64,000 nt of DNA from positions 13,487,001 through 13,551,000 of the forward strand of contig NC_088921.1 of assembly GCF_038396675.1 (NCBI RefSeq). Direction: 5' to 3'. A program made the position numbers and the translations under genes. Positions 1 through 64,000 of the stretch are shown here, piece by piece. The notes below the pieces were generated by a model, which was given only the letters and a program-made list of their open reading frames with translations, was not told the origin of the DNA and searched no databases. Position 1 is the stretch's first letter. Each line of letters starts with the position of its first letter. Source of the stretch: Hydra vulgaris (taxonomy: Eukaryota > Cnidaria > Hydrozoa > Anthoathecata > Hydridae).

Positions 1-265
1 TTGAGCAATTGTTATCGCTTCCTTCGTCTATATATTATTTGGCAAAGCCTGCACCGGGATTGGCCTCTCCCATTTTTGCAAAAACGGTTTCCATAGATTT
101 GTATTACAAATTAACCCAGTTTGGATTGTCAGTTAAAATCGGACGGGGGAATTTTTTCAAATCCACAGCCTTAGCTTTCGGCGAGTTGTATGGTCGCAAT
201 GAATCGTATTGCGAAAATTAGGTCAACGACAACAATAAAAGCGAGAGAAAAACTACAGTTTTCAT
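1..265 (-). pseudogene. MGH1-like glycoside hydrolase, N-terminal part, broken
   Basis: Read from an ATG at 265 towards the left edge, the frame gives a signal peptide (MKTVVFLSLLLLSLT) followed by ...KKFPRPILTDNPNWV, KSMETVFAKMGEANPG and YIDEGSDNN. The NWV..YKSME and YIDEG blocks resemble the start of the MGH1-like/GH63-type exo-glycosidases common in Bacteroidota, where NWv.lyykaw and YiDEgf..... precede the catalytic (alpha/alpha)6 barrel. That family removes glucose or mannose residues from oligosaccharides outside the cytoplasm, which fits the export signal. Three in-frame TAA stops interrupt the first 85 codons (after SLT, after WVNL and after GFAK). The rest of the gene lies outside the window. 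The family call is by motif memory only; the export signal and the stops are seen directly. Confidence 0.5.
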
Positions 266-285
266 GATGAGATACCTTTAAAAAT

Positions 286-1290
286 TTACTTTTTTGCAAG
301 TTTTTTTTTGTTTACAATAGGCAAAAGTATTAAGGTTACAAATCCAGCAAGGATCAATAATAGTGTTTGAACCATGAACAACTATTGCCCAAGGCGCAGA
401 AAACGCTTTATCTACTCCGTAAATACTCAGTGTTGCAATCACCATGGAATGCCACACCCCTATTCCGCCTTGCACCGGTGCTTCCGAAAGTTGCCATAAT
501 GAAATCCGTCAATGCAACCGAAGCACCCAAATGGCTTGTGGGTTCGTAAGCAAAAAAACATTCATAGAACAAAATATAATACATAAACCATGTAAAAATA
601 GTGTGTCCAATTAAAGCTGTTTTTCTTTTCATTTTTATAACAGACTTAATTTCCTCAACAAATCCTTTGGCAATTTCTATTATCTTTTTCATCAAATATA
701 TTTTTAAAATCTTATCCCAAAATCTATAAATTAACCAAACGAAAAGTAGAGCTAAGAAAAACATCACCAACAAAATAGGGGTAGAATGCAACAATCTGTT
801 CAGCGATTGAAAAGACTCGGGGTTCTCGAAAAAGTGGACAATATCTTTAAATTGAAACAGTATCGTTTCCAGTGTGATCAAAAGCAGGGCGAGGGTATCA
901 ATCACATGCTCCGTAAATACGGTTCCGAACAAAGGGGTGAAGGCTTGTTTTTCGTATCTGCTCAAAACGGCACATCGCGAAATCTCTCCCATTCTCGGGA
1001 TAGCGTAGTTGTCCAAATATCCAACCAACACTGCTAGCATGGTGTTTGTGGCAGTAGGTTCATAGCCCAGCGGCTCAATAAGCATGTTTCACCAAACGGC
1101 TCTGCTTTAATGGCTAAAAAAATTAAGTAAAAGAGACAAAGCGATCCACCAATAATTAAAATGAGTTATTTCCTTCCAAAGTTGATAAAAATCCTGGCCA
1201 CGCAGAGCCAACCGAAGCAAAAAAATACCAATCGATAAAAAATGAGCATCTTGATGCCACTAATAATTTTCTGTTTCTAGAGATTATAAA
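286..1290 (-). pseudogene. YbhN/AglD-type flippase-like membrane protein, broken
   Basis: A multi-spanning membrane protein of the lysylphosphatidylglycerol-synthase TM region (UPF0104) family. Recognisable blocks in order: SIGIFLLRLALRGQDFYQLW and FNYWWIALSLLLNFFSH at the N-terminus, then MLIEPLGYEPTATNTMLAVL, YAIPRMGEISRCAVLSRYE, a hydrophobic centre, and GGIGVWHSMVIATLSIYGV near the end. Stops sit before SRAV (TAA) and before NML (TGA). A frameshift near 475 separates ...IMATFGST from the QGGIGVW block, and another near 355 follows VVHGSNTIID, after which the family ending LLILAGFVTLILLPI continues in a different frame to a stop at 286. About 330 codons when joined, normal for the family. 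Such proteins are linked to lipid or polyprenyl-lipid translocation; the exact substrate is unknown. Confidence 0.75.
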
Positions 1291-1410
1291 TTAAATGATT
1301 CACAAACTTGAGATTATTTTCAAACCTGTTACGTTGAGGCTTTATTAAACCAACAAAACTAACTTACTTAGTGCCAAAATTACTAAACATTCACAAAGTA
1401 ACAGCAAATA
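1291..1410. repeat. Spacer with 23-bp tandem duplication
   Basis: Gap between the membrane-protein gene and rsmA. At 1387-1409 and again at 1410-1432 the same 22-23 bases occur head to tail (CATTCACAAAGTAACAGCAA in both). The second copy overlaps the first codons of rsmA, so the duplication hit the 5' end of that gene. No other gene or RNA is visible here. Confidence 0.8.
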
Positions 1411-2221
1411 CATTCACAAAGTAACAGCAAAAATACATCTCGGACAACATTTTTAAATAGATATAGAAATTGCACAGGCAATCGTAGGCAGCCTTCAGGG
1501 CGAAGACGGCGCGAAAATAATGAAAGTAAGACCGGGAATGAGCGTTTGAACGCAGCTCTTAAGAAAAAATACGACAACAGATTTAACAGTAGTAGAAATT
1601 GATGCAGAATTTTTTAGCATATCTTAAAGAGCATTTCAAAAATCGGGACTTGAAAATTATCGAAGCAGACTTTCTGCGCTACAATCTCGATCAAAATTCC
1701 GACACTCCGTTTTCGTTAATCGGCAATTTCCCATACAATATTTCGAGTCAAATATATTTTAAAGTATTAAAATATAAAGACAAAATACCGGTTGTGGTAG
1801 GAATGTTACAAAAAAAAAGTGGCCGAGCGGCTGGCTTCAGGTCCGGGAAGTAAAGAATATGGAATATGAAGCGTTTTATTACAAGCGTATTAAGATATGG
1901 AATATCTGTTTACGGTTCATGAAAACGTTTTTTCACCTTCGCCAAAAGTAAAATCCGGGGTGATCCGTCTACAAAGAAATAATGTGAAACAACCGGATTG
2001 CAACGAAGTATTATTTAGGCAAATTATCAAAATGGGAATCAGTTCAACGCAGAAAAATGCTTGACAATTCACTGAAAGGCTTGCTTAAAGGAATGGAAAC
2101 CTCGATTCCTATTTTCAACAAACGACCCGAACAACTCTCTCAAGCTCAATTTATAGAATAGACAAATATGTTTCAAATTACAGAGGCAACAAATCATAAA
2201 TTGCAGTCGGGTCTTGTTTGA
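1411..2221 (+). pseudogene. rsmA: 16S rRNA dimethyladenosine transferase (RsmA/KsgA), broken
   Basis: RsmA dimethylates two adjacent adenines near the 3' end of 16S rRNA using S-adenosylmethionine. The family N-terminus is readable as HKVTAKIHLGQHF*IDIEIAQAIV; the Leu of the conserved LGQHFL is TAA instead of TTA. Motif I is degraded (KIMKVRPGMSV, then TGA where a Leu is expected before TQLL). VVEIDAE, the KNRDLKIIEADFL block and the catalytic GNFPYNISSQIYFKV motif are intact. A homopolymer run near 1810 has one extra A, shifting the frame before VAERLASGPGSKEYG. Further stops follow in VLLQAY and near QKNA. The C-terminal KRPEQLSQAQFIE block ends in TAG. About 260 codons when joined, the normal length. 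Confidence 0.85.
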
Positions 2222-2268
2222 AAAATTTTATTATACATATTATCAAAATTCTTATTTTTACCATGACT

Positions 2269-2276
2269 ATTTTTGC
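2269..2276 (+). promoter_or_regulatory. Possible Bacteroidota -7 box (TATTTTTG)
   Basis: TATTTTTG matches the TAnnTTTG -7 consensus of the Bacteroidota primary sigma factor and lies 22 bases before the TPR-protein ATG at 2299. No clear TTG -33 element is seen at the usual spacing, so this is a weak call. Confidence 0.3.
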
Positions 2277-2298
2277 ATCAAATTAAATTTTTAAAAAA

Positions 2299-2923
2299 AT
2301 GGTCAAAGAATTGAAAAATAATACAAATACTATTCTTATCATTATATTTGGGGTCTGGGCGATTGTTGCAAGCATTTTTGCAGTAAACAAAAATTTTTCA
2401 TTTAGGCAATAACTGGAAGAAAACAAAAAAATATGGCTCGCCCCAGTAAACAGCTCACGATTACGCAAAAAAATCAAAAGCGAGTTGAGCAGTTATTGTA
2501 TAAAGCGATTGATCTTCAAAATAAATACTATCATTTGCTCAACAAAGTATACACCAAGTAACCGCAAGACAAGCAATCGAAACAAAAATTAGCTCAATCA
2601 TACAGCGATTATTCATGGTATCTCATTATGAATAAAAAACTTAAGGCAGCTGCAAGCTATGCGAAAAAGGGGATGATGTTGGACTCTACTCAATATTCCT
2701 GCAAACGCAACCTGCTTATAACATTGCTCATGAGCGGAGAAACAGATTTGGCAAAAAAACTGTATCTGGAATTAAAAGATAAAAAAGACATAAAAACAAC
2801 TTTCAAAGAAATTATCTGCGGCGATTTGATTACTCTCGAAGCAGAAAATATCACGGGTCCGGCAGTGGACGATTTTTATCAATTTATAGAAGTGAACAAA
2901 TATCTGCCTGGCCACCGGTTTTA
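2299..2923 (+). pseudogene. Membrane-anchored TPR-like protein, broken
   Basis: The ATG at 2299 opens with MVKELKNNTNTILIIIFGVW, one membrane segment, followed by a polar stretch. After a TAA near 2410 the reading frame shifts; the long remaining frame holds QNKYYHLLNKVYTK, QSYSDYSWYLIMNKKLKAAA, YAKKGMMLDSTQYSCKRNLL and SGETDLAKKLYLELKDKKDI, ending LPGHRF at a stop at 2923. The alternation of W/Y/A/G positions in about 34-residue units is that of tetratricopeptide repeats, a protein-protein interaction scaffold. Other stops include TAA in YTK*PQDK. The specific partner is not recognisable. Confidence 0.6.
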
Positions 2924-2986
2924 ACACTTCAGATTTCTTTAATTATTTATATCAAACTTAAGTTTCCAAATTCTTAAAAAGAAATC

Positions 2987-2994
2987 TATTTTTG
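2987..2994 (+). promoter_or_regulatory. Possible valS promoter -7 box
   Basis: TATTTTTG, 54 bases before the valS ATG, fits the Bacteroidota TAnnTTTG -7 motif. The expected TTG about 20 bases upstream is not evident. Confidence 0.3.
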
Positions 2995-3047
2995 TGGCTT
3001 TGTCTATAACTAATCATAAATTTTGAGTTAAATATTGCTTCATAGAT

Positions 3048-5690
3048 ATGGAAATCCCTACAACCCAACAGACACCAAAGATAAATGGTACGGCTACTAT
3101 CTCGAAAATAAACTTTATAAATCGTCTCCCGACAACAGGGAGCCTTTTTGGGTGGTGATTCCTCCGCCAAACGTTACCGGAGTTTTGCACATGGGGCGCA
3201 TGCTTAACAATACCATACAAAATATATTGGTTCGTCGCGCGCGAATGTATGGCAAAAATGCTTGTTGGGTTCCCGGAACCGACCATGCTTCTATTGCTAC
3301 TGAAGCAAAAGTAGTGACACACCTCTAAGAAAAAAGAATTTTCAAATGGCAGTTAAGTCGTGAAGAATTTATGATTCATGCCTGTGAGTGGAAAGAGAAA
3401 CACGGCGGAATAATACTTGAACAACTAAAAAAACCTGGTGCTTCTTGCGACTGGGATCGTACGGCCTTCACCATGGATCCGATACGTTCGGAAAGCGTGA
3501 TCAATGTTTTCACGGATTTATATAAAAAAGGATACATCTACAGAGGATTGAGAATGATCAACTGGGATCCGAGCGCAATAACGTCTCTATCCGACGAGAA
3601 GGTGTATCACAACCAAGTTCAATCCAAATTATATTATGTTCGCTACCAAGCTGAAGGAAGTGAAAACGAATAGGTTACAAATGCAACCACTCGTCCTGAA
3701 ACTATTTTGGGAGACTCTGCCGTTTGTGTGACTCCGGCAGATGAAAGATACCAACACTTAGCCGGCAAAAAGGTGATCTTTCTTTTAGTGGGGCGTGTTG
3801 TACCCATCATTTTGTACAGTTATGTTAAAATGGAGTTTGAAACAGGCTGTTAAAAAGTTACGCCTGCACACGATTTCAATGACTATGAGCTTGGCCTAAA
3901 GCATCAATTGGAAGTAATAGATATTTTCAATGAAGACGGAAGAATTAGCGATGCTGCTCAACTATATATAGGTAAAGACAGATTTGAGGTTAGAAAAATC
4001 ATTGTTGCAGACCTTGAAAAGGCAGGCAACATGGTAAAAATTGAAGATTACGCCAACAACGTAGGTTACTCCAAACGAACGTTGAGACAATCTCGGATTT
4101 ACGGTTGTAGAACCGAGATTGTCTCAACAATGGTTTTGAAAATAAAAGATCTAGCCGCACCAGCTTTGGATGCAGTGATGAGCAACGACACTTAACTGAT
4201 TCCGTCATAATTCAAGAATACCTATCACAAATGGATGGCCAACGTTCGTGATTGGTGTATTACACGTAAACTTTGGTGGGGACATCGAATTCCGGTATAT
4301 TATTTAAACAATGATCCCAAAACGTTTGTAGTTGCAGAAACCGAAGATTTGGCACTTTCCATGCTGCGCACACAAACCGGAAAACAGGATCTGCAAGCGA
4401 GCGATTTGCATCAAGATGAAGATGTTTTAGATACTTGGTTTTCATCATGGCTGTGGCCGATTGCCGTTTTTGACGGGATTCGTAAACCCGACAATAAAGA
4501 AATTAACTATTACTATCCGACGAGTGACTTGGTAACTGCTCCGGAGATTTAATTCTTTTGGGTAGCTCGCATGATTATTGCCGGATACGAATACAAAAAA
4601 GAAAAATTATTCAAAAGTGTGTATCTGACAGGTATCGTTCGCGATAAACAAAGACGAAAAATGTCTAAGTCTTTAGGAGATTCGCCCGATCCTATAGAAT
4701 TAATGCAAATATACGGAGCAGCCGGTGTACGTGTAGGCATGCTACTTTGCTCGCCCGCAGAAAACGATTTGCCGTTTGACGAAATGTTGACAGAGCAAGG
4801 ACGGAATTTCTCCAATAAAATATGGAATGCTTTCCGATTGGAGAAAACGTGAACTCCGGATGCAACAACACAACAACCACAAACTGCAAAACTTGCAATC
4901 GAGTGGTTTGAAAACAAATTAAATCAAACGATTTCAGAAATTAACGAACAGCTTGATGCTTTCCATCTTTCGGATGCTTTGATGGCTGTGTATAAGTTAT
5001 TTTGGGATGAATTTTCAGCTTGGTATTTAGAAATCGTAGAACCGGGATTCGGGTTGCCGATAGATGTTTCTACCTATCAGTCTACGGTTGAATTTTTCGT
5101 TAAGTTGGCACACTTACTTCATCCGTTTTTGCCGTTTATCATCGAAATATTTGGCACTACTTAGAAGAACGCGAAGCCGGAGAAAGTATCATGGTTTCAG
5201 CAATGCCCGAAGCTAAAGCTGCCAACAAACAAATTTTAGACAATTTTGAACAAATTAAAGAAACCATCTCTAAAATCAGATCGCTTCGCCAAGAAAAAAA
5301 TGTTTCGTTCAAAGAAAGTTTAGTTCTTTACGTTAAATCTGAAAAAGGTTCATTTGACGGCAAATTTGATGATTTACTGAAAAGACAAACCAATTTGTCT
5401 GACATACAACTTGTGAAAGACAGACCAGAGGGTGCAGCAGCATTTATGGTACGAACAGATAAATTTTTTATTCCATTGCTCAATTTCATTGATGTTGCCG
5501 AGGAATTGGCGAGATTAAACAAAGAATTGGAATACCAAAAAGGATTCTTAACTTCAGTAAGCAAAAAATTGTAAAACGAAACATTTGTGACCAATGCTCC
5601 TGCAAACGTTATTGAAACTCAAAAACGTAAAAAAGCAGATGCAGAAGCTAAGATCGCGACGATTGAAGAACAGATTTCGTCATTGAATTA
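3048..5690 (+). pseudogene. valS: Valyl-tRNA synthetase, nearly full length but inactivated
   Basis: ValS charges tRNA-Val with valine and edits threonine mischarging; it is essential. The joined frames give about 880 codons, the normal size. Seen in order: [20 protein letters not shown], the class I signature [26 protein letters not shown], the editing-domain blocks [15 protein letters not shown] and KVTPAHDFNDYELG, then [27 protein letters not shown], an intact KMSKS, an anticodon-binding region and a C-terminal coiled coil ending in IEEQISSLN. Lesions: frameshift just after the ATG, TAA at 3326, TAG near 3671 (probably Trp), TAA near 3851, a fold-back insertion at 4081-4128, two TAA near 4195-4209, TAA near 4550, TGA near 4850, a frameshift near 5155, and TAA near 5573. 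The second His of the HIGH box is CGC (Arg), a separate inactivating change. Confidence 0.95.
4081..4128. repeat. Fold-back insertion (16-bp inverted repeat) inside valS
   Basis: GTTGAGACAATCTCGG (4081-4096) is the exact reverse complement of CCGAGATTGTCTCAAC (4113-4128). The right arm is authentic valS (it encodes PRLSQQ in the conserved VVEPRLS..W block); the left arm has no counterpart in ValS proteins, so it looks like an inverted copy inserted just upstream. It shifts the frame. Confidence 0.8.
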
Positions 5691-5708
5691 AACGATAAGA
5701 GGACAAAC

Positions 5709-5745
5709 AAAAAAAACGGGCATGAAGCTCGCTTTTTTTTGTTTA
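5709..5745. terminator. Bidirectional rho-independent terminator
   Basis: An A-run, a CGGGC/GCTCG stem with a short loop (ATGAA) and a T-run lie exactly between the convergent ends of valS and the SpoIIE-type gene. A and T tracts flank both sides, so it can serve both strands. Confidence 0.7.
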
Positions 5746-5771
5746 TGATATATCAGAACAAAATGCCTATT

Positions 5772-8180
5772 TTAATTCCAGACCCAAAACTGTAATATCA
5801 TGTCTTTGTTCCTGCCTGGCTCTCTCAGTGCTTCAAATTGATTCAAAATAAAATGTTTTTGATCGTTTACATTGCTTTCTGCTACAGATCTTATTATCTC
5901 TTCGATCCTGTGAGTACCGATTCTGGTTCGGTTTGGTAAATTTTGATCAATAAATCCATCAGTAAACAAATAAATATTATCACCTTTTTTACGATGTATT
6001 TCAGTGTTGTCAAATTCCGTTTTGTTTCTCACGGAACGTACACCGCCGATTGATTTTCTCACAGACTGATAAAAAGTCAAACTGTGTGTTTCTTTTGAAT
6101 AACATAACAACGTTCTTTTAGCTCCGGAGAAGGTCACCGATCGGTTTACGCCATCTTTTACTTCTATCATACACAAACCCAAATCCATTCCGTCGTTATT
6201 TTCAGATTGTTGATGCTTTAAAGCGACTTTATCGCCTGAATTCAGGTGATGCAATATCAACTCGGAAGATTGTATTTTTTTCTCGTTTACAATTTCATTG
6301 AGTAACCGGTTTCCGATCATGAACATGAATGCTCCCGAAACACCGCGCCTCGTACAGTCAACGGCTGCAACAAAAACTTTATTTACGCCATCTTCATTAA
6401 AGTGCGACATCCAATAAAAGTCCGGAAACAATATCCTTTGGCATGTTTATGATAAAAGGATCAAAAAATTTGCTTAATTCAACAAAGCTCGGTAAAATAG
6501 GTTGTTGAATGGTTCTTGCATAATTGATAGAAGATTTAATATTTTTGTTTTAAAGTTCTTTTCGCGCATTTTGTTTTTCAAGCTCGTCTTTTTGAGTCAT
6601 CAACTCTTCACTCTGCATCCGAATCTCAAACTCAGCTTGTTTCACTCTCGTTATATCAGTATCAATTGCAACCAACTTTGCGATTTTTCCGCTTTTAGAA
6701 TTAATCGATGTCAAACTGGTTTGTGTCCATTATTTTGTGTCACCACTTTCTAATAATGATTCATAAACGACAGTAACTTTCTCGTGAATACAATTATCTA
6801 AATCTTTATCAATTTGTGGATTTGTACTCCAATCTACCAGGGTAACGCTTTTTTTCCGTGGAGAGATTTTTAATATTGGTTCCGTAGAGACGTTCAAAAC
6901 CTTGATTCGCCCAATCAATTTGTCCAACGGCATCCATTATCATTACTGCGTTTTCGGTTTTAGCGGCTACAATCGGCAGTTTTTCAAGCTCCTTCTTCAT
7001 AGCTTCTACACGTTTGGTATGATTCAGGATAACTGTATTTTGCTTGTTGATTGCATCATTTTTACTTTCCAGTTCTTTATTTGCCTTTTGTTTTTCCTTA
7101 TATCCCAAAAATATTACAAAAACCAAGGCGAAAACAAGTAAAAGCACATAAACAATTGCATAAATAAAAACTTTTGGGTCTCAATCTTGCTGGAATAGTT
7201 CGTCAATTTCTTTTTCTGTTGCTGCAGCTTTTTATTTTGTTTGGCTATTTCACTTCGTTGAATTACTATTGCAGCATTCTGGCTGATAATTTCTTCTTTT
7301 TGCTTCTTTATATTCTCTTCTTATCCATCCAAAACACTTGAGTTTTGGCTCAACTTGGTTCCTGAAATTTAAATTCTCCATCAATTTGCCAAGCTCTGCT
7401 TTTTGGCCGGTAATTTTAGATTCTTGCTGAGAAATAAGTTCTTTTTATTTGGCAATATCTTTTTGTTGTTGCTCAATATCTGCTTTTAGTTTTTGATTTT
7501 CAGATTTTTGTTTATCGAGTTCTGCAATTCGTTTAAAAAGTTCCTGTTTGCTTTTTTCCAGTTGTTATGTCTCTTTTTTCAATTTTTTCTCTGATTCCGC
7601 ATACATTCCTTGCAATTCAAATTTATTACCACCGTAATACAAAATTTGCTTGATGCTTTTAAAGATTCCTTTTCCAGATTTTGTTTGTTCACTTCAAATC
7701 TATTTTTGCCGCCTTTGCCCGATGGAAGCAGATTGACCTTAATTACCCTGCTATCTTCCAACTGATCAGTTATCAGCAGTGTGTGCTTCCCAATCAATAA
7801 TTCATAAATTTCAATTGCCTTGCTGTTTTGAGAATAGTCAAGAAAAAAGATATTTGTTTGTTAAATAGATTTGATATTCTTAAAATAATAAGGCTTAACA
7901 TTAATTCTTTTATTTTTAGACATTTCAACTACTTTTTTAAAATATTTTTCGACCCGTACACATCAACAGTCAGTTCTTCTTTGCTGTCGTCGGGCCATGT
8001 AATAAACTTTGAAATATTGAAAATTCAATGCGCTTTGACCTTCGCATCGTCGATATCCTGAGTCGTAGGTTGAGTACCCATTTCAAAAACTTGAGCAGTA
8101 AGTTGAGAGAAAGGCAGTTAGGCCAAAAGCAAAACGAAGCAAAACAACTATCTAAACAAGATAGCACCGGTTCTTTTTTT
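5772..8180 (-). pseudogene. YfiR-domain / coiled-coil / PAS / SpoIIE phosphatase regulator, broken
   Basis: Read leftward, the N-terminus has a hydrophobic export segment (about 8180-8110), then PTTQDIDDAKVKAH*IFNIS and KFITWPDDSKEELTVDVYGS, the pattern of the periplasmic YfiR-like (DUF4154) domain. A long Lys/Gln/Glu-rich coiled coil follows (about 7600-7200), a membrane segment LLLVFALVFVIFLGYKEKQK near 7140, a PAS domain (ENAVMIMDAVGQIDWANQGF ending WTQTSLTSINSKSGKIAKLVA), and a C-terminal PP2C-type SpoIIE phosphatase (VFVAAVDCTRRGVSGAFMFM, SGDKVALKHQQSEN, DNIYLFTDGFIDQ). Family proteins sense periplasmic signals and dephosphorylate anti-sigma-antagonist-type partners; SiaB and SiaC remnants lie near 28 kb. 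The catalytic DxxGHG-like site reads DCTRRGVSG, so a metal-site Gly-His is altered. There are many stops and frameshifts along the whole length. Confidence 0.8.
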
Positions 8181-8208
8181 TTATAAAAAGTAGTTTTATC
8201 AAAACTAG

Positions 8209-8257
8209 AAAAAGGAGTGCCACTTTCAATAAAAAAGCATTCTTTTTTTTTAAATAA
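8209..8257 (-). terminator. Terminator downstream of the amylase gene
   Basis: A-run plus GGAGTGC and GCATTC plus T-run form a hairpin directly after the amylase stop codon (minus-strand reading), with poly-T on the transcript 3' side. The loop is AT-rich and fairly long. Confidence 0.5.
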
Positions 8258-8258
8258 T

Positions 8259-11200
8259 TTATTTGACTATTTTTTCAGTCTTTACAAAACCATTTTTGGT
8301 GTAGAACATCAAAAAATAAACCCCTGATGCGTATGCAGACAAAACAAAAGTCAAATCAGTTTCCGAGTTTACAGTTTTATCGTACAATACCCAACCATTA
8401 GAATCAATCAGTTTTACACTGCTGATTTGATTACTTAACGTTACATTACTCAGATCAACAATAGGATTTGGATAAAATTTAATTTTACTGAAAATTTTTC
8501 TGAAAAAATTAGTTACGGTAGTGCTTACACCAACAGAGACCGGTTTTCCTTTCAACATACCACCTGTTTTAGCTACCGGAGTAACCTCAAAGTAAACATA
8601 CTGTTGCAAATCATCGGCCACAATTGTAAATGTTGAGCCCGATGTTGATTTATATTGGGTCTAAAGCTATCTTTTGTTATACTTAAATACCATTTCAGCA
8701 AACTGGAGCCTTCTTCATCACCGGATAAATTGAAATATCTATATTTACCTGTAAGAACGGAACCTACCGAAGTATTACCGCTTATTGAAATATAAGTAAC
8801 TCTCGGTGGAGCAACTACGTTGGCTTTTGCAAGTTTTGTACTTGTATATAAACAATATTCACTCGGAGAAAGTTGAAGTTTTACATACACATCTGTCACT
8901 TTCAAAGTATCTCCGGTAAAGTATACATACCAATCTCCTGTTTTAGTAAATGTCGGAGAGGCATACCTCTTTGTTCTGTCAAAATTACCAACAACCACTG
9001 CGTCCATGCTTGCCGATCTTAAAACCATGGTTTTAATGGAATCGCTCCACAATGCAGATGTAAAATTATGGGTACTGAAAACATCATAATTATTTCTCAA
9101 CGACGTCCATTCTTTGTATATCGTGTACAAGCGCCGTCTTTCGAGTACTAGTTGGTAATCCCATTTAGTCGGTTTATTTCCTACGCGCCCGATTGAATCG
9201 ATACTTATATCATACCCGATTTCTCCGAATTGCCAAATCATTATAGGGCCGGAAATAGAAAAGAAAAATGCAGCATTCGGCTCTAATGTTGAGCACATAA
9301 CGGGCACACTTTCGCTTATCAGGTAGCCGGCAGTTGTATTATTCCCAAATTTGAACACTCGATATGCCTCACGTTCCTCATCATGACTTTCCATATAGCT
9401 GACAAGATTTGGTTTGGAAAAAATTCTTGTTTTGTAAGAAGCATTAGACATATCACCACCTGAAAGACTCATTGCGGATTGTTCGAAGAATAATTCATAT
9501 TGCCCCAAAGCATAAAACCTGCATCAGGCTAGTTCCATTTTTTCATTATTGGCAGCAAGGTGCTCCAAAATTACGTATGCTTTTGGATTATAAGCCCACA
9601 TTGCATTGGCCATCCTTTTTTAAATTACAATCCTAGGGGCATCGTACGCATATCCGTCGTCTTTAGTATTTGTTAACCCTTTGGTAAAATCGAATCTAAA
9701 ACCGTCAATTTTAAATTGGCTCATCCAGTATACAGTAACAGAATCTACTAAATGTTTTGCATCTACACTCTCATAGTTAAAATCATACCCCATGAATAAA
9801 CAGTATTTGGGGAATCTACATTAAACCAAGGTTTGTCTTTAGTACTTTTGAACCATTGGTGAACTTCCGAAAGAATGATTAATACTTGATCTATAATCAC
9901 TGCGATGTTGTTCTCATGGCATTCGTCAACAAGTTTCTTCAAATCATCGGCAGGGCCGTAATATTTATAAGGTGCAAAATAAAAACTTGGATTGTACCAG
10001 CAGCTTTCATTACCTTCAAATTCATTTATAGGCATCAACTCTATCGCATTTATGCCTAAGCGTTTTATGTAGGCAATTGTATCAATTAACGATTGATGCG
10101 TGTGGGCGGCTGTAAAATCGCGAACCAATAATTCATAAATATTCTAATTTTTCTGTGCCGGTTTTGTATAATTCAAAGCTTGCCATTGGTAAGGAGTTTG
10201 CGCAGTTTGTAAAACAGATACAATCCCTTTCGCATTTTGAGGGTAGGGTTTCAAATTCGGATAAACTTCAGATTTTGAATTAATATACTTATCGTTGTCG
10301 GGATCCAAAACTTCTTTTGTATAAGGATCTGCAGCCTTTACAATTCCGTGTATCAAATATTGATATGCATATTTTTTCCCTTTCTCATGTTTGGTAAGTG
10401 TAATCCGGTATTATTAACCGTCAGGAGTTCGATTCATGGTATAATTATAATCTAAACTCCAATTATTAAACTCGCCTATAGCCAACACAAAGCTTTTATT
10501 AGGTGCATACAAAACAAGAATTACCGTATTGTCATCAATATAATTAGCTCCCATTTTAAGTCCTGCCGCTAAAGTTGCAACCGTAGGACTAGGTTTCACA
10601 TAATAATAAATATCTTTTGATTTGAAACCCGTCCCTTTTTTTTGAGATAAAGGTAAGCTTATGTTTTCCGCTTGCAGCAGATGTGAGGCTATAGGTGAAT
10701 GTATCTCGTGCTATATTTGTTTCATCTACATCATCTACTTGCAAAGAAATTGATTCTGCACGATTGTCAGTAACAGAAAGAGCAATTGGAGAAGAAGGAT
10801 CAACAAAATATGGATAGACACTCGGTTGCAAAACATGAATTTCCAAAGTTGAAGGAAACACAGGGAAGAAAAAATCTTTGTCACGCGCTTTTAGTTTCCT
10901 GTCTGAGCCTCGAAAAACAAGGTCTCATTCCGTAACCTCTTCATTTGGCAAAACATTAAAAAATGTTCTTAAACCCTGAGGAAACTCAAATTGATATTTT
11001 AACCCGCCCAAGGATGTCATTTTGGGCTGTACGGCGTTGTCGCCTCACGCACCGATGACATGTTTGCATTGACCTAAAACGCCCAAACATACACCGCTAT
11101 GCAAATATATATTACCGATATATGCCGCTACCGGAGTGCCGGCAACATTTAAAGTAACAGTAACAGATTCATCGGCAGTTGGACTAGCCGGATTTATAAC

Positions 11201-11266
11201 TGCTTGAAACATGGCTCCAAAACAGAATAAAAGACTGAAAAACAGTAAAAAAATATTCCTTCTCAT
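8259..11266 (-). pseudogene. Secreted GH13 alpha-amylase with CBM48-like and T9SS sorting domains, broken
   Basis: Domain order from 11266: signal peptide (MRRNIFLLFFSLLFCFGAM), an N-terminal Ig-like domain (ASPTADESVTVTLN), a CBM48-like module (ANYIDDNTVILVLYAPNKSF, GEFNNWSLDYNYTMNRTPDG), the GH13 barrel, then a type IX secretion C-terminal domain (FYPNPIVD...SVKLIDSNGWVLYD...SGVYFLMFYTKNGFVKTEKI). GH13 signatures are present: IKRLGINAIELMPINEFEGN, IIDQVL, the nucleophile block DGFRFDFTKG, the acid/base block VILEHLAANNE and the third acid block YMESHDEER, so active-site residues survive. About 1,000 codons in total. A one-base loss near 9895 breaks IIDQVLNHSFGSSP; stops and shifts also occur near 8640, 9520, 9620, 10140, 10420, 10620, 10890 and 11045. 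As the last gene of the starch locus it would hydrolyse starch at the cell surface. Confidence 0.9.
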
Positions 11267-11472
11267 TTGTACTGAATATTTATTATCAAAAGAGTTGATG
11301 TAGTGAATTGAATATTTATGAAACAGAACGATCCACGAATATAAACAAGTTTGAAGTATTAAACAAGTAAATTATATAGTCAAAATAGAGGTATTTTTCT
11401 TTTACAAACAAACCAAAAAATAAAAAAAAGGCTTTTTCTCTTCAGAAACAACTTATTTCTTTAAATAAAAAT
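11267..11472. other. Spacer between amylase and SusF-like gene
   Basis: AT-rich spacer with an A-run, GGCTTTTT and short inverted stretches. No ORF or clear terminator; it probably held the amylase leader. Confidence 0.5.
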
Positions 11473-13381
11473 TTATTTTATTTCACCTAAACCTGTAGAG
11501 AAAAATAAATTCACCGTGTGAAAGCCGGCAGTTACAGCAACGCAAGTTTGGTCGTTTCCTTTTCCGCGGAATGCATTTGAACCGTCAAGTACAATAAATT
11601 CATTTTGCCACCAATCAGTAAACCAAGAATGCCAAACATACATTCTGATACCGTCTGTGCCATTCAAATCTTTGGTTATAGTGATTTTTTTTATTTGCAT
11701 TATCAACCGTCATTAAACTGGCAGGATTTGCAGTACTCCAATCACCGATTGCATCACCCATCAAGTAAACTTTAGGATCAGAAATAGATATTTTACCAGC
11801 TTGCAAATCAAATCTACTATATAATAGCTTACTGTTCCAGGAAAAGGAATATTCTGACCTCCTTTTTCGAAAACACCATCTGTTGCATCACCGTCTTTTC
11901 CGAAATCATTTATCCAATCTCTTTGTGGAGCAAATTTAAATGCCCCTGCATCATTTAACCAAACGATTTTCCGGAACAAATTGCGTGATTGAATACAGGG
12001 ATCATAGGTAGATTAACATCAGTCCAATTCCAACCGCCAACGCCGTCACCAATCATATACCATTCAGGAGGGAATGTGAAGAAGCTAACCACATTTCCAT
12101 AAACTACATTTGTACCATCAGCAGAGTATGCGCAAGCATAATATTTAGTACCTGAGGTTAAACCTGTTAAATTTGCTGTAATCGAACCGGTAAGACCACG
12201 TCAGTCGTTGTAAAGTCGTCAATCGTAGGTAGAGAATTTGTGCTGCTCCAACAAACGCCTGTTATTGTTGCAGGTTTAGAAGGATCAAGATTAACGTAAG
12301 AGCCTTTAATGGTTGCAGAAATTGCGCTAACTTTTGTTCCATCAACACTGTTGGTTACAACTAATGGTTTTGTTGTAAAGCTAACTTCTTTACCATAGTT
12401 TGTACCAACAAAACTGGTTACAAAAGCACGAGCATAACATTTAGTGCTCGGAACTAAACCGGATAATGAAGCAGAGATTGAACCGGTAAGGTTGGCCTCA
12501 GTAGTTTTTGTACTCGCAACTGTTGGAGCTGAAGCAGTTCCGTAACAAACACCTGCAGAAGTAGCAGTTGAAGTTCCTGTATTCAGATCTGATTAAGAAC
12601 CTGTTACTGAAGCATTAGTAATGGTCAATTTTGTCGCATCAACATCGTTGGTAGTTGCAACTACATAAGCAGCTGGAGTAGTAAAATTTAATTCATTACT
12701 ATAAGCAGTACCAATACTGTTTGTTGCATAAGCGCGAATATAATACTTAGTATTACTTTTTAGGTTCGTGATTTTTTGTTCAAAAACACTGTTTACATCA
12801 GAACTAAAGCGTTTGTCGTTTGCAGTTGTTGGAGCAGCATTGGTAGATCGAACTTCACCTCTTTATGAAATTGCAAAACAGGATTGTTACCGCCAACATC
12901 AGAAATATTACCGCCAACCATTTCAGTAACACCCATATTGGTTGTAACTGCTTCACTTGTAGGAGCAAGAAAAGACAAGGTCGCTAAAGATGCGGTGGTA
13001 GTGAATGAGAATTGATCGCCATATTGTGTTCTTGCACTATTAATAGCATAATAAGTAGTTTGGCGAGTCAAACCGGTCAAAGTCAAGGTAAGCTGAATTT
13101 ACAAATTTGTCGGCAGCTAATTTTGTTTGAGTTACATTTGCTTCACGGATTGTAGGGTTTTGAGCTTTACTGAAAACAACTCCCCTTTCAGATAGGTCTG
13201 CATTACCTGTGCTTACAATATAAGCACCAACCAGGGCAGAAAAATCATTGATACCGGTAGTAGTAACATTTACGATTGTCGGAACTGTTGCTGCCGGATC
13301 ATCTTTTTTACACGAAGTTACAAACACCGAAACCAGCGTCAGTAAAATTAATGCAAATGGTAATAAATATTTTTTTGACAT
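11473..13381 (-). pseudogene. SusE/SusF-like outer-membrane starch-binding lipoprotein, broken
   Basis: Start at 13381 gives MSKKYLLPFALILLTLVSVFVTSCKKDD, a lipoprotein signal with lipobox Cys. Then follow at least four diverged repeats of the fibronectin-like type, each with motifs such as GVVFSKAQNPTI, YAINSART and CYGTASAPTV, and threonine-rich linkers (FTTK, VVTN). The C-terminus has SusE/SusF starch-binding features: YLMGDAIGDWSTANPASLM, and KFAPQRDWINDFGKDGDATD with GGQNIPFPGTVSYYIVD. The role would be surface glycan binding that feeds the SusCD importer. There are several stops and frameshifts (for example near 13085, 12790, 12590, 12190, 11980 and 11815). It sits fourth in the C-D-E-F-G order, which supports the call. 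Confidence 0.8.
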
Positions 13382-13480
13382 AATTAATTTCTTTTACAAA
13401 ATGATAAAGTTTATACACTTTTCTTTTCGCTAAAACACAAAATAAAGTCTAAAGCAATCTAAGATTTAAACTGTAAAAAA

Positions 13481-13515
13481 TTATTCAGCTATTCTTTTTC
13501 TGAATAGCTGAATAA
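13481..13515. terminator. Perfect 14-bp hairpin downstream of susE
   Basis: TTATTCAGCTATTC (13481-13494) pairs with GAATAGCTGAATAA (13502-13515) around a 7-base loop. It lies between the susE-like stop and the SusF-like start, so it may be an intergenic attenuator or RNA-stabilising hairpin. Since similar fold-backs occur inside genes here, it could also be a secondary insertion. Confidence 0.5.
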
Positions 13516-13522
13516 ATAACAA

Positions 13523-14263
13523 ATTATTTTCCTGTGTAATACAACTTTAAACGGAGTAGAACTTGGAGTAAAAGAATATTTTCCAAGATATATTTTAATG
13601 TTATATGTTCCGGGAGTTATATCAGTAATATCTTTACTATCTGTGGTACGTTCATTTTGGTAATGTGCATTCGGATCAGGTTTTGTAAGCAATATTGATA
13701 GGGCTCCAACTATGGAAAGATCTAAATTTAAGACCACCTGCAACAATAGATACATTTGATTTATTCCAAATATTTTCGGTAAAGTCATATTCCATACGGA
13801 TATCGTTTGGCACCAATCAAACAAACAGTTTTATCAACAATAGCGTATGTCATACTTGGAATATCTACAGTAATCGAATAGCAGCCGGGACCGTTTGGTA
13901 AATTAATTTTGGCACCACCCAAAGCAAGAACCCCGCCTGCACCACCATAAACCACTTTACCGTCTACAGGGTTTGCTGGTTTATACACCATTATCAGTAG
14001 CTGACACAATACCTTTTTTGCCGCCACCGCTCAAAGTCAGAGTAGCAGGGCCGTATGTTTTGTAAGCAGCAGGTGTAGCTGATGAAATAACAGAAGGAAC
14101 ATAAGAAGCACCCGCTTTATCTCTTGATAAAGTCACATCAGTAGCCAACAAGCTGAGTGGGAGCTGCCGGACTTGAGGCTAACACGGCTTTGTCTTCTTC
14201 TTTGTTACAGGAAAACAAACCGATTAAGCCATTTAAAAGGAATAAAATATATGATTTTCTCAT
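13523..14263 (-). pseudogene. susE: SusE-domain outer-membrane lipoprotein, broken
   Basis: ATG at 14263 gives MRKSYILFLLNGLIGLFSCN, a lipoprotein signal peptide. The remainder contains KPANPVDGKVVYGGAGGVLA, INLPNGPGCYSITVDIPSMT and VCLIGA, the ordering seen in SusE-like (DUF5116/SusE) proteins, where a glycan-binding domain follows LPxPGxYxITVDxxxxTY. The C-terminal ITPGTYNIKIYLGKYSFTPS precedes TPFKVVL, then a 2-base loss removes the native stop (a frame ending VVLYTGK is implied at about 13523). Stops and frameshifts lie near 14160, 14000 and 13810. It directly follows susD with a short gap, as in a co-transcribed sus operon. Confidence 0.75.
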
Positions 14264-14284
14264 TTATGGTAATGTTAAAAAAGA

Positions 14285-15756
14285 TTAAAAATCTGTGTTT
14301 TGCTTCAAATTGGCATTCGAAATCAACTCAGCAGAAGGTATTGGATAAAGTGCACGCCAAGACTCAGTTGCAGCACCTGCAGCCACTTTGCCTTTCCAAG
14401 ACCCAACACCTTTAGAGAAATTATCAAAACGAATTAAGTAATGCGTTCGCGTTGCCGAGTGCAGTTGCTCTGTCGCCACCTGCGCTACCTCTCAACACAG
14501 CTTCAGCATACGTCAAGTTTGCATCGCCTAAACGATAAATAGGGAAGTCGGTACAAACAAAGTCAAGGTGAACATGAACCGCAGGAGAACCGTCTGTATT
14601 GAACATTTCTAAATTTGTTGATACCTACACCTTCTGTAAATGTACCTACGTTGCTGATATTCCATGACCAATCTGTAGGATTGAAGAAGAACATACCTCT
14701 TTTGTCAGCCAAACTAGGAAAATTGAAACCTTCGTTTGCACCGCCAACAGCTACGTCTTTTACTATTTCAGTAATACCGAAATTTCTTTAATGGTACGAA
14801 TACCACGCCAGCCGCAGCCAACACCGTTGGTTGGCATACCGCCGCCGATAGAAGTATGGATCAAGAACACCATAAGTTTGATTTACTACTACATTGTAAG
14901 GGATAGTCCAAATTAACTCAGGACTTGTGTTGTTATCTGCACTAAACATGTGTTTGTAAACAGGATCAATCGAGTATTTGTTAGATGAAATTACTTTGTT
15001 TAATGCAGTAATACATTCTGTATATTTTACAGTACCTGTATAAATTTGAGCATTCAAATTAAATTTAGCTTTCAACATCAAAGCAGCTGCTTGATCTACA
15101 CGGCAATATTCGTTTTGCCGGGTACAGCTAACAAAGTTTCAATAGCATCTAATTCTTTGATAACATAATCAAACAAACTTGCTCTTAAAATTGGTGGAGG
15201 GCTGAAAAGACCCGAAAGATTTGCTTCATCAACAAATGCAGGATTACCAAACATATCAATAGCACGAGACCAAACAAAAGCTCTGATAAAACGAGCTTCA
15301 GGAATAAACTGTTTTACTTCAGTTTGTTGATCAGCAGAAAGACTCCCAATATTTGCATTGAAGTTACAAATAATGTCATTACAAATAGTGGTTGTAAACA
15401 TAGTTCTCGCATACATGGAGTCCAAGTATGATAGTGAAAATTTTTGATCGTAGCATCGTCCCTAGCAATGTTTGCTTCATCAGTAGACAACTCTTGAAGC
15501 CCCCAGTATTGGTGAAGATAATTTGAAAAGTTACCGTCAAAACCTAAAATGTCAGAACTTCCCGTTGTTTGTCCAATACCTGAAAAACAGCTGTACGCTT
15601 TAGCAAGATCGACCTATAGTTTGAATAATCTTGCAGTGCTGACTCAACAGTTAAAACGTTCGGATCTATCGGTTTAACATCTAAATCTTTCACATAAGAT
15701 GTAAACATCAGAGTGGTGAGGATTAAACCGAATGAAAATAATCTAATTTTTTTCAT
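14285..15756 (-). pseudogene. susD: SusD/RagB family starch-binding lipoprotein, broken
   Basis: SusD caps the SusC channel on the cell surface and holds the glycan. Start at 15756: MKKIRLFSFGLILTTLMFTS then Tyr where the lipobox Cys belongs (codon TAT at about 15694), so the lipid anchor would be lost even without the stops. Seen: DPNVLTVESALQDY, VKQFIPEARFIRAFVWSRAI with DMFGNPAFVDEA (the SusD TPR-type EARFLRAf.y..l...fG.vPl block), MLKAKFNLNAQIYTG, SPELIWTIPYN, and the C-terminus WRALYPIPSAELISNANLKQ, typical of the family. About 490 codons. Stops or shifts near 15545, 15430, 15085, 14790 and 14610. Confidence 0.9.
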
Positions 15757-15779
15757 ATTAAATTTTGTTTCTTTTAAAG

Positions 15780-18700
15780 TTAAAAATCAACTCCTACACC
15801 AAAAATAAAAGTCCTCGCACGAGGATAAATGTTGTTGACAATACGATTGATTTGAGTACGTTACCGTACTCAACTCAAGATCCAATCCTTTGTATTTTGT
15901 TATGGTAAATACATTTTGCACGGTGAAGGTTGCATGGACTTTTAATTTATCACTCAACTGTTTAGTGAAATTGTAACTAACTGTAATGTTGTCCATTTTG
16001 AAAAACGAAGTATTTTTCAAGTAGTAGTCAGAACTTGAAGAGTTACCTGCTTCTTCAAATCTTGCACTGAAAACATTTGTATTTAAGTTGTTTAAATAAC
16101 CTGATTGGTTATATAAGGATAAGAAGCTGCTTCCGCCTGCGTAAACGTTGTTGTATACATAGTCACCGATATTTGCACGGCTGGAGAAAGAAGCATCAAA
16201 ATCTTTGTAGCTGAATTTAGATATCAAACCGATTGTGAATTTAAGAGCAGGACTGAAACCGTAGTAAGCATTTTCCGTTGCAGTCAAACCGGCTGGGTAT
16301 TTGCCTGTTTTATCAATATACAAACCTTCGATAGGATTGCAGCATCATATACTTGTTGGTTCAAGTGGAAAGTATTGATAGGATAGTCTACATTTACAAT
16401 CTGAGCTTTACGGCCAATGCCGCCTGCGATGTGATCACTCCGAGGAATACCTGCAAAGCTAGGATCAGAAGATGCTGTCAATTTAGTAATTTTATTTTCA
16501 TTGTGTGAAAGGTTGAAACCAAGATCCCAGCTCATATCTTTTGTAGTAACCGGTCTTTAATTCAATACGAATTCATAACCTTTGTTTTCCAAAGAACCAA
16601 CGTTTGCAGTCAAACAGTTTGAGAAGTTAGTACCACCTGGCACAGGAGTTTCATTCAAGATATTAGTAGTCAAACGATCATACACATCAAACAAACCGGT
16701 TATTCTTTCTTTTAAGAAACCAAAATCGATACCTAATTTTTTGGTTTCTGTTTGTTCCCATTTAATGTTAACATCGTAAGGATTAGCTCTAAGCGTTTGA
16801 CCCCATGCTTACGCCTGCACCCGGTTGGCTGAATGTAAAAGTTGCTACGTAAGGATAGTATTGACCTATATCTTGCTGACCGGTAACACCATAACCTGCA
16901 CGCACTTTCAATTCAGTAACCACTTTTACATTTTTTAAGAAAGCCTTATTATTTACTTTCCAAGCTAAAGCAGCTAAAGGGAATAAACCCCAACAATTGT
17001 CTTTCGAAAATTTAGAAGAACGGTCGTTACAAACAGTGAAGGTAATTAAATAACGATCTAACAAAGTATAATTCAAACGACCAAGAAAAAAAACCAAACT
17101 ATTTTCACTTTTATATGAAGGTTTCTGTTTAGTACCATCCCATGAAGCATGGTCATCATAACCGACTCTTTAGAAATGTTGCCAATCATAACCTGTCATA
17201 GCAGTGATTTTACTCGCAATAGCATCAAGTTGTTTATCGTAAGTAAAGTTAAAACTCAAAGCTGTTGTACGGTTTGTGTTTGAGTAGTTTTGTACAGGAT
17301 TGTCAGGGTTTCTTCTGTCAGCCGGGTTGAATGGGCTTACATTGTTGTGACCCATATTCTTTGTGTAGTCATAAACTAAACTCAAGTTGGAGTGCAAATC
17401 AGATAAAAATGGGAAAGTATAATCAAATGTAGCGTTACCAATTGTACGGTTAACATTTGATTTATTGTTTGCCAAGTGAAAACTTAACACAGGGCTAATC
17501 AGAACAATAGCGTTCGGTACGGCAATAATGTCTGTAGTTTTTGTCCAAGCAAAGTAACCGCCGTATTTTGTGTTACCATTTTTGATAGGTTGTGTAGGAT
17601 CAAAACCTACAGCTGCACCAACAACACCGGGATCAAATACGTTTTTGATATTCATCGCTTTGAAATTCAAGCTGATCTTGAAGTGATCATCCAACAAAGA
17701 TGGATCCACACCCACGAATGCAGTTGTATGTTGCATATTGGTAGTTTTTACGACACCGTCTTGGTTTGTGTAACCAAAAGATGCACGATAAGGAGTTTTT
17801 TTGTAAGCACCGGTTAAGTTAATATTGTGATCAGAAGAAATAGATGTTCTGAAAATTTCATCTTGCCAGTCAGTATATGCATTTCCTTACTCTGTCAAAA
17901 GCTGCTTCTGTTAATTTACCGCTCTTTACACGATCAGCAACCAATTGTCTCATTTGGTCACCTGTTAAAACATCAACTTTCTTAATCAATTGACCTTTAG
18001 ATACATTACCTTTATAGCTCACTTTAACGCCTTTTGCACCGGCTTTACCTTTTTTAGTAGTAATCAAGATTACACGGTTTGAAGCTCCTGAACCGTAAAT
18101 TGCAGTGGCAAAAGCGTCTTTCAATACAGTAAAAGTCTCAATATCATTAGGGTTGATAGAAGAAAGTGGATTACTCAAACCACCTACGCCACCACCGTCT
18201 ATTGCAAAACCGTCAACAACAATCAAACGATCGTTACTGGCATTCAAGGAAGAACCACCACGAATTCTTAATGAAGCACCTGCACCCGGAGCACCACCTG
18301 AGTTGGTGATCATAACACCCGCAGATTTAGCGAGCAAAAGATCTTGTGGAGAGGTGATAGCACCTTTATTAAAATCTTTTGATAAAACGGATGCAACAGA
18401 ACCGGTAGCATCAGATTTCTTTACGGTACCGTATCCGATAACAAGTACCTCGTCTAAGTTGGTAGATTTTACGCTTAACTTAACAGCTAAGTTGTCTCCG
18501 GGATTGGCTTCCACTTCTTTAGAATCGTAGCCCATGAATGAAACGGTGAGAGTTACTTTTTCTTTCACTTTCAAAGTAAATTTACCATCCATGTTGGTAA
18601 TTGTTCCGGTGGTTGTTCCTTTAATCAGAACAGAAACACCTGGCAAAGAACTACCGTCAGCAGCATCCGTAATAGTACCGAAAACCAATCCCTCCTGTGC

Positions 18701-18781
18701 AAAGGCACTGCTAATGCCGAAAAACGAGCACAAGAGAATGTTCAACCTTACTAAATAATTTTTGAGTAATTTTTGTTTCAT
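15780..18781 (-). pseudogene. susC: SusC/RagA family TonB-dependent receptor, broken
   Basis: Outer-membrane oligosaccharide importer driven by TonB. Start at 18781 gives a signal peptide ending SSAFAQ, then the carboxypeptidase-regulatory-like domain (GTITDAADGSSLPGVSVLIK, KVTLTVSFMGYDS), a short linker with NLDEVLVIGYGTVKKSDATG, and the plug domain (GAPGAGASLRIRGGSSLNAS, INPNDIETFTVLKDA, ATAIYGSGASNRVILITTKK). The first 303 codons are uninterrupted but carry likely missense changes (KDAFATAIYGSGASNRV where the family has KDASATAIYGSRAANGV). The beta-barrel continues in pieces to the C-terminus YPRARTFIFGVGVDF at about 15780. Breaks lie near 17870, 17740, 17170, 17098, 16788, 16540 and 16320. 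About 1,000 codons, normal for SusC. Confidence 0.95.
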
Positions 18782-19146
18782 CTTGTTTGAATTTGAATTT
18801 GAATTGATTAATTTAATTAGTGTAGTTTTTGAAATATATTAATGTTAGGACTGCATTCAAGTAAAAAAAATCTCCGGCGGTGAACAACCCGTAGTGCTGA
18901 TCTCTTGCTTAATCGACATATTGCTTCTTTTACAGAATCAACACTAGGGATTCGAATTACAGAACCAGAACCTGCATAACAATGACTCGAATTTTTGATT
19001 CAACCTCAATAAATAGTCATTAATACTAAACATAGCATAAGGTGAAAAATCAAAGAAATTATATTTCAAAGATTAATCAGATTAGAACACCTAATACAAT
19101 TAGGTAGGGAAATTTACAATCTTTTTTTAATTGGTTTGTGACCTTG

Positions 19147-19169
19147 AAATCATGCCTTTAGCATGATTT
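19147..19169. other. 9-bp hairpin in the sus control region
   Basis: AAATCATGC and GCATGATTT are perfect complements around CTTTA. No run of T follows on the plus strand, so a terminator is unlikely; its role is unknown. Confidence 0.45.
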
Positions 19170-19319
19170 GACTTGAAAAAAATATTTGTAGAATTTTGGG
19201 CAGTGTAGATTTTTATCATATATTTTGTTTTGTTTAAAAACTAGGATCTTTAGAAAACTTGAACACCATTGAAGTGCTGCTTTTCTAAAATCGCATCACA
19301 AATATATATTCTGTTTAAA

Positions 19320-19360
19320 TATAAAAAAAGTCCTAAAGTTATATTTAGGACAGTTTTTTA
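19320..19360. terminator. Terminator-like hairpin
   Basis: A-run, GTCCTAAA / TTTAGGAC stem with GTTATA loop, then T-run. It is flanked by A and T tracts and so could act on either strand. No gene now ends beside it, which suggests a gene (perhaps the regulator) was once adjacent. Confidence 0.6.
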
Positions 19361-19374
19361 ATGCAAACGAAACC

Positions 19375-19386
19375 GCAAACGTTTGC
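19375..19386. promoter_or_regulatory. LacI-family operator-like palindrome 1
   Basis: GCAAACGTTTGC is a perfect 12-bp palindrome with the central CG typical of LacI/GalR-family operators. It sits in the divergent region between susC and the GH13/transporter genes, where a maltose/starch repressor would act. Confidence 0.65.
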
Positions 19387-19475
19387 AGCTCATAATTAAC
19401 ACATTATTTATAATCATTCTAAATAAGGCTTGATTAAAACTTAAATTATCAGGAGCATTCATATTTTTTGAGACA

Positions 19476-19489
19476 TGCAATCGATTGCA
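19476..19489. promoter_or_regulatory. LacI-family operator-like palindrome 2
   Basis: TGCAATCGATTGCA is a perfect 14-bp palindrome, again with central CG, centred 102 bp from the first. Two such sites in one divergent control region support regulation of the sugar genes by a LacI-type repressor or activator. Confidence 0.6.
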
Positions 19490-19492
19490 AAT

Positions 19493-19538
19493 TAGTTTAT
19501 AAATTTAGACACTGATAGTTTATAAATATAGACACTGT
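19493..19538. repeat. 23-bp tandem repeat
   Basis: TAGTTTATAAATTTAGACAC (19493 on) is repeated at 19516 with one base changed (TAGTTTATAAATATAGACAC). It could be a local duplication or the edge of a lost insertion sequence. Confidence 0.6.
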
Positions 19539-19845
19539 TTCTCTCTCATTCTTGAGCTTTTAAAAAAAATGTCAAAAAAAGAGGAAAAAGCAATTATTGA
19601 CGACAAAAGCGCTCAGATGGGCATATATTTCAAAGAATTATACTCTCATTGCGTTTTAAACTTGCAATTTTAATAATTAAATCTACTTTTGGTTCGGTCA
19701 GTTCATGAAAAAATTGGAATGAATAAGACTCTAAACAGAACCAACAAACATCTTCAAATACATAATTTCACAAATTTCATAAAAAACACTTAATTCGGTT
19801 ATAGAGAATTTTATCAAAGAGTTAGGAAATTTAAAAACTTAATCA
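19539..19845. other. Unassigned stretch upstream of the GH13 gene
   Basis: Contains a short frame from an ATG at about 19569 (MSKKEEKAIIDDKSAQMGIY) that stops within 40 codons, followed by AT-rich sequence with more stops. I recognise no family. It may be an insertion-sequence remnant or the decayed 5' part of a regulator. Confidence 0.3.
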
Positions 19846-20885
19846 ATGACAAGGATTTATACAAATTTAGAAGTTGAATTAAGCATTATCCTACTATTGG
19901 GACTCATCAGTGTTACGAGTTGCAAAACCGATGGTACGAAGAGTAAAGCGAAATTTCCTTAAGTCGTCTTTTATGAAATATTCGTTCAATCTTTTGCAGA
20001 CTCAAACAAGGACAGCATTGGAGATATACTGGGGATTAAACAAAAATTAAATTATCTGCAAGATCTCGGAGTTAAAGGAATTTGGTTGATGCCGATTCAC
20101 CCTTTAACAGCGTATCATAAATTTGATGTATGAAATTATTATGATATTGATCGAAAATACGGAAATCTCAAACAGTTTAAGAACTGGTTGACGAATGCCA
20201 GAAAAGAGGCATTAGCAATTACAGATATGGTCATAAATCACACCTCTGCACAGCATCCTTGGTATATGGATGCAAAAAAATCGGAAAGCAGTCCATACCG
20301 AAACTTTTATTTATGGACTAAAGATGAAACTATTTTGAAAAACGAAACAAAACATTGGTACTTCCCCAAAGATGCCGATAAGCAAGATATAGTAGGAGCT
20401 TTGCTCCGACTATATCTTGCCTGACTTAAATTTTGGCAACCCGAAGGTTAAGGAAAAAATTTCTACATAGTAGCAAAATTATGGGATCAGGACATTGTGG
20501 ATGTAATGCAAACTCAGTGGAAGAAGCCTCTTTTTTCGACCACAAAAACGGTTGCACCCATAAAAAAACAAGCACTGGACAATAATTCTCTACTGAACCA
20601 CTACAAACAACTGATAAGTATCAGGAATAAAAATCAAGCCATGAACATAGGCAATTCAGCCGACCGCCCTTCGGGATATGAGGAGGTAATAAGTTTTCAA
20701 AGATCTTATAAAAATGAAAATTGAATAGTTTTGCATAATGTTTCGGCGACAAGTAAAACAATTGCATTGGATGGACGAGATTTAGAGTTTAAAACCATCA
20801 TTTTATCAACAGATCCTCACTTATTCGTAAAACCGCCGGTTGTTATACTTGCGCCATACTCATCAGTCATACTTTCAAATTTATA
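19846..20885 (+). pseudogene. GH13 family alpha-glucosidase/amylase lipoprotein, core deleted
   Basis: ATG at 19846; the signal region ends LLGLISVTSCK (lipobox Cys). Then [33 protein letters not shown] and the first conserved GH13 block ITDMVINHTSAQHPWYMDA. A fold-back insertion at 20382-20420 breaks the segment before LPDLNFGNPKVKEK. After KLWDQDIVD the sequence jumps to a region near the barrel end (VAPIKKQALDNNSLLNHYKQ LISIRNKNQAM), so roughly 170 residues holding the nucleophile Asp, the acid/base Glu and the third Asp are missing. The C-terminal beta domain is split by stops. It would have released glucose or maltose at the periplasm or surface; this copy cannot. Confidence 0.85.
20382..20420. 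repeat. Fold-back insertion (18-bp inverted repeat) inside the GH13 gene
   Basis: GCAAGATATAGTAGGAGC (20382-20399) and GCTCCGACTATATCTTGC (20403-20420) are complementary at 17 of 18 positions around a TTT loop. The right arm runs into authentic GH13 coding sequence; the left arm is probably an inverted copy added beside it. It ends the frame. Confidence 0.75.
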
Positions 20886-20940
20886 AATCATTAAGCTATC
20901 CTAATAATAATTCTCACTAACAACTAAACAAACCAAATTT

Positions 20941-22088
20941 ATGAAAAAAGCAATGCCTATACTATCTCTAAGGCAAATATTCAGCATGAGCTTCGGCTTC
21001 ATGGGTATTCAAATTGGATATTCGCTGCAAAACGGAAACGCATCACGTATTCTTTCTGCGCTGGGTGCAGATGTAGACAAGTTAAGTTTTTTCTGTCTCG
21101 CAGCTCCGCTTGCAGGTATTATCGTTCAACCCATTGTGGGTATGTCCAGCGATAAAACACGGACTCGATTAGGTCGTCGTATACCTTATATATTAGGCGG
21201 TGCCATTGTTTCTTTTTTTGCTATGTTCTTAATGCCGAATTCAGAGTTTTTTGTTCAATTGCTACCGGCTATCGTTTTCGGAACGGTGATGTTGCTTTTG
21301 ATGGATGCTTCTTTCAATATTCCCATGCAATCTTTTAGATCTTTGGTGGGTGATATGGTTTCCGAAAAATAAAGAAATATCGGTTACTCGATCCAAAGCG
21401 TTTTGATCAATGTGGGTGCAGTTCTGGGTTCTTTGCTCCCATTAATCTTAATTTCTCTTGGTGTTAAAAACGAACAGGGACTTCACGAAAAGGTAGCTCC
21501 CACCGTTATCTGGTCATTCTACATTGGTGGTGCTGTGTATTGACTGGGCTGTGTATTGACGACGAAAGAATACCTGCGGAAAGAATATGACGAATACCAC
21601 AACATTACAAAAGAACAAAAACAACATTTGTCATTGCTCTCATTAGTGAAAGATATGCCGAAACAAATGTGGCGATTGGCTATCGTTTAATTTTTGTCTT
21701 GGATGTCGCTTTTCTTAATGTGGGTATACAGCACTCCTGCAATTGCACAAAATGTTTGGAATACTCTTCCGGGAGATTCTACATCACCTGCATACAATAA
21801 AGCTGCCAACTGGGTAGGAATTATGTTTGCGGCATATTCACTGTTTGTCGCACTTTTCTCGTCTGTATTGGGGCCGCTGGCCACTGCTTTAGGTAGAAAG
21901 AAGACATTTATGGCTTCGCTTATCATTGGCGGCGTAGACTATATTTCATCGGTCTATATCAAAAACAAATATGGGTTAATCATTCTTTAAGTCGGTATCG
22001 GTATCTTCTGGGCTTCTATCCTCACGTAACCTTATGCTATACTTTCTGCGGCACTGCTTCCGAGCAAAATGGGCGTTTATATGGGATT
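20941..22088 (+). pseudogene. SLC45-like MFS sugar transporter, C-terminally truncated
   Basis: Major facilitator of the glycoside-proton symporter type found beside amylases in Bacteroidota. Seen: LRQIFSMSFGFMGIQIGYSL, GIIVQPIVGMSSDKTRTRLG followed by RRIPYILGGA (the MFS loop 2-3 motif), then several membrane helices and a second-half motif LGRKKTFMASLIIGG. The last family block is SAALLPSKMGVYMG, after which homology stops at about 22088 and nuclease-gene sequence begins. Stops: TAA at 21370, TGA at 21542 (in a 16-bp tandem duplication), TAA near 21690, 21988 and 22028. It likely imported maltose or maltodextrin made by the neighbouring enzymes. Confidence 0.85.
21532..21560. repeat. 16-bp-period tandem duplication in the transporter gene
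   Basis: GCTGTGTATTGAC occurs at 21532-21544 and again at 21548-21560. The copy is in coding sequence and puts two TGA triplets into the transporter frame. Confidence 0.75.
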
Positions 22089-22950
22089 TAAGAGTTTATC
22101 TTCAAATTTATTTTTTAAATCAAGAAATTGTTTGGTAATTTCATCAATACTATTTTTTTCAAATTCTTTAGAATAAATAGAAAAACTACCCCATGAATCT
22201 TTGATTTTAAATGTTTAAGCTCTAATTTAATACCCGATTCTTTTAATTCAGCTTTTAAATCGTCAAAATTATTTTGTGTATTATTTTTAAATTTAGTTTT
22301 AATTGTAAATCCTTAAATATCAAACCATTAACCCTTCCAGTTTTAAACATGGATTGAGTTTTATTAGCTATTCTTTCGACACGAATGCATGGTTCAAATT
22401 GACGACCTCAAAGCACTTCGACTTTATAATCAATAGAACCAAATTCGTTTTCAATTTTTATTTTCACCAAATGGTAAACTAAAGTTAACCAAAATTTTGA
22501 ATCCTTCTTATTCTCTCTACCATTAGAGTTTCTATTAGAGTTTAAAAGACTTAACTCTGAAAGTTCTGTCCCTGAAGTTATTCTATCAAAATTATGTAAA
22601 TATTCTTTTAAGAATGAAATGTAATGTTGAATAAAAATTTTTCGTGATTCGTTTAAATCATTCATTATTCCATCAGGAACGACGATTTTCGTAAAAGTTA
22701 ATAGACATTTGAGTGCAGTAGTATCTTTGCCATTAAGGTACTCTGTGTAGCCATCAAGCTGCTTTTTCTCTGGCATTGACTTGAATTTATTTTCAATCAA
22801 AATTGTAAGGCTTGAATTTGCAACAAGTATATCAGCCCGCCCATATTCTTTATCCAAAGGAAACTCGACCTCCGCTTTTAAATTAGAAAGCTCTTTAATT
22901 TTAAAATCCAACCCTAAGATTTCTTTATAAAATTCTTTAAAATCATTCAT
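22085..22950 (-). pseudogene. PD-(D/E)XK nuclease superfamily protein, broken
   Basis: ATG at 22950 opens MNDFKEFYKEILGLDFKIKE. The core FPLDKEYGRADILVANSSLT continuing ILIENKF gives the D...ExK arrangement (Asp of RADI, Glu and Lys of IENKF) of the PD-(D/E)XK fold, close to the PDDEXK_4 group; KKQLDGYTEYL is the Q/Y helix that follows. After the first 180 codons there is a TGA, then the C-terminal part continues in other frames (FTIKTKFKNNTQNNFDDLKA, DSWGSFSIYSKEFEKNSIDE, ITKQFLDLKNKFEDKL) to about 22085. Its sequence is more AT-rich than its neighbours and it abuts the truncated transporter, suggesting a genomic island or rearrangement. Such proteins are often defence-associated; the target is unknown. 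Confidence 0.7.
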
Positions 22951-23069
22951 TAAAAAAGCAACAAAAGAAAATGAATTAATTCCTTGTCATCTTTTTCAAG
23001 AATTTTAAACATGTTAAACCTTCACTCATTATATTCATTTATTAAATTTAGATAAAAAGACTACTATAC

Positions 23070-24588
23070 TTAAATCGCCACCACACTCCCCATCAACTGC
23101 CTATCCGTAAAGCCTAACAAATAAGTTGCCGAAGACCTGCAAACCAATACGCATGAGCGGCAACCTTGACACACGCCCTCGTTTACCTTGGCCACTGTGC
23201 GCATTTGTACTGAACCGTGCGATAAAGGTATATCTTCTGTAACAATTGCACCATACGGACATACAGAAATACAATTCTGACAACCCGAACGGTTTTCTTT
23301 CAGAATTTTAATCACCATTGGGTCTTTTTTCAGACTGTCGTCTCCAAAAAGTCCGCAAATATTTGCCGTACATGCTGATGCTGATGCCACAGTGTCGGGA
23401 ATATCCTTGGGTGCTTGTCCGCAGTTGGCCAGATAGATGCCCGCCTTGGTGGTTATTACGGGGCACAATTTGGGTTGAGCTTCGGAATAGAAACCGTATT
23501 TGTCGTACGAAATGCCCAACATTCTTGCCAGATCTTTGGCTTCATTTTGAGGCTGTACGGCAGTTGCCAGCACCACCATATCGGCTTCCACTTTTACGGC
23601 TTGTCCCAGTTGGGCGTCTTCGCCTCTCACAATCAGCTTTTTACCTTTTGTATAAATTTTTGACACACGGCCTCGTAAATAGGTGGCTGCGGTTTCGGTT
23701 TGTGCTCAGTGAACGAACTCTTCATAGCTTTTGCCCGCCGCGTGAATATCGATGTAAAAAATATAAGCATGAGAGTCTTGTACTTTATGGTGCAGCAACA
23801 TGGCATGTTTTGCTGTATACATGCAACAAATTTTTGAGCAATATGATATTTTGCTTCATCTCGCGATCCGACACATTTTATAAACACTACATCTTTAGGC
23901 AATTCCCCATCGGACGGGCGAACAGACATACCGTTTGTCGGGCTCGAGGCCGATACCATGCGCTCAAATTGCAATGAATCTATCACATCCGGATTACGTC
24001 CGAATCCATATTCTTCATAAGTTTGTGCATCATACAAGTTATATCCGGTGGCTACCACCACCGCACCGATTTCTCACTCTATAATTTCATCTTTCATGGC
24101 ATAATTGATGGAATCTTTTTTGCACACTTTTTCGCACAAACTACATTTCCTTTTTGTAAGTTTTGTGCAAATTGATTCATCTATCACCTGCTTATTAGGC
24201 ACGGCTTGCGGGAATGGCGAATAAATGGCTGTACGCGTGCTCATTCCGTAATTGAAATCATTGGGTACTTACACCGGGCATTTTTGAGTACATGCACCGC
24301 AACCTGTGCAGCTTTTGAAATCTACATATAATGCTTTTTTCTTTATGGTGGCTTTATAATTGCCCACAAATGAATCTGTATGGTGGCTTTATAATTGCCC
24401 ACAATTCCCCAATTGAATCACTTCGGAACAGGGCAACAGTTCAATATACGGATGGTTGGCCACCTCTGCCATTCGCGGGGTGAGGATGCATTGTGAGCAG
24501 TCGAGCGTAAAAAAAGTTTCGTCCAGTTGCGACATTTTTCCGCCCACCGAGGGGCTTTTTTCAACCAAAACAACCGGCAATTAAGCGA
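23070..24588 (-). pseudogene. hdrA: HdrA-like FAD/Fe-S oxidoreductase, N-terminally truncated and broken
   Basis: Heterodisulfide-reductase subunit A family: flavin-based electron transfer. The FAD-binding GGGIAG start is missing; the fragment begins PVVLVEKSPSVGGKMSQLDE, then TLDCSQCILTPRMAEVANHP. A ferredoxin insert follows in another frame (KSCTGCGACTQKCPV, KRKCSLCEKVCKKDSINYA), then VVATGYNLYDAQTYEEYGFG, VFIKCVGSRDE and VVLATAVQPQNEAKDLARML. Two C-terminal 4Fe-4S clusters are seen: CQNCISVCPYGAIV and CQGCRSCVLVCRSSATYLLG, ending GFTDRQLMGSVVAI at 23070. A 26-bp direct repeat at 24344/24379 duplicates coding sequence; stops and shifts lie near 23668, 23705, 24070 and 24270. Confidence 0.85.
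24344..24404. repeat. 26-bp direct duplication in hdrA
   Basis: Bases 24344-24369 and 24379-24404 are identical (both start TATGGTGGCTTTATAATTGC), separated by 9 bases. It is a coding-sequence duplication. Confidence 0.85.
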
Positions 24589-24984
24589 GGCATGATTTTG
24601 CCAAAAAACATGATTAAAAATGTAAACACATAGATCAAAAAACAAATTCAATAATACGGGTCTGAGCACAATGTGTGAGCTTAAAAGATTTGTAATAAAA
24701 GCAATACATGAAATGTTGATTGCTATATTCGAAACTGAAAATGTGAAAAATAACTTTTGCGGTTGTTCAAGAAGCTTAAAGTATAATTTTGATGATTTGG
24801 TTAGTGATAGTCTTATTTTTTGTGGAAAAGCATCGTTGCTCGAAAAAAATACGATCTCAGCACTCGAAAGCATTGCTTGAATCGTGATGAGCAGTATAAT
24901 GCAGATTGTCAATCGGTATGAAGTCCCCGAAAGTGGATGAATTTGAACACTGAATTGATAGAAACGTCTAAACCAAGTGGACAA
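24589..24984 (-). pseudogene. gldE: GldE-like CorC/HlyC (CNNM-domain) membrane protein, truncated
   Basis: From 24984: an N-terminal membrane helix ICIILLITIQAMLSSAEIVF FSS, then DAFPQKIRLSLTKSSKLYFK LLEQPQKLFFTFSVSNIAIN and ISCIAFITNLL, and in a shifted frame MFFGKIMPRLIAG. The SAE..FFS, LL..P.kLl.t...sN...N and FGeimPk blocks are those of the CNNM/hemolysin-type transmembrane domain. In Bacteroidota the gene after ssb is commonly gldE, a gliding-motility/secretion-associated member, and ssb lies directly upstream here. The gene stops inside FGKIMPRLIA at about 24590, where hdrA sequence begins, so the CBS and C-terminal domains are deleted. Confidence 0.7.
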
Positions 24985-25076
24985 TGTTTCCTAAGTAGAA
25001 AGAAAAAAGTGAATTTTAAATATGCACATTTTATATCGAAAGATATACAAAAAAGGACGCTTTTGCGCCGTGAGTT

Positions 25077-25556
25077 TTAAAATGGTAGATTGTCAACTTC
25101 TTGCACCGGACTAGGAGTGGGTGCTTTGTTTTGCGGGGCATCGTATTGAGCTCGCGGTGCAAATTGCTGAGCTGTACTTGGTATATATTCGCTGCCGATC
25201 GGCGGTGCTAATGGTGCGGACTGACCCGGTGCTGATCCTAATAATTGTAGCGTGTCGCCAAAAATTTCCGTTGTGTAACGTTTCACTCCGTTTTGATCTT
25301 CCCAAGAGCGGTCTCTGATTTTTCCTTCAATGTAAACTTGACTTCCTTTGCGTACAAATTTGTGTGCAAGCTCTCCCAACTGTCTCCACAATACAATATT
25401 GTGCCATTCTGTTGTGGTTTGTTTTTCTCCGTTTTTATTTCAATAGGTTTCAGACGTTGCCAACGAGAAAGCTGCAACCGCGGTGTTTTCTTGAACAACT
25501 CTATATTCGGGGTCTTTGCCCGCATTTCTAACTAAAATTACTTCATTGACTCCCAT
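25077..25556 (-). pseudogene. ssb: Single-stranded DNA-binding protein, one stop
   Basis: ATG at 25556: VNEVILVRNAGKDPEYRVVQ (family has VGNxGKDPE, so Gly is Arg here), AVAAFSLATSETY, then TGA, then NKNGEKQTTTEWHNIVLWRQ LGELAHKFVRKGSQVYIEGK, RSWEDQNGVKRYTTEIFGDT LQLLG, a Pro/Gln-rich tail and the conserved acidic tip DNLPF. About 160 codons, full length. SSB coats single-stranded DNA and recruits partners by the tail; it is essential. Only the TGA near 25440 interrupts it, plus the Gly to Arg change. It lies upstream of gldE in the same direction, the usual Bacteroidota order. Confidence 0.9.
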
Positions 25557-25665
25557 TTTTATGATATTTTTAAAGTCACGTATAAAGTATATCAATTTTT
25601 TATACTTGCAAAATAAATCTGTTTTCAAACCGGGTTTTTATTGCTCTCGTTTGTATGAAAATAAA

Positions 25666-25695
25666 AAACCGATAGTTTACACTAACGGTTTTTAA
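25666..25695 (-). terminator. Terminator of the nucleotidyltransferase gene
   Basis: AAAACCG.TAGT and ACTA.CGGTTTT pair around TTAC, with flanking A and T runs, just downstream of the gene that ends at 25709. Confidence 0.6.
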
Positions 25696-25708
25696 GTTTA
25701 TTTTTGGT

Positions 25709-26614
25709 TTACCAAAGTTTAGCCGGATATTTTCCTGCGTCTACCAGTTCTTGTATTTTTTTCACAGGCGTTTCTCTATCCTCTTGGTAGGTTACTCCAA
25801 ACCATCTTGCGTCCGAGGTCAATACTTTAGTTGTCGCTTTTCCTTGTTTGATCAGAATATCAACACCTGTCGGAACATAAAATACAGCTTTAATGTTATC
25901 TTTGTTTTCTTGGGCAAAATATTTGAAAAAATCACCGAAATATCCGAAAACAAACAGAGTGAAGCCCAAAAAATTCATAGATACGGATTCATAGCCCGTT
26001 AGTTCTACAGATTCTCCGTTTTTGTCTTTGTAAGCAGCTCCGGTGCTCGGTTTTTCTATTGAAGTTCTTTCTACAACGCTTATCAGGTTTTGCTTGTCAT
26101 CTACTTGGCAAACTCTTCTGGCAACGGTTCCGAAGTCGGAAAGTGTGTTGCGCAGACCATAACCGACCATGCTGTAGCTTCCTGTATCGTTTGCATCCAA
26201 TGCCGATAAATATTGTGCCATTACTTCAAAGCCTTCTGCTCCGTAAAAGTCGTCGGGATTGATTACTGCAAAAGGTTCTTTTACCTTACTTGCTGCGCAC
26301 CAAACTGCATGTCCGATGCCCCATGGTTTTGCGCGTTCCGGGTTCAGTGTTATGCCTTTGGGCAATATGTCCAATTTTTAAAAAACGACATCAATATCAA
26401 TTTTTCCCTCGTACTTTTTTAGGATGCTGTTTCTAAAGTCATTCTCAATCGATTTTCGAATGATGAAAACAATTTTCCCAAAACCCGCTCTAATGGCGTC
26501 ATACACTGAGTAATCCATTATTGTTTCACCCGACGGGCCGAATGGGTCGATTTGTTTAAGCCCACCGTATCTGCTGCCCATACCGGCTGCTAATACCACA
26601 AGTGTTGGTTTCAT
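25709..26614 (-). pseudogene. NTP-transferase family nucleotidyltransferase, one stop
   Basis: Sugar-phosphate nucleotidyltransferase fold. MKPTLVVLAAGMGSRYGGLK Q carries the nucleotide-binding GxGxR loop with the conserved Lys; SGETIMDYSVYDAIRAGFGK follows, then VINPDDFYG with the metal-binding Asp pair, and a C-terminal region PVKKIQELVDAGKYPAKLW. About 300 codons, full length. A single TAA (26374, from probable CAA in VVFQKLD) interrupts it. The substrate is not certain: the family contains UTP-glucose-1-phosphate-like enzymes and uncharacterised sugar-nucleotide enzymes. An alternative Met lies two codons upstream (26620). Confidence 0.8.
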
Positions 26615-26756
26615 GTTCACAATTTTTGTTTTTAATTCAGTTTCCGGAATCTTCTAATACGAATTCGCTGCAAAACTAATTAACTTTTTTCATTCGAATC
26701 AAAAAAAGGCTTTTGTTGCATCAGTTTTTTATAGATTATCTCAAGTTTATTTCAAT

Positions 26757-26782
26757 AAAAAAGGAAGCGACTCCTTCCTTTC
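26757..26782 (-). terminator. Terminator of the dnaJ remnant
   Basis: On the minus strand AAAGGAAGG-AGTCG-CTTCCTTT followed by T-run forms a compact hairpin at the dnaJ end. Confidence 0.65.
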
Positions 26783-27235
26783 TTGGCGTAAATTCCGAGT
26801 ATATTCAAAAAAATCTTTCATTTTATTGAAAAAACCTTTGTCTTCGCCTCTTTTTCCAGGTTCAAAAGATTCTGATTTTTGAATCTTTCTATTATTTTTT
26901 CTCTTCTTTGCTTAAGTTTTTCGGAATCCAAACGTTTATCTGAACCAATAAATCGCCTTTTTCGTATCCTTTCACGTCCGGTAGCCCTTTGCTGTGAAGT
27001 CCTAAGATATTACACGGTTGTGTTCCCGGATCTATTTTTACTTTCACTCGGTCGTCTACTGTGGGAAATTCTACCGTTTCTCCCAGAATAGCATTCGTAA
27101 TACTTAAGTAAAGTTTGTGAATCAAATCATTATCTTGTCTAATCAAATAAGGATGTTCTTTTTCCTGAATCAAAACAATCAAATCATCGTTTATTCCGCC
27201 GCGTCTGGCGGCATTACCTTTGCCGGCTACCAAAA
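26783..27235 (-). pseudogene. dnaJ: DnaJ chaperone, C-terminal part only
   Basis: VAGKGNAARRGGINDDLIVL IQEKEHPYLIRQDNDLIHKL is the beginning of the DnaJ C-terminal substrate-binding domain II, followed by TNAILGETVEFPTVDDRVKV KIDPGTQPCNILGLHSKGLP and DLLVQINVWIPKNLSKEEKK. The tail ESFEPGKRGEDKGFFNKMKD FFEY continues in a shifted frame past 26892. The J-domain, Gly/Phe linker and zinc-finger part are missing; coaE sequence abuts at about 27235. DnaJ stimulates DnaK ATPase; this fragment cannot. Confidence 0.85.
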
Positions 27236-27815
27236 GCGAGCTTTGTGAATCTTCAAAACTTGCGGATAAAGTAAGTTTTTCTTATCGTTATTTATTACAA
27301 AGTCTGATCTGTTAATTCTATATTCGTCCAAAAACTGCTTTTCTATTCTTGCTTTTACTTGTTCCTCTTTCAGTCCGTCTCTCATTATTGTTCTGCTTAT
27401 CCTGTTTTTGTCCGGTGCCGTTACCGTGATTATTTTGTCGAAACCGCGGAATGCACCGCGTTCAAACAGAATAGCTGCTTCTTTTATAACGTTTAATTTT
27501 TGTTGAAATTGCATACACAAATTTTCAAAATGCCGAGCTACCAATGGGTGAACAAGTTCATATACGGTTTCTAAAGCTTTCGGATTGTTGAAAATCAAGG
27601 CTGACAATTTTTTTTTATCAATTTTTTCGTTCTCGTTAATGATTTCTATTCCAAAAGCATCTATCATCGAATTTTTAACTCAATGTTATTGTCGTATAAT
27701 TTTTTTGCTTCCCGGTCTGCACTATAAACCGGGATATTCCATTGCTTAAAAATTTTACAGACCAAACTTTTTCCGCATCCTATACCTCCGGTTATACCTG
27801 AGAAAAGTGCACTTT
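27227..27815 (-). pseudogene. coaE: Dephospho-CoA kinase, broken
   Basis: Last step of coenzyme A synthesis. P-loop block SGITGGIGCGKSLVCKIFKQ WNIPVYSADREAKKLYD is readable near 27800-27700, then MIDAFGIEIINENEKIDKKK LSALIFNNPKALETVYELVH PLV, KEAAILFERGAFRGFDKIIT VTAPD and RISRTIMRDGLKEEQVKARI, all characteristic. It ends NDKKNLLYPQVLKIH at 27240 and then fuses to the dnaJ fragment. A frameshift near 27800 separates the ATG from the P-loop, and a break lies near 27668. About 195 codons. Confidence 0.85.
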
Positions 27816-28240
27816 AAGCATTTCTTTGCATTTGGTTAAAAAAATCAGACCTTTCGTGGTTCCACAATAGGTCTGACAAAAAAGATTTTTTGTAGACTGA
27901 GAACGGAATCAAAGTAATCTTCAATTCTGAATCTATCATATAATCTTCAACTTCTTCTTTCATGTCGCTGTTGTCCGGATCGAAATACCCGTTTACGATT
28001 ACGGTTCCACCGTTTTCTTCGTAAATTTTCAATATGTTCAGAATATCAAGTATATAACGATATGAGCTCGTGTCGAAATAAGTAAGCTTGATATTAAACG
28101 TAATAGGTCTAGCCTCTTCTATATAGGTTTTAAGCCACTGTATGAGCGGTGTGTAAAACTCAACGGTTTCTTCTAAGTATGATTCGCCTGCTAGTTCGTG
28201 AGAACTGATGAAAACATCGTGAGAACTGAATGTTCTCCAT
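27815..28240 (-). pseudogene. siaC: SiaC-family regulatory phosphoprotein (DUF1987), broken
   Basis: ATG at 28240 (MENIQFS) then, after a shift inside a 21-bp-period duplication (TCGTGAGAACTGA at 28196 and 28217), GESYLEETVEFYTPLIQWLK TYIEEARPITFNIKLTYFDT SSYRYILDILNILKIYEENG GTVIVNGYFDPDNSDMKEEV EDYMIDSELKITLIPF. The pattern P.e.f.FY.P...Wl..Y......i.f...l.YfNTsSsk.l..il..l is DUF1987/SiaC. SiaC is the anti-anti-sigma-like partner phosphorylated by SiaB and dephosphorylated by a SpoIIE phosphatase; a SpoIIE protein is at 5772-8180. Confidence 0.75.
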
Positions 28241-28261
28241 AATATTGTTGTTGAAATATAT

Positions 28262-28560
28262 TATTAATCCTTATACTTATTTACTTTCACGGTAATTGCA
28301 AAAAACGAAAGCTCATCGTTTATTGGCGTGACTTCAAAATCTAAGGGATTGGATGAGGTAAAAGCTACTTGAATGCGATCATTGTGTGCACTTCCTTTTG
28401 ATCCTTGCGGAAGGTTTCTTTGCTCCCTTTTGTATTTTCTTAACTCTACTTTGTCTAATGAAATTATGATTTCACATTTTTCGATAACCAAAGCGATGTC
28501 TTTATTCATTACTACGTTACCGGTCAAAAATTTATAGTGGTCATTGTGTTCTGCAATAAC
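28262..28560 (-). pseudogene. SiaB-type kinase, C-terminal remnant
   Basis: Uninterrupted frame EHNDHYKFLTGNVVMNKDIA LVIEKCEIIISLDKVELRKY KREQR then ISLQ-type tail to NDELSFFAITVKVNKYKD, stop at 28264. Placement directly upstream of siaC and general features fit the DUF6272/SiaB-like kinases that partner SiaC in Bacteroidota; the ATP-binding N-terminus is absent because der sequence takes over at about 28560. The call rests mostly on context. Confidence 0.5.
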
Positions 28561-28886
28561 TATTGAGCAAATCTGGTTATTTCAAACTCTATATCTACTG
28601 CACCTGTATGATGATCTACAAGTATAATGATGACATCCGCTTCTTCGACAGCCAAAATAATTTGTTTGCGAACTTCTTCAAAAATATCGTCTGAATTCAT
28701 CACATATCCGCCGGTGTCGATCACCGAAAACCCTACTCCGTTCCAGTTCGTCTTCCCGTAGTGACGGTCTCTGGTTGCTCCGCTCGAATCGTGAATAATG
28801 GCTTGTCTTTTGCCTATTAATCTGTTAAACAAGGTCGATTTACCTACATTCGGACGCCCCTACCATTGTTACAATACTCAAATTTA
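28560..28886 (-). pseudogene. der: Der (EngA) ribosome-assembly GTPase, N-terminal fragment
   Basis: Frame SIVTMVG(R)PNVGKST is readable with one extra G at about 28850; then LFNRLIGKRQAIIHDSSGAT RDRHYGKTNWNGVGFSVIDT GGYVMNSDDIFEEVRKQIIL AVEEADVIIILVD, the first G domain of Der (P-loop, switch and DTGG). The usual initiator codon seems to be TTG in place of ATG. Homology ends after VDIEFEITRFAQ near 28560, where siaB sequence starts, so most of domain 1, all of domain 2 and the KH domain are lost. Der follows era in Bacteroidota, as here. Confidence 0.85.
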
Positions 28887-28926
28887 GCGAAAATTATGCG
28901 CTGCACGCATGGATTTTAAAACTTAT

Positions 28927-29803
28927 ACTTCGTAACCGAACTGACGCAGTTTACTGTCTCTGTCTCTCCAGTCTTTGTCTACTTTCACCATAAGTTCAAG
29001 ATACACTTTCGACCCCAAAAACTCTTTAATACTTCTTCGAGCCTCTGTTCCAATTTTTTTATGGCTGCACCTTTGTTTCCGATAATAATTCCCTTTTGAG
29101 AATCTCTGGCTTCATAAGTAATTCCACGAATAAAAACAGGATCTTCATTTTCACGGTATTCCACAATTACTACGTGGGTAGAGTAAGGAACTTCTTTTTG
29201 ATAATAGAGTAAGATTTTTTCACGAATAATCTCCGATGCAAAAAAACGCATCGACGTGTCCGTAAGTTGCTCCTTATCAAAATAAGGCGGACTTTTGGGC
29301 AGCAACTCAAGAATTTGTTTCAAGATCAGATCTAAATTGAATTAATGAAGTGTCGAAGCCGGAAAAATGATAGCTTCAGGCAAAATTTCTCTCCATTGTT
29401 CATAAATTACATCCAATTTCTCTTGATCTATAATGTCTATCTTATTGATGACCAATACAACAGGCACATCTGAAGTTTTATTTTATTTAAAAAGCCTTAT
29501 TTTTCTCAGGTTTCTCGTAAACCTCTGTTATATAGAGAAGTAAATCAGCATCAGAAAGCGCAGAATTAGCTGCTTTCAGCATTATTTCCTGCAATTTATA
29601 AGCAGGTTTCAGTACTCCGGGAGTAACGGAATAGACGATTTGGTAATCATCGTGGTAATCAACAATTCCCATGATTCTGTGGCGGGTGGTTTGCGCTTTT
29701 GATGTGATAATGGAAAGCTTCTCGCCAACCATCGCGTTCATTAGGGTAGATATGCCAACATTCGGATTGTCGACTATGTTCACAAATCCGGCTTTGTGGA
29801 CAT
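28927..29803 (-). pseudogene. era: Era GTPase, broken and with a lost P-loop lysine
   Basis: Era binds the 3' end of 16S rRNA and assists 30S maturation. Readable: [20 protein letters not shown], where the family has GNPNVGKST, so the P-loop Gly is Asp and the essential Lys is Ile (ATA at 29751-29753). [34 protein letters not shown], then KQILELLPKSPPYFDKEQLT DTSMRFFASEIIREKILLYY and the KH domain RDSQKGIIIGNKGAAIKKLE. The tail VDKDWRDRDSKLRQFGYEV is in a shifted frame to 28927. Stops and shifts lie near 29486, 29343, 28985 and the start. About 290 codons. Confidence 0.9.
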
Positions 29804-29980
29804 GTTTTGTATGATTATATTGAATTGGAAATGAATCTGATTTATCCCGTTTAATTGTAAAAACAGAAAAAAACGGATACTGATAAATTCCGTGAGCAAA
29901 AACCGTTTTGAGTTCGGCAATTGCTCGCGGCCTATAAGGAATCGCAACTTGATGTACAAGCAGGTTGCATTTGAAAAGTA

Positions 29981-31317
29981 TTATTCGTAAGCACCCATCT
30001 TGAGCAGATTCACCTCAACATCGCTAAGGAAACGCCATTTGCCTCTAGGTATACACTTTTTTGTCAATTTTTTGAAATACACTCTGTCAAGCTTCAAAAC
30101 ATTGTATCCCAATGCTTCTACCATACGTCTTACGATACGATTTTTGCCGGACCGATTTTTTATTCCAATCTCAGATTTGATGTCAGATGAAGGATATTCT
30201 ACAACATCTGCCGATGCAAGTCCATCTTCCAATTCAATTCCCGAAACCATTTTTACCATATCTGCTCTGGTGATATTCTTATCGAGCAAAACGTGGTAGA
30301 TTTTTTTTGCGGTTATATTTCGGATGTGTTAAGCTCTTTGTCAATACTCCGTCGTTTGTCAACTGCAGTACACCTGTAGTGTTTCTGTCCAATCTCCCAA
30401 CCGGGTAAATTCTTTGCTCCACCTCACTGCCAACCAAATCCATCAATGTTTTTCTTTCTCCTAGTCATCGGTAGTTGTCACGTAACCCTTTGATTTATTA
30501 AGGAGAATTTATACTTTTTTCTCCGGTTTTATCATTTGACCGTCAAAACGTACCTCGTTGGTTCTGGAAACCTACCTTTACACCCATTTCGGTAACAGTT
30601 ACCCCGTTTGCCTGAACAAATCCGGACTGAATATAAGTATCAGCCTCTCTGCGAGAACAAACTCCTGAGTTGACATCAGACGCAGTGTTCCGTCATCAAC
30701 TTTCGATTTATCTTGGTTTTCTTGTCTGAAAGGCCTTTCGGTATTTCTCTTTGAGTCGGAAAGATTAAACACTTTCTGTTGCTTACCCTCTGCCCTGCTG
30801 TCGCTTTTTCCAAAACCTGGTTTCTGTCCGGGTCGAATCGTGGTTTCCTGTCACTGCCGAAAGCCGGTTTTTGCTCATCATTTCTTCCGCTGCGTTAATT
30901 TTACTGCGTAAAACGCTTTGGTTCGTTGCTTTTTTGAGGTTTAAAAGTGTTCTCTTCGGTTTCGAATTGGTTTATTCTTTTTTTCACTAATTTAAACCCT
31001 CCGATTTTTTCTTCACTTCTTTTCGAAATGCCTCGCTACTTTAGCTTCTGTATTCTCTTGGAGAATCTTTATCTCCCAGCCCCTATTCTTTCCAAATACG
31101 TTCTTCTTCTGTCTCCGTTCTTTTTCTCGCCTACCGGTTTACTGCTAAATCTCTCCCCGCTATCGGAGCTTTTTGTAGCCCCAACCGTTGACCTTGTGCA
31201 AGAGTGGTTGCTCCCTCTTGCTGTCGTTCTAGTTGAACCGCCTGACCGACTTTTTTCACGGTCTTTCCCAAATCCTCCCGATTTGCTGCTGCCAGAACTC
31301 CTAATTCTACCTTTCAT
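29981..31317 (-). pseudogene. rluB: RluB-type 23S rRNA pseudouridine synthase, broken
   Basis: Start at 31317: MKGRIRSSGSSKSGGFGKDR E, a basic Gly/Ser/Arg-rich N-terminal extension common in Bacteroidota RluB. Then an S4 RNA-binding domain (CSRREADTYIQSGFVQANGV), catalytic block YPVGRLDRNTTGVLQLTNDG with the key Asp in GRLD, and C-terminal KYNRKKIYHVLLDKNITRAD, ELEDGLASADVVEYPSSD, IGIKNRSGKNRIVRRMVEAL GYNVLKLDRVYF ending GAYE. About 430 codons. Stops and shifts lie near 30300, 30480-30520, 30560 and 30950. A plus-strand frame over 30947-31330 is a shadow of this gene. Confidence 0.8.
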
Positions 31318-31587
31318 CGACGTAAAATAAAACTGTAAATGTTTTGATTATAAAACTAATAGATATTTACAAAAGAATAAAATCTATTCTTCTAAATTAC
31401 TAAAAATATCGAATAAATAAAAATTTTAAATAAAAACTAAAATTGCTCTTTTGACACTTCTGACAGAACAAATCTTTGATTGTATAATTTAGCCAACAAA
31501 AAAATCAAGTTTTGGAACGGAGTCAAAAAAAAAGTGCAACACTTTTAAAGCACAGCACGCTATCAATCAATATCGTAAGACTATAAA
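31318..31587. other. Spacer between rluB and wecB
   Basis: AT-rich intergenic sequence with A-runs. I see no ORF, tRNA or convincing terminator. Confidence 0.5.
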
Positions 31588-32730
31588 TTATCGAGAAAGG
31601 ACTTCGATAATTCTTCCGCATGCTTTGCCGTCTCCGTAAGGAGTGTTGGCTCTTGACATACTTAAATAATATTTCTTGTCTGAAAGTAAAGCAGAAATCT
31701 CCGAAAAAATTTTAGCTTTATCGGTTCCTACGAGTTTTACAGTTCCCGCCTCAACAGCTTCCGGTCTTTCAGTGGTATTTCTCATCACAATCACGGGCTT
31801 GCCCAAACCCGGAGCTTCTTCTTGAACTCCGCCGCTGTCTGTCAATACCAAATACGAACGACTCATCAAGTACACGAAGGGCAAGTAGTCTAAAGGCGCA
31901 ATAAGATAAACGTTTGAGATACCCTTCAAAAGTGCATTAACAGGCTCTTGCACATTCGGATTGAGGTGAACAGGGTAAATAATACTTGCTTCGGGATGTT
32001 TCAAAGCAGTTTCTTTGATTCCTTCACAAATATTGATAAAGCCGTCACCGAAATTTTCGCGACGATGACCGGTTACTAAAATAATTTTCTGATCATTTAT
32101 AATGTGTTCAAAATCATGCAAATCTTGCTTCAATCGTGCAACTATCCCTTCCTTTACCTCTGCTTTGCTGTCGATTTTTGCAATTGTCAAATGTAAAGCA
32201 TCGATCACAGTGTTTCCGGTGACTGTAATTGCTGCTTCATTAACATTCTCAGTTAGCAGATTATTTTTCGACCAAGGAGTCGGCGCAAAATGAAAAGTGG
32301 TTATTCTTCCCGTCAGCTGCCTGTTCATTTCTTCGGGCCATGGAGAATATATATTGTTTGTTCTCAAACCGGCTTCAACATGACCAACCGGAATCTGTTT
32401 GTAAAATGCGGCTAAAGCAGCTGCCGTAGATGTACTTGTATCGCCATGAACGAGAACTACATCCGGTTTAAAATCGGCAAGTACATCCCTCATTCCAAGC
32501 AAAACCCTGGCTGTGATATCATAGAGATCCTGCCCGGCTTGCATAATATTGAGGTCGTAATCAGCCTTAATATCAAAGATATTTATCACCTGGTCGAGCA
32601 TCTGTCTGTGCTGAGCGGTAAGGCACACTCTTGTATCAAAACGATCTTGATGTTTTTCAAACTCTTTCACTAAAGGAGCCATTTTAATAGCTTCCGGTCT
32701 AGTTCCAAAGACAATAAGAATTTTCTTCAT
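31588..32730 (-). CDS. wecB: UDP-N-acetylglucosamine 2-epimerase, intact
   Basis: Non-hydrolysing epimerase converting UDP-GlcNAc to UDP-ManNAc, precursor for enterobacterial-type common antigen, capsule or teichoic-acid-like sugars. An uninterrupted 380-codon frame runs from ATG at 32730 to TAA at 31588, the normal length. Conserved blocks are all present: FGTRPEAIKMAPL, VLVHGDTSTS, GHVEAGLRT (catalytic Glu), WPEEMNRQLTGR (second Glu), GNTVIDAL, VTGHRRENFG (His), HLNPNVQEPV, LTDSGGVQEEAPGLGKPVIV and NTTERPEAVEAGTVKLVG. It is the only recognisable bacterial gene in the window without a break, and it lies about 1.1 kb from the junction with host-like DNA. Whether it is expressed cannot be read from sequence; no intron, splice leader or animal promoter is evident. 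Confidence 0.97.
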   Translation of the reverse strand: MKKILIVFGTRPEAIKMAPLVKEFEKHQDRFDTRVCLTAQHRQMLDQVINIFDIKADYDLNIMQAGQDLYDITARVLLGMRDVLADFKPDVVLVHGDTSTSTAAALAAFYKQIPVGHVEAGLRTNNIYSPWPEEMNRQLTGRITTFHFAPTPWSKNNLLTENVNEAAITVTGNTVIDALHLTIAKIDSKAEVKEGIVARLKQDLHDFEHIINDQKIILVTGHRRENFGDGFINICEGIKETALKHPEASIIYPVHLNPNVQEPVNALLKGISNVYLIAPLDYLPFVYLMSRSYLVLTDSGGVQEEAPGLGKPVIVMRNTTERPEAVEAGTVKLVGTDKAKIFSEISALLSDKKYYLSMSRANTPYGDGKACGRIIEVLSR

Positions 32731-32829
32731 TTCAAAGTTTGATTGAGTTACTGTATAAACAGATTTCCGATAAACGAATAATTCTGCAAAAAAAGCAAGT
32801 TATTTCGAGATAAGACTCAGCAAATTAAA

Positions 32830-33826
32830 TGAGAATTAAAAGAAAAATTTCTTAAATAAAAATCCTCGATCGTTTTACAGATAATCTTATAAGCTTTGCA
32901 CATACGGGGAGTGATAGCAATAGTTTGAGTAACATCTCTTCTACAAGATAAAAACGGTTTTATATGGGTTGGAACAGCTAAACGCGGATTGAACAAATAC
33001 AATCCCAAGACTCACACATTTGAATGTTACAAAAACGAACCGACAAACCCGATGAGTCTGAGTGTCGACAATGTTATGACCATTTACCAAGACAGGAGTG
33101 AGAATCTATGGATAAGAACCTCACTTGGCGGTGTAAACAAATGGGATAGTCACGAACAGGGGTTTGAGTTGATGCGACAAAATCCGTTTTCAGTCGACTC
33201 TTTGTCTTCTAATAAGGTACGGTGTATTTTTGCAGATGATGATGACAAATTATGGATTGCTACTGTAGATGGCGGACCAAATATGTAGGACCCAAAAACT
33301 TCTAAAAGGAAACAATGGGAACACGAATCCAACAAACCAAACACAATAAGCCACAATCATGTAAGAACTATTACTAAAGACAAATCAAATAATTTTTGGA
33401 TCGGGACAGACGGAGGCGGAATAGACTGTGTCAACACACAGACCGGGAAGTTTAAAAATTATCATAATGAAAAAGATGACAAACCTCCCTTCAAACAATG
33501 TTTGGAAAGTAGTGATAGATGCGCATGACAATGTTTGGGTTGCAACAAGCGGCGGTGGACTGGCAAAACTAAATCCGTACGGAAAAAATTTACCATCTAT
33601 TCGTATGACCCAAACACACCCAAATCACTTAGCGACAACAAAGTAACTACGCTTTTCGTAGATCACAACTAATATCTTTGAATTGAAACTTTTGGTGGCG
33701 GATTAAATAAATTTGATCAAAGTGCCAGCACTTTTATCCGTTACAAATATGACAGAAATAATATACACACTATAGGCAATGATCGAAATTACTCTATTCT
33801 CGAAGATAAATCAAAACATTTATGGA
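32830..33826 (+). pseudogene. Two-component-type sensor with beta-propeller repeats, cut by the junction
   Basis: Successive Reg_prop units typical of Bacteroidota hybrid sensors: SLLQDKNGFIWVGTAKRGLN KYNPKT, DNVMTIYQDRSENLWIRTSL GGVNKWD, NKVRCIFADDDDKLWIATVD GG, HVRTITKDKSNNFWIGTDGG GID, NNVWKVVIDAHDNVWVATSG GGLAKLNP, and SILEDKSKHLWI. Stops lie at about 33288 and 33530, with shifts. The last unit should continue with GT..GG, but after HLWI at about 33826 the sequence becomes AT-rich host-like DNA. The kinase, receiver and AraC-type output domains are therefore absent. Upstream, 32740-32830 holds the divergent wecB leader. Confidence 0.85.
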
Positions 33827-33840
33827 TTAATTTCTTTAAG
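33820..33840. other. Junction between bacterial block and host-like DNA
   Basis: The propeller protein reading breaks after TTATGGATT (HLWI); from there composition shifts at once to about three-quarters A+T with no bacterial coding pattern. No N-gap, insertion sequence or obvious microhomology marks the site, and the exact base is uncertain by about 10. Confidence 0.7.
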
Positions 33841-34118
33841 CAGACATGAAAGTAAGTTTCTTTATTAATATTATAAAAACAAATGACAAGTCTAAAATTA
33901 TCCGAAATGCAAAGAATTTATTATTTTTTAATTATCTAATAACGTTCATGTTACATCCTGATTGCAAAACACTAAAGTTATTACATAATTAATTATAGCT
34001 ATTCACAACTTCCTCTGAAATAATTTTTCTATTATTTGAAATTTTTGATGTTTAGACATTTTTCCTGATAAACCTATTGATGGAAAAAACATGATGTTGA
34101 AAATAAGTTAGATAAGTG
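33841..34118. other. AT-rich host-like sequence, no feature
   Basis: No coding or repeat family recognised between the junction and the TA satellite. Confidence 0.5.
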
Positions 34119-34683
<565 letters not shown>

Positions 34684-34730
34684 CGTGCGGCCTTGGCGTA
34701 GTGGTATCTAAGAGTAAACACTTTAATAAC
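34684..34730 (+). other. Possible SINE/tRNA head fragment
   Basis: GTGCGGCCTTGGCGTAGTGG followed by TATCTAAG resembles a tRNA 5' half with an A box (TGGCnnAGTGG) but no B box or 3' half follows. It may be a truncated SINE next to the TA tract. Confidence 0.35.
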
Positions 34731-36820
<2,090 letters not shown>

Positions 36821-36832
36821 TTGTAAATCAGC

Positions 36833-36920
36833 CTAAAGCGGACATATATGTATAAAAAGTCCATCCTAAAACGGACCGTTTCTTAAAGCGGACAGTTTGC
36901 TGTCCGCTTTGCGTTTTGCG
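36833..36920. repeat. Hairpin-bearing GTCCGCTTT repeat
   Basis: AAGCGGACAGTTTGCTGTCCGCTT is a perfect inverted repeat of about 10-bp arms; AGCGGACATATA and TCCTAAAACGGACCG nearby share the same core. The core GTCCG-TTT recurs at 37091, 37453, 37864 and 38219, linking this to the repeat that follows. Confidence 0.6.
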
Positions 36921-37439
36921 ATTGAACTTTAGCTGAGTTACTTGGTTTAAGTTATCAAAACTTAGACTATAAGTTTTAAAATTGTGTATAAAGTAAATAG
37001 AATTTTAAAAAAAAGCAATTGGTTGATAGACTTGTCAAACTTTTCACTTTCTTTTTTTATCAGTGTATATCTCCTAATAGTAAAAACGTGTCCTAAAACA
37101 GACATTTATAAAAATCTTGTTTTTCATAGTTTGTTTGAAATTCTTCTTTTATATCTAAGTTACAATTGTTTATAAATACTATTTATTTGCTATATTTGTT
37201 TAGTGGTACCTTATATAAAAAAATAATCCAATATTTTGTAAAGTGTGTATCTTATACAACATATACAATTAATTTTGAACCAAGAAAACAGAACTGTTTT
37301 TACTGTTTCTCTAAAACATTTTTGATATGAAAACGTTAGCAAATTATTTATTAATATTATTATTAGTATTGTTATTATTAGTGTTAGCATTTAAGTAATT
37401 AAGAGTCTAAACTTTCGTTTATTAGCATTTCTATTCATA

Positions 37440-38300
37440 ATTTTACTTTTTCATGTCCGCTTTAAGTTAACTTTTTACTCATTACTTTTTGAGTAAAGTA
37501 CTCTTATTGTTTGCAATTATATATGCAAATTTATTATAAGAAAACAATACGAAATATTGTGCTTTTTTTTATTATTTAACTTTGTTATAATAAACTTTTT
37601 AAAACTAAGAGAAAATACAAGATCGTTTTTATTTTGTTGTTGTGGCTTTCCATCAAAGACTGTTTTACGTTTGTTTTTACGCACATAATTTTTATATATA
37701 CTTATATACACTTATTTATTAAACCGAAAATTATTTTTACGTGAAAAAAAAGTCTGCGTATAGATTTAGTTAATTAATTTATTTTATTTGTGTGTAAATA
37801 ATTTTTAAATATTTTTATAAAAAGAAAAAGGAAAAAACACCAGGTATATTTTATATAAATATATGTCCGTTTTACGTTGAATTTTAACATAAAACTGATT
37901 AACTGAACATAATGAACATTGAATATACTAAATAACTTATATAGCTTTATTTTTTTAAATTATAACTTTTTATAAAACAAAAAAAAAAATCTTTCATTGA
38001 TTATTTATATATTTTTTAGCATTTCTTCCGAACACCGCTTTACGTTTGTTTTTAACGCACTTGCATGATTTTAAAATATACTCTTATATACTTATTCAAT
38101 AAACCAAAATTTACTTAGGTAAGGTATTTAATTTATTTGTTTTAATTATGTGTGTAAATATTTGTAAAATATTTATATAAAACAGAAAAGAAAAACATTA
38201 TATTTAACAAATGTATATGTCCGTTTTAGGTTGAATTTTATCATGAAACTGATCGAATATATTGAATGACTTTTATAGCTTTTTATTTTTCATTCATTCA
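37440..38300. repeat. Diverged tandem repeat, period about 355-375 bp
   Basis: Landmarks recur in the same order: ACGTTTGTTTTTACGCAC (37664) and ACGTTTGTTTTTAACGCAC (38039); TGTCCGTTTTACGTTGAATT (37864) and TGTCCGTTTTAGGTTGAATT (38219), each followed by a TATAGCTTT. A partial third copy starts at 37453 (GTCCGCTTTAAGTTAACTTT). No protein is encoded. Confidence 0.7.
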
Positions 38301-38433
38301 AATTACAAAGAATTTGCTTTTCGAATTTTTTCGAACTTTTTTTTAACTTTTTATAAAGTTGAAAGCAAACGCTTTTGAAATTGGTTAGTCGAAGAAACAT
38401 GAAGAAGTTTAAAGAACAAAGTTAGAGCAGCTC

Positions 38434-38629
38434 CAGTGACGGATCCAGAAAGTCAAGGGGAGTGATGAGTTAGGGAATGATGAACCCTCTCCCCCTCAAT
38501 ACCAGAATCTGAAAGTCCTAAAATATATTAGAAATGTAGGACTTTTTTTTTGACGCAAATGGATACAAAATATAAAAATGTTTCAGTACCCCTCTCTCTT
38601 CCCCAACAAAGTTCCTGTATCCGTCACTG
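38434..38629. mobile_element. Non-autonomous hAT-type MITE
   Basis: About 196 bp. The left end CAGTGACGGATCCAG and the right end, reverse complement CAGTGACGGATACAG, are inverted. Flanks AGCAGCTC (38426-38433) and AGCAGCTT (38630-38637) match at 7 of 8 bases, an 8-bp target-site duplication as made by hAT transposases. No coding capacity. Confidence 0.8.
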
Positions 38630-38989
38630 AGCAGCTTAAACATACTGTCAATTAAACAAATCTTTTAGTATATATTTATAAACAGCCTAATACTTCTGAT
38701 ACCTCAAATAGTGTTTTAATTTGGAAATCATCGACGTTGTTGCTTTTTTGACAACGATTACGAAAATTCATTACCAAGTTCGAAAAATAGAGCTAAATAG
38801 AGGACATTTGAATTGAACTTATTCAAATAATATATTTAAAATTAATTCAGTAAAGTTTGGAAGACGGTCAATTTTATTTGAACCTCAATTGGTTTCTAAA
38901 ATTGGTTGTTTATGTTCTTTCATTTTTCTATAGAAAAACATAATCTAAAGATTATGTTTTTTCAATATTTTCATAAATTAATCAAGTTA

Positions 38990-39190
38990 TTTTATATAAC
39001 ATATTTATTTAAGTTATATATATATAATATTTATTTAAGTTTTGTTTTATTTATTTAAGTTATATTTTATTTATTTAAGTTTATTTATTATTTAAGTTTA
39101 TTTATTATTTTATTTAAGTTTATTTATTATTTAAGTTTATTTATTATTTTATTTATTTAAGTTATATTTATATAATATTTATTTAAGTTT
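38990..39190. repeat. Minisatellite of ATTTAAGTTTATTTATT units
   Basis: Irregular array of ATTTAAGTT and TATTTATT blocks over about 200 bp. Confidence 0.8.
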
Positions 39191-39277
39191 TGCGTTAGGT
39201 GAAACTATTTATTTACTCGTGAGAGAGTCCATGGCGCGAAACTTCAATGTTGAAATATTTTTTCAACGGGTAGTATA

Positions 39278-39420
39278 GAGTGACGGATACAGAACTATTT
39301 TTAGGAAGGATGGTGATACAAAAATATATTTTTATAAAAATTAGGCTCTCGATTTCTTTTGTATTAAAGGACTTAAATATTCTGCTCGGGTATTATGCAA
39401 CTTCCCTGGTGCCGTCACTC
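39278..39420. mobile_element. Second hAT-type MITE, degraded
   Basis: Left end GAGTGACGGATACAGAAC and right end GGTGCCGTCACTC are inverted; flanking octamers GTAGTATA and ATTGTATA match at 6 of 8. Related to the copy at 38434. Confidence 0.6.
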
Positions 39421-41373
39421 ATTGTATACAAAATTATTTTTGAAATAATATTTTTTTGATTTTATTTTCTTTTGTATTATTTTATATTATGTTTATGCTT
39501 TAATTATTATATGGTTAAGTAAAATCTGTTGAGTCCAAATTCATATTAAACGACATGTAAACTGAAAAGATATGTATGAATGTTTTTTAATAAAGAAAAA
39601 TTTCTGAGTTTTTTTTCTTTTGAAAAATTATAGTTTTTTTCACTTTATCTAAATTATTTTTACAGTCAGAAGAATGCAGCGTAAAAAATGCATATTATAC
39701 AAAAGAGATTAAACAAGGTATATTATACAAAGAAAATTTATTTTTTAAATAGTTATCGAAAGCTTCCCATTGCCTGTACGAGTTCAACAAATTGTTAAAA
39801 GAACGACGAATATACACAATTAGTATTTTTCTTTTTTTTAAACAAAAATATTGTATCAAAAAACAAAGAAAATGTTCATAAACAATGTAGATGTTCATAA
39901 ACAAAAGCTGGTTTATGCTTTAAAGCTATAGAGAATGAAAATTAAAAATAATGGAGTTATTAATTACCAAAAATATAAATCCTATTACATCAAATAATAT
40001 TCTAAACCGATACAGCGCAGCAATAAAATAAGAAAGTCAAGAAACAGTTATTGTGCTACTCAATTCAAAAATATATTTTAATAACAGTATTTTATATTAT
40101 AGTATTTAAAATATCTTATATTATAATATTTAAAATATAACAGTTATTTTTTAACAGCAGCCGCACAAAAATCACTTAAATATAAATAGTTGTATTCAAA
40201 AAGTTCAATACTAGATACATTTTTAAAACCAGATTCTAAAAGAGGATAAAAAAATATAATGCTAAAGAAACTTTCACCTTTTATTTGTAAAACAAATTAC
40301 CATTTGTACAAGATACTTTTTGTCACTGTATCGTATAAGAAAATACAAAAATTTAGTTTTTCGCGAACTCGCTAATGCGTTTAGTTCAAAGGCATTTTGG
40401 TATTTAAAGAAAAGTTCGTAATCATTTTTAGTTTACTTTCATAATAAAAAAAAAGTTTAAAATTTGTTGTCAAAAAAATTTTACATTTTTTTACACAAAT
40501 TGTAAAAAAAGAAATTATCAGCTGAGATATAAAGCTTCGTGTATAACTGTAACGCAATGCCCCACTGTCCGAAAATATCGTGCTCTACCTACACTCCATG
40601 ATGTTTTTTCTAATTTAATAATTGCATATTTGCCGTTGTTGGCTTAGTTAACTTAACGTGACGTCACGCTTTTTTAAAATAAACCAGTTATACTAAAAGA
40701 GTTCTAATTACTCTAAACTTAATGCTATAACTAGCTCATTGCAAGTTCACTGGTAGGCTAGCAGATAGTTTAATATAATGTTTTATATTTCAGCAGTAAT
40801 GCATGCATGCATCAAATAAAAACACATTAGTTTTTGTACCCAACTAAAAAGTTTTAACCTTTTATCACTATAAATATCACATGAAATATAAAACAAAAGA
40901 AAAATATTTAAAACTCAAAAAGCTAAAAAAAAAGTTTTTCTTCAATAAGATTTTAATATCTTTTTTTTTAATTTTTTTTTTTTAATTTGGTGATGAACTT
41001 TAGTCATTTTTTGTTACCCCTAACCCCTCTTGATTTAAATTTAAATGTGTCTATTCCATCGAATTTATTCTGGTTAATTAAAGAATTATTACCAACATAA
41101 CTGAATTGACGTAGATAAAACATGGCATTGTTCTTTCAAATTTTGAAGAAATAAGGTAGGTTGTTAAATTGTGTTTCCAATGATCGTAAAACTTTTACTT
41201 AAAATTATCTAAATTAATATAAAAACCAGCGCATATGTAGTATAAATTTTTTTCTGTTTGTTTTAAAAAGTCCTTCCAGGATTTGCTGTCACCTATATCA
41301 ACTTAAAGCACCGCAATTGAGCATTTAATATGACATACACGTTTCTTTTCCTTTTGTTTTTTTATTTTATTTG
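39421..41373. other. Host-like DNA without a recognisable gene
   Basis: AT-rich, with homopolymers and a GCATGCATGCATC stretch near 40800. No coding family or RNA gene recognised. Confidence 0.4.
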
Positions 41374-41572
41374 TTAATTTTGTGTTCCCCAAGAATTCTT
41401 TGCGGATTTATCACACAGCACCGCAAAAGAGCATCTGGATGGAAGTTCACGCCTCCTTCCTTTACCGATGTTCCGATGTTATAAAACTTACCCAGAGGTG
41501 GGGTTCAAACAAGGGATCTTTTGTTTCTGAGTCAAGTGCGCTATTACAACACCACAGCTTCCCAATAAATAA
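41374..41572 (-). mobile_element. tRNA-derived SINE
   Basis: On the minus strand the head reads GGGAAGCTGTGGTGTTGTAA with an A-box-like TGTGGTGTTGTAATAGCGC, an anticodon-arm-like CTTGACTCAGAAACAA, and a B box GTTTGAACCCC in the right spacing (about 40 bases after the A box). The body runs from there to CTTGGGGAACAC and ends in an A-rich tail. This is RNA polymerase III promoter architecture in a SINE, not a working tRNA. A related fragment (CACCGCAATTGAGCAT) lies at about 41310. Confidence 0.7.
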
Positions 41573-43265
41573 ATAAAAACTCAGTAAGTCAGTGCTCATT
41601 AAATAAAAACTTTAAAAAAAAAGTTATTGTATTTTATGTTATATGAAAGTTATTGTAATATTAAAAGTCTAAACTGTTATTAATTCTACTTCTTTGCTGT
41701 TGCAATTTTAATTGAATCGAGTTGAATCGATAATTGAATTTATAATCGAGATAATAATGACTTTAAGGTTTCACTTTTTATTCTAGAAAACATGCAAGAC
41801 GCTTGGTTGTCACAGTAATTGCATTCAAAAACTTTTTTTGTTGAATAAAATGAAAAAAGTTGATAATGTTTTCTTTAGTTTTTTTAAAACTATGTGTTAT
41901 TAAATTTTTTTTTGCTTTGTTATAAAACTATTTTACTTTTAAATCGCTGTTAATCTTTAACGTATAGGGAAAAGACGCCTATGGTGGCATTGCGCCTGTA
42001 ACGGGATAGTGGTCATAATTCCATTAAAATTGGTTTTGGTGAAAAAGTGATTAAATCTACAAGACTGTACTGACTTTACATTAAATCAAATTTGGAATAT
42101 GCTGTTGTAGTTTTGTTCCCATCGTATGTTTAAGATTGTGGTTTTATTGTTAACTGTGCAGGGAGGGAATTTTCATGCATTTTATATTTATATTTTGTGC
42201 ATTTAGTGGAATATTTACTTTATTTTTATCTTTTTAACAAGGCAGATACAGCTTGTTTTAATGAAATTGATGACTTTTTCTCAATGATGGCATACTGACG
42301 AGTTGGGTGTGTTGCAATATTGATGAGTTGATAAAACCTTTTTTTCAAGAAAAACTTATTTTCAATTAAAGTAAAAAGAAAGCGATGCTTCAAAAGTTTC
42401 TTTTTTTGTCCAAAAAATACATGTAACGCAATATATCCAATGCGCATGCGCAAAACCTAAAAATGCTGCTGTGTAGAATGAAATTCTAAGTAAAGATAGT
42501 TGCGAATAATTTCTGGCTTTTTTGAGGGAAGACTTTAAAGTTGTATGAAATCATCAGGTTACCCTTGATCCTAACCAGCGCCCATCCTCCCCTATGCCAT
42601 CATAGGAGCAGTGGTTCCCTATGATGGCAAACTTTTTCTGTTGTTTTTTTTTAAATAAGAATAACTTTTAAAAAAACAAAACTGATAAAAACTTCCGAGA
42701 ATTTTTATTGTTCTAGATGTAACAAGGTATGTATCCATATCAAAACTTTTATTATTGGTCTTCGGGATACTGAATAATTTTTTTTTTTTTAAAGTTATAA
42801 GTTTGCCGTTGGTAAAATTGGTAAAATATACACATGGCGGGGGCAAGAAAAAGACAAAATAGTCTTATCGCCAAGCTCCCAATATTCCGTAAATAATATA
42901 GCTATCAAATCTTGTCATTAAAAAAGTTATCAAATATAAACAAAAAACAAAAGACATAAAAATAAATAAAATAAATTCTAAAACTTATTTTTAAATATAA
43001 TTCAACACAAAACAAAAATAAAAAATAAACAAACAAACAAAAATGATATTTGAAAATATATATGAATGATCTTAATTACTGCGATTAAGAATTCTTAATT
43101 AGGAAATATAAAGAAAAGAATTTAAACTTCTATAGCAAGACCTTTAGTTTTTCATAAAAAGAAAATAAAAAATAAGTTTTTTTTTGAACTAAGTTTTTAA
43201 ATCTTTGCAAATAAAATGAAAATATACTATACAATATTTTAAAGGCCAACAAATAAATATAGCTC
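41573..43265. other. Host-like DNA without a recognisable gene
   Basis: Includes CTATGATGGCAT-type fragments near 41970, 42595 and 42620 that recur around 44610 (a dispersed repeat), but no coding family. Confidence 0.4.
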
Positions 43266-44545
43266 TAGAAGAAGTCCTTCATGTTTTGATTAATTAAAAT
43301 TATTTCTTTTAGTTTTGATTTAAAAATATTTATGTTTGCAAGCGTTTTGATGTCATTTCTAATTACTTTACTCCATAGTTGAGGGCCTCTAATTGTGATG
43401 GAAAACTTAGTGGCTTCAAAGTGATTTTTAGTTTGAACATAATTATTGTTTGCATGTCTAATAAGGTATTTGTGCTGTTTTTTTAAATAGTGTTTTAAAA
43501 ATATTTAGCATCGTATCGTTATTGATTTTATACATAAAAATTAAATGATGATATATATTTATTTGGTAATTATTTAAGATTTTTAAATTAATAAATAGTG
43601 GTTGTGAATGAGAGAGACGGTCTGCGTTGGATATTATTCTTATGGCATGTTTTTGTTTGTTAAATAGTTTGTTTTTTGTTTTTTTATTGGTGCTGCACCA
43701 AGCAATGTTAGCATAATTGAGATAACAATGAAAAAAAGAGAAGTAGATATATTTTAAGTAAGTTTGATTTAGATATGGTTTTACCTTATAAAGTATGCCA
43801 ATATTTTTAGAAATTTTATTTTCGATTAATTTTAAGTGGTTTGTCCAGGTAATATTTTCGTCAAGAAGAACACCTAGAAACTTCATTGGGTGTTCTCTTT
43901 TTATAAATTGATTCCCGATGCTAATATTCCGGAGCTTTAGAGGAATTTCGTCTCTTTGATAAAAGCGATGAAAAAAAAAATATACTTCGTTTTGGTTAAG
44001 TTTAACGACAATTTATTTGTGTTAAACTATTCAGTTAATTTTAACAGTTCTTTGTTGACTGTTTTAAATAGAGTTTTTATGTTACTATGAGAATAAAATA
44101 ATTTGGTATCGTCAGCAAACAAAATAGAGTCTAAAATATTCGAAGCTCTGCTTAAGTCGTTAATGTAAATTGAAAACAAAAGCGGTCCTAAAATGGATCC
44201 TTGACGAACTCCACAAGCGATTGTCCTATTGTCAGTTTTACCACCATCATAAGAAACATACTGCTTTCTATTAGGCAAGTAGCTTTTAAACCAAACTATA
44301 TTTGCATTCTTAACTCCGTAATTTACTGGTTTTTTTACTAAGATATGGTGGTTGACTGTGTCGAAGGCTTTGCTAAGGTCTATAAAAATACCTTATGTAT
44401 ACTCTTTTTTATTAAAGGCTCGAAAAATATCATAAACAAGTTTAAGAATAGCATGATCAGTTGAATGACCTTTTTTGAACCGAAATTGTTTGTTGTATAA
44501 AATATTATTTGTTTCTAGGAAAGAGAATAGTCTATTATACATTAT
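43266..44545 (-). mobile_element. Non-LTR retrotransposon reverse transcriptase, 5'-truncated
   Basis: Read leftward: FRFKKGHSTDHAILKLVYDI, IDLSKAFDTVNHHILV, then CGVRQGSILGPLLFSIYIND L and SILFADDTKLFYSH (the FADD box, two catalytic Asp), PMKFLGVLLDENITWTNHLK, LNQTYLKYIYFSFFHCYLNY ANIAWCST, KQKHAIRIISNADRLSHSQP, and the C-terminal RGPQLWSKVIRN. This is the RT and connection region of CR1/Jockey-type elements, abundant in Hydra. One stop splits KLTE*FN, and TAT*GIF is another. The endonuclease is missing, typical of 5' truncation on insertion. Confidence 0.85.
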
Positions 44546-45279
44546 TCGTATTATACATTATTCTATTACACATTATTCGTTCAATAATGAAGCTACAAAG
44601 TTAAGTACGCCATCATAGGCGCCTTTCCTCTAGCGTTATATTTCAACATGTACAATTAGACGTGTTTTTATATTTTTATTAACAAAAAAATATTACTTTT
44701 ATTACTGTATACATACTGACAATTTTATTTAATGTAAACGAGACTTAGTTAAAAAGACATCTTATATCTTCTTCTGTTCCAGTTCTTTTATATATATTCT
44801 TTTATATATGTTCCAATTCCTTTATATAATCGCTGGGGCAATTTAACAGTGGCGCTCCCCCCCCCCTTCCTCAAAGAAAAATAATTTTCATTCTTTAGTT
44901 GTTTTTTTGTTGAATATGGTCAGCTAGTCAATAGGTTAAAGTTTTGGGGACCTGTTTTTTTTGGGAAGTCACACAGTACTTTTTCAAAATTTCTCCCCCT
45001 CCGCCTTCTCCCCATCATGTATAACAACCATAATATCACTCATTTTTCGTGATATTATTGTCGTTATTTTAGCTTTGCCACTTTAATTTATAAAATTTTA
45101 TCTGAGCATTCTCTGAGTAACTTTGACAAACTAAATCTTTAACACCTACATTTCGTAAACTTATTAATATATGCAAAATATTTGTGCAAAATTAGGAAAA
45201 AAAAAATTTTAATTGAACTTTATAAAAGTGTAAAAAAATTGCTGAGTTTTTCTGGATTTTTCTGGGATTCATGTTATTT
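44546..45279. other. Host-like DNA between two RT fragments
   Basis: Short repeats (ATTATACATTATTCG near 44540, TATATATTCTTTTATATATG near 44800) and C/T-rich runs; no gene. Confidence 0.4.
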
Positions 45280-45716
45280 CAAGTGTCGACCTTTCGAAAA
45301 CCTTCGGTACGGTTGATCATCGCATCCAACTTGAAAAAAGGAAATTAGGGAGTAAACGAAAACAATTAGTTGTTGGTAATGACAACTATCTCAGTATTTG
45401 TTTAATTATAACCTGTGGAGTTCCACAAGGTTCAATCCTCAGATCCCTCCTTTTTTTAATCTATATAAACGATTTAAGTAAAGCTCCTAATCTGATAAGC
45501 ATCATGTTTGCTGATGATACTAATATATTTATTTCTCAGAGTGATATTAGCGAACTTTTTCCCACCGTAAATAAAAACGTTAAACTTTTATTCCACTGGT
45601 TCAAATCCATTAAGTTAACATTAAATACTGACAAAACTAAATGGACCCTCTTTCATTCGCAAAAAACTTTTGTTCTCAAACTTGCCTCAAATCTTGATTA
45701 TTATATAATCAGTTAA
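45280..45716 (+). mobile_element. Second non-LTR RT fragment
   Basis: SVDLSKTFGTVDHRI, then CGVPQGSILRSLLFLIYIND LSKAPNLISIMFADDTNIFI continuing to a Trp/Lys-rich segment. Same family as the fragment at 43266-44545 but opposite strand and more damaged (ILRSLLF for ILGPLLF). Confidence 0.8.
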
Positions 45717-46303
45717 TCTTCATTATCCTTATTGCTTGTATACGCTTGGTAAAAAAGTTAAATCAGTAACATTTTATCTGTGTGTTTTATCTCTACTGTG
45801 TCATATATTTCTAAACTATTTTCTATCCTTAAAACTATTTTAAACAAGTCAAACAAATGCTAACCAATAAAAAAAAAAATTTTAACGAACTTTTTTGTCA
45901 AACAAATTTCAATCAATTTTGTCTTGTCTATCGTGCACCGCACATATATTATAAAGTTGTTTTGTCAAATTTTGATTTTGATCGACCAAAATCTTTTTAA
46001 AAATAAAATGACAAATTTAATTCTTTCCATCAATATAACTTTACAGTATTACTAATTATTTTATCTACTATTTAACTTTATTTTGTAATTTTTATTATTT
46101 TTTTATAAAGTTTTGTAGTTATGTTGTTTACAACCATTTATATTGTTTTTATATTTATATATGTCGTTTATATTGTTTTATATTATACAGTTTTGCTTAT
46201 GTAAGAAGTTACTTTATATTTTTTTGTTTGTTTGTTTTTTTAAGGTTTCGATGATAAGATTTTAGTGATCTTCTTTCAAAAACCTATTTTACACTGTTTT
46301 CAC

Positions 46304-46306
<3 letters not shown>
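45717..46306. other. Host-like DNA, no feature
   Basis: AT-rich; may include the 3' remainder of the RT element but nothing recognisable. Confidence 0.35.

Positions 46307-46384
<78 letters not shown>
46307..46384. repeat. (TA)n microsatellite
   Basis: Pure TA dinucleotides, about 78 bp. Confidence 0.95.
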
Positions 46385-46387
<3 letters not shown>

Positions 46388-48645
46388 CAAAGGACTTTTA
46401 CCAGTTAATTTTATTGTATCACAACTAACATTGTAAACTGGAAAAAAAAAATGTTTGTATTTTGTAACTTTTGAATTTATAAACTAATAAAAATATTTCT
46501 AATATATAACTTGTGAATTACTGAATACTCTTTTATGAAAAGGAAGTCTATCAATTACGTCACGCTTTAGAGGAAGGCCAAAATTTGTTACAATTTGTGA
46601 TAAAGGGGAGGGGATTTGATAAATATAACATAAAAATTTTTTTAGCAAGTCAACTTTATTACTACTTGTTTAGTCATTCAAATAGGAAAGTATTTTAGTT
46701 TGTCGTATTTTATCAGATTTTTATCAGAAACGCAACTATTTACATTTAAATATTTTATAATATTTTTGGCGCAAAAAAAGCATTGAAAATTATAGTTTTG
46801 AAGACCTTAAAGCGCAGCGATTCGAAATATTTTATTTCATTAAATTGAGAACGTAAATTTTTATTTCATATATAAATTTAATATAAATCAGGGGCGGATC
46901 TAGGGTACGTCTTGTACGTCTATAGAAGTACCCAAGAATAAAATTGAATCTAAAAATAAATAAGATTAATATAATATTTTAATAATGCATATAATAATAA
47001 TTTTTCCTTAACTCCAAAGTGAATTAGATTTAAGTTTTATTATCGGATTTAAGTTGTAAAAACACTTATAATAAAAAAAAATTGCTTCTTATTTAGAACG
47101 GTTTTTAAAGTTTATATAGAAAACATTTCTTAACTAGATGTTAAAGTAATATTATATAAATAATATGTAATTAGAATTAGACCAGTTGCATAAAGTAACT
47201 ATTGGAGTTCATTGTATTTTTAATCTGGGTTCAGATATATCGCTATTTGTGACACCAATAACACCAATTTGCTGTTATCATTCTTTATATTAAAATGCTG
47301 TTGTAGTTACTACATTGGTAAATGCTTTTGTTTTTTGAACTGATTTTTTTAGATTTCATGTATTTAATAACCAGATTTAATAAAATAAAGTTTTAAAGTT
47401 TTCTTTTTTTAACAAAACGGGGCATTAAGATTGTGTACTTAAATATCTCTTTACATAATTTAAAAAGTGTATATTTTTTATATAACAATATTTTATTATA
47501 ATTTGTGTTATTTTATAATATAAATGTTTCATAAGAATGTACTTATATGGATAAAGTACATCACAGTAATTTTTCCTTTAAACTAAATCAAAACAACCAG
47601 TTAAGTTACACAACTATTAAATTTACATAATATACTCAAAAACATTTACTTGCAAAAGTAAATTATACCAATGTTTCTATTTATATTTTATATGTTCTTA
47701 ACACTCCATAAATTTTAAATAGAATATGAATAAAATACAATGCCATTATTTTATATTTCATGTTACTAGGGAGTTTTATAGATAATGTAAACAACTTTAA
47801 TTTTAAATGCATCGAATTCTTTAATATAATTTATTTTCAAATGGTTCAACTATTTTTGTAGCCTATTTAGTCCCAAACGGTTTCAATAGAGTATGCTCTA
47901 AAAAGAATTAATAGCATAAGTGAAGTCATTATAATGCAAAAAAAAGTCTGTTTTATTGAAAACAGGAAAAGTTCATTTAGCCTGGTTGTTTGGTAATGCG
48001 CCATTTCAAGGGGGAAAAACTAATAAAGGTTAATAACCAATTTACTAGTAATCAATTTACACTAAGTTTTTATGTTTTTGTTTAAAACAAAGATAAGTAT
48101 CGTATAAAACAAAAATAAGAAATCTCCAGAAATGTTTTAAAAAAATAGTTCATGAATACCCGATAAAAATAAAATCTTTATTTTCCTTAAATACAACATA
48201 ATAGTCTTAAACAGGTGAAATCTAAAATATTTTGAAAATTTTTATTGACTAAAATAAAGGCTTAAAGAGTTTCTGATTTTTTGATTATCTCAATTGTAAA
48301 GAACTCGTTGTCAACATAGAACTTCTTCTAGTTTATTCGCTTGATCATTTCGGATATTCCTCCTGCAATTGTTGTTTTTTTTTTCTTTCAGAAGTTATTG
48401 GTGTATAATCTGCAATTTGAACCTTGGTTGAGGCGATTTATTGGAGCACCATGTTAATTTTAGGAAAATCATATAAATAAGTAATTGCATTGTATTACGA
48501 ACTGTTTTAGTTTGTCAAACAATTTATTTATACTTCTAATATTTATGTGTATTGCATTGAAACTCTTTTTTAAAGTTTCAAGTTCAGTTTTAAACGAATC
48601 TGTTTCATATTATTACTAGCCAAGGTTGTTTATTTGAAAAATCAT
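46385..48645. other. Host-like DNA, no gene; one hAT end fragment
   Basis: At about 46890 GGGGCGGATCTAGGGTACG resembles a hAT terminal sequence, followed by TACGTCTATAGAAGTACCC. Otherwise nothing recognisable in about 2.2 kb. Confidence 0.4.
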
Positions 48646-48730
48646 GCCCTTTTTTTATGCGTTTATGCGTTTTTTATGCGTTTATGCCTTAAATTATGCG
48701 TTTATTTGAAAAAATATGCGCTTATACGTT
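48646..48730. repeat. TTTATGCG minisatellite
   Basis: Repeats of TTTATGCGTTTATGCG with variants over about 80 bp. Confidence 0.75.
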
Positions 48731-48898
48731 TGAAAAGTCTTTTAGTAAAATATTATTCATTTCTATTTATTTAACCATAAAAAAAAAAACTTAAAAACCT
48801 AATTATACTTTATAAAATTAAGTTCAATGTTAATCATATTGTTAAAAACTTGTCAATGGACTAGAACTAATATAACTCTAAACTAACTAGAATAATTT

Positions 48899-48974
48899 CG
48901 TTATTTCTTTGTCTTAATATTTTTTTACTTTATAAACATATAAAATAAAAAAATATTAAGACAAAGAAATAACG
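48899..48974. repeat. Perfect 29-bp inverted repeat (hairpin)
   Basis: Arms 48899-48927 and 48946-48974 are exact reverse complements (CGTTATTTCTTTGTCTTAAT begins the left arm) with an 18-base spacer. It could be a tiny MITE or a fold-back insertion. Confidence 0.85.
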
Positions 48975-50820
48975 GAGTAAACTGCAGTAGCACATTTAAC
49001 AAAAAAAAATTATTAGGAACAATAAAATTAAAAAAAATAAAAATCAGAAAAAAAAAATTAAATAAGTAAAACTGATAAAACGAAAAAATTTTAAGGAAAT
49101 ATAAAAACCCTTGTTATCAAGTATAGCACAAATATAAAACAAAACAAAAAAAAAAAAACTGACTTTAAAATTTTTATTAGCAGTTTAGAAGACATCAAAA
49201 CGCATTTTGAAACATTGCGTTTTAATGTCATTGAAACTGCAATCAAGCTAATAACTGGTTAGTTGGCTATTTAAATTATAAAGCTATAAAGCACTTATTA
49301 AAATCTTGACAAAAAATAATTTTTCATATTTCGTAACTGTGCATTTATCTTCGCTTCGAAGTCTTTTTTGAAATATTCTCTCACAACTTCTTTTGCTGTT
49401 CTTTTGTCTTGTTTATTGTCTTGTCTATCCTTAAAGTCTTTGTATATATATATAGTCCAGTTCCACATATACAGAGTTCATTGCATAAAGTTACGGTGTA
49501 GGTATGCACAGATAGGTTAATTAAGTGCATGCATAGTATGCATTTATTTAAAGAAACCTAAAACGCGCATTTATACGATACATTTAAATAACCTATACGC
49601 CCATATATACATAGAGGGTTGGGATAAAAAATTATTTTATTTTAATTTTATCAAACTGAAAAAATTTAACAAAAGATCCCGACTTTCACGATATGTTAAC
49701 TTTGTAAATGATTTTTGAACATTGTTTTTATCAATATCCTAACGAAAATATTTTAAATGGTACAAATAAAATTCTTTTACAATAATAATCAAAGTAATGA
49801 AAACATGGGGGTGGGGGAAATTGGAGTATGGCATATTTTTTGTATCAACATTCTCCCTCCCCACCCCACTAAATATTTAACCCGTAACTAAATATTTAAA
49901 GTCTAAGTATCAATTTTTAAAAAATTTCGACATTTTGTTGACGAAACTGGAAATAATTTCAATAAAATTTGCTTACAAGCAAGTTATATCTATAAAAAAA
50001 ACTTTAATTCTGATTTCAGGGCCGACAAAGCCAGGGATGCGTGCCCTCGACTTTTTTCAAAGACAACTTTTTTTATTATTTTTTTTTAGTTTCTAGGTAT
50101 ATAGGATATTTCTTTAGAGACTTACAATTGTGCCCTCCTATTTCAAAAACCGTCGGCCTTGGATATATTTGTAAAGGAAAACATTGCATATATAGAATAA
50201 AATGAGTATTTCTGACATCCGTTTAGAAAACATAATATTGAAATTTTAATTTCTTTGTAGTTTAAAATGTTAATATTTCTTTGCTATTTTCAAGTTAGCA
50301 ATTTTTAGTTAAGTTTTTTTAAACGAAACTTTTCTAATATTCATTTTTTAGTTTTACTACCATTTTCTATTCAGTTAAAATAAATATGAACTTTGATAAT
50401 TTATATAATGTATTTTTTTGATAAAACACTGTTTTTTTTAGATAGTAAAGCCAAATACCTGTAAATCTGTATGTAAATTTGTGATACTTTGAGTTTTAAT
50501 ATTTCCATAAATTACTCTGAGAAATAATTTGAATAAAACTTTTTGTTGAATTTGAATCGGGGCCTATTTTGATTAAAATCGACAAGCTGATTCCAAAGCT
50601 TAAAATTTTTTTTTTCTGAGAAATCAACTATTTTCTCTACCCCTTGCGCTTTAGTTAAACAAATTTCAACGTAAAAGAGTTACCCGCTGATTACGATTGG
50701 TTCGTCTGCCCTTGAATCTACAAAAATAATTTGTCTGGGCTACAAGCTATTTTTTGTATGAATTTTTAATTTTGCTAAAAAATTTTGTTGTTTTCAAAAC
50801 ATGTGAGTTTTACGTTTAAA
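48975..50820. other. Host-like DNA; possible small MITE near 50018
   Basis: AGGGCCGACAAAG at about 50019 and its near reverse complement GTCGGCCTTG at about 50152 face each other over 140 bp, but no target duplication was found. Otherwise no gene seen. Confidence 0.35.
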
Positions 50821-51436
50821 TGTTCCTGATGAAATTTGGTGATCAAGGCAAGTCATGAGCCAAGTTAGCATTCGGTCTTCCTAAGGTTTAGTGTGAGGAA
50901 AAAGATAATTCAACAGGCTGTTACTTTTGTCTAATGAAAGGCTTTAACCAAAAAAATTGAAAATAAAACAGTTTATTCAATTTACCATCAGCTTAAAGAC
51001 CAACGTGTCATTCAAATAAAATTCTAGTGCAAGTATTCAAACAACAATCTTCTCAAGAAGAAATTAGTGATGTTCAAGAAGACTGTGACAGAAATAATTT
51101 TGAACACCACAATTTAGCTTAAGAGATGTGATCAGCTAGAGTTGAATGATTTTGCAAAGAATTTGGGCTCCAGAAATTCTAGCATCAATAACAAATGAAA
51201 AAAATATTGTTGAAAAAGGAGTAAAAGTACTTTACTTTTATACTAGAGAAAATAAATTTCTGCAGTAGTTTCAAATTGAAGTGGTTTTGTGTTTTTCCAT
51301 AACATTTCTGTTTTACTTAAGGAATTGGGATTTTCAGACTATAACTAAATTGAATGGCGAATGTTCGTTGATTATTCAAAGAAGAGCTTCAAGTGTGTCC
51401 TGCTACATAATAGCGATTTATTTAGTGTAGTGTATA
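50821..51436 (+). pseudogene. Repeat-family protein, 5' part, interrupted by the pogo element
   Basis: Fragments QLELNDFAKNLGSRNSSI, EKGVKVLYFYTREN and SVSCYIIA / LLHNSDLFSVVY match in order the start of a protein family I know from many invertebrate genomes (blocks of the type LS..AELLGSRL, SFYR.RE and KCVLLHN). The gene continues at 54444 beyond the transposon. It is full of stops. Function unknown; its multi-copy nature suggests a mobile-element gene. Confidence 0.5.
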
Positions 51437-52195
51437 GGGGAGATGGGGGCGCATTGATCGCCGTAGCAGTGTTTTGAAAATTGCGCAGAACCTGAAAAAG
51501 ATGTAAAAACTTATTAACTACGAAACACATGTAGAACTATCTGGCTTTTGGAATATATAAATATTTTGATTTAAAAAAATGATAAACATGAATAATTTTA
51601 AATTTTAAACAACCCTCTCAAAAGATCAATGTACCTAAACTATGGGGTACTATGATCTCCGACTTGGGGCACATTGATCTTATATGCGTAATATTATCTA
51701 AACGTTTAACACTTCTATAACTAAATCTTGTAAATAATTTAGTCAAAGGGTAATATTGTATAACATATAATACATCTAAATTTTTTAATTATTTTTTAAA
51801 TATAGCAGTTAAACCCACTAGTCTAATTTTTAATTAAAAAATGTATAAATCACAGCAGCTATAAGCTACCCGCTTTATATACGTTTAAAACTTTACAACA
51901 ACTTGAAATTTATAAGAACTGAAATATAAAGACTGAAATAAGAATACAACTTTTAAGTTTACAAAACTTGTTAAAAGTACAATATTTTGATTAAGAATAT
52001 TTCATCCTTTGTGAAAGTCAAGTTGTGAAGCAGCTTTTGGTTTACATTGTTTTTTATTCCTAAGCAAGTAATTCTTAGTTTCTTTCTTATCTTTTGTGGA
52101 GACTTTTTGTTGATTTTTGGTTTGCTTCAAAATTTTCTTTTCTTTTGACAAACGAATTTCATTTCTGACAGGAGTATCAGTCAAGATCCTTGTTT

Positions 52196-53721
52196 TTAAC
52201 TGCCTACTTTTAACATTTTTTTTCTGGCAGATGCTTTTGGGTAAGGTTTTAAAACCTCAGGTGAGATTATAGAAGCAACACTTGTTGACACTTTGTTTAA
52301 AATACTTGTTTCAATATTTACTATAGTTATTTCAGACTCTATGTGATTAACATGTGCTGGTATCATTTCAGATTCCATGTTGTTGACAGGAGTGATAGTA
52401 ACTGTATCTGGAGCATCTCTATCTGTAACTGATGATGGTAAATATTCGTCATCTTTGAAAATTTCCGAATTGAATGGCTCAATGCCAGTTTCTCTAAATC
52501 CTGTCTGTATATTAGATGGTGAGAAAGCTTTTGTATACGGTTCTCGAACTATTGAAACAATATCATAAATGGTCATTGGTCTTGGGTTTGAAACCATCCA
52601 ATTATCACATGCAGAATTGTAAAACCTTTTCAATGGTCCAAAAACAGTTCTATCTAATGGCTGCAATTTATGGCTGCAATGGCGAGGAAAACTTATCATT
52701 GTAATTCCGTGTTGAATTGCAAGCTCCAAGCCTTTAACAGAAATATGACTTTCATGACTGTCGAGAAGTAACAAAACTGGAGATTCCTGAGAACAGTTTG
52801 AACATTTAAGAAAATGTTTAATCCATTCTATGAAAATTTCTGAGTTCATCCAACCAGAAGGATTTGCAAATCCTACACATCCAGGAGGTCCTTCCTTAAT
52901 CATGTAATCATGAAACTTTACCCTAGGAAAAATAAATAATGGAGGAATAGAATTTCCAATAGCATTAGAGGCACAACATGCAGTTACCAATGTTCCTCGT
53001 TCTGCAGATGTGATTCTTCCAACTTGTTTGCTTCCTCTACCAGCTAAAACCTTTACCGGCTTTTGAACGGTTGTTAAACCAGTTTCATCAACATTATATA
53101 TACAGTTAGCATTATATTTATTACCGATATTTTGAACGGTTGTTAAACCAGTTTCATCAACATTATATATACAGTTAGGATATATTTATTACAGTTAGGA
53201 TTATATTTATTTCTTACCGTTTTAAGATTTTGAAAAAACTCTCTTACAGTGTGTTTGTTAAAAGCTGTTGATCGAGCGAAGCTCGTTGCTTCAGGTGTTC
53301 GTAGAGACAACTCTGGTTGTCTTTTCATAAAACCTTGCAACCAATCAATGCCTGCAATTTTATTTTTGATCCATGATGATGGGCATATCTTATTGTTTTT
53401 TAAAGCAAATTCATATGCCAATAATCGCGTTGACCTAGTTGAAAGGCCATAGTTCATTTTTGATGCAATTAGTAAATAACTTGATAAACTTTTTTCATCT
53501 TCTGCTGTAAAAACTTGTTTATTGTTGTAGTTAGGCTTGAAAGCTTCATTTGGATTAAGCCTCTTTTTACGACGATATCTTTTTAAAGTCATTCTATCTA
53601 TGTTAAACTGACGTGCTACAACATTCAGTTGTGTTCCTTCTAAAACTTTATTAACAGCTACTTTCATTGTTTCACTTGGTATAGCAATTTTATTTGTTTT
53701 TTTAATTCTATTTCTAACCAT
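52196..53721 (-). pseudogene. pogo-like transposase with psq HTH and DDD core, disrupted by duplication
   Basis: Start at 53721: MVRNRIKKTNKIAIPSETMK, psq-type HTH (VLEGTQLNVVARQFNIDRMT LKRY), CENP-B-type domain (KNKIAGIDWLQGFMKRQPEL SLRTPEATSFARS). The catalytic core has NVDETGLTTVQKPVKVLAG (first Asp), NAIGNSIPPLFIFPRV, LLLDSHESHIS (second Asp) and SHKLQPLDRTVFGPLKRF (third Asp), then a basic C-terminal tail ending KKMLKVGS. A duplication of about 65 bp at 53063-53180 repeats the NVDETGLTTVQ segment and shifts the frame, so no full-length protein is made. Other parts read through cleanly. Confidence 0.85.
53063..53180. repeat. Tandem duplication inside the transposase
   Basis: TTTTGAACGGTTGTTAAACC and the following TTCATCAACATTATATATAC occur at 53063 and again at 53128, plus a partial third ATACAGTTAGGAT copy. 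Confidence 0.8.
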
Positions 53722-54443
53722 TTTAAGATCTGTAAAAAAATATATCAATAAAAGCATATGTTTTTAATAAATGCTAATATTTAACATAATAATATTATGT
53801 TAAATATTTATTAATTATTATGTTAAATATTATTCTTTTGATATTATAAAATAACAGTATTATTATTACTAGCTTATAACATAAGTAGATTTAAAAAATG
53901 AAATGCTAAAAGCTATTGTTTGTTTATATATATATTTTTTTTAAATTACAAATACAATTCCATTCGTTTAACTGTATTGCTTATAAACAAAAACATGGGG
54001 CACTTCGTCTTCTATGGGGCACTTTGATCCTCCGATCAGTGGGCCCCACATTGTCAAAGATCAATGTACTCCAATAGGTATAGGCAACATATTGATAGCA
54101 ATATCTACTGTATAAATTGCAGCCAAATAAAAATTGTATATTATATTATACACCGAACACTTACAAATTTAAAATAAAATTGTTGTTAACCCATACAGAC
54201 ATCTAAATAAAAATATATTTGAATTATAGTACGATTTAAAAAAATCACTTTTTATGACGAAAAACAATATTTTCTTTATTTTTTTTTTGACGCTGATAAC
54301 CTTATGAAAAAATATTACGAATAATCAAATAGGGAAGCATAATGGTTAATTAAATTGCAACTTCACTTCTAGTAAGGCAAAAATGAACGAGTAAAAGCCA
54401 AAAGATCATACTGCCCCGGCGATCAATGCGCCCCCATCTCCCC

Positions 54444-55570
54444 TACCGGGCATTCTGTCTGTCTTCGTGATAAATATTGTGATTTAAAGAGAGATATTGA
54501 GTTTTTACAATATAAGAAGCATCATTAGACAAAACGTGTTGACCCTAAAATGGTGTGTTTACTTCTTGGTTAGCAACGTTTTTACTCAAAGTATCCTTGC
54601 TTTCTTTATATATTACATGGAAGAGCTCGAGGTAACTCAGCCGGCACAAACACGTCTTTTAGACGTTTTTCTTCGCATCCAAAATGTTAAGACTTTTGGA
54701 TATCTTAATTCAGATAAATATAAGACATTTATTAGTAGTCATCTTTTAGACCGCTTTAGGCAGCAATTTTTAGTCGTTAATTTTAATTAATTAATTAGTT
54801 AATTTTTTTAATTAATTAATTAGTTAATTTTTAGCCTCAATAATAAATACAATTAGATGTCTTATAGTTATCTAAATTTAGATGTCTGAAGGTGTTAACA
54901 TTTTAGATTCTAAAAACACGTGTTTGTGCTGGCTGGGGCATTGAGTTAAAACAAACGGGCCTCCAAGGTCTGATCTTAAGCCTGGAGATCCAAACATTTT
55001 ACATGAAACACTTGTTGACAGAAAGAAAATAAAATTTTCACCTTTGATCATAAAACTAGGTCTCATAAAGCAACTTGTGATAGCACTGGTAACTAATGAC
55101 GACGATTTTAAGTACATTGTTATTGCATTTCCTAGACTGCCAATTAAAAAAATTAAAGCGGTGTTTTTGATTGTGCACGAATTCGGCAGCTTATCAAAGA
55201 TAAATATTTTACCAGAACTATGTCGGATATTGAGAAGAACGCTTTAATATCATTTAAAGTCATCGTTAAGAACTTTCTTGGAAATACTTACACACATAAT
55301 TACAAAGAAATTGTTTAGCAACTTTTGGAAAATTATAAAGCTGCTAAACAATTTCTTTGTAATTTTCTGCATTTTCTGCATTGCCATCTCGCCAATTTCG
55401 TGAAAATCTTAGTGCTGTCAGTGATGAGAACAATTTCATCAAGACTTAAAGGTTATAGAGGAATGTTCTCAAGGTAGATGGGATGTACATATGATAGCCG
55501 ACTTTTTTGGAGCATAAAACGCCATAGTCCTCAATCTGAACATTCCGGAAAGAGCTATAAACGTACATTT
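54444..55570 (+). pseudogene. Repeat-family protein, 3' part
   Basis: Continues the gene at 50821 after the transposon. Readable: KRVDPKMVCLLLG, WPPRSDLKPGDPNILHETLV-like (GPPRSDLKPGDPNILHETLV DRKKIKFSPLIIKLGLIKQL), FKYIVIAFPRLPIKKIKAVF, then FKVIVKNFLGN, NYKEIV, and MIADFFGA/FWSIKR at the end. The order of these blocks is that of one known invertebrate repeat-protein family. A fold-back insertion of 23 bp arms sits at 55298-55364. Many stops. Function unknown. Confidence 0.55.
55298..55364. repeat. Fold-back insertion with 23-bp arms
   Basis: Bases 55298-55320 and 55342-55364 are perfect reverse complements (left arm begins AATTACAAAGAAATTGTTTA) around 21 bases. The left arm encodes the family block NYKEIV; the right arm has no place in it, so it is an inverted copy inserted downstream. 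TTTTCTGCATTTTCTGC beside it is a small tandem duplication. Confidence 0.85.
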
Positions 55571-56425
55571 TTACCTTAACTATTTTAAAAATTGAAGTAT
55601 TCAGTTGCCGTATTATTTGTAAAACTATTATTTGTGTTACATAAACGTTGCGGTCTAGCCCAATTGTTTATTTTCGTTTGTACGGTAACATTTGGATAAA
55701 GTAAGCTTATATCTGCTAAGTACTTTATAATTTACTTTTTATCACATTTTTTAATAAATTGAAAACCCTATAATTTAAAAACTTGACGTGATAAAGAAAA
55801 ATTAAAATCATTTTTTAATTTAGCACCTATAAATTAATCAATAACTTATTTCAGATTCTATTCAAAAAAACTTTGGGTTCTCCAGTGTTTATTATTATTA
55901 CTAATATTATTATTGTTAATATTATTATTTTTATTTTTGTTAATTTTTTTTTTAATTTATTTAAAAAAATATGAGTTTTTATAAGAAACTCAAAATACTT
56001 TTTAATGTTTTGTATAAACGAGTTTAAATATATTAGTTTGTCTTCTTTTTACAAAGAATATTCAATACTTATATTTATGTATATTTGTATATACATGTTA
56101 TATTTTAACTTTAATGGACATTTTTACAAAAAAACATTAAATAGAAAAAACACTGCATTAGTATCGTTTTTAAGATTGCTTAAAAACGCATCAATGGTTT
56201 CTTAAATTTCTTAAGTTTTTAAAACATATTCAATATTTCTGAGACCTCCCTAGCGTTTTAGTTTGTTGAAAGACAAATATTAATTATGTTGTATCTCATT
56301 TTATTGTTCCTTGGTAGAATTTTTTATGAATAAATATTTTAGAGTTACCACATTTTCAATCTTAACTTATTTACATGATAAAGTATTCTTGATAAAATTT
56401 ACCTAAATAAGGTTTTTTGCAGCGT
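55571..56425. other. Host-like DNA without a recognisable gene
   Basis: AT-rich, ATTATTATT runs near 55890-55935. No family identified. Confidence 0.4.
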
Positions 56426-56610
56426 AATAAACAATAATAGTAATAAATAAATAAATAAATAATAATAAATAAAAAGTAATAATAAGTAAAAAATAATAAT
56501 AAATAAAAAGTAATAATAAGTAAAAAATAATAATAAATAAAAAGTAATAATAAGTAAAAAATAATAATAAATAAAAAATAATAATAAATAAAAATAAACT
56601 TAATAAACAG
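56426..56610. repeat. AATAATAAATAAAAAGT minisatellite
   Basis: Array of AATAATAAATAAAAAGTAAT and AATAAGTAAAAAATAATAAT units, period about 33 bp. Confidence 0.85.
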
Positions 56611-57345
56611 ACTTAATAAACACCTGGTTTGCTAAAACTTTGTAGTTTAGATTTATTCCTAGTTGTTGAAAATAAGACTATAAATAGACCACAATTTAAA
56701 AACGGTTTTATAAAAAGCATTCAGATAATTTTTCTAAAGTTAAAACCTTAAAAATATTGGAGGTATGAATTAAAACATATATGTGTATTGATACCTCCAA
56801 AGCATTCTTTTTTTTGGAAATAGCTGTAAACATTAAACATTGATATAGTATAGAAATTTTGAATATGTCGCTTTTCAAACTTTATAATTTTGCATCTAGA
56901 TTAATGGGTATTGGACATCTCAAGACATCCGACAAACAATGATTGACGTCTATACTCGTACTTATCAACAATCATATCGACAATTATATTGATATGTCGC
57001 ATTGTTATAACTATCTTGTTATATCTCCACTTTTTGAAAAATTTGAGTTATTGAAAGTGTTGCCTACCTCAGAATAATGTTTTTCCATTGTATTAAAACC
57101 TAAGTTATAAGTAAAAAAGTCGCGGAAAAAGCATTAGTTATTAAAAAAAAGTTATACACCGTCTCCTGAAGTCCTTCCTTTTATTCGTTTTATTTTAAAA
57201 GTCAAAAATGTGGAATAGAATAAGATAATTCAACGTCGCGATCTATTAAACTTATAAATATAATTTATACTGAAAAAATTATGTGACTTTATATTGTTTA
57301 GCACTTTTGACTATATATGTTTATATATAAGATTTAATTTTACTG
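56611..57345. other. Host-like DNA without a recognisable gene
   Basis: AT-rich; no coding or RNA feature recognised. Confidence 0.4.
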
Positions 57346-57353
57346 TTTAAAGT

Positions 57354-59999
57354 TAAGCCTGTCAAAACTTGCAAAAATGCTTGCCCGGGTACCCGTTGAA
57401 CAATCGGGCGAGTACTCGGGTACCCGTTAAAAAACAATGTTTTTTTTTATAAAAGTAGTACTTATAAAAAATAAAAAACAATAAAACGTCTCAATCAATG
57501 ATGTCACTTATTTAAAATTTCATTTAAATCTAAAATTTATTTTACATTAGGTGTCCAGATTACTCAACTTCCAATTACGGTTAAGAAAAACTAAAATGTC
57601 TACTGTTTTGGGTGCCAATGACGCACGCCGTCAATTGACTACATGTCCAGCAGTTGAAAAAGTGCATTCTGCACCGAAGTCGCAGGTACGCACATGTACT
57701 TGCGAGCCAAAATAGAAAGCTTTGAGAAACGTTTGGTGTTATTTTGCTAAAACTCTAAGATATTTCCGCTGACAGTCAATGACGTTTCCAAAAGGTAAGA
57801 CGCCAATTCATCCATTTGTCCAAACTCTTCGTTGGCTGTGCACAGCAATGCTAGTTCATCAAAAACATTATCTTTTGGTCCGGTTCTAAATGATCCCGTG
57901 CTCGCTTTGGCATCGGTTCTTCTAAATTTTCTTCTAATACTGGCATAACAATAGCTTCCGTTTCAGTTTTAATGGCGGAGTATGTTTCATTTTGAATAGG
58001 GAAAAAATTTTAAAAGCTTATAACGTGGATTTAATATAGACGCTCTTGGTCCAGGTAGTACACTAAATCCTTCCGGATAATATCGCTTTGTTATTTCAGT
58101 AGCAATGGCATTTCTGCAATTATTGGCAGCAGTGCATTCGTCTGGTTTTGCTGCTCAAACATTTCTTAGAACAATAGACAGTAGTGGATAAATTAAAGAC
58201 TACGAAGGATATTTCTGACCAGATGACATAGCTGTTACCTGCTTTAATGGTTTCAGAATGGGTATAATGGCTTGCGTAAGCATTCAGTTTTCATCTGTCA
58301 TTTGTAGAGTCGATGCGTTTTTTTTTGTTGTAAAATTTGGGCAGACAGCACAGCTCCAATCACCCAACGTAGCTTCACTAATCGTTCTAACATGTCTAAC
58401 GTGGGATTCTATCAAGTAGAGCAGTCTATGATGACTTTGAATGTTTTTTTATCATCCTTAGATCTCAGTGCTACTTGTTTGTTACGCAATTCCTGCATTG
58501 CTAAATTACTTCGCTTGAAGTGTGCAGCCAATTGCCTTGCAGCCCGAATCATATTCGCAATTGCTGAAAGTTTCAGACCAGCTCCAATGGCTAACTGTAG
58601 CGGTTGAGCAAAACAGCGCTGATTCGGCCGTTCATCAAGAAAGTCCATTGCTCGGTTTATATTTGAGCTGTTATCATGGATGTTGCCACTCGTCAGCAGC
58701 ATCCTGCAAACAAATACTGACGTTTTCTCCAGTGTGCCGTTCAGGACATTCTCGTGTCTGCAAGATTGCAAATTCCAGCTCCCATTCCGTGTTAACCCAA
58801 TGCGCAAATACACACATATATGCAATGTTTTGACATGTCCGTTGTAAAAGCGACAAACTGTGACTTCCCTAATTTCAGTTTCAGTGACTTGACCGTCTCG
58901 TTGTATCTTTTTTTTTTCAGCTTTGTGGTAGTCGAACGAGTTTTAACAACATAGTCTGGATCAACAAACTAAGAAATCCATCACCTTCAACTAAACTTAT
59001 CGGGTGTGCATCACGAGCAATGAAGTCTGCTATTTTTTGATCAAAACTAGTTCTCTTTTTTTTCGTCATTTAGGCCTCAAAGCTGTAATGAAAGACAAAA
59101 TGTTTGGTGTGCCCAAACTGCCTATGACATCAATATCCATATGATGTGTTCTCGTAAGATGGTGTCAGATAGTGCTTGTGTTGCCATCTTTCGCTGTCAA
59201 AGTTGCCTCACATTGCTTGCACTTCACCCTGTTTTTATCGATTCTGTCTGCATAAGACCACACTTTTGATACTTTACCCATTGTTTTCTATAAAATTAGT
59301 GTTTTAAAATGTTTTTAAAACATAATTAATGTTTTTAAAAGAAAGCATTAAGAAGAAAAAACAACAACTAGCTTTTACAAAACTTTAATTGATTACAAAT
59401 TTTTTGTATAACATTCTATTTATTTACGATAAACTTACTACGCACTTAAACTACTTTTTACAATTTTTTTTTCTAAAAACTGCATACCTTTTTAATAAGA
59501 AACTGAAAACATTTTATATATAATTTGCTTAACTGAAACTTGGAACTCTTTGAAAGATCTTCGAGAGAATTCTACTCTCCATCCTCTTTATTTTCATAAA
59601 TTTTTGCTTTAGAGACATGCTAGTTGGGGAAGTTCTCATTTACTTAGAAAAAAACATTTTACATAAAGTTAAGAATAAAAAGTGGGTTTCCGAATCAGAA
59701 AATCAAACAACTTTCCGAACGTTTTTATTAAATTTTTCAGAAATGCTAACGATGATAAAGAAATCAGAACTTTTTCTTCAAGATCTTATTTTACATATCA
59801 ATTTTATATTGTTAAATTGTTTTATTTCAATTAATGGTTAAAAGCTTAAAAATATATTTGAATTATTAATTTTTAAATTGAACCTTTGTGCTTTTTTGCA
59901 TTAACAACGGTTACCCGTTATTTGATAATGGTGCCCGGGCAATAATCGTTATTTGATAGTGGTGCCCGGGCAATAACCGGGTACCCGTTAACAGCCTTA
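57354..59999 (-). mobile_element. BED-finger hAT transposon, complete with target duplication
   Basis: TTTAAAGT occurs at 57346-57353 and 60000-60007, a perfect 8-bp target-site duplication. The ends TAAGCCTGT and, reverse complemented, TAAGGCTGT match at 8 of 9. Subterminal repeats are GC-rich for this DNA: GGGTACCCGTTGAACAATCG and CGGGTACCCGTT on the left, and two copies of CGTTATTTGATA.TGGTGCCCGGGCAATAA on the right. The element is 2,646 bp and encodes the transposase on the minus strand. Confidence 0.9.
57540..59281 (-). pseudogene. BED zinc-finger hAT transposase (ZBED-type), broken
   Basis: ATG at 59281: MGKVSKVWSYADRIDKNRVK CKQCEATLTAKDGNTSTIWH HLTRTHHMD, a BED finger with CxxC and HxxxxH. 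Then a catalytic-domain stretch with SSNINRAMDFLDERPNQRCF AQPLQLAIGAGL and a hydrophobic-helix region, then ERLVKLRWVIGAVLSAQI, and a C-terminal dimerisation block ECTFSTAGHVVN followed by RRASLAPKTVDILVFLNRNW (the family has SAS.ER.FSTAG.vvn..R..L.p..vd.L.fL..N). Several stops and shifts occur in the centre (for example near 58380 and 58900). Same family as animal ZBED proteins. Confidence 0.85.
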
Positions 60000-60073
60000 T
60001 TTAAAGTGGTACCCTTAAATATATCATATATCGATAAAACTTGATTTATCATCTAAAACTTTGATATATCACT

Positions 60074-61740
60074 CAGTGGCGGATACAAAGAGTAAGGTGG
60101 TGGGGGATACAAAGAGTATGGTGGTGGGGTAACTAACCCCAATAAGAAATATCAAACATCAAAATATTTTCGAAAAATTTTTAAAAGAAAAAACAAAATA
60201 CAAAAAATTATGCAGCAGCTAACTATTTACTTTTTTTAAACTAAAACAAAAACTAAAACTAAAGCAAAACTAAAACTATTACATTACAAAAAAATTGTTG
60301 CATTTTTAACATTTTTACTATATCGAAAAAAAACGATGAAAGTTTCGAAACATTTTAATGATATCATCATTAATTCATTCTATTATATACTTAGATAACA
60401 ATAAGAAACTGTAAATTACTATCGTTCTATTTTAAAAATTTTCTAAAACGAAAAATAATATATAGGTATAGTTTTAATAGTAAATTTTGTTTTTATTAAT
60501 TTAATTTTAAATTGTCGTATAATTTATATAGGTGATGAATATGCTAAAACTATTCATAAACATACTATAAAGATATTAAGTAAAAGACGTCAGAAGAAAA
60601 CTTAAATGCTATATTTATAACTACATTAAAGTTACTAGAAGATTTAGGTTAAAAAATCAAGACTCCACGAGTTACAGGAAAACAAACTAATCGCGCAAAC
60701 CTCAATACCAATGATCCTCTAACTTACTATAGAGTCAATGTTTATTTACCGTTACTTGATAGCATACTTCTAGATTTACATTTCAGATTTTCTGATGAAA
60801 CCTTAAACTCTTTTGAATTAAATGTAGCAATACCAAGAAATTTATTAAATAAAACAAAGACAGAGTTAACAGCATCCATAACTAATATACTGAGTTTTAT
60901 GAAAGGGCTGCCCAACATAAACACTGTTGATGAGAATGTCTAACTAATAAAAGTTTTTTCAGAATTTGAATTTTGGGAGCTAAAATGGAAAGGCGCAATC
61001 AAAAAGCAACATGACCTACCTAAATTTGCACTGGAAGCATACAAGCAATGTGATGGTAATGTCTTCCTCTTAATTAAATTATTTTACAGCTGTTTTGCGC
61101 CCTTCCTCCTAGCGTTTCTTCGGGAGTACGGAGTTTCTCGGTTTTAAAAAGACTTAAAACTTGGTTGAGATCCAATATAGGATAAGAACGATTAAAAGTA
61201 TAAGCAAGGATGCATATCCATAGAGATGGTATCATAAATGTCGAAAAGATTATTGCTAGTTTTGCATCTTCGAAAACTAAAAAGCTCAACTTTATATTGT
61301 TGTTTCTTAAATTTATAAAAGTCTTTATTAATAAAAAGAATATACTAAAGATATTACTTTGTTGCACATTACAGATTGGGCCAGATTTACCTATAGGCAG
61401 ACAGGACTGCAGCCTGTGTACCATGATTTTAGCAGGTTCAATTTTTAAATGGGATATCGTTGAAAAAAAATTGTGGTATTTAGAAGTGTTTAGGGCCCCA
61501 AAAATTTTTCTTTCTAGGGCAATCGAGGATATGAATCCGTCCCTTATATCAGACTAAATAATTACTTTCATTTTTTGATTTTTTCAAGATATTTATATAC
61601 AGAAACATTCAAAATACTTATAAGCAAACTTTTCTTAAATTATTCTAAATAATCAAATGAAAAACCTGAAAGAAAAAAAGCGGATTTTTTTTGATGTTGA
61701 TCAAATTACCCCCTAGGACAAGGACCTGGATCCGCCACTG
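60074..61740 (+). mobile_element. Second hAT transposon, complete ends
   Basis: ATATCACT at 60066-60073 and 61741-61748 is a perfect 8-bp duplication. The ends read CAGTGGCGGATAC and, reverse complemented, CAGTGGCGGATCC. It lies 74 bp from the BED-hAT element. A 24-bp tandem duplication (GATACAAAGAGTA.GGTGGTGG at 60082 and 60106) is inside its left end. Length 1,667 bp. Confidence 0.9.
60600..61230 (+). pseudogene. hAT transposase C-terminal remnant
   Basis: Frames give TPRVTGKQTNRANLNTNDPL TYYRVNVYLPLLDSILLDLH FRFSDETLNSFELNVAIP, a block of the ZMYM/THAP-type hAT transposases (...YY.i.iy.P.lD.ii..L..RF), then the dimerisation region LPPSVSSGVRSFSVLKRLKT WLRSNIG.ERLKSIS, matching sEr.FSalkrlKtwLRst...erL..la. 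The N-terminal two-thirds with the catalytic residues are absent. Confidence 0.75.
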
Positions 61741-61924
61741 ATATCACTTAAACAAAGATATATTATATAAAACTTGATATATCACTGAAACTATAATATA
61801 CCATTTATCGATAAAATTTCATAGCGTTCTAAGAGTTTTCTTGACAATAACATGTTTATATTTAAAAAAACAATTGTTTTATTTTACTTTAAAAAGCAAT
61901 GTTGAGTTTCTTTGATAAGAAGCA

Positions 61925-62340
61925 TTATTTGTTAAATTACGTTATACTTTGTTAAACTTGTTAAACCACGTTATATAATGTTACATTTTGTATATTATAC
62001 ATTGCATTATATTAAGTAACAGAATTGTAACGTAATGAAGTGTAAATATATTAGAGATATATTTAGAAATTGAAAACTTTTTTACCACAAGACACCAGAG
62101 AGGGATAAAAATCTTTTCAACGCTATCTTAAATTTATTTGTTAAATTACGTTATACTTTGTTAAACTTGTTAAACCACGTTATATAATGATACATTTTGT
62201 ATATTATACATTGCATTATATTAAGTAACAGAATTGTAACGTAATATGGTAAATATATTAGAGATATATTTAGAAATTGAAAACTTTTTTACCACTAGAC
62301 ACCAGAGAGGGATAAAAATCTTTTCAACGCTATCTTATAT
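61925..62340. repeat. Two tandem copies of a 209-bp unit
   Basis: GTTAAATTACGTTATACTTT starts at 61931 and again at 62140. The copies run nearly identical through ATTGCATTATATTAAGTAAC and ACACCAGAGAGGGATAAAAA to CGCTATCTTA. Differences are a few bases, so the duplication is recent. Confidence 0.9.
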
Positions 62341-62915
62341 TTACAAATTACAATTCAATAATAGAATTCAGACTTCATCAAGGAATGTCTTGGTTTTGAT
62401 GGCCAGAATTTAAATTGAACATAAATCTTTTGTACTGATGTAATATCTTTGTATTTGTGATGAGAGGCTCGTTGATATTACGACAAGTAGTATGTTTTTT
62501 AACTTGATACTAATATTTTTATATAACTTTGATGTTGCTATCAAATACGACAATACAATAATCTAATCATATATCTGTATTCTTCCGATTTAGTTTCTGC
62601 GTTTTTAAGGGGCAACTACCCTCAAATTTTTTCAAAAATTGAAAAATTATAGATTTCTTTATAAGATTTTGCTTAATTTATGTTTTTTTGAACCCAAGTA
62701 AAAAAATATTTGCATAGCAACGCGTTGCTGTGGGGGTAAATGCTATGGTTGGTGAACTTATTCTGGAGTACTGTTTCAAATATGTTTTAATTTATATCTT
62801 CTTTGCTAAATAATATTCTGTTCCTTATTATACTCAAACATTGGCCATTTACAATTGCGATTTTATCAAGTTATCACAGCTAATTTATCTAACAGCAGAA
62901 ACAAAAAAATATGAT
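62341..62915. other. Host-like DNA without a recognisable gene
   Basis: AT-rich; no family recognised. Confidence 0.4.
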
Positions 62916-62919
62916 AAAA

Positions 62920-63997
62920 TCCTTTAGATTTTTTAAATGATTTGGATGTTATTAAGAACACAAAAATGAATGATAGAGTAAAGCAGAGAACAAAGTACCA
63001 CAAAAAAAGCAGAGTATTTAATGTGCAGAAAGATAAAAATGCATGTAATGTAAGTGGATGTGAGTTAAATAGCAGTAATATTTTAGGCGCATCTGCTAAG
63101 AAAAATAAATTCATTACAAATGAACCAAGTAAAAACATTAAAAAAATTAGTGGTTACGGTATTATAGATACTGAGATTTTATCTAAGTTAAGTTCTTTCA
63201 TTGTTAATTTGTCCTCAATGTGAAAACTGTGCAAGTACCTAGGTTATTACCATGAAAAAAAGAAAGGACTAGCATCGTTGCTATATTTGAAGTGTACTAC
63301 ACTATCTTGTGATTATAAATATGAATTTTATACATCAGATAATTGTGTTAAAGAGTTTGATATTAAAACAGGACAATATATGCAATGAGAGTATTAGGAC
63401 ATGGTCATACTGGAATTGAAAAATTTACTCAGCTTATGAATATACCTTAACCCATGACACCCAAAAATTACATAAAAATAGCAAAAAAAACTGAACCAGG
63501 AATTCCTGTTGATATTGTTCACAAAATCAAGTTAATATATGCTGATTTAATATATGCTGATTTAAGTAAAGATTCTGAATTAGTAAAGTGTCTGCATGGC
63601 AAAACCCAGAATTGTAATGAGAGTTTTAATAATTGAATATGGGAAAAATTAAAGTAATTATGTTGGTTTAGCCAGTTTAGAGTTCGGAGTGAACGATGCT
63701 GTTGCAAACTACAACATTGGTATGAAGTCTGTTATTTTAATTTATGAAAAACTAAATATGAAACCAGGACATTTTACTTTAGCTGGTTGCAGACTCATAA
63801 ACAAAAAACGAATAAATCTATTATCATTTAAATCGAGTGAAAGTTTTAAGATTAAACGAAAGTTGTTACGACGTCAAATATTGTCAAAGAATGATCACCA
63901 AAAGTCAATAGAAAAGGCCAAGAAATATTATAAATCTGGTAAATTTAAAAATATTCTTTTAAAAAGTAATTTTTTTAAAGAAATATTTATGAAATAA
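62920..63997 (+). pseudogene. Mutator-like transposase-domain repeat protein, core deleted
   Basis: Readable: NTKMNDRVKQRTKYHKKSRV, DTEILSKLSSFIVNLSSM, FDIKTGQYMQ, then MTPKNYIKIAKKT, then DIVHKIKLIYADLIYADLSK DSELVKCLHGKTQNCNESFN N, and, after a stop, NDAVANYNIGMKSVILIYEK LNMKPGHFTLAGCR. The order (FDiN.r..YaMR, MP.PMT..NY.k, KCLHGKTQN.NESFN, vyDAVa.FNiG) is that of a Mutator-like transposase-domain family common in Hydra and arthropods. The segment between NYIKIAKKT and KIKLIYADL, which holds the catalytic DDE core, is missing. A small duplication (ATATGCTGATTTA at 63538 and 63553) repeats IYADL. Confidence 0.65.
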
Positions 63998-64000
63998 ACA

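Follow-up and report, generated by a model that had tools for sequence, protein, structure and literature searches.

A stretch of Bacteroidales-type chromosomal DNA, approximately 36.6 kb long, is very probably embedded in a chromosome of Hydra vulgaris, with Hydra-type DNA on both of its sides. Taken as a whole, the observations are very probably best explained by an embedded bacterial insertion which has decayed, and in which one gene, wecB, is intact. The analysed stretch of 64,000 nucleotides, referred to as the window, corresponds to C2:13,487,001-13,551,000 and is located in a 73.04-Mb contig of an assembly of 911.5 Mb (911,502,276 bases) in 15 contigs. HydraT2T_AEP has been published as an assembly of 912 Mb in 15 gapless chromosomes and was, according to the accessible text of the publication, generated from HiFi contigs by Hi-C scaffolding, gap filling with Nanopore reads and polishing with Illumina reads (PMC12220107). 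The words “bacteria” and “contamination” do not occur in the accessible main text of this publication.

The initial annotation had described a 33.8-kb bacterial block fused without a gap to AT-rich animal DNA carrying transposons. The switch from bacterial to animal DNA near position 33,826 of the window is reflected in a drop of the GC content and in the location of bacterial gene pieces to its left and of Hydra-type elements to its right (Table 1). The GC content amounts to approximately 0.37 at positions 1-33.8k versus approximately 0.27 at 34.7-64k (0.369 in the block and 0.273 in each of the flanks). Windows of 200 bp with a GC content below 25% account for 2.4% of the in-window part of the block, and for 36% and 34% of the right and left flanks, respectively. 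The CpG content did not clearly separate the two halves of the window. The join is indeed gapless, since the window is free of N, as is the entire region from C2:13,425,001 to 13,551,000.

The length of 33.8 kb holds for the part of the block within the window (1-33,826), whereas the whole block extends from approximately C2:13,484,250 to 13,520,826. About 2.75 kb of it lies to the left of the window, and further left Hydra DNA resumes, the GC content being back at the level of the flanks (100 kb leftward of the window were examined). The left end of the block was located by composition and reading frames with a precision of roughly 150 bp, and not on the basis of an aligned empty site. One of the five bacterial-type pieces detected left of the window matched a Pfam model at E 0.001 (Rce1-like, just above the cut-off), while the remaining ones were named by eye or left unnamed. 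Apart from this continuation and end on the left, the initial annotation had overlooked the decay of the genes and the inverted duplication of the flanks; its account of the junction itself stands.

Table 1. Features within the window. Positions refer to the window.
Feature	Position	Strand	Basis
In-window part of the Bacteroidales-type block	1..33826		Composition, gene pieces, Pfam
valS pseudogene with 8 in-frame stops and 3 frameshifts	3032..5691	+	Frameshift-aware alignment to P0241
SusC-type TonB receptor pseudogene, several pieces	15787..18838	-	Plug and CarbopepD_reg_2 in the first piece; second piece without Pfam match
Pieces of ssb, dnaJ, coaE, siaC, DUF6272, GTPases read as der and era, rluB	25077..30850	-	Pfam; rluB by eye, without Pfam match
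wecB, intact UDP-GlcNAc 2-epimerase ORF of 380 codons	31588..32730	-	Pfam, alignment, genome search
Two-component propeller pseudogene, truncated by the junction	32929..33826	+	PF07494 and frame
Right junction: propeller frame stops at HLWI, Hydra similarity starts	33820..33832		Frame and shuffle test
Hydra sequence adjoining the junction, holds (TA)n tract	33827..34684	+	78-79% identity to C2:13566347-13567164
Right arm of the inverted duplication, portion inside the window	36708..64000		Reverse match to the left arm
Reverse transcriptase piece	44027..44392	-	Pfam; stretch present only in the right arm
DDE_1 transposase element	52196..53757	-	Pfam and protein matches; stretch present only in the right arm

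The block ends inside a propeller-sensor repeat, as had been proposed. The match to PF07494 lies in the piece at positions 32929-33288, and the frame, which contains stops, can be traced to the motif HLWI at approximately 33,826. The Hydra DNA on the other side of this point has a second copy in the same orientation about 45 kb downstream. When compared with this second copy, the 126 bases to the right of 33,826 reached a score of 99, which exceeded all 500 shuffles, whereas the 126 bases to its left reached a score of 30, which was equalled by 97 of the 500 shuffles. A comparison of the two junction zones for a target-site duplication yielded direct matches of at most 11 bp, which are AT-rich and may be due to chance. 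Just right of the junction there is a (TA)n tract of approximately 560 bp (34127-34683).

The right half of the window was correctly characterised as AT-rich animal DNA with transposons. In addition to its low GC content it contains two reverse transcriptase pieces according to Pfam and an open reading frame of DDE_1 type, which we take to belong to a Tigger/pogo-type element. The two best-scoring named matches of the latter are proteins of Hydra vulgaris (96% and 90%), and two further matches without names share 97% and 96%. Also in the left flank five of the ten pieces matched models of transposable elements, namely Mutator, Tc3-type, hAT (two pieces, one of them slightly below the cut-off) or RVT_1. 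No match was obtained in a blastn search of positions 34700-42000 against phages. Animal repeats from the flanks were not detected by blastn inside the block, which would be a little surprising if the insertion is old.

The Pfam scan of the bacterial pieces resulted in matches for 20 of 33 pieces at E <=0.001. Besides the genes listed in Table 1, the matched pieces include ksgA, an LPG-synthase-type membrane protein and alpha-amylases; SusD and rluB were identified by eye. In the pieces between 25077 and 30850 the Pfam models are mostly covered only in part. The nearest named relatives on the donor side are Marinilabilia, Carboxylicivirga and other Bacteroidales. Bacterial insertions in animal nuclear genomes usually derive from a heritable endosymbiont. 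The predicted WecB protein shares 87% with its closest relative, P0122, and 68-70% with the proteins of Marinilabilia and Carboxylicivirga, while the valS product shares 81% with P0241 and approximately 60-62% with the next listed relatives, including Marinilabilia, Tenuifilaceae and Salinivirgaceae. A blastn search of positions 26000-33800 against plasmids returned 57 records, none of which had one place covering 80% of the query; among the 20 rows listed, the matches were mostly located within wecB. The scan of viral contigs revealed one distant epimerase.

The clearest record of decay is provided by valS. Its alignment with P0241 comprises 807 codons, and the in-frame stops replace K, W, L, Q, K, L, W and S. 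In the tree the branch leading to the window sequence measures 0.205 versus 0.043 for P0241 and is thus approximately five times as long. The gene has accumulated point substitutions and small indels in the manner expected of DNA without a function. Sequencing error was considered as the cause of the broken frame and rejected, since eight of the eleven lesions exchange a sense codon for a stop. An altered genetic code was likewise rejected, because the stops stand in for K, W, L, Q and S alike, so that no recoding is indicated. Simulated decay gave 0.048 substitutions per site since the death of valS when based on the stops (interval 0.021-0.095), and 0.036 when based on changes at conserved sites (interval 0.025-0.050). 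Genes other than valS and wecB were observed merely as broken pieces, their lesions being counted by eye, and the loci fetched around wecB hardly covered them.

Valyl-tRNA synthetase is an essential enzyme. With valS dead and taken as essential, the block represents neither a healthy bacterial contig nor the genome of a symbiont. In the initial annotation an assembly chimera had been named as the alternative to an insertion. Such a chimera or contamination, in which the assembler would have joined a bacterial contig to Hydra DNA, should be joined on one side only and carry undamaged bacterial genes, neither of which is observed. Since the gaps of HydraT2T_AEP were filled with raw Nanopore reads, as stated in the accessible text of PMC12220107, wrong joins are possible in principle. 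However, Hydra-type DNA resumes beyond the other end of the block, the nonsense codons in valS take the place of sense codons, unlike the indel-type errors of reads, and a branch about five times as long as that of the relative is not expected of living bacterial DNA. Taking this into account, a chimera appears very improbable.

The genomes of symbionts can hold many pseudogenes, and on these grounds a living, degenerate Bacteroidota symbiont might come to mind, with its genome incorporated into the chromosome during scaffolding. Against this stand the death of valS, the presence of coaE, ssb and the two GTPases just as partial pieces, and the Hydra-type flanks on both sides in one contig without any N, which make this scenario extremely improbable. 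The preferred reading, a large bacterial insertion into the nuclear genome of an animal as already suggested by the initial annotation, is supported by the two Hydra-type flanks, the decay of valS and the chromosome scale of the assembly. The bacterial DNA is contiguous with host DNA on both sides, and decay as non-functional DNA is documented for valS by alignment to a relative, the other genes being present as partial pieces.

In this decayed surrounding wecB contains neither stops nor frameshifts. It was represented by a single match in the genome search and covers positions 5-346 of the 347 positions of PF02350 (Epimerase_2), i.e. the full length of the domain. The residues D97, E119, E133 and H222 align with D95, E117, E131 and H213 of 1f6d (positions counted by hand), which are presumably the catalytic residues of that enzyme. 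The full-length domain together with the Asp, the two Glu and the His at these positions assigns the predicted protein to the non-hydrolysing UDP-GlcNAc 2-epimerases (WecB). It resembles the bacterial WecB proteins (PDB 1f6d, 3dzc) in both respects, and differs from them in that its gene resides in the chromosome assembly of an animal.

The rate of change in wecB differs from that in valS. The branch of the window sequence (0.098) is about equal to that of P0122 (0.103). Changes that occur only in the window were found at 2 of 181 conserved sites in wecB versus 33 of 408 in valS (Fisher test, 5e-4 at a conservation threshold of 0.9; 8e-5 at 0.8 and 5e-3 at 1.0). Sites were regarded as conserved if they were conserved in the 40 listed relatives of the respective gene, with the sister protein keeping the residue. 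At the threshold of 0.9 this set aside 47 gapped, 4 stop or frameshift, 22 shared-change, 6 sister-only and 2 both-different sites in valS, and 5 shared-change sites in wecB. The test of constraint relies on valS as the one comparison gene, valS being the sole one with a close relative. A binomial value multiplied by 22 amounts to 7e-4; it assumes one uniform decay rate, and wecB was chosen post hoc among roughly 22 genes according to a count by eye. The relative rate and the conserved sites suggest that selection has acted on wecB in Hydra.

The intactness of the reading frame by itself is weak evidence, since other stretches of approximately 950 bp in the block are also open, namely the start of SusC (322 aa) and an amylase-like piece (316 aa, identified by eye, without Pfam match). 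Moreover, between 5 and 10% of the simulated wecB copies were free of stops at d 0.04-0.06. Both observations are in line with a real insertion in which wecB has stayed intact through chance and nothing in the block has any function, a scenario to which we assign a minor but considerable share of probability. It is opposed by the small number of changes at conserved sites in wecB compared with valS. We consider it somewhat more probable than not that selection in Hydra has maintained wecB as a functional UDP-GlcNAc 2-epimerase, which would convert UDP-GlcNAc to UDP-ManNAc.

No AATAAA motif was found close to the 3' side of wecB, the nearest one being located at 30,976, approximately 600 bp away. 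A pyrimidine run ending in CAG was observed about 50 bp before the start codon (32760-32830, minus strand); as a speculation, it could act as a splice acceptor.

The two Hydra flanks are copies of one another in opposite orientation, with the left arm at C2:13,455,246-13,475,408 and the right arm at C2:13,523,708-13,553,585. With every base of the left arm counted once, 14,586 aligned bases differ by p 0.103 (JC 0.110), corresponding to approximately 0.055 per arm. Five stretches of more than 1 kb occur only in the right arm, the left arm running on unbroken at these places. One of them carries the DDE_1 open reading frame and another one a reverse transcriptase piece, while a third (57.6-59.3k) was assigned to hAT by eye, the single scanned piece of it having no match in Pfam. 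At least one stretch, of approximately 2.2 kb, is restricted to the left arm. The arms may alternatively be two copies of a large dispersed repeat which lie in opposite orientation by chance. This seems rather unlikely, as the colinear match over approximately 20-30 kb and the stretches confined to one arm, two of them with transposon reading frames, resemble a segmental duplication.

Half of the distance between the arms (0.055) is near the decay of the block itself, so that a single repair event which captured the bacterial DNA is possible. The Bacteroidales-type stretch presumably entered the germ line of Hydra and has been inherited for long enough to accumulate roughly 4-5% of neutral substitution. 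In the proposed history of a single event, a chromosome break would have been repaired by joining in the bacterial piece of approximately 36.6 kb, along with 20-30 kb of adjacent Hydra sequence copied in inverted orientation. The bacterial content would since then have decayed with the exception of wecB, retained under selection as a working host enzyme. That the block was joined during the same break repair that made the flanking inverted duplication is put forward tentatively. The joint reading, comprising one break-repair capture with an inverted copy, the decay of all other bacterial genes and a selected, working wecB, is unlikely to be correct in all of its parts.

Two separate events, in which the bacterial DNA entered a pre-existing inverted duplication, are at least as likely as one repair event, and we give them a little less than an even chance. 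The spacers between arm and block are unequal, with 8.8 kb on the left and 2.9 kb on the right. When compared at very high sensitivity they shared merely weak matches of 58-78%, partly in AT-rich simple sequence, apart from one match of 31 bp at 90%. Furthermore, the arm estimate exceeds both estimates for the block and lies outside the narrower of the two block intervals; however, the wider one, 0.021-0.095, contains it. The longer, left spacer holds an element of approximately 3.7 kb (C2:13476904-13480622), whose inverted ends of about 600 bp are 80% alike and which includes a hAT-type piece.

To our knowledge, the known cases of working bacterial genes in animals all lack bacterial surroundings. 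If the reading of an insertion with one selected gene is true, the domestication of a gene has been caught while its dead bacterial surroundings are still present. With a decayed block in which one gene is maintained, it would become possible to study, at one locus of a laboratory animal that has chromosome-level assemblies, both how the DNA entered and how selection acts on a newly gained gene. The case also shows that contamination should not be assumed automatically when an animal assembly contains bacterial sequence.

Large bacterial insertions in animals are already known; our searches of open-licence PMC papers yielded no prior report of the Hydra block. Large Wolbachia insertions have been described, in the accessible text of the respective articles, for the tsetse fly Glossina morsitans (PMC3998919) and for Drosophila ananassae (PMC4299567). 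The Hydra block shares with them the presence of large stretches of bacterial DNA in the nuclear genome of an animal. According to the accessible text of a review, the transfers from Wolbachia to insects probably took place recently, have diverged only minimally from the donor sequence and show no evidence of function (PMC3798261). The Hydra block differs from the Wolbachia insertions, as far as these articles describe them in their accessible parts, by its Bacteroidales-like donor, its cnidarian host, its decayed valS and the one gene that is apparently kept. The PPOD genes are bacterial-type genes which Hydra is thought to hold and whose family has expanded in Hydra; dead bacterial surroundings are not mentioned in the accessible text of the corresponding article (PMC3531485), whereas decayed bacterial DNA is still kept around wecB.

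Two tandem duplications of 23 bp, exact or near-exact, were observed in the block (1387-1431 and 19493-19537). Short tandem duplications are a weak fingerprint of the host, their numbers being 2 in the block, 13 in the left flank, 4 in the right flank and 5 in ten control loci, which were taken from the 80 bacterial loci fetched. Finally, the block has a match of 97 bp on C1, with an identity of 75%.
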